Shown: positions 1 to 24,001 of the stretch, in pieces | How the letters are laid out: each line of letters opens with the position of its first letter | Numbering within the stretch: the first letter of the stretch is position 1 | Assembly (NCBI GenBank): GCA_002778785.1 | Contig: PEZS01000001.1 | Coordinates: 391,673-415,673 of the forward strand | From: Bdellovibrionales bacterium CG10_big_fil_rev_8_21_14_0_10_45_34 | GTDB taxonomy: Bacteria; Bdellovibrionota; Bdellovibrionia; Bdellovibrionales; 1-14-0-10-45-34 | Direction of reading: 5' to 3' | DNA: 24,001 bases | Notes under the pieces: generated by a model | The model's database searches: none | What the model was told of the DNA's origin: nothing | What the model saw: only the letters and a program-made list of their open reading frames with translations | Translations under genes and position numbers: made by a program

Positions 1-162
1 GTTGGCGGCCTTGTCGAAGTTGGCGGCCTTGTCGAAGTTGGCGGCCTTGTCGAAGTTGGCGGCCTTGTCGAAGTTGGCGGCCTGGTCGAAGTTGGCGGCC
101 TGGTCGAAGTTGGCGGCCTGGTCGAAGTTGGCGGCCTGGTCGAAGTTGGCGGCCTGGTTGTA
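1..162. repeat. 18-bp minisatellite inside the Cys-rich gene
   Basis: Eight perfect 18-bp units (GTTGGCGGCC[T]TGTCGAA type) lie head to tail, followed by one degenerate unit at 145-162; the array runs off the left edge. Units 1-4 carry CCTT and units 5-8 carry CCTG at the same position. On the coding (minus) strand this is a synonymous ACA/ACC threonine difference. Each unit adds one RPPTST hexapeptide, so gains or losses keep the reading frame. Confidence 0.97.
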
Positions 163-1601
163 GCTGGTCTTCTTACAACACGTGGAGGCGGCACTGGTCT
201 TCTCACGGGCGGAGGAAGCACTCGGCGCGGTGGAATAACACCTCGTCTTGGCGGCGGCACAGTCACCCGTCCGTAAGGCAAACAGTTGCGAGAACCGTAG
301 TTATATCTATGCCCGGCACCACACGTTCTTAGTCCAACATCTCTTTGGCAAAATCCTCCGAATCGCGTGTACCCGGGGCCGCAATAGTAATTGACGGTTG
401 ATACGCATCGTCCAACGTAAGGATTGTAAGCTTCTCTCCATCCGCAAAACGGGCGCACCCTCCGGCAACTTCCATAGGAGTAGTCATAGTAGTAACTCAT
501 TCCACAACGTGCATATATAGGAGAGCACGTTCCAGTGTAGTGGTCGTAGTAACTGCCAAAGCCGCAGCTCACACCAAAAACGTTGAAGCGAACGCATTCT
601 CTGATGGTCCAATCGTACCTGGATCCAATGGAACAAGTGTAAGGAAGCCTCATACATCTGTTATAAAAAGAGCTCCACTCGTAGTTCAGCGGGCAGCGAG
701 GATACGCATTGAGCACGCAGTATCCAAGGTAAGGATCGTAATAAGTACCAACGGAACACTGAAGATGCGGAGCCTGCGGATACGGCAAACAGCTATTAGA
801 CCGCGATTCGTAGTAAGTTCCTTCACCGCAAGCTTCTTGCCTGTTCGGAAGACAATGGCCTAGATCGCCATCATAGTAGTAGCCAGGAGCACACTGATAG
901 CCGTCCTCATCTTTCGCATTGATCGAGACCTGAAACTGCCGAAAGTTTTGAACTCCGTCTCTGTCTCGCAGGTTTACGATGAAGTAATGCGTTCCGATTT
1001 GTGTGGAATTTCCGCTCAGAACAAATTTTTCGTCCGCGTTCAAAAACGCCAGACTCATCCCTTCGGGAATCTCCCCCTCAAAGAATTCACCTATGATTGG
1101 CTTTCGTTCGGGATTGTCAAAGGTCTCAATGGTTGCGCTGTAGGCTTCGCCCTCATCCGCGAATGGAAGCAAGCTCTCAGTAAGAAAGCGCGGATACTGA
1201 AGACTGTCGTTATCCTCAGAATAGACACAAACGTTTCTTGAGCGAACAACATTTGAAACAGAAGTCTTAACACTAAGTACAAAACACCATTGGCCTGTGA
1301 ACTCAGGTGCTCCCTTAAGTAGCAATGTCTGGTTTGAAATTTGCTCTAACTCTAACCCAAATGGAACAGGAGCTTTACCCACATCCCAAGTGATCTCCTG
1401 CTGGACTGATCTAGAAAGAGTGATCTCTGTTTCGCCGTAAGACGCGAATTTATAAACGGCGTCGTCTTGCGAATAGACGATTTCAAACCCATCTTCTGCA
1501 GAGTTTGGTGTTTGTGATAGCGATTGTTGCCCCAGTCCGAAGACAGCGACGAGTGGCGTTAGATAAGTTAGCCATCGCCGCGGACGCGGTTGATCTTGCA
1601 T
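1..1601 (-). CDS. secreted Cys-rich repeat protein, C-terminus off the window
   Basis: The frame is open without a stop from ATG 1601 to the window edge, about 533 codons. I chose ATG 1601 because GGGGGA sits 5 nt upstream; an in-frame ATG at 1613 is the alternative. Residues 1-30 look like a Sec signal peptide: basic N-terminus with RPRR, then a hydrophobic stretch ending near GLGQQSLSQ. Residues about 150-235 resemble an Ig/cadherin-like fold, with a GMSLAFL...LSGNSTQIGTHYFIVNLRDRDG pattern split across strands. Residues about 236-450 hold roughly nine short Cys repeats of the form C-x2-G-x-Y-Y-(D/E)-x5-6-C. A Pro/Arg region follows, then tandem RPPTST hexapeptides made by an 18-bp minisatellite. 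The fold and export are inferred; the cellular role is unknown. It could be a surface or periplasmic adhesion or structural protein. The C-terminus is outside the window. Confidence 0.85.
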   Translation of the reverse strand, partial: MQDQPRPRRWLTYLTPLVAVFGLGQQSLSQTPNSAEDGFEIVYSQDDAVYKFASYGETEITLSRSVQQEITWDVGKAPVPFGLELEQISNQTLLLKGAPEFTGQWCFVLSVKTSVSNVVRSRNVCVYSEDNDSLQYPRFLTESLLPFADEGEAYSATIETFDNPERKPIIGEFFEGEIPEGMSLAFLNADEKFVLSGNSTQIGTHYFIVNLRDRDGVQNFRQFQVSINAKDEDGYQCAPGYYYDGDLGHCLPNRQEACGEGTYYESRSNSCLPYPQAPHLQCSVGTYYDPYLGYCVLNAYPRCPLNYEWSSFYNRCMRLPYTCSIGSRYDWTIRECVRFNVFGVSCGFGSYYDHYTGTCSPIYARCGMSYYYDYSYGSCRRVRPFCGWREAYNPYVGRCVSTVNYYCGPGYTRFGGFCQRDVGLRTCGAGHRYNYGSRNCLPYGRVTVPPPRRGVIPPRRVLPPPVRRPVPPPRVVRRPATTRPPTSTRPPTSTRPPTSTRPPTSTRPPTSTRPPTSTRPPTSTRPPTSTRPP

Positions 1602-1745
1602 GATTTCCCCCATTGAAAGTTTAGTTAACGTTAGCTCCCCTAGGTGCAAGGGCAAAACTTATGCCGCCGTCTGCCGACTTGTTGTGTCTTTAATTTAGCG
1701 ATGAGAGAATTTTGGTGTCTTTATGACTTCACTGATGTGGTGTCG

Positions 1746-1767
1746 AAAAATCACTTGCGAAGCAAGT
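1746..1767 (-). terminator. rho-independent terminator after the transporter operon
   Basis: Read on the minus strand, just past the MFS stop codon, the sequence is ACTTGC-TTC-GCAAGT followed by GATTTTT. That is a 6-bp stem with a 3-nt loop and a short U-tract. A second small hairpin (AGTGC/GCACT, 1768-1783) overlaps the stop codon. Confidence 0.6.
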
Positions 1768-1781
1768 AGTGCGCTAAGGCA

Positions 1782-3014
1782 CTAAAGTTCTCTTTCAAAT
1801 GGATCATCCATTCGATTTATCGCCCACCACGCTATCGGAAAAACAATCAATGCTAGAAAAATAGCTCCCGTTTTTTTGTCCCACACGTTTTGAAGAGCTG
1901 CCCAAGTGAGAGTCAGGGGAATGGTTGTGGCTCGCACAAGGTTAGGTGCTGTCGTCGTCACGGTCCCACGTCGTCCTGTTGCAGTGACTTCAGCAATGGC
2001 GGTCAGAAGAACTACCCAGTATCCAGCGCAAAATCCCACAAATAAACACATGAATGTATAAACGGGCGCTGAGGAAATTGGGTAAAGTAAAACAAAAAGC
2101 GAACTAGAACCCGCAAGTAAAAGCCCAATTTTAACAGGTACAAAACGACTTTTTAACTTTTGGCTTAAGAAACCGAAAAAGAAGTCTCCCGAGACAGTCC
2201 CTGCGTACGAATAGGTAATTGCCTGCCCTGCAGAAATAGGATCTGTAACTCCTATTTCACGTGCGAGCTCAGGTGCGAAGAAAATGAAGACTGATGAAAT
2301 GTAGTAGATGGGCATTCCAATGAGAGTGACAAGAAAAAGCAATCTTACATCTTCTTTGTGAAGCCGAATAAAACTGTTGTAAAACCTTTGAACAACTGTA
2401 ATTGATGACTTTCGAGCCTGCTTTTGGTTTTGCTCTATGTACTTTAAGAAAACTACAGACTCATCAACGCGGATTCTGAGAATAAGTATGAGTATACCTA
2501 AAGCACCGCCTAAAAAGAACGATTGACGCCAAGTCAGAAAATGCTCGGTCAACCCAGCAAAGAGTCCGCCGCAAAGACCAAACCCAGCCATAATGTAGAC
2601 TCCGTGGCCGCGTTTACCGGGTTTCATAGATTCTGTAACGAGCGTGACTGCGATGCCAAGCTCACCAGCTAAGCCGAACCCGGCGAGTGCTCGGCAAATG
2701 TAGTATTGCGGAATTGACGTAATAAGTCCGTTACAGAGCGTTGCCAACGAGTAAAGCAAAATACTTCCGTAAAGAGTCTTTTTTCTGCCGATCTTGTCTG
2801 AGAGAACTCCCCAGAAAAAGCCACCTATTATCAGTGCAACCATTTGGGTATTTAAAAGACCAACTGCGTGACTTACAGAGTCCTCGCCTCTGGTGATTTC
2901 TGAAATGCTGGCAATCCTATGAACAACAAATAAAAACAGATCAAAGATATCGACAAAATAGCCGGCGCCACCCACGATAACCGCAGGAGGGATGTATTCT
3001 CGCCACTTACTCAT
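1782..3014 (-). CDS. MFS transporter (metabolite/H+ symporter type)
   Basis: This is a 410-residue inner-membrane protein with about 12 hydrophobic segments, the usual length for the major facilitator superfamily. The loop 2-3 signature GVLSDKIGRKKT is at residues 69-80. The basic loop between the two six-helix halves is near residues 190-215. The ATG overlaps the end of the upstream symporter gene by 8 bp (ATGAGTAA) and has only a weak ribosome binding site, so translational coupling is likely. A terminator hairpin follows. The substrate cannot be read from sequence. The paired symporter and the divergent cytidine deaminase hint at uptake of a nucleoside or similar small metabolite, which is only a guess. 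Confidence 0.88.
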   Translation of the reverse strand: MSKWREYIPPAVIVGGAGYFVDIFDLFLFVVHRIASISEITRGEDSVSHAVGLLNTQMVALIIGGFFWGVLSDKIGRKKTLYGSILLYSLATLCNGLITSIPQYYICRALAGFGLAGELGIAVTLVTESMKPGKRGHGVYIMAGFGLCGGLFAGLTEHFLTWRQSFFLGGALGILILILRIRVDESVVFLKYIEQNQKQARKSSITVVQRFYNSFIRLHKEDVRLLFLVTLIGMPIYYISSVFIFFAPELAREIGVTDPISAGQAITYSYAGTVSGDFFFGFLSQKLKSRFVPVKIGLLLAGSSSLFVLLYPISSAPVYTFMCLFVGFCAGYWVVLLTAIAEVTATGRRGTVTTTAPNLVRATTIPLTLTWAALQNVWDKKTGAIFLALIVFPIAWWAINRMDDPFEREL

Positions 3015-4425
3015 AATTCAAAGTTTCAACAGGTGAATCTATCAGAATGGAACGTGATACAAGGACGAATCGCTTTTCTAGCACAGCGACGAAAAGATAA
3101 ATCCCTAAGCAGCTAAGAATTGTCATTACAAATGGCGCTCGAAAATCAAGTAGGTACTCGTAAATAGGCAACAGTACGACACCTGCAACAGCCGTGAGGC
3201 CTGCGGCAAATGCACCGCCGTGTTTGCCTGAAATCCCCATAGTGAAGATGATAAATATTCCCGCAGTTCCAAAAGAACTCGCTGCATAAACAAGCTCGTA
3301 GATTCCTTCTGCAGACACGGCAAAACCAATTGCAGCGATTCCAGACGCGACGACACAAATTCTGGCAGTACGAAGTTTGGCAGAATCAGATTTGGTGGGG
3401 TCGCTGTTTGTAAGAAGGTTCTGGGTTACGAAAGCAGAGACTGTTAATAGCGTACTATCAACAGTAGATAAAATTGCTGATAGAATAGCTCCTGCAAAAA
3501 GAGCCAGAAGGGCGGGGTGTAAAAGAGTAGCAGCAAGTTCTGGCAAGAATTGGTCATTCTGGGGGAGGGAGGGTAATAGCTGCGGACCGATAAGACCAAG
3601 TGTCACTGGGATGAGGCCGATCAGTAAATACATCCCCGCCGCCATAAAGGTAGAAGTTCGGGCAACATTCGCATTTTTACAGGCAAGCATTCTTGACACA
3701 AGTTCTTGGGTTACCAAAGATCCGAGTATCGGAACCATCCAAATATCGAGGCGTTCCAAAAAGCTTTCATTAGGTCCGATGAGGCTAAGACGATCTGTGG
3801 CGCTTAGTCGGCTAAACACACTTTCCCAGCCGCCCACTCCGTCTACGGCTAGGTACAAAAGAACGAAAAGACCAATCATCAAAATGAACCCTTGCACTGT
3901 ATCTGTGATGATATCGCCTAGTAAGCCGCCAATCGAAGTGTAAAGTATTACAAAACATCCCGAGAGCAAAATAGCGACCGTGGGGCTAATATCAGAAAAA
4001 CTCGAAACTAACTGCCCGAAAGCTCTTACCTGTGCACCTGCCCATAGTATCGAGGAGGGGATCATAATGAGAACGGCAATTTTTTCTACAGTTGGAGAAT
4101 AGCGCTTTTTGAATAGGTCTCCCAAGGTAACGATGTTGGACTTCCAAAGTGCTTTAGCAAAAAAAAGTCCCGCTATAAACAAGCAAAGCGTGTACCCCAT
4201 AGGTTCTGCGCGCCCGCCAGACAATCCCGATTCATAGACTCTTGATGCCGAGCTAATGCACGTCTCAGCTCCAAACCAAGTGGCAAATATAGAAAAAGTA
4301 GCCAAGAAGGGACCAATTCGTCGTCCAGCCAAAAAATAATCATCTTGATTTCGAATCTTTCTGGCAACAAAGATGGCAATCAGTGCCTGAGCTAGGACAT
4401 AGAGAAGAATGAAAATCCAAAGCAC
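3007..4425 (-). CDS. sodium/solute symporter (SSS family)
   Basis: The protein has 472 residues and 12-13 hydrophobic segments. It matches the solute:sodium symporter family (PutP/SglT type): the early DDYFLAGRRIG motif and the GGLLGDIITDTVQGFI region are characteristic. It should import a small organic solute with Na+ across the inner membrane. The start is GTG 4425, preceded by a strong GGAGG at 4432-4436 with 6-nt spacing. It is the first gene of a two-gene operon with the MFS transporter, which it overlaps by 8 bp. It is divergent from cytidine deaminase. The substrate is unknown; proline, pantothenate, sugars and nucleobases are all transported by relatives. Confidence 0.9.
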   Translation of the reverse strand: MLWIFILLYVLAQALIAIFVARKIRNQDDYFLAGRRIGPFLATFSIFATWFGAETCISSASRVYESGLSGGRAEPMGYTLCLFIAGLFFAKALWKSNIVTLGDLFKKRYSPTVEKIAVLIMIPSSILWAGAQVRAFGQLVSSFSDISPTVAILLSGCFVILYTSIGGLLGDIITDTVQGFILMIGLFVLLYLAVDGVGGWESVFSRLSATDRLSLIGPNESFLERLDIWMVPILGSLVTQELVSRMLACKNANVARTSTFMAAGMYLLIGLIPVTLGLIGPQLLPSLPQNDQFLPELAATLLHPALLALFAGAILSAILSTVDSTLLTVSAFVTQNLLTNSDPTKSDSAKLRTARICVVASGIAAIGFAVSAEGIYELVYAASSFGTAGIFIIFTMGISGKHGGAFAAGLTAVAGVVLLPIYEYLLDFRAPFVMTILSCLGIYLFVAVLEKRFVLVSRSILIDSPVETLNYE

Positions 4426-4445
4426 CTACTGCCTCCGTTTTAAAA

Positions 4446-4471
4446 GAGAAAGTTTTTGTCACAAACTTCTC
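4446..4471. promoter_or_regulatory. imperfect dyad in the symporter leader
   Basis: GAGAAAGTTT and AAACTTCTC flank a 7-nt centre and can pair with one bulge. The dyad lies just upstream of the GGAGG ribosome binding site of the symporter operon. It could be an operator or a leader hairpin that controls translation; nothing else supports either use. Confidence 0.3.
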
Positions 4472-4552
4472 GCAAATTCAAGTTATCAGGTAGTGAGGTT
4501 CGTCTTTTACAGACTGAGGTGCCTCCAGTGGAAATTTAAAGTGCCCACACTT

Positions 4553-4580
4553 TTGATCTTCCGTTTTCGAAAACTATGAT
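4553..4580 (+). promoter_or_regulatory. candidate promoter and operator for the deaminase
   Basis: TTGATC (4553-4558) and TATGAT (4575-4580) are 16 bp apart and resemble -35 and -10 boxes, facing the deaminase gene. The spacer ends in a perfect 12-bp palindrome, GTTTTCGAAAAC (4563-4574). A protein bound there would block RNA polymerase, so it is operator-like. The leader to the start codon would be about 105 nt. Confidence 0.35.
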
Positions 4581-4693
4581 ATCTTCTCTGGCGCGTAACC
4601 AGTGTCGGTTCAGAGAAACCCACGAGACTAAAGAAAGCTGTTGTGGGCTCTTTGTAAAGGGCGAGCGTGGTTTGAATAGCAGAAGGGATCCTG

Positions 4694-5113
4694 ATGGCGC
4701 TAACAATCGAACAAATGGCCTATGAACTTGCAAAGAACTGTATAGAAAATTCCTACTCACCGTATTCTAAGTTTCGTGTCGCGGCGGTTGTTAAGTTTAC
4801 CTCGCGAGAGGATCTCTATGCTGGCGTTAATGTGGAAAACGCATCTGGAATCGGTTGCTGTGCTGAAAGGTCGGCAATCGCCTCAGCTATTTCTCATAAG
4901 GGCGCTGGTGAAATTGAATTTTGCCTAATAGTAGCTGAACCCGAGGAGGCAATTCCGCCGTGTGGCGTTTGTCGCCAAGTGCTTAGTGAGTTTGCTGGCT
5001 CGCACACGCAGATCACCTTAGCTAATACCAAGCGCATCCTAAAGAGACTGAGTTTTTCAGACCTTTACCCAAACCCATTCGACCGCCGCTCTCTGACACA
5101 AGGAAAAAATTAG
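4694..5113 (+). CDS. cdd: cytidine deaminase
   Basis: A 139-residue protein of the size of the homotetrameric cytidine deaminase family. It converts cytidine or deoxycytidine to uridine or deoxyuridine in pyrimidine salvage. The zinc site is complete: CCAERSA carries the zinc-binding Cys and the catalytic Glu of the CAE motif, and PCGVCRQVL carries the other two Cys. Substrate-binding NVENASG and the N-terminal SPYSKF motif are present. ATG 4694 follows AAGGGA with about 6-nt spacing. The gene is divergent from the symporter/MFS operon and convergent with the protease, with a terminator between them. The last 15 residues are a poorly conserved polar tail. Confidence 0.93.
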   Translation: MALTIEQMAYELAKNCIENSYSPYSKFRVAAVVKFTSREDLYAGVNVENASGIGCCAERSAIASAISHKGAGEIEFCLIVAEPEEAIPPCGVCRQVLSEFAGSHTQITLANTKRILKRLSFSDLYPNPFDRRSLTQGKN

Positions 5114-5312
5114 AAATTTGGAGATTCTTCGGTGCGTCCATTGCGGCGCCTTCAGATCATAGACTAGGTTTTGACGAATGTTTTGAGGCACAATGGACGA
5201 GTAGTCTTAAAAGATAGATCCTCTAGAAGTTCCTTGTTGTTCTGGGTCTGATTTCTAGGAAGGAATTTAGATCCTAAGCGCTGCCAACGCTTAAAAGTAT
5301 TTGTTGCCTTGA

Positions 5313-5347
5313 GACGGGAAGCTAATACAGCTTCCCGTCCCTTTTTC
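5313..5347 (+). terminator. strong rho-independent terminator
   Basis: GACGGGAAGC (5313-5322) and GCTTCCCGTC (5330-5339) form a perfect 10-bp stem with a 7-nt loop, followed by CCTTTTTC. The U-tract is on the plus strand, so it ends the deaminase transcript and protects the convergent protease gene, whose stop is only about 10 bp away. On the minus strand the hairpin has no U-tract. A weaker 6-bp dyad (5275-5293, TAAGCG/CGCTTA) lies just before it. Confidence 0.85.
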
Positions 5348-5356
5348 TTGCCAAAA

Positions 5357-6859
5357 CTATCTGTAGATGCGCTCAGCCATTTTAACGGCGCTGTAGGCGT
5401 CGAGTAGGCCATAACCGTATGTGTTGTTTGGCGACACGTTGCCGCTGACTCCACCACATGTTTGAGTTGACGTTTTTGGGACGGCTGTTGTCTCTAGCAG
5501 TCTCATTGTCTCATCAACTTTACCAATAAGTTTTGGTACGGCTGACCAAATAAGTGCCACGGCACCGGATACATGCGGTGCTGCCATGCTGGTGCCGCTC
5601 ATGAAGAACCCTTGGTATCTGCCGCCAGGTACGGAAGATCTTATATTAACCCCTGGAGCTGTGATGTGAGGGCTAGTCTGATTTGTTAGCACAGAAGGCC
5701 CTCGGCTGGAAAAGCTAGCGATATTGCCAGTTCTATGGTCGTGGGCACCAATAACGAACGTTAAATCGGTCAAAGTAGCAGGTTGGGTAGTGATAGTACT
5801 ACAGCCAGGTCCGTCATTGCCCGCAGATGTAATGACCATAATGCCTGCCCTTTTGAGCGCAACGAGAGGCAGGATGTACTCTTCTCCTGTGCAGCCCTCG
5901 CTGTCAGGGCAGCCCCACGAATTGTTAATGATATGGGGAGCCAATTCAGGGCGACCTTGGGTGAAGCGATCTTCGCCCGCGGCGGTGGGTGCTAGAAAGT
6001 ACTCAAAACAATCTAGATAGGTCGTTGTCCAGCCTACGCCTTTTTCCATATTTCGACAGCCGATCCATTTGGAGTCTGGAGCCATTCCTATAGAGTTTTC
6101 TCCGCCATCAAAGCCGACCATTGTACCCGTAGTATGGGTTCCGTGACTGTTGTCATCACATGGGGCCTGAGAGGCGTACCCACAGGAGCTATCAGAGTTA
6201 TGATCTTCATAGATCGAGTCGTACCAATTGTAATTGTGATCTGCTGGGGCGCCAGAGCGGGTGCCTCGATAGGAATTCACAAGTGCTGGATGTGACCAAT
6301 CGACACCTGTGTCATTTGAAGCAACGACAATTCCTTTACCCTTAACGCCCAATTCGCTCCAAACCTTAGTAGCGCCTGCAGACTCCAACGAAGTCTCAGG
6401 TGCTAACCTTGATTTGTCGTGCGGAACTATTGGATTTTTTAGTTTACTTTCATAAACGCCAAAGATTCTCGCGACGTCGTCGCGAGCAGCAACGAGTTTG
6501 ATTGTGCCTGCGTCTACCTTAAAAAGAGCTACAGTACTAGAAATAAAGAATCGGCGATGCTTGATGTTTTTAGCGACAAGCCATTTTACGAGTTCAGTTT
6601 GTGACTCATTTGCCGAGGTCGTGAGAGCTTGGTAGACGGCAGTTACTTTATTAGGGAAAGACAATGTTTGATCGATTCGAGTCAGGTCGGCTTGAGCCTT
6701 AAGCTGAACAAGAACGTCAAATTCGGGTTCGACTTTGTTTTTTGCCTGCAGATCCTTTAGAAGTCTAGCGTCGATCTTTCCGGTTATATTTGATTGGCTT
6801 AAGGCTAATGTCCCCAGTCCAATCAATGCGACTGCTAAAGTAATACCTAATCTTTTCAT
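5357..6859 (-). CDS. secreted subtilisin-like serine protease (S8)
   Basis: The protein has 500 residues. Residues 1-21 form a Sec signal peptide (MKRLG, then a hydrophobic core ending LALSQS). Residues about 30-135 look like an inhibitor_I9-type propeptide that would assist folding and be cleaved. The catalytic domain follows at about 165-495. The triad is visible: Asp183 in NDTGVDWSHP, His239 in NSHGTH and Ser424 in SGTSMAAPH. Asn348 in SAGNDG is the oxyanion residue. The domain has several Cys (234, 268, 284, 317, 323, 353, 468), which suggests disulfides and action outside the cytoplasm. It resembles the bacillopeptidase F-like branch. ATG 6859 follows a run of seven G, 5 nt away. It is a single-gene unit, convergent with the deaminase. 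Confidence 0.95.
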   Translation of the reverse strand: MKRLGITLAVALIGLGTLALSQSNITGKIDARLLKDLQAKNKVEPEFDVLVQLKAQADLTRIDQTLSFPNKVTAVYQALTTSANESQTELVKWLVAKNIKHRRFFISSTVALFKVDAGTIKLVAARDDVARIFGVYESKLKNPIVPHDKSRLAPETSLESAGATKVWSELGVKGKGIVVASNDTGVDWSHPALVNSYRGTRSGAPADHNYNWYDSIYEDHNSDSSCGYASQAPCDDNSHGTHTTGTMVGFDGGENSIGMAPDSKWIGCRNMEKGVGWTTTYLDCFEYFLAPTAAGEDRFTQGRPELAPHIINNSWGCPDSEGCTGEEYILPLVALKRAGIMVITSAGNDGPGCSTITTQPATLTDLTFVIGAHDHRTGNIASFSSRGPSVLTNQTSPHITAPGVNIRSSVPGGRYQGFFMSGTSMAAPHVSGAVALIWSAVPKLIGKVDETMRLLETTAVPKTSTQTCGGVSGNVSPNNTYGYGLLDAYSAVKMAERIYR

Positions 6860-6894
6860 CTGTTCCCCCCCTTGGTAGGTGCCTTTTTTTTAAA

Positions 6895-6918
6895 AATGGC
6901 GCCATACAAGCCTTGTAT
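6895..6918. promoter_or_regulatory. two adjacent palindromes upstream of the protease
   Basis: ATGGCGCCAT (6895-6904) is a perfect 10-bp palindrome and shares its last base pair with ATACAAG-C-CTTGTAT (6904-6918), a perfect 7-bp-arm dyad. Both lie 36-60 bp upstream of the protease start, where an operator or a leader hairpin would act. No clear -35/-10 pair could be assigned. Confidence 0.35.
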
Positions 6919-6970
6919 TAACTCCCTACAGGAACAAGGAAATCTTTAGGAATAATGCGTTAGTTTTTGC

Positions 6971-6999
6971 TTGTAACTGCAGTTTACAGATACTATCAT
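6971..6999 (+). promoter_or_regulatory. promoter of tRNA-Asp
   Basis: TTGTAA (6971-6976) and TATCAT (6994-6999) are 17 bp apart and match a sigma70-type promoter. They place transcription start about 18-20 nt before the mature tRNA, a normal leader length. Confidence 0.6.
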
Positions 7000-7024
7000 T
7001 CGCGCCTATAAAAAAAACTGCCAC

Positions 7025-7101
7025 GGGGTGGTAGTTAAGTTGGTTATAACGCTCGCCTGTCACGCGAGAGGCCGCGGGTTCGAGTCCCGTCCACCCCGCC
7101 A
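7025..7101 (+). tRNA. tRNA-Asp (anticodon GTC)
   Basis: All arms fold. The acceptor stem is GGGGTGG/CCACCCC, the discriminator is G and an encoded CCA ends at 7101. The anticodon stem CTCGC/GCGAG encloses CTGTCAC, giving anticodon GTC at 7059-7061. The T arm contains TTCGAGT. The total is 77 nt. The gene is intact although mobile DNA begins at its 3' end. The antisense strand of its 3' part encodes the tail and stop codon of the large serine recombinase. Confidence 0.97.
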
Positions 7102-8726
7102 TTTACATCTGATACAGAAAAATAGTCCTCCACCGTGACAGAGGACACGACAGCCGGCACTCGATACGCTGGCCCATCCGTAAAAAACTCAACCTCCATA
7201 CGATTGCCGTCCAAAATTAAAATTCTTTTTACGATCCGCTCAATGAGTGTGCGCTTCTGAGTTTGAGTCAAGGTATCGAACCCTTGAAGGACCTTTTTCA
7301 CATAAACTTGCAATGACTCAAGGCCATTGTCGTTTTTCAACTCCGACAGTGTCGACCTAGCTTTTTCGATCTCTTTTTCAAGCGACTGCTTTCGGTACTT
7401 CAAGGTTTCAGCTTCCTTAGATAACAGCTCTTCGAATGCTGTGCTCATCGGCTGACTCAAAGATTCAACCAGCCTTTGACGGAGTATATCTTCTTGCCTG
7501 CGAGTCTCGGCCAACTGATTTTCATATCCCTTAAGTTCAGCTTGCAATGCAGGAACCTTGGTTTCTCGCAGCCGGACTGAGTCCTTTACCATCTGTTCGA
7601 ATTTCTCATGTTTCAAAAATTGATCTTTGACCAAGTTGATAACGAATGGATCAATTTCATCACAGCGAATTCTTAATCCTTTGTGCTTTCGATTGTTGTA
7701 ATAGCGATGCTCACTACTCTTAGCACCCTCACCAGAGAAACTTGAGCCGTCTTGATAAAAGAGCCGACCTGAAAGCAAGTAGACATAATCCCGAACCCCA
7801 ACCTTGAGATTGGATGCTCTGAGTAGCTGGTGCTTAGTTACCACCGCCTCAAGAAGAGTTTCTTCAACGACTGGGCCATGTTCCAATTTAACTAGTTGAT
7901 ATCTTTGAAACTCAGAAAGTGAACTTTCATCAACATCCTTGTTATGGCGGTTGGCCTCCCAATAGCCAAGATATCGGAGTCGGCAATTCTCCAGTATTGT
8001 TGAAAGCTGGGAATGGGTTATCTTAGATCCATCAGGATTTGTGATGCCCTCCTTCTCCAGACGCTTTATTGTAGCGAGGATTGTTGGCTCCTCTAAAAAT
8101 ATGCCTAGGACTTTTCTCAAGATGGGCACGCCTACCGGATCAATAACGAAGTGGCCTCTACGGCTTGGATCACGCTTAAGGCCGAGGACCTCTGCTGACC
8201 CATTGATCTTGCCATTTTTAATCAGTCTAGCAATGCAGTTTTCTCGAAGTCTATGAGATGTGATTTCACGCTCTGCTTGTGCCACCGCCATCAAAATTGT
8301 AACGACCATCTTGCCAACAGGAGTGGTCGTGTCGATGTCTTGCCCAATTACTAACACAGATACATTGCTCTTCTCGCACAGGCTCATGAAGTCGAGAAAG
8401 TCCATCACTGATCGGCTTATTCGGGCAAGCTCGGGAGTTACCACAAACTTGATCTTCTGTTGACGAATCAGATGGGTCAGCCTGTGAAAGCCAGGACGAT
8501 TTGTGTTCTTACCCGAGTAACCCTCGTCAACGATATGTTCAGATATTTCATATTGTAAATTGCTGGAGTTCGATTTGAATGCCATGTGTTGTGTACATCT
8601 CGCCTTGTGAGCTTCTGGTGACGCATCTTCTTTTCTTAATCCCGCTTCGTCAGTTATCTGACCTAGCGTCGATATCCGTGTGTAACTCACTCCGATGATA
8701 GGCTGATTGTTATTGGTCTTTGCCAT
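7044..8726 (-). CDS. large serine recombinase (integrase) ending inside the tRNA
   Basis: A 560-residue protein. The N-terminal resolvase domain has catalytic Ser19 in SYTRISTLGQ and the helix E ERE motif before SHRLREN. A recombinase DNA-binding domain (about 180-270) follows. A region at about 310-370 is where relatives carry a zinc ribbon (LLSGRLFYQDGSSF), but the Cys residues are absent here. A coiled coil lies at about 395-500. It should integrate and excise the element. I chose ATG 8726, preceded by AAGGA at 8-nt spacing; 28 upstream in-frame residues lack a good site. It overlaps the previous gene by 17 bp. The last roughly 18 residues (from GGVDGTRTRG) and the stop are the antisense of tRNA-Asp, so they depend on the integrated state. 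Confidence 0.9.
   Translation of the reverse strand: MAKTNNNQPIIGVSYTRISTLGQITDEAGLRKEDASPEAHKARCTQHMAFKSNSSNLQYEISEHIVDEGYSGKNTNRPGFHRLTHLIRQQKIKFVVTPELARISRSVMDFLDFMSLCEKSNVSVLVIGQDIDTTTPVGKMVVTILMAVAQAEREITSHRLRENCIARLIKNGKINGSAEVLGLKRDPSRRGHFVIDPVGVPILRKVLGIFLEEPTILATIKRLEKEGITNPDGSKITHSQLSTILENCRLRYLGYWEANRHNKDVDESSLSEFQRYQLVKLEHGPVVEETLLEAVVTKHQLLRASNLKVGVRDYVYLLSGRLFYQDGSSFSGEGAKSSEHRYYNNRKHKGLRIRCDEIDPFVINLVKDQFLKHEKFEQMVKDSVRLRETKVPALQAELKGYENQLAETRRQEDILRQRLVESLSQPMSTAFEELLSKEAETLKYRKQSLEKEIEKARSTLSELKNDNGLESLQVYVKKVLQGFDTLTQTQKRTLIERIVKRILILDGNRMEVEFFTDGPAYRVPAVVSSVTVEDYFSVSDVNGGVDGTRTRGLSRDRRAL
7125..7146. promoter_or_regulatory. dyad just downstream of the tRNA
   Basis: GTCCTC and GAGGAC are perfect 6-bp arms around a 10-nt centre, 23 nt past the tRNA CCA end and inside the 3' end of the recombinase gene. 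There is no U-tract. It may be part of the recombinase attachment site, or a hairpin that limits tRNA read-through. Confidence 0.3.
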
Positions 8727-9048
8727 ATTGTTTTTCCTTTCCAAGGGTCCATTCACATAACTCCTTGATAGTTTGTTGTACGGTGGATCTTTCTGCAGGT
8801 ACTCCGGCAACTACCTTAAAGGTTTTCGATAGGTCGATAGTTCGTCGGGTAGTCCTTGCCATTTGTTGCCGCCGTTTCTGTTTTTTTCGTTCTCGCTTTG
8901 TTTTAAGCTCGCAAGCTTTACATTGACTCGATAGTCGCTGCCCCTTGGTATAAAACTGCGTCGGTGATTTCAGCCGTTTACATCGAGAGCAAGTTTTCTG
9001 TTGGGTAAGAATAAGCTCCATCAACGTCGGATCAAGGATTTTCGCCAT
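8710..9048 (-). CDS. small Cys4 zinc-finger-like basic protein
   Basis: A 112-residue protein of unknown function. Residues about 20-47 have two C-x2-C pairs (CSRC and CKAC) 24 residues apart, in a QKTCSRCKRL...FYTKG pattern typical of short zinc ribbons found near HNH nucleases and phage genes. A very basic segment (KTKRERKKQKRRQ) follows, suggesting DNA binding. The C-terminal half is probably helical. ATG 9048 has GGGAGG with 6-nt spacing. It overlaps the gene before it by 17 bp and the recombinase after it by 17 bp, so it is part of the same operon. It could be a directionality or accessory factor for the recombinase, but that is inferred from position alone. Confidence 0.72.
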   Translation of the reverse strand: MAKILDPTLMELILTQQKTCSRCKRLKSPTQFYTKGQRLSSQCKACELKTKRERKKQKRRQQMARTTRRTIDLSKTFKVVAGVPAERSTVQQTIKELCEWTLGKEKQYGKDQ

Positions 9049-9868
9049 TGAAAACCTCCCGTTGTTCTTGCTTCATTTCTTGCAATGCCAAGTAATGACG
9101 CTTGCGAGGATAGCCGTAGGTGATGCCTCGAGTTCCACTCAACAAGCGCAGACCTTTGATTCGTTGAGGATCAGTCATTGCATCCATGAAGTTCGACCAG
9201 AAATACTCCAAGAGTCCTTCAACATCGTAGGCAACTGAACGAGCGACGAAGACCCTCTGCTCAGGAGGCAGATACTTCTTGCAGAGACGTTGGAATATCT
9301 GCAATTTATCGCCAGGGATTAGGTAGTGAACGTGTGGCGTGCTTGACTCAGGGTCCACGGACAGGCAACGAATGAAAGGTCCAATCTTTCCAGTAAGGTA
9401 CTTTGACAGACCACTTGAGAGAGTTAGCAGTCTGTACCAAGCGTCGCTCGGATCCCCGATGAGCGAAATCGTACAGTGAAAGATCATGCCTCTGCTGAGT
9501 GCAAGCAGAGTCGCCGCCTCGACGAAGTAAGACTTCCTTCGATCTTCACATCCTTCGCACTCCAATCGCTTACACGGACGGTAGGCTCCTCCGCACTTCC
9601 AGATTCGAACCTTCTGCCCACTGCGTGCTGTAATGACCGTAGCTCCCGCTCTATCTGAATGGTCATGCCTTGGACTGCAAAAAAGTTCGTTAGCACTTAC
9701 TTCAAGAGCTTCAGCAATCAAAATCTTTTCAGTTTTTCTTGGACGAGTTCGTAGTTCTAATATCGCATCAAGCCGAGTCGCACTTATGCCTGTCTTGTCA
9801 GAAAGTATATTGGTCTTCATCCCTTTGAGGATCATTTCTGTAGCAAATGCCTTGTTAAGCCTTTCCAT
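9032..9868 (-). CDS. HTH plus HUH Rep-like replication initiator
   Basis: A 278-residue protein. Residues about 10-62 look like a lambda-repressor-type HTH (ILSDKTGISATRLDAIL). Next are four Cys (92, 99, 104, 107). Then comes a motif-1-like strand (IFHCTISL, 129-136) and PHVHYLIPG at 178-186, which has the HUH metal-binding pattern of rolling-circle Rep proteins. EYFWSNF (221-227) may supply the catalytic Tyr, although the usual Lys four residues later is missing. The Cys cluster, F-x-T strand and HUH order resembles RepSA-type initiators of integrative elements. ATG 9868 follows GAGGA and overlaps the upstream HTH gene by 14 bp. The Rep role is an inference; a DNA-binding relative without nicking activity is the alternative. 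Confidence 0.6.
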   Translation of the reverse strand: MERLNKAFATEMILKGMKTNILSDKTGISATRLDAILELRTRPRKTEKILIAEALEVSANELFCSPRHDHSDRAGATVITARSGQKVRIWKCGGAYRPCKRLECEGCEDRRKSYFVEAATLLALSRGMIFHCTISLIGDPSDAWYRLLTLSSGLSKYLTGKIGPFIRCLSVDPESSTPHVHYLIPGDKLQIFQRLCKKYLPPEQRVFVARSVAYDVEGLLEYFWSNFMDAMTDPQRIKGLRLLSGTRGITYGYPRKRHYLALQEMKQEQREVFNGENP

Positions 9869-10100
9869 TTTGATCCTCAGTATTCATGGGACTCGACGTA
9901 GATTTGCTAATTTGAGGGTTTACTTCTTGCGACTTTATCCATGCGGCTATTCTGTGAAAACTGAATCGCACAAGTCGCTTTCCGAGACGGATATGTGGAA
10001 TCTGTCTGCGAAAAACGAGGCTGTAGATCGTACCTATCGGCAGTCCTGTCATCTCAGATACAGCTCTGTAGTCTAAGAGGTTGTCTTGGTGTTCCTTCAT
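9855..10100 (-). CDS. AlpA/excisionase-type HTH protein
   Basis: An 81-residue protein with a MerR/HTH_17-type fold: LLDYRAVSEMTGLPIGTIYSLVFRRQIPHIRLGKRLVRF-like pattern, ending with an AAWI recognition wing. Proteins of this kind act as excisionases or as regulators of integrative elements. I chose ATG 10100, which has AAGGAGGT 4 nt upstream; the longer start at 10115 overlaps that ribosome binding site. It is the first gene of the leftward replication/integration operon and is divergent from the 215-residue orphan gene. Confidence 0.85.
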   Translation of the reverse strand: MKEHQDNLLDYRAVSEMTGLPIGTIYSLVFRRQIPHIRLGKRLVRFSFHRIAAWIKSQEVNPQISKSTSSPMNTEDQNGKA

Positions 10101-10264
10101 AGGGACCTCCTTCATTTATGTCCATGCAGGCATAAGTAAGGGGTCTGACCCAATTCGTCCTTGGTAAATCAGTTGCGAGTAAAATACCAAACGTTCCCAG
10201 CAACCTGTTCCTTGTCAGCCATGCAAACTTAAGCGAAACTCCTAGCTATCTCAGGAGTTAAGCA

Positions 10265-10912
10265 ATGAATGAAAAGAAAAAGAACAGACGACCCAAAAGT
10301 AAGCCGAGTACTACAAACAAAAATTTGGATTTGGATTGGACGGCAATTTACAGATTGGCCTGCCTAATTTTCGCTGCAGAGACAGCCGAAGAGTACAATA
10401 TGCCAGAAACTGCCTTGATGGTACGACGAGCAAAATCCGCAATCAAAAAAACCAACGAGGATTTCTCCAAATTGATAAAGGCTCAAGAGAAATTAGCCCT
10501 CTATGTTTTCTCAGTCGAGTTAGCTGAGTCCCTTGGAATACTTTATGACGAAGTGAGAGGGAACAACCTTGATGAAAAAGATGTGCCTGAACTCATAAGA
10601 AATATAGCAGTAAAGTTTTCTACCTTTAAGATTCTTGACAAGCGAAAGATACTCGAAAAACTCGATTATGCGGCATTTGCAGTTAAGGTCGAAAGGAAAA
10701 GAGGGGCCAAAGGTTCTAAGGAGTTGGCCTATGAAACAGTTCAAAAGGTTCTTGGTATTTCATCTGAAACCCAGCAGCACGCTGCAAAGGACACAACTAA
10801 ATTTTGGACGATGCTCTTTCCTGAGCAGTCTGGCCAGGGGGACTTCTCAGACCAGTTGCTAAACTTGGTAGTTGAAAAATCTTTCGGCAAAACCTCTCGC
10901 TCAAAAGATTGA
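10265..10912 (+). CDS. unknown 215-residue protein of the mobile element
   Basis: I do not recognise a family. The protein is soluble, has no signal peptide or membrane segment, starts with a basic tail (MNEKKKNRRPKSK) and looks mostly helical. ATG 10265 follows AGGAG with 7-nt spacing, which supports a real gene. It is divergent from the AlpA-type regulator and convergent with the AAA ATPase, with 21 bp between stops. Its place between the integration operon and the ATPase suggests a replication or maintenance role, but no motif shows this. Confidence 0.75.
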   Translation: MNEKKKNRRPKSKPSTTNKNLDLDWTAIYRLACLIFAAETAEEYNMPETALMVRRAKSAIKKTNEDFSKLIKAQEKLALYVFSVELAESLGILYDEVRGNNLDEKDVPELIRNIAVKFSTFKILDKRKILEKLDYAAFAVKVERKRGAKGSKELAYETVQKVLGISSETQQHAAKDTTKFWTMLFPEQSGQGDFSDQLLNLVVEKSFGKTSRSKD

Positions 10913-10933
10913 TTTCCCGTGTTCCTTATATAG

Positions 10934-11947
10934 CTATTCAACTATCGACGAATAGAGAAACGCATGACCTCTTTGACCCGTGCCGGAGCGGTTGACCTTT
11001 CCTGATTCTACAAGAGACCTAAGTGATTTTCGTAGCATGGTGGTTTTGCCTGAAACGCTATCGACAATCTCACGCTCCGTGAGAGCTTGATCAGCATTTT
11101 CCAGTAACTCTAGAATTTGTGAGCCGAGCCGTTGGGTTTCGATGTTCTCTAGAAGTGAACCGGATTCAATCCAACCCGTGCAAGGATCATATTCTAAGAC
11201 CGTCGGAGGCAAGTCGTGGCCGTACCGCTGCTGACTTTCAATAATCCTATACTCTGATGTGCGTCTAAGAAGTAGAGTGCAATCCATAGAGCCATGAACA
11301 GCGACGCTACCAAGAACGCTGTCCAAAGAATCCGCACGCTCTGATTTTCCGGCGTGGTGGACTGCTAAGATGTGTACCCCAGTTTTTCGGGCCAAGTCTG
11401 AAACTGGTGTCAGAGCTTCAAGCACCTGAGTGTAGGAGTTTGTATCAAAGCACCTTGTGAACCGAAAAATTGTATCAATTATTACGAGGCTTGGCTCATG
11501 AGCTTCAATAGCTCGCTCTAGAATCCCGTATCTATCGCCATTAACTGAACCACAGTGGACCCAGATTTTATCCTCCGAGTCTGCTCCGAGCCGTTGGAAT
11601 TCTTTTTTCAACATCGTTCGATGGTCCTCTAGACTGAAGAACAAGACTCCCCCTTGCTTGACCGTGCGACCTAGAAACTCATGACCTCGTGCCACTGCCT
11701 GGGCAAGACATCTGGTGAGTGTGGATTTTCCTGCCTTTGGCTTTCCCGCAAGTAAGCTGAATCCACCCCGGAGCAACAAGTCGTTGATGACCCACTCATT
11801 GTGTTCGGATGGTTCATTGAGTAGGTCGCCGACTCGGGTCAGAGTAAAAGACTGCAAGGCCGACTTATTTTGTTGCTTATGAATGTCTAACTCGTCGAAG
11901 TCTGACCAATCCAATTGGACCCCCAAGTTGTTTTGTTGGTAGCCCAA
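10934..11947 (-). CDS. RepA-like AAA ATPase / RecA-fold helicase
   Basis: Up to 337 residues. The RecA-type ATPase core is clear: Walker A GKPKAGKST near residue 68 and Walker B LVIIDTI near 150, with HHAGKS near 195 as a sensor-like motif. This fits the AAA_25/RepA family of hexameric plasmid helicases. Residues about 280-337 resemble a winged helix (LTEREIVDSVSGKTTMLRKSL pattern). The start is uncertain: a stop lies just upstream, and only TTG codons are available (11947; 11914 has GGGGG 5 nt upstream). It lies next to the iteron region, so it probably helps start replication of the excised element. Confidence 0.87.
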   Translation of the reverse strand: MGYQQNNLGVQLDWSDFDELDIHKQQNKSALQSFTLTRVGDLLNEPSEHNEWVINDLLLRGGFSLLAGKPKAGKSTLTRCLAQAVARGHEFLGRTVKQGGVLFFSLEDHRTMLKKEFQRLGADSEDKIWVHCGSVNGDRYGILERAIEAHEPSLVIIDTIFRFTRCFDTNSYTQVLEALTPVSDLARKTGVHILAVHHAGKSERADSLDSVLGSVAVHGSMDCTLLLRRTSEYRIIESQQRYGHDLPPTVLEYDPCTGWIESGSLLENIETQRLGSQILELLENADQALTEREIVDSVSGKTTMLRKSLRSLVESGKVNRSGTGQRGHAFLYSSIVE

Positions 11948-12512
11948 CTGACGGACTGGTCAATTTGTTTCAATAAATGAGGTCAGTGTCATAACGTTCA
12001 ATAACTCGAATGCCTTTGAAGGTGACATTGGGTCAATGGTTACTATGGAGCGTTTTACTGCATTTCTCCTGTTACTATTCAATCATTCAGAATAATCACA
12101 GGCCAAGAATCCGGATTGTCTTGGACGAGCGACTGGCCTATCGCTTTGAAAATACGCAACGCCAAGTAGTGCGGATGACATCAATGGCTTCAAATCATCA
12201 TCGCTTACTATGGACCGTTTTGAATTCGTCACCTGACTTATAATTGAAAACGATACTCGTACTAACCTGAAGTAATGCAAATTTCGGGGTTCCCGCAACC
12301 ATGAAACCTCTTACTTTAAACCGTTTTGCCGCAAATATCCTGTTACTATCGACCGTTTTAAATTCCGCTGTGGTCAAAAATGAAGTGGAAGATGACCTGT
12401 GCTGGTAGCCTTATAAGTCCTTGTTTCGATTGATCTCTGCAATCTCATTTCTGAGAGGATTGTTGACCACCACAAACTGATGCGCCCAAGTGACCATGGT
12501 TAAACAATGCGG
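11948..12512. other. 565-bp gene-free region, candidate replication origin
   Basis: This gap separates the RepA-like ATPase from the resolvase. It holds five related 17-bp repeats (annotated separately) and a nested dyad at 12100-12139: AGGCCA/TGGCCT outside, CCAAGA/TCTTGG inside and the palindrome ATCCGGAT (12109-12116) at the centre. The two open frames inside it (77 and 71 codons) have no ribosome binding site and cross the repeats. Iterons plus a dyad beside a helicase gene resemble a plasmid origin. A res site for the neighbouring resolvase is the alternative. Confidence 0.5.
12040..12359 (+). repeat. five iteron-like 17-bp direct repeats
   Basis: The consensus is TTACTATGGACCGTTTT. Copies start at 12040 (one mismatch), 12072 (degenerate after TTACTAT), 12205 (exact), 12311 (TTACTTTAAACCGTTTT) and 12343 (TTACTATCGACCGTTTT, one mismatch). 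The first and last pairs each have 32-bp spacing, about three helical turns, and share a TCCTG just before the second copy. All copies point the same way. This is what a protein that binds one face of the helix would use. Confidence 0.75.
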
Positions 12513-13100
12513 TTACAAATTGCTACAGCCCTTAAGATAGTTCACGACTGTGCCATGAGAAATTCCAAGCTCTCTAGATATCGCTCGCAGGGTCATGCCC
12601 TTTGCTCGAAGCTTTAACACCTCATCCTTGCTGCCGGCCTGTGGTCGCCCCAACTTCTTTCCTTTAGCCCGAGCATTGTGAACCCCAGCAATCACTCGCT
12701 CCCTTAGGATCTCCCGCTCAAAACTTGAAAGAGCTGCAAGGACGGTCGCAACCACTCTCCCGATGGGTGTAGAGAGGTCAAAGCCTTCTTGGTGCGATAC
12801 TAGAGAAACCTGAAGGTTCTGAAGCTCATCAAGGATAGTTAGTAGGTGTCTTGAATTGCGGCCAAGTCTATCCAGCCGCCAGACAATCACAAAATCAAAC
12901 TTTCGCTGGCGAGCCATCCTCATCATCCGATCCAATGCCGGGCGACTATCCTTTGTGCCACTGACTCCATGATCTTGAAAGGTCTCAATCAACTGAAGGC
13001 CACGGGCTTCAACATAGCAACCGAGGTCATTAAGCTGGATGTCTAAGTTCTGTTGGACAGTGGAGCATCTAACATAAATTGCAGCCCGTTGGCCGATCAC
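12513..13100 (-). CDS. small serine recombinase (resolvase/invertase)
   Basis: A 195-residue protein, the usual length for Tn3-resolvase and Hin-type recombinases. Catalytic Ser13 lies in YVRCST. Supporting motifs are DHGVSG (about 43-48), RLDRLGR (about 74-80) and FEREILRERV...GKKLGRP. A C-terminal HTH (LRAISRELGISHGTVVNYL) binds DNA. The start is GTG 13100, overlapping the upstream stop by 4 bp (GTGA), so translation is coupled to the secreted protein gene. It may resolve multimers of the excised element or invert a segment. The repeat-rich region directly downstream could hold its target. Confidence 0.93.
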   Translation of the reverse strand: MIGQRAAIYVRCSTVQQNLDIQLNDLGCYVEARGLQLIETFQDHGVSGTKDSRPALDRMMRMARQRKFDFVIVWRLDRLGRNSRHLLTILDELQNLQVSLVSHQEGFDLSTPIGRVVATVLAALSSFEREILRERVIAGVHNARAKGKKLGRPQAGSKDEVLKLRAKGMTLRAISRELGISHGTVVNYLKGCSNL

Positions 13101-14605
13101 TCGACATCCTCGGGCGCATAAGGCTTCGCAATGATTTCACCATAAGGATCATCAACATCAAATTCGTAGTCGGGTTCCCCTGGGTGCGCTGGGTTGCCCT
13201 TGATCCAATAGCGGTTCATGAGGTCTTCATAATCAGTTCCACCGATTTCAACCGTTGAAGCCTTGTTTTTAAGGACACTTGAAACCCGCACCCAAAACCG
13301 CCATGATCTGCTGTTTTGTTCCGGCGTTTTATACTCTTCGGGTACATGGTTGTCATAAGCAAACTCTGGAGCTTGCGGCAGCCAGCCCCTCTTGCGCTTT
13401 TCAGAAATTACGCACCAATAATTATCTCCAGCCCTTGATTTGCGAGAGCGACACAGCATCAAAATAACGGTGCCTAGAGCTGGCCTGTATTCAGCTTTCT
13501 GCTTCTTTTCTTTGTAGATGCCCTTATAGAAATTCAAGATGCCCATGACCGCTGAGATCGTATCTTTGTCGGCCATACAGTCTTCGACGCAGACACAGGC
13601 AAGAGTGGTGAGTGCATAGTTGGTGTAGCCACTCTCAACCAATACGACAACGGCTTCTAAGATCGGGACCTCAACAAGTAAGCCTATCTTGTTGGTGACG
13701 GTGGTCTTGCCCTTAAGAGTAGCTATGACTTCTATGGAGTCACCATCACAACCTGGCCGCATAATGCCTTCCCATCCTGCCAGCTTTGCATGGTCAACAA
13801 ATTCCTTAAACGGAATTCTGACAATCATTGGTGGGCCTGGATCTTCTGAACTCCAAACGTTCAAAACTGCGCCTTTGCCATCCTTCATTTCATCGTGTTG
13901 GCGGATGTTCCATGGCCGTATCGTCAACCAGACATGCTTAGTCTTCGCCTTAGTTAACTGCGCTTGAATTGCATCAGCCTTCATAGTCTTTGTGTCGAGC
14001 TTAAAAGGATTCAGAGACCCAAGTGATTTATCAAACTTCACACCATCGGTGAATTGGGGCTTGGTCTTCTGCAGAAGTGCTCTCGGAAAATAAAGCAGAG
14101 AAGCTTCGCCTTTTTCAAGATTCTCCAGAAAAAAGACTCTCGCATAGGATTTGCCATCGGTGAACTTGCTATCCCGATCATCAGTATACGCTAGCAATGG
14201 GTCCATTCCACCCGTGTAACAACCATAAGATGAATACGAGCCAGCTCTTTCTTCCCACATAGTGGCTCGCTTGCGTGCATATAGTAATCGAGGTGAACTG
14301 CGAAAAGCTTTAACAAGACCTTCAGGCAATTTCTTGGATTTCTTACTGTAGGCTAGAATTGGACCAATTAAATCAAGCTGATCTTCAGTGAGGCCGCTTG
14401 CAGTTTTCTGGGTGAGTTCTTTTGTTACCATCACTTCTAAAAGGGCAAGATCAAGTGAGGCATTGGTACCGGTAAAACCCTTCGCCACGATGTCACGATA
14501 AACCGAGCTGGCTTCGATTGCTTTGAGGTGTTGCTCTGGAGCTGGGTCTTCATCAGCAAATGCAAGGTTGGCGAGAAATAAAAACGCCAATATGATTTTA
14601 CTCAT
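13097..14605 (-). CDS. secreted protein of unknown function in the mobile element
   Basis: A 502-residue protein. Residues 1-17 form a clean Sec signal peptide (MSKIILAFLFLANLAFA, then DEDPAPE). There is no lipobox, so it is probably periplasmic or extracellular. I chose the third of three tandem ATGs (14605), which has GGGAG at 6-nt spacing. The mature part has no family I recognise. It has a YGCYTGGMDPLLAY segment near 130 and an ACVCVEDC cluster near residue 340. The C-terminal end is acidic. The gene overlaps the XRE regulator by 8 bp and the resolvase by 4 bp. A secreted protein locked into an operon between a regulator and a resolvase is unusual. Confidence 0.85.
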   Translation of the reverse strand: MSKIILAFLFLANLAFADEDPAPEQHLKAIEASSVYRDIVAKGFTGTNASLDLALLEVMVTKELTQKTASGLTEDQLDLIGPILAYSKKSKKLPEGLVKAFRSSPRLLYARKRATMWEERAGSYSSYGCYTGGMDPLLAYTDDRDSKFTDGKSYARVFFLENLEKGEASLLYFPRALLQKTKPQFTDGVKFDKSLGSLNPFKLDTKTMKADAIQAQLTKAKTKHVWLTIRPWNIRQHDEMKDGKGAVLNVWSSEDPGPPMIVRIPFKEFVDHAKLAGWEGIMRPGCDGDSIEVIATLKGKTTVTNKIGLLVEVPILEAVVVLVESGYTNYALTTLACVCVEDCMADKDTISAVMGILNFYKGIYKEKKQKAEYRPALGTVILMLCRSRKSRAGDNYWCVISEKRKRGWLPQAPEFAYDNHVPEEYKTPEQNSRSWRFWVRVSSVLKNKASTVEIGGTDYEDLMNRYWIKGNPAHPGEPDYEFDVDDPYGEIIAKPYAPEDVE

Positions 14606-14933
14606 CATCATCTCCCGTTTTTTTAAACTTTCGCTTATCTGGGATTGCTCGCTCAATTTTCACCTTAAGCCAGCCTTCGAATACGCCTTCAGTTGCAAGC
14701 TCCTCTAGCGTCGGTGCTCGCTTGTCGCTGCCATAAAGCAAAAACTCCATTGAGGTGCCGAAGTATTCAGCTATGGCAAGAATATGATCTAGCTTCTGGG
14801 GTTTTCCTCCAGCCATCAGACTCGACAAAGTTGATGGAGGCACCTTAGTTTGGCGACTGAGTTCACGGGCAGTAATTTTTCTCTCTTTCATCAGAGCTGC
14901 AAGCATCCGATGAAGTTTTAATTCTTTCGACAT
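14598..14933 (-). CDS. XRE-family HTH regulator
   Basis: A 111-residue protein. Residues about 5-65 form a lambda-repressor-type HTH (LMKERKITARELSRQTKVPPSTLSSLMAG with DHILAIAEYFG). The remaining residues are a charged tail. ATG 14933 follows AAGGA at 6-nt spacing. It precedes and overlaps the secreted protein gene by 8 bp (ATGAGTAA). It probably represses its own operon, but no operator could be assigned. Confidence 0.9.
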   Translation of the reverse strand: MSKELKLHRMLAALMKERKITARELSRQTKVPPSTLSSLMAGGKPQKLDHILAIAEYFGTSMEFLLYGSDKRAPTLEELATEGVFEGWLKVKIERAIPDKRKFKKTGDDDE

Positions 14934-15057
14934 CTGTAATCCTTAGTGCATTTGCATACTTGCGAAATTCTATTCGGCTTCGATTCGAAAAATTTACGAC
15001 TAGGTTCTTACGTCCGTACCCGATGATCTGAGGTAGGAACACATTCACGCTACTCAT
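14863..15057 (-). CDS. possible small protein upstream of the XRE regulator
   Basis: A 64-codon frame from ATG 15057, with GGGG 8 nt upstream and an 8-bp overlap with the stop of the preceding small gene. The first 47 residues (MSSVNVFLPQIIGYGRK...) look protein-like. The last 23 overlap the start of the XRE gene by 71 bp in another frame, which is unusual. It may be real or chance. Confidence 0.35.
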   Translation of the reverse strand: MSSVNVFLPQIIGYGRKNLVVNFSNRSRIEFRKYANALRITDVERIKTSSDACSSDEREKNYCP

Positions 15058-15274
15058 TGGCTGCGCCCCTGTGGTCCTGTTCCGACCTCCGAACAACTTG
15101 TTCGGTAGAGTTAGCGATCTGATTGAAATAGAAGGGGCATTTTTCCTGGCATATCAGACACCACTGCCTGTGATAGGCATCGGCCTTGGTGATTTCAATT
15201 TCAGGTTGGTGGCGTTCGCAGATGGAATTTTCACTGATATTGTCGAGAGGCTTCTGATTCTTCGGCTTATCCAT
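15050..15274 (-). CDS. small Cys/His-rich protein
   Basis: A 74-residue protein of unknown function. Cys and His residues (CERH, then HRQWCLICQEKC) could form a zinc site. ATG 15274 has AGGAG only 3 nt upstream, a close but recognisable ribosome binding site. It is the first gene of the leftward cluster that continues with the XRE regulator, secreted protein and resolvase, and it is divergent from the defence operon. Confidence 0.6.
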   Translation of the reverse strand: MDKPKNQKPLDNISENSICERHQPEIEITKADAYHRQWCLICQEKCPFYFNQIANSTEQVVRRSEQDHRGAANE

Positions 15275-15692
15275 CGTCTCCTAAGGGTTGGTAAGATTAG
15301 GATAAGAGATAGCAGCGACTGATCCAGTAGTATCGAAAGTTTCTATGGGTAAGTTGTTTCAAGTCTACCGTCTGCTAATCGAGATATACTGCTGTTGAAG
15401 TTGAAATCTAGATGGAAGAATAATTATCAAATTTCTCCACTTGCTAAAAAGTGCTGTACAAACTTGAGAGTAACCATCCCCAGTAGCCGTCGAAAAGGCG
15501 GCCTCTATAATCTGGAAAGCATCCGGTCGCTCAATTTTTAAGCAACTATGCCTTTTGCGAACTTTTTCTCAATTACCTTCCGAATATCGAACAATATGTA
15601 AAATTACGCTAAGCATATTTTACTTTTAACTGATTGTATTTGCTTGTCACCAGATTCATTCAGTGGCTCAATTCTAGGGTGAGGTGAATACA
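15275..15692. other. intergenic region between divergent clusters
   Basis: About 418 bp with no gene. It must hold the promoters of the leftward cluster and the rightward defence operon. The plus-strand half nearest the defence operon is AT-rich and contains a dyad (15598-15623, annotated separately). I could not assign a convincing -35/-10 pair in either direction. Confidence 0.6.
15598..15623. promoter_or_regulatory. candidate operator of the defence operon
   Basis: GTAAAAT and ATTTTAC are perfect 7-bp arms with a 12-bp centre. An offset dyad, AATATG/CATATT, shares the same ground. It lies 70-95 bp upstream of the HTH gene that opens the defence operon and could be where that HTH protein acts. 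Confidence 0.4.
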
Positions 15693-15908
15693 ATGACTCC
15701 TACTAGCTGGCTATCAGTTGAGCAACTTGCGGAATACCTGAGCATATCCAAAGAGACAGTCTATCGCTGGCTCGAAAAAGGCACGGTACCAGCCCATAGG
15801 GTTGGCAAGCTATGGCGTTTCCAAACAAAAGAGATTGATGAGTGGGTTAAGTGTGGTGGCGCAGCTATGCACCCAATAAAAAATGCCAACGGTCAGTTAA
15901 CAAAATAA
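15693..15908 (+). CDS. excisionase-type HTH protein opening the defence operon
   Basis: A 71-residue protein of the HTH_17/MerR-like excisionase family: WLSVEQLAEYLSISKETVYRWLEKG, then VPAHRVGKLWRF and EIDEWV. I chose ATG 15693, which has GAGGTG at 6-nt spacing; the GTG at 15684 lies inside that site. It precedes the methyltransferase by 15 bp. It may be a controller of the restriction-modification genes, which usually delays the nuclease until DNA is methylated. That role is inferred from position. Confidence 0.88.
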   Translation: MTPTSWLSVEQLAEYLSISKETVYRWLEKGTVPAHRVGKLWRFQTKEIDEWVKCGGAAMHPIKNANGQLTK

Positions 15909-15923
15909 TTTTAAGGAATCTCA

Positions 15924-16817
15924 ATGCAATTGAAGCTAATAGATACAGATAAAAAAATCGTCAAGTCAAAGAAATCTGGCATAGTTAACATTGCATCGGT
16001 CCCGCAGCGAAGCCCATTCCGCTATCCAGGTGGCAAGACATGGTTTGTACCAACACTTCGAAAGTGGCTTTCATCAAAATCAAAAAGACCAGAACTATTG
16101 ATTGAACCTTTTGCGGGTGGGGGAATAGTTGGTCTTACTGCAGCTTTTGAAAACTTGGCGGAGCGAGTTCTATTAATTGAACTCGATCCCAACGTTGCTG
16201 CTGTTTGGGAGGTTTTAATTGATGGAGACTATGAAGGTTTAGCCAAGAAAATTTTAAACTTTAACCTGTCTTACGAAAGCGCAAAGTCCACTCTTGAAAG
16301 AGCGCCAAAATCGACTGACGATAAGGCTTTTCATACAATATTGCGTAACAGAGTCAGCCACGGTGGGATTATGGCACCTGGAGCAGGTCTTATAAAAAAT
16401 GGCGAAAATGGAAAAGGCATTTCGTCTCGCTGGTATCCCCAAACCTTAGCTCGGCGGATTAGAGATATCGGCTCAATCAGATCGAAAATATCGTTTGTTC
16501 AAGGCGACGCACTAAAGGAAATTGAAGACTTCTGTGACGATAAGAATACTGCATTTTTCATAGACCCACCTTACACAGCAGCTGGAAAAAAGGCCGGGCG
16601 CAGACTCTACTCACATCATAGCCTTGATCACGATTTACTTTTCAAAATGATGAAATACTCAAAGGGCGATGTCCTTTTTACTTATGACAATTCAGAAGAC
16701 CTAGTTGAATTAGCATCATCTCATAATTTCGAAACACAACTTATTCCCATGAAAAACACTCATCATGCAGAAATGACCGAACTGATAGTTGGAAAAGACC
16801 TAAAATGGCTAAAGTAA
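15924..16817 (+). CDS. D12-class DNA adenine N6-methyltransferase
   Basis: A 297-residue protein of the Dam/DpnM (MethyltransfD12) family. Motif X PFRYPGGK is at 31-38, the AdoMet-binding motif I EPFAGGG at 61-67 and the catalytic motif IV DPPY at 214-217. Family members transfer a methyl group to N6 of adenine. ATG 15924 follows AAGGA. It overlaps the NotI-like nuclease gene by 13 bp, so it is very probably the protecting methyltransferase of that nuclease. The target sequence cannot be read from the protein, but should contain an adenine. Confidence 0.93.
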   Translation: MQLKLIDTDKKIVKSKKSGIVNIASVPQRSPFRYPGGKTWFVPTLRKWLSSKSKRPELLIEPFAGGGIVGLTAAFENLAERVLLIELDPNVAAVWEVLIDGDYEGLAKKILNFNLSYESAKSTLERAPKSTDDKAFHTILRNRVSHGGIMAPGAGLIKNGENGKGISSRWYPQTLARRIRDIGSIRSKISFVQGDALKEIEDFCDDKNTAFFIDPPYTAAGKKAGRRLYSHHSLDHDLLFKMMKYSKGDVLFTYDNSEDLVELASSHNFETQLIPMKNTHHAEMTELIVGKDLKWLK

Positions 16818-17704
16818 AAATTAAGAGTCTTCCTAAAAATCCATTGGCTGAAGTGTTTGGACATAAAACAGCGGATAAATCTGCATCTGCTCGAAAGCAT
16901 AGAAGCAAAGAACTATGCCCATTTAACAATATTGTTCCTGAATGTACGAAAGATCGTAAAGATTCACCACTAGCTGTTTGTAGCATCTACGACAAAGAGG
17001 ACATCGTTATAGTTTGTCCTGTCAGATTTCGAGAAGGTTGGAAAATTTCTAAAGATGCCGCAGAATTTTTCTATGGCACCTCTAAGAATTGTACAGCTCT
17101 TAGAGAAGTTCGACTAAAGGAAAAAAATGGAAAATCTGCTGGGAATATTGATCTCGTGATTGCTAAGCATGACTCGAAAGGTAAAGTCCTAGATTTTGGT
17201 GCTGTAGAGGTACAGTCGGTCTATGTTTCTGGCAATATCAGAAACCCATTTGAGTACTACATGGAGGACCCAGAAAAACGGTCAGATATGGATTGGTCCA
17301 AAGAAAAGCATTATCCAAGTCCTGACTTTCTTTCGTCGTCACGTAAACGACTAGCTCCGCAAATGATATACAAGGGGCAAATTCTAAGAGCTTGGAGCAA
17401 AAAACTTGCTGTTGTTGTTGATAGACCGTTTTTCAACACACTTCCAATTATTAACCAAACCAGCAAAGAAAAAGCCGACGTATGCTGGCTCATCTATGAA
17501 CTAATTGAACATAATGGAAAGTATGAGTTAACCCTAAGCGAACGAGTGTACACCTCCTGGGAGGACGTATTTAGAAGTATCGCAAATCCTGACATTGGCG
17601 ACATATCAGATTTTATTTCTGTGCTAGAGCAAAAACTTTCAACAATTGAGCAATTTAACAAGTCATCAAAAAACATCAATGTATACGAGTGGGCTGAACT
17701 GTGA
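16805..17704 (+). CDS. NotI-family restriction endonuclease
   Basis: A 299-residue protein. Cys38, Cys47, Cys59 and Cys71 (in CPF, PEC, AVC and ICP contexts) match the four-Cys iron site known in NotI. The nuclease core has Asp116 in GNIDLVIAK and Glu135/Gln137 in GAVEVQSVYVSG, the D...E-x-Q version of PD-(D/E)XK used by NotI. The early NPLAEVFGH motif also fits. It should cut double-stranded DNA at a specific site left unmethylated. It overlaps the methyltransferase by 13 bp and the HerA gene by 4 bp. NotI itself cuts an all-GC site, so pairing with an adenine methyltransferase implies a different target. Confidence 0.88.
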   Translation: MAKVKIKSLPKNPLAEVFGHKTADKSASARKHRSKELCPFNNIVPECTKDRKDSPLAVCSIYDKEDIVIVCPVRFREGWKISKDAAEFFYGTSKNCTALREVRLKEKNGKSAGNIDLVIAKHDSKGKVLDFGAVEVQSVYVSGNIRNPFEYYMEDPEKRSDMDWSKEKHYPSPDFLSSSRKRLAPQMIYKGQILRAWSKKLAVVVDRPFFNTLPIINQTSKEKADVCWLIYELIEHNGKYELTLSERVYTSWEDVFRSIANPDIGDISDFISVLEQKLSTIEQFNKSSKNINVYEWAEL

Positions 17705-19776
17705 AGAATATAAGTAATTTAAAAAACGAGAACAATAGGGCATCCAGTAGTCCCTCATTTAAGCAGATCAAAACAGTGAAGGATCTAGTGCAAGGTGAAA
17801 ATTTTATTGGATGGGCGTACTACATCGACTACCAAAAAGCACATATTTTAACGAATGATCTTTGGAAGTTTCAAATAAACGGCATTCCTCATAATTGCTT
17901 TCTAATTGCTGCGTCCTTCGACCCAAGCTCAATCGATGAAGTCGATGAAATAGACCAAGAGGTTATCCTATTACGAGTCACCGGCACCACAAAATTGCCT
18001 CAGGATGACGATCTAGTGAGGGGACGTATTGATTATTACCAGCAGCAAAAAGATGCCTTCAAAGAAAAAGGATTGGATCCTATCACATTGAATCAAATGC
18101 AGTTTGGGGGTCTTGAGTGCCGAGTCCTGGGAACATTTTATGTTCGGGATGGGAATCTGTGGCTTGGAAGCGATGTTGAATCTTTTCCTTCTGCCTCAAG
18201 GCTGAGGGCCTTCAGGCCAAATGGCGAAATCCTTGAAACAATTGTGAACTATATCGACCCCATCAGAAAACAAAAATCAATTGATGATGCAAAAGAAATT
18301 GGACTTAGACACCCTCCAGCTCCATTTTATATTGGAACGGTAAGATATACTTCAACTACTCGGCTTCAAACAAAAGCGGGAGAGCAAGTCCGAGTTTCTA
18401 TCCAACCATCTGACTTTCTTGCTCGGCGAACTGCTGTCTTGGGCATGACCAGAACAGGAAAGTCAAATATGATTAAACAACTTGTTAGTGTTGTGCTCAA
18501 AACTAGCAAAGATGGAAATCTTCCGATTGGTCAACTGGTTTTCGATTTAAACGGTGAGTATGCGAACGCAAACAAGCAAGATCATGGCTCCATTGCAGAT
18601 GTATTCCCAACCCGCACAGTCCGTTATCGTATGATTGATACCGATGGATTTTTACCGCTTCAAAATAACTTTTACGAACAGTTAGCCGATGGCTTTGCTC
18701 TACTCAGTGAGCTTTTAACAGAAAAGAAAAACTCTGGAGGCGATGTCCAGCATTTCCTCGGTCTATCATTTGATCAACCGGAGAGTGGCGATTGGGGTGA
18801 GATTTCTAAATTCAGCATTAAGAAAGCCGCATATTGGGGATTGCTATGCAGATCTGGTTTCAAAACAAATTCTAAGCTCGTTACAAAGTTTAAGGTAGCA
18901 AAAGAAGTTAATGAGATAGTCTCCTCTTACCTAAATGATGGCGACGGTCTGGAGCCAGAAAATGGTATGACTCCAGAGGAATGTAGAAATTGGTTTTCAG
19001 CTCTAAGAGAAGCTTACAAAGATGAGCAAAAATCTGAAAAATCATCAAGATCAAAATCGAAAAATGATGACGAAGGCGAGGATGATCGAAAATCGAACAA
19101 GAAAAAAACAATCTCGAAATGGGTAGATAGTAAAGATGATGCCCGAGCGATGATGAACATGATGTGCCAGAAAAATGAAAAAGATTCTTTTATCTTAGGT
19201 TTTCAGTTGCTCACGGATATTGCTAAGTTCCATACGCCCAACAGAAGTAGCGAGGTTGGAGTTGAGATCTACGGGCACCTAGCCCAAGGGAAAGTTGTGA
19301 TATTAGACCTATCAGTTGGGAGGCCAAGCCTTCGAGAGCGCATAACTAAAAAAATTGCGGAAAAAGTCTTCAACTTATCTATGGATAAATTTGTTTCCGG
19401 AACAACTCCCCCAAATGTTGTTTTGTACATCGAGGAAGCTCACAACCTCATTGGTAAGGACTCCGACCTCGATGACACTTGGCCAAGAATTGCGAAGGAG
19501 GGTGCCAAGTATAAAATCAGCCTAGTTTATGCTACACAAGAGGTTTCTGCAATGCACCCAAATATTCTGGCGAACACTGAAAATTGGTTTATCACTCACT
19601 TAAACAACATAAGAGAAGTAAACGAACTTTCAAAATTTTATGATTTTGGTGATTTTTCTGACTCACTAATAAGAGCACAGGACGTTGGATTTGCTCGGGT
19701 AAAAACATTGTCAGGCCCCTATGTTGTACCTGTGCAGATTGATAAGTTTGACCCTGCCGTCCTGAAGGAAAAGTAA
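17701..19776 (+). CDS. HerA-type hexameric DNA translocase
   Basis: A 691-residue protein. Residues about 205-240 resemble the HAS barrel (PFYIGTVRYT...VRVSIQPSDFLARRTAVLG). Walker A is GMTRTGKSN (248-256), FDLNGEY (281-287) matches the HerA DPHGEY-type motif, and Walker B is VVLYIEEAHNL near 573-583, followed by RIAKEGAKYKISLVYATQ. The N-terminal 200 residues are specific to this family. Residues about 441-470 are a charged low-complexity insert (Ser/Lys/Asp). The start is GTG 17701, sharing GTGA with the upstream stop. HerA proteins pump DNA and work with NurA, whose gene follows with no gap. Confidence 0.92.
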   Translation: MKNISNLKNENNRASSSPSFKQIKTVKDLVQGENFIGWAYYIDYQKAHILTNDLWKFQINGIPHNCFLIAASFDPSSIDEVDEIDQEVILLRVTGTTKLPQDDDLVRGRIDYYQQQKDAFKEKGLDPITLNQMQFGGLECRVLGTFYVRDGNLWLGSDVESFPSASRLRAFRPNGEILETIVNYIDPIRKQKSIDDAKEIGLRHPPAPFYIGTVRYTSTTRLQTKAGEQVRVSIQPSDFLARRTAVLGMTRTGKSNMIKQLVSVVLKTSKDGNLPIGQLVFDLNGEYANANKQDHGSIADVFPTRTVRYRMIDTDGFLPLQNNFYEQLADGFALLSELLTEKKNSGGDVQHFLGLSFDQPESGDWGEISKFSIKKAAYWGLLCRSGFKTNSKLVTKFKVAKEVNEIVSSYLNDGDGLEPENGMTPEECRNWFSALREAYKDEQKSEKSSRSKSKNDDEGEDDRKSNKKKTISKWVDSKDDARAMMNMMCQKNEKDSFILGFQLLTDIAKFHTPNRSSEVGVEIYGHLAQGKVVILDLSVGRPSLRERITKKIAEKVFNLSMDKFVSGTTPPNVVLYIEEAHNLIGKDSDLDDTWPRIAKEGAKYKISLVYATQEVSAMHPNILANTENWFITHLNNIREVNELSKFYDFGDFSDSLIRAQDVGFARVKTLSGPYVVPVQIDKFDPAVLKEK

Positions 19777-21174
19777 ATGCCTTACAAGGGGGAACAAGCT
19801 AATAAGGCTTCATACTTTGACATCATCAAAAACCCTGACGTTTCATCATTTTTAGAGTCATGTAGGTTTCTTCGAAATCCATCAGATCAAGAAATTAAAG
19901 AAATCACCAATCAGTTTCAGCCCATGAAAATTGAGCCCTTGGGAGATGAGCCCCTGTATTTAATTGCGACAGACGGAAGTTTTTACGAGGCCTCAGTTAG
20001 CGACAGATTTCCCAGCACAAAAATTGCGTATGTGAAATTTGGAACTATCTTAATCAAGCTAAGTGAGTACCGAAATCTAAAACACGAAAATACTCACCTA
20101 CTTGACCCCTTCAAGGTAGCAGCTCTTGAGGACAACAATCGCTCAGTTACATTAACATTGCCTAGTTCAAATATCACACTCGAGGGGAAGAAGAGTGTAA
20201 CAGAGAGCTTTAGATATGCACTTGACCGATGGTTCAAGGATTTGCGCACAACTATTGATGACAGTGACCCAGAATCTTCATTGATTTATACTCTTGCTGA
20301 ACTTGAATCAAGACGACATCCTTCAACGCACAAACGAGGCTTTATTAATGTTCACAAGTGCCCCACTTGCAAAAGTCCCGATCACCTGAATTTAGATGTC
20401 CCGCTCATAGAGCCTGGGTATTGCCCTAACTGTAACTCTGAAATTTATTCAACCGATTGCCTGAGGTTATGGGAAGAAATTTCAGAATATCAGTCAAACG
20501 GAACAGTTCTCGGCCGGCTAATGATGCTTATTGAACACCTACTTCCAGTCCATTACACACGTTATTTGTTAAAAAACAATCCAGACATACTTGGATCAAC
20601 TGTATTTTTTGTTGATGGACCTCTGGCACTTTTCGGAACTGCTGCCTGGCTACATAGACCGATTATGGAATTTAATTACCAAGTAGGAAAAGATCTTAGA
20701 TCAAAAGGCTTATCAGGGCCTGTGACAATTAGTCTTCAAAAAACTGGACAGATTGCAGATTTCTCAAGGTTACTAGAACATGATCTGGGAAGATCACACC
20801 TTCTACTTCTATCAGATGACTATCGCTATAGTTATGTTCTTAATGGACGTGAACCAGCTGATGTGTGTTTTGGAGATGAAACTTACTATGGACAGGACTT
20901 TATTTTCAAAAGTGAAACAGGCAGGTGCTTTGTATTTGCCCTACCATATGAGACTGCTACGAAACGCCCAGTGGAAAAATTTATCTCAATGAAGGAACAA
21001 GTCAAAAATTATCCGACATTGGAGAAGGCACTTTCAATTACTCAGACTTTTGAGTCAGATTTGTATGATAACGCAGTTATCCCAATTGCACTTGCGCACA
21101 AATATACATCAATAAGCCTTTCTCCAGGTGGAAGAATTTTAGATTTGTTAAGTAAGTCTCTCGTGAAGCCGTAA
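19777..21174 (+). CDS. NurA-domain nuclease with zinc-ribbon insert
   Basis: A 465-residue protein. The NurA nuclease motifs are Asp66 in IATDGSF, Asp280 in FVDGPLALFG, an acidic DDYRY (347-351) and LAHKYTSISLS with His441 near the end. Between the first two lie CPTC (195-198) and CPNC (216-219), a Cys4 zinc ribbon absent from typical archaeal NurA. The family carries out Mn-dependent 5'-3' exonuclease and endonuclease cleavage and forms a ring with HerA. ATG 19777 directly follows the HerA stop, so the two are translated together. The zinc ribbon may bind DNA or the nuclease partner; this is inference. Confidence 0.85.
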   Translation: MPYKGEQANKASYFDIIKNPDVSSFLESCRFLRNPSDQEIKEITNQFQPMKIEPLGDEPLYLIATDGSFYEASVSDRFPSTKIAYVKFGTILIKLSEYRNLKHENTHLLDPFKVAALEDNNRSVTLTLPSSNITLEGKKSVTESFRYALDRWFKDLRTTIDDSDPESSLIYTLAELESRRHPSTHKRGFINVHKCPTCKSPDHLNLDVPLIEPGYCPNCNSEIYSTDCLRLWEEISEYQSNGTVLGRLMMLIEHLLPVHYTRYLLKNNPDILGSTVFFVDGPLALFGTAAWLHRPIMEFNYQVGKDLRSKGLSGPVTISLQKTGQIADFSRLLEHDLGRSHLLLLSDDYRYSYVLNGREPADVCFGDETYYGQDFIFKSETGRCFVFALPYETATKRPVEKFISMKEQVKNYPTLEKALSITQTFESDLYDNAVIPIALAHKYTSISLSPGGRILDLLSKSLVKP

Positions 21175-21246
21175 TTAAAATTATGGGCCTCATCGGAACT
21201 TAGTATCGAGAAAGTAGCTGCTTTGATAAAGTTGGAGGAATGTTTT

Positions 21247-23268
21247 ATGCCCGTTTGGAATGCAATAGATTTTCAGCAAGCACAGGCTTCACAAGCTACT
21301 GCCGCAAATGATCCAGCAAGGGTTGTGAGATTAGTCGCAGGACCAGGCACAGGGAAATCTTTCTCAATTGAACAAAAGGTAGCTAACCTTCTGCAAAGCG
21401 GTGTTACTGCCTCATCAATTTATGCAGTTTCATACACAAGGGCTGCGGCCACCGATCTAAAATTAAGAATTGAACAATTTTGTAATACTAGCGGTCTATC
21501 CATTACTGGTGGTATCAGAGCTTCAACTGTACATTCTCTTGCTTTGCGGATTCTGAGGTCCGCCGGGATCCTAGGTGCTCAGTACCCAGTTGATCCGATG
21601 GTGCTGGATAACTGGGAAGTTGAAAATATATTCGACTTAGAGTTTAATCATATTACACGCTTTGGTAAACCAAGATGCGCAGAAATCAGAAGTTATTGGG
21701 AGGCTTTCTGGAGTACAGGCAACCAATCGCACCCAAGTTACAAGCCACCAGCTAGTCCGATTACACAACAGGAACAAACTCAATTTACTGGATTCAAAAA
21801 TAGGCGATCTAATTTATATTCATGTGTTCTGCCCGGGGAAATCGTACAGCAAGTTGTACAAAGAGCGATAGCAGGAACTCTAAATGTTCAGCAAGTTCTA
21901 AATATTTCCCATTTGATCGTGGATGAGTTCCAGGATCTTAATCCAATGGATCTAGAGTTGATGCAGATTCTTATTTCAGCTGGGGTTCAGCTGTTTGCGT
22001 CAGGAGACGATGATCAAAGTATTTATTCATTTCGATATGGCTCTCCCGAGGGGATTAGAAATTTACCTTTGCAAAATCAAGGCGTTGGTCAACATATGCT
22101 CGGGCATTGCTTTAGATGTACACCAAGCGTGCTAAACCCTGCTGTTCAGCTAATGGCCACTTACTCGGACCCTCAGCGAATTCCTAAAACATATATTTCG
22201 ATGTATTCAAACTCTGCTCCATCAGTGCTGGGAAGTTTTCATCGATGGATGTTCAGTACTCACAGGGGCGAAGCTCGTGCGATCGCTGATTCTTGTCAAA
22301 ACCTAATTAATAGTGGACTGAACCCGAAAGATATTCTGATCCTTATTTCAAACAAACGTATCCAGCTCGGTGTTATTGAGGATGAACTAAGGCAACGCAA
22401 TCTTAACTTCGATTCGCCAAATAACCCGGGGATTCAAGATACAGACGAGGGGCGATTGATAGTTGCATTGATGCGGCTTATTTGTAACAACGATGATTAT
22501 ATTTCTCTGAGAACAATATGGGGATTGCGGTCTGGTATTGGCCCAACTCAGACGGAGACATTGGCTACATGGATTACAAATAATCAGCAAAACTTTAAGA
22601 CCATCTTTTTCCAGAATCTTCCGTTAACTAATTTGCAGCAGAGAACTGCATCTTCGGTGCAAGTATTGAGAGGTTTAGTCAACACAATCACTGGATGGGC
22701 AAAGACTGATACTCTTGGGTGTAGAAATGCAGATATAATCGCAATCTTGAACACCATTTCGGGCCAAGCTGCTGTCGCTTTGTGGACCTCTGCAGTACAA
22801 GGAATAGATTCAAATGCTTTACTTTCAGAAGTTCGAGACTTCCTTTGGACTGAGAGCGACGAACAGAAGTCGCAAGTTCTTGCTGCAATTTCTGATAGAC
22901 TCGAATTAGAGCACACACCGAATACTCTGCCAGACAGAATACGGATTATGACCATGCATGGTTCTAAGGGTCTATCAGCAAAAGTTGTATTTATTCCTGG
23001 TTTGGAGGAGCAAATTCTTCCAGGCCCTAATCGTATAGTATCGCCAGGGCTAACTCAGGAGGCCGCACGACTACTATATGTTGCGATAACTCGAGCAAAA
23101 GCGAGTTGCATAGTTTCTCTTGCGCAATCTCGATTTGTGAACGGTAAAAGAAAGACACACGCTGCTTCGCAGTTTACTAATGCTCTCGGGGGTAGCTTTT
23201 CGACTAGGTCAACAGCCTTAACTTCTCAAGAGGTAAACCAAATTATGTCGGATATAAGTAGGTTATAG
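21247..23268 (+). CDS. UvrD/PcrA-like SF1 helicase
   Basis: A 674-residue protein. All SF1A motifs are present: Walker A AGPGTGKS (31-38), VSYTRAAATDL (Ia), TVHSLALRIL, DEFQD (226-230, II), GDDDQSIYSFR (253-263, III), FRCTPSVLNPA (IV), MTMHGSKGLSAKVVFIPG (V) and LLYVAITRAKA (VI, Arg616). Such enzymes unwind DNA 3' to 5' using ATP. I chose ATG 21247, which has GGAGGA at 7-nt spacing; the TTG at 21223 has none. A 72-bp gap separates it from the NurA gene with no terminator, so it is probably the last gene of the operon. No nuclease domain is fused to it. Confidence 0.93.
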   Translation: MPVWNAIDFQQAQASQATAANDPARVVRLVAGPGTGKSFSIEQKVANLLQSGVTASSIYAVSYTRAAATDLKLRIEQFCNTSGLSITGGIRASTVHSLALRILRSAGILGAQYPVDPMVLDNWEVENIFDLEFNHITRFGKPRCAEIRSYWEAFWSTGNQSHPSYKPPASPITQQEQTQFTGFKNRRSNLYSCVLPGEIVQQVVQRAIAGTLNVQQVLNISHLIVDEFQDLNPMDLELMQILISAGVQLFASGDDDQSIYSFRYGSPEGIRNLPLQNQGVGQHMLGHCFRCTPSVLNPAVQLMATYSDPQRIPKTYISMYSNSAPSVLGSFHRWMFSTHRGEARAIADSCQNLINSGLNPKDILILISNKRIQLGVIEDELRQRNLNFDSPNNPGIQDTDEGRLIVALMRLICNNDDYISLRTIWGLRSGIGPTQTETLATWITNNQQNFKTIFFQNLPLTNLQQRTASSVQVLRGLVNTITGWAKTDTLGCRNADIIAILNTISGQAAVALWTSAVQGIDSNALLSEVRDFLWTESDEQKSQVLAAISDRLELEHTPNTLPDRIRIMTMHGSKGLSAKVVFIPGLEEQILPGPNRIVSPGLTQEAARLLYVAITRAKASCIVSLAQSRFVNGKRKTHAASQFTNALGGSFSTRSTALTSQEVNQIMSDISRL

Positions 23269-23271
23269 GAT

Positions 23272-23769
23272 TCAGTTCGCATGAGCTACTTTTGACGAAG
23301 CTAACACCCGCTTCACCATCTCGGGATGCCACTTTTTCCCACGGCACTTAGTTGATATACCCATCTGATCAAGCACCTTGGCAATCTGCCGAAGAGACAG
23401 TCCCTGTGCCTTCATTTCCTGAATGGCTGTGATGACTCGTTGTTCAGCCTTAAACTCGGTGCTCCTCCCTTTGACCACTTTCTGACCATATCTGGGCTGT
23501 GATGGGTTTCCATGATGTCGAGACTTCTCTCGGATCGGGATCTGATACCTCTCAAGGCCCCGCCGCACGGCTTCCTTGGAGGAACCGATCAGCCTCGAAA
23601 TTTGCGCTATTGAGAGGTTTTCTAGGGTGTATTTTTGGTGGAGGAATAGCGGGTCGTTGTAGGCTGGAATGTACGAAAACTCAGTGTTGACAACAAGTTG
23701 GAGTGGAGGAACTATTAACTCTGCTGTGCGGGAATGGTTCCCGCCATTTTGGGTATAAACCGGGCACAT
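23272..23769 (-). CDS. double-HTH DNA-binding protein, recombinase-like C-terminus
   Basis: A 165-residue protein with two HTH regions: FLHQKYTLENLSIAQISRLIGSSKEAVRRGL (about 43-75) and a C-terminal stretch with IQEMKAQGLSLRQIAKVLDQMGI...KWHPEMVKRVL, like the DNA-binding part of serine recombinases. There is no catalytic resolvase domain. The ATG at 23769 has no spaced ribosome binding site (AAAGG directly abuts it), so the true start may lie inside. It is convergent with the helicase, with 3 bp between stop codons. It may be a regulator or a recombinase remnant. Confidence 0.7.
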   Translation of the reverse strand: MCPVYTQNGGNHSRTAELIVPPLQLVVNTEFSYIPAYNDPLFLHQKYTLENLSIAQISRLIGSSKEAVRRGLERYQIPIREKSRHHGNPSQPRYGQKVVKGRSTEFKAEQRVITAIQEMKAQGLSLRQIAKVLDQMGISTKCRGKKWHPEMVKRVLASSKVAHAN

Positions 23770-24001
23770 CCTTTGGCTCTTCTCACTTAACTGTAGATAG
23801 TTTCAAAAAGTTCAAAATCCACAAGCATTTAGCACTCTCAGTCGATAGTTTTTGAATGAGCGATAACCGTAAGCCCTTCTCTGGAGCAGTATATTGGTAT
23901 GCTGACTATACTGCTCCCCGATAACTCGTTGACAGTATCATCCGGAGACTCAGCCGGCAATATTGTGAACCCCAGACCCATAAAAACATGGTATAAATGG
24001 A
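23770..24001. other. non-coding right edge
   Basis: No gene is visible. Besides the 11-bp inverted repeat, GATAGTTT occurs at 23796 and 23844, each followed by complementary TTCAAAAA/TTTTTGAA stretches. No copy of the tRNA-Asp 3' end is present, so the right boundary of the integrated element was not found. Confidence 0.5.
23883..23917. promoter_or_regulatory. perfect 11-bp inverted repeat
   Basis: GGAGCAGTATA and TATACTGCTCC flank a 13-nt centre. Neither side has a U-tract, so it is not a standard terminator. It lies in the non-coding region right of the double-HTH gene and could be the binding site of that protein or a recombination site. Confidence 0.5.

What the first reader, a model, noticed from the sequence alone, without database searches (positions are those of the whole stretch)
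15693..23268. Composite defence operon: HTH, adenine methyltransferase, NotI-like nuclease, HerA, NurA, UvrD helicase
Seen: six genes in one direction with overlaps of 13 and 4 bp, gaps of 0 and 15 bp, and one 72-bp gap. All main catalytic motifs are intact. Known: D12 methyltransferases plus restriction enzymes form restriction-modification pairs; HerA-NurA is a pumping nuclease machine; UvrD-type helicases unwind DNA. Inferred: the restriction cut makes ends that HerA-NurA and the helicase then resect, so one cut destroys the whole invading molecule, much as RecBCD follows restriction in other cells. I cannot tell whether this exact set has been described.
Basis: partly seen in the sequence, partly recalled or inferred. 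Interest (0 to 1): 0.88.

Follow-up and report, generated by a model that had tools for sequence, protein, structure and literature searches.

The report
Restriction cassette joined to DNA-shredding pump
A bacterial genome carries an apparent anti-virus gene cluster in which a common, mobile cut-and-mark restriction kit has replaced the usual marking enzyme of a widespread but little-studied DNA-pumping nuclease, which lets us ask whether such defence parts are interchangeable.

Summary
The six genes are real, intact, on one strand and spaced as reported. Profiles and folds confirm an HTH protein, D12 adenine methyltransferase, NotI-fold nuclease, HerA, NurA and UvrD helicase. The exact set is not a conserved system; it is a hybrid. 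HTH-methyltransferase-NotI is a stand-alone mobile restriction-modification cassette: a same-order relative carries it at 58/74/71% identity with the same 13-bp overlap and no HerA. Of 53 NotI-family loci inspected, 41 abut this methyltransferase type and none is near HerA or NurA. HerA-NurA belongs to another widespread module: 63 of the 80 best HerA loci from about 85,000 genomes have NurA next to it, 58 of these a D12 methyltransferase nearby, none NotI. A tree puts the window's methyltransferase in the NotI-linked clade and all 60 HerA-linked ones on the other side (100/100). The closest solved relatives of HerA and NurA are TdpA and TdpB. UvrD is PcrA-like and not kin to helicases that follow NurA elsewhere. 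Best reading: two-stage restriction, NotI-like cutting of unmarked DNA, then HerA-NurA degradation; this coupling is inferred, not shown. No description of methyltransferase-HerA-NurA was found in the libraries searched.

The parts
15693..15908 (+). HTH_17/excisionase-type DNA-binding protein, probable regulator of the R-M cassette
   Evidence: Pfam HTH_17 3e-17; 58% identical HTH precedes MTase-NotI in L095, same order
15924..16817 (+). D12-class N6-adenine DNA methyltransferase of the NotI-linked clade
   Evidence: Pfam 1.8e-9; 74% to L095, 44-58% to most NotI neighbours elsewhere; tree 100/100 apart from 60 HerA-linked MTases
16805..17704 (+). NotI-family restriction endonuclease (PD-(D/E)XK, D-ExQ variant, Cys cluster)
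   Evidence: Pfam NotI 5e-56; AF2 model pLDDT 84 matches R.NotI 3c25 at Z 20.1; invariant D116, E135, Q137
17701..19776 (+). HerA-family DNA translocase, Tdp-like
   Evidence: DUF87; best PDB chain TdpA 8wet 2.6e-19, again best with a profile; up to 57% to HerA of MTase-HerA-NurA loci
19777..21174 (+). NurA-family RNase H-fold nuclease, TdpB-like
   Evidence: Pfam NurA; AF2 model pLDDT 89; Foldseek best 8wfd_G TdpB E 1e-7, VIA Z 19.3 against 14.6 for Sulfolobus NurA
21247..23268 (+). UvrD/Rep/PcrA-type superfamily 1 helicase, membership of the operon uncertain
   Evidence: Pfam UvrD 6.5e-34; 72-bp gap; closer to chromosomal PcrA/Rep types than to helicases after NurA elsewhere
7025..7101 (+). 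tRNA-Asp, possible left edge of the surrounding mobile island
   Evidence: ARAGORN
7044..8810 (-). large serine recombinase whose 3' end overlaps the tRNA gene, possible island integrase
   Evidence: Pfam Resolvase 3e-26 and Recombinase

Best explanation
This is a hybrid defence operon. A mobile type II restriction-modification cassette (HTH regulator, D12 adenine methyltransferase, NotI-like nuclease) sits in front of a Tdp-like HerA-NurA translocase-nuclease module, in the place that this module's own methyltransferase usually holds. Shown: the anatomy, the two separate origins, the folds, and the tight junction (4-bp GTGA overlap). Inferred: the methyltransferase marks host sites, the NotI-like enzyme cuts unmarked invading DNA, and HerA-NurA loads on the ends and degrades the molecule. 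The helicase may help but is not established as part of it.
For: MTase tree: window nested in the NotI-linked clade, 60 HerA-linked MTases on the other side, 100/100. Cassette without HerA in the same order, with the same 13-bp overlap (L095). NotI-like genes abut this MTase type in 41 of 53 loci and are never near HerA or NurA. MTase-HerA-NurA: 63 of 80 loci have NurA, 58 of these a D12 MTase within 3.5 kb, 49 immediately upstream; relatives reach archaea, Chloroflexota, Bacillota, Pseudomonadota and Bdellovibrionota. A same-phylum relative (G275, apparently L015) keeps the usual MTase-HerA-NurA order. The partner MTase also differs in distant relatives: N6_N4_Mtase in L008 and L009. NotI fold Z 20.1; NurA to TdpB Z 19.3; HerA to TdpA. 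Archaeal HerA-NurA degrades dsDNA and has been proposed as antiviral (PMC12977600).
Against: No functional data. Only one example of the hybrid exists, so conservation cannot show that the two halves cooperate. Usual MTase-HerA-NurA loci lack a restriction nuclease, so HerA-NurA does not generally need a cut from one. Co-transcription is not shown. Only the best 80 of 481 HerA relatives were inspected. The long branches of the window's HerA and NurA could mean decay as well as adaptation, although both frames and motifs are intact.
Confidence: 0.5

Rival explanations
1. Two independent defence modules stacked in one island. The R-M cassette and HerA-NurA each act on their own; the junction is an accident of insertion next to a HerA-NurA pair that had lost its methyltransferase.
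For: Each module occurs without the other everywhere else inspected. HerA-NurA pairs without an adjacent D12 MTase exist, e.g. Nostoc and Tolypothrix plasmids L006 and L007. Mobile-element genes surround the locus.
Against: The 4-bp stop-start overlap between NotI and HerA suggests translational coupling, and the cassette occupies exactly the slot of the usual methyltransferase. A HerA-NurA pair without any self-mark would need another way to spare the host.
Confidence: 0.25
2. HerA-NurA is itself the restriction effector and reads the methylation mark, as a methyl-based counterpart of the Tdp system; the swapped-in methyltransferase supplies the mark and NotI is a backup nuclease.
For: The common MTase-HerA-NurA arrangement has no restriction nuclease, so HerA-NurA must act there without one. 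Both proteins have Tdp proteins as closest solved relatives. That the TdpAB machinery is governed by a DNA modification is my own knowledge; the paper is not in the library.
Against: The swapped methyltransferase is only about 21-33% identical to the usual partners and probably has another target site; direct reading of a changed mark would need adaptation. No evidence here that HerA-NurA senses methylation.
Confidence: 0.2
3. HerA-NurA and UvrD are DNA repair genes that by chance lie beside an R-M cassette.
For: HerA-NurA acts in end resection in archaea and Deinococcus (papers listed); UvrD helicases are repair enzymes.
Against: Patchy distribution (2 of 368 genomes of the phylum), regular linkage to DNA methyltransferases, kinship to TdpAB, and restriction genes next to several relatives.
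Confidence: 0.05

Closest known systems
Tdp system (TdpA-TdpB; PDB 8wet, 8wfd)
   Same: HerA-like translocase next to a NurA-fold nuclease; closest solved relatives of both window proteins, above classical HerA and NurA
   Different: The Tdp mark is DNA phosphorothioation (own knowledge); here an adenine methyltransferase and a NotI-like nuclease stand in front. TdpC was not searched for.
NotI-family type II restriction-modification (R.NotI, 3c25; plasmid and viral NotI-D12 pairs)
   Same: NotI fold with D-ExQ active site and conserved cysteines; adjacent methyltransferase of the same clade
   Different: Here the pair is joined to HerA-NurA, and the gene order is MTase then NotI instead of the commoner NotI then MTase
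D12 MTase-HerA-NurA loci found here (e.g. L010, L012, L013, L015, L043)
   Same: HerA and NurA are members (up to 57% and 48% identity), same order and tight spacing
   Different: The window's methyltransferase is from another clade and a restriction nuclease is added
HerA-SIR2, HerA-DUF4297 and DndFGH/HerA capture systems
   Same: A HerA/FtsK translocase coupled to a nuclease or effector in defence (PMC11291478, PMC10853773)
   Different: The partner nuclease here is NurA; no SIR2, DUF4297 or Dnd proteins
Gabija (GajB helicase)
   Same: The UvrD protein scores on GajB profiles
   Different: No GajA; the protein is longer and closer to PcrA/UvrD

Membership tests
NotI-family type II restriction-modification | NotI-fold nuclease with intact active site | tested here: met
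   Z 20.1 to 3c25; D116, E135, Q137 invariant
NotI-family type II restriction-modification | Adjacent DNA methyltransferase of the type that accompanies NotI-like genes elsewhere | tested here: met
   Tree and neighbourhoods
NotI-family type II restriction-modification | Methylation blocks cleavage at one shared site | not testable with these tools
   Needs enzyme assays or methylome data
MTase-HerA-NurA module | HerA followed directly by NurA, both of the family | tested here: met
MTase-HerA-NurA module | Methyltransferase of the HerA-linked clade beside them | tested here: not met
   Window MTase lies in the NotI-linked clade
Tdp | TdpA-like translocase and TdpB-like nuclease | tested here: met
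   Closest solved relatives; sequence identity to TdpB only about 13%
Tdp | Phosphorothioation gene TdpC | not tested
   No gene of that kind among the six; the rest of the genome was not searched
PD-Lambda-5 | Partner protein PD-Lambda-5_A beside the methyltransferase | tested here: not met
   Only the B profile hits (1.2e-38), no A profile among the six proteins
Gabija | GajA nuclease next to GajB | tested here: not met
   No GajA hit among the operon proteins or the next gene
MADS | Multi-gene mad1-mad8 set | tested here: not met
   mad1 profile hit below NCBIfam cut-off (68.5 of 80 bits), weak mad8 hit on HerA, no others
HerA-SIR2 / HerA-DUF4297 | SIR2 or DUF4297 partner | tested here: not met
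   Partner is NurA

The most novel reading that the evidence does not exclude
MTase-HerA-NurA is an undescribed, widespread methylation-based counterpart of the Tdp system, and the window is a natural experiment in which its self-marking enzyme was exchanged for a complete type II restriction cassette, so that a sequence-specific cut now feeds a processive DNA-degrading pump.
Probability: 0.35. Interest if true: 0.8.

Novelty: new variant of a known kind. Interest (0 to 1): 0.6.

Why it matters
HerA-NurA is debated as a repair or an antiviral machine. The conserved methyltransferase linkage found here argues for defence in these clades, and the window's swapped partner makes a clear question testable: does a HerA-NurA effector need its own mark, or any cut end? 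If restriction and processive degradation are coupled in one operon, a single cut would destroy the whole invading molecule without relying on RecBCD.

Tried and rejected
Searched PADLOC, NCBIfam and the paper library for a named MTase-HerA-NurA or NotI-HerA system: nothing found; no PADLOC profile hit the NurA proteins tried. The NotI-like sequence and its profile did not reach R.NotI in PDB by sequence; the fold did. NurA did not reach solved NurA by sequence; the fold did. The UvrD gene was considered an equivalent of the UvrD genes that follow NurA in 8 of 63 loci, mostly Anaerolineae; rejected because it scores 27-59 bits to those and 114-127 to PcrA-like proteins of the order. Looked for a direct repeat of the tRNA end as the far edge of an island: none of 20 bp or more within the 76 kb examined. 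Viral scan with the single NotI protein found nothing; with an alignment it found 17 loci.

Full report
Observation. The operon has lower GC (0.39-0.43) than its surroundings and lies among mobile-element genes: a tRNA-Asp with a large serine recombinase overlapping it, a second serine recombinase at 12513-13100 and recombinase or transposase-like genes to the right. The window is contig 1, 391673-415673, of a 3.06-Mb genome. A genome labelled same phylum (G275) has a contig of 33,610 bases with the HerA match, the same length as the contig of L015, a Bdellovibrionaceae MAG, so the host is inferred to belong to Bdellovibrionota.

Module 1, the restriction cassette. The NotI-like protein folds like R.NotI (model pLDDT 83.9; Z 20.1 to 3c25 over 271 residues). 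E101, D116, E135 and Q137 are invariant in the 14-protein alignment, and cysteines 38, 59 and 71 too. Its nearest relative (L095, same order) lies in an HTH-MTase-NotI cassette at 58, 74 and 71% identity, again with a 13-bp MTase-NotI overlap, followed by a DUF6880 protein and no HerA. NotI-family neighbourhoods inspected: 3 plasmids, 3 genomes of the phylum, 17 viral contigs and 30 stretches from genomes of three other phyla (those of L013, L043 and L012: Chloroflexota, Pseudomonadota, Bacillota). In 41 of 53 the window-type D12 methyltransferase is adjacent, often with the order reversed; several of the more distant ones have what looks like a cytosine methyltransferase instead. HerA or NurA is near none. 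No plasmid record listed for HerA is among those listed for NotI.

Module 2, HerA-NurA. A scan of about 85,000 species genomes found 481 relatives of the HerA protein; the best 80 were read. NurA follows directly in 63. A D12 methyltransferase lies within 3.5 kb in 58 of these and immediately upstream in 49; NotI in none. Four viral contigs and four plasmids also lack NotI. The hosts span Bacillota, Chloroflexota, Pseudomonadota, Bacteroidota, Cyanobacteriota, Spirochaetota, Bdellovibrionota, archaea and more. Most of the loci without NurA belong to a Verrucomicrobia clade of 14 HerA proteins, several beside an aspartyl-tRNA synthetase gene. Distant relatives in Halorarius and Deferribacter pair HerA-NurA with an N6_N4 methyltransferase, and cyanobacterial plasmids carry HTH-HerA-NurA without one. 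The partner methyltransferase therefore seems exchangeable.

Junction of the two. A tree of 75 D12 methyltransferases puts the window's protein with L095 (100/97) inside the NotI-linked clade, and all 60 HerA-linked ones on the other side of a 100/100 branch. The cassette thus came as a unit and stands where the HerA-linked methyltransferase normally stands. Both HerA and NurA of the window sit on long end branches (0.96 against a median of 0.22; 1.31 against 0.41), while the methyltransferase does not (0.21 against 0.34). This could reflect adaptation to a new partner, relaxed constraint or an unsampled deep lineage. The HerA tree was a quick build and the placement of long branches is unsure.

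Closest machine. The best PDB match of HerA by sequence is TdpA (2.6e-19; profile 5e-25), ahead of classical HerA. The NurA model (pLDDT 89) matches TdpB best (Foldseek 1e-7; Z 19.3 against 14.6 for Sulfolobus NurA). The Tdp papers themselves are not in the library, so statements on Tdp mechanism are from my own knowledge. Archaeal HerA-NurA degrades double-stranded DNA and was recently proposed to be antiviral (PMC12977600).

Helicase. UvrD follows after 72 bp. In 8 of 63 HerA-NurA loci a UvrD-type helicase follows NurA, in most of them with a further member of the same cluster next, in the case tested a PD-(D/E)XK protein, so a helicase there is recurrent. The window's gene is not kin to those: 27-59 bits against 114-127 to PcrA-like proteins of the order. 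Its membership is open.

Mechanism. Shown: two modules with separate histories, joined with a 4-bp stop-start overlap, all catalytic motifs intact. Inferred: methyltransferase marks self, NotI-like enzyme cuts unmarked DNA, HerA-NurA degrades from the ends. Alternatives are independent action and methylation sensing by HerA-NurA itself. Sequence data cannot decide among them.

Limits. Only the best 80 of 481 HerA relatives were read; many loci are cut by contig ends; neighbour genes were called from ORFs of 60 aa or more and blastp; the library holds no preprints and few subscription papers, so lack of a published description is weak evidence of novelty.

Noticed in passing
window 7025-8810: A large serine recombinase gene ends inside a tRNA-Asp gene on the opposite strand, a likely integration site of a mobile island; no far repeat of 20 bp or more was found in the 76 kb examined.
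   Followed up: partly
window 9032-11947: A 278-aa protein with an HUH-like PHVHYL motif (no Pfam hit), a small HTH_17 protein (9855-10115) and an AAA_25 RepA/DnaB-like ATPase (10934-11947) suggest replication genes of an integrated plasmid-like element.
   Followed up: no
window 12513-13100 and 23272-23769: A short serine recombinase (195 aa) and a protein ending in a partial Recombinase domain flank the defence region.
   Followed up: no
window 1-276: 18-bp tandem repeats encode a TRPPTS repeat at the C-terminal part of a predicted surface protein (3-1655, minus strand).
   Followed up: no
HerA 17701-19776, residues about 445-475: The window's HerA has a Lys/Ser/Asp-rich low-complexity insertion that is absent from the three relatives in alignment A1.
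   Followed up: no
L012-L014, L016-L018, L020, L031, downstream of NurA: Anaerolineae and a few other genomes have a UvrD-type helicase directly after NurA, in most loci followed by a smaller protein that is a PD-(D/E)XK nuclease in L013: an AddAB-like addition to HerA-NurA.
   Followed up: partly
L023-L029, L033, L034, L038, L045, L083, upstream of the MTase: Mostly clostridial MTase-HerA-NurA loci have an AlbA_2/Schlafen-like gene directly before the methyltransferase, a candidate further component.
   Followed up: partly
L041, L046, L047, L049, L054, L056, L089: Verrucomicrobia HerA relatives lack NurA and lie near an aspartyl-tRNA synthetase gene, perhaps a housekeeping branch.
   Followed up: no
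L165-L182 (Chloroflexota genomes): Window-type NotI genes are common in Chloroflexota (23 of 350 genomes) against 4 of 368 with any NotI-family gene in the window's phylum; some copies are broken by stops.
   Followed up: partly
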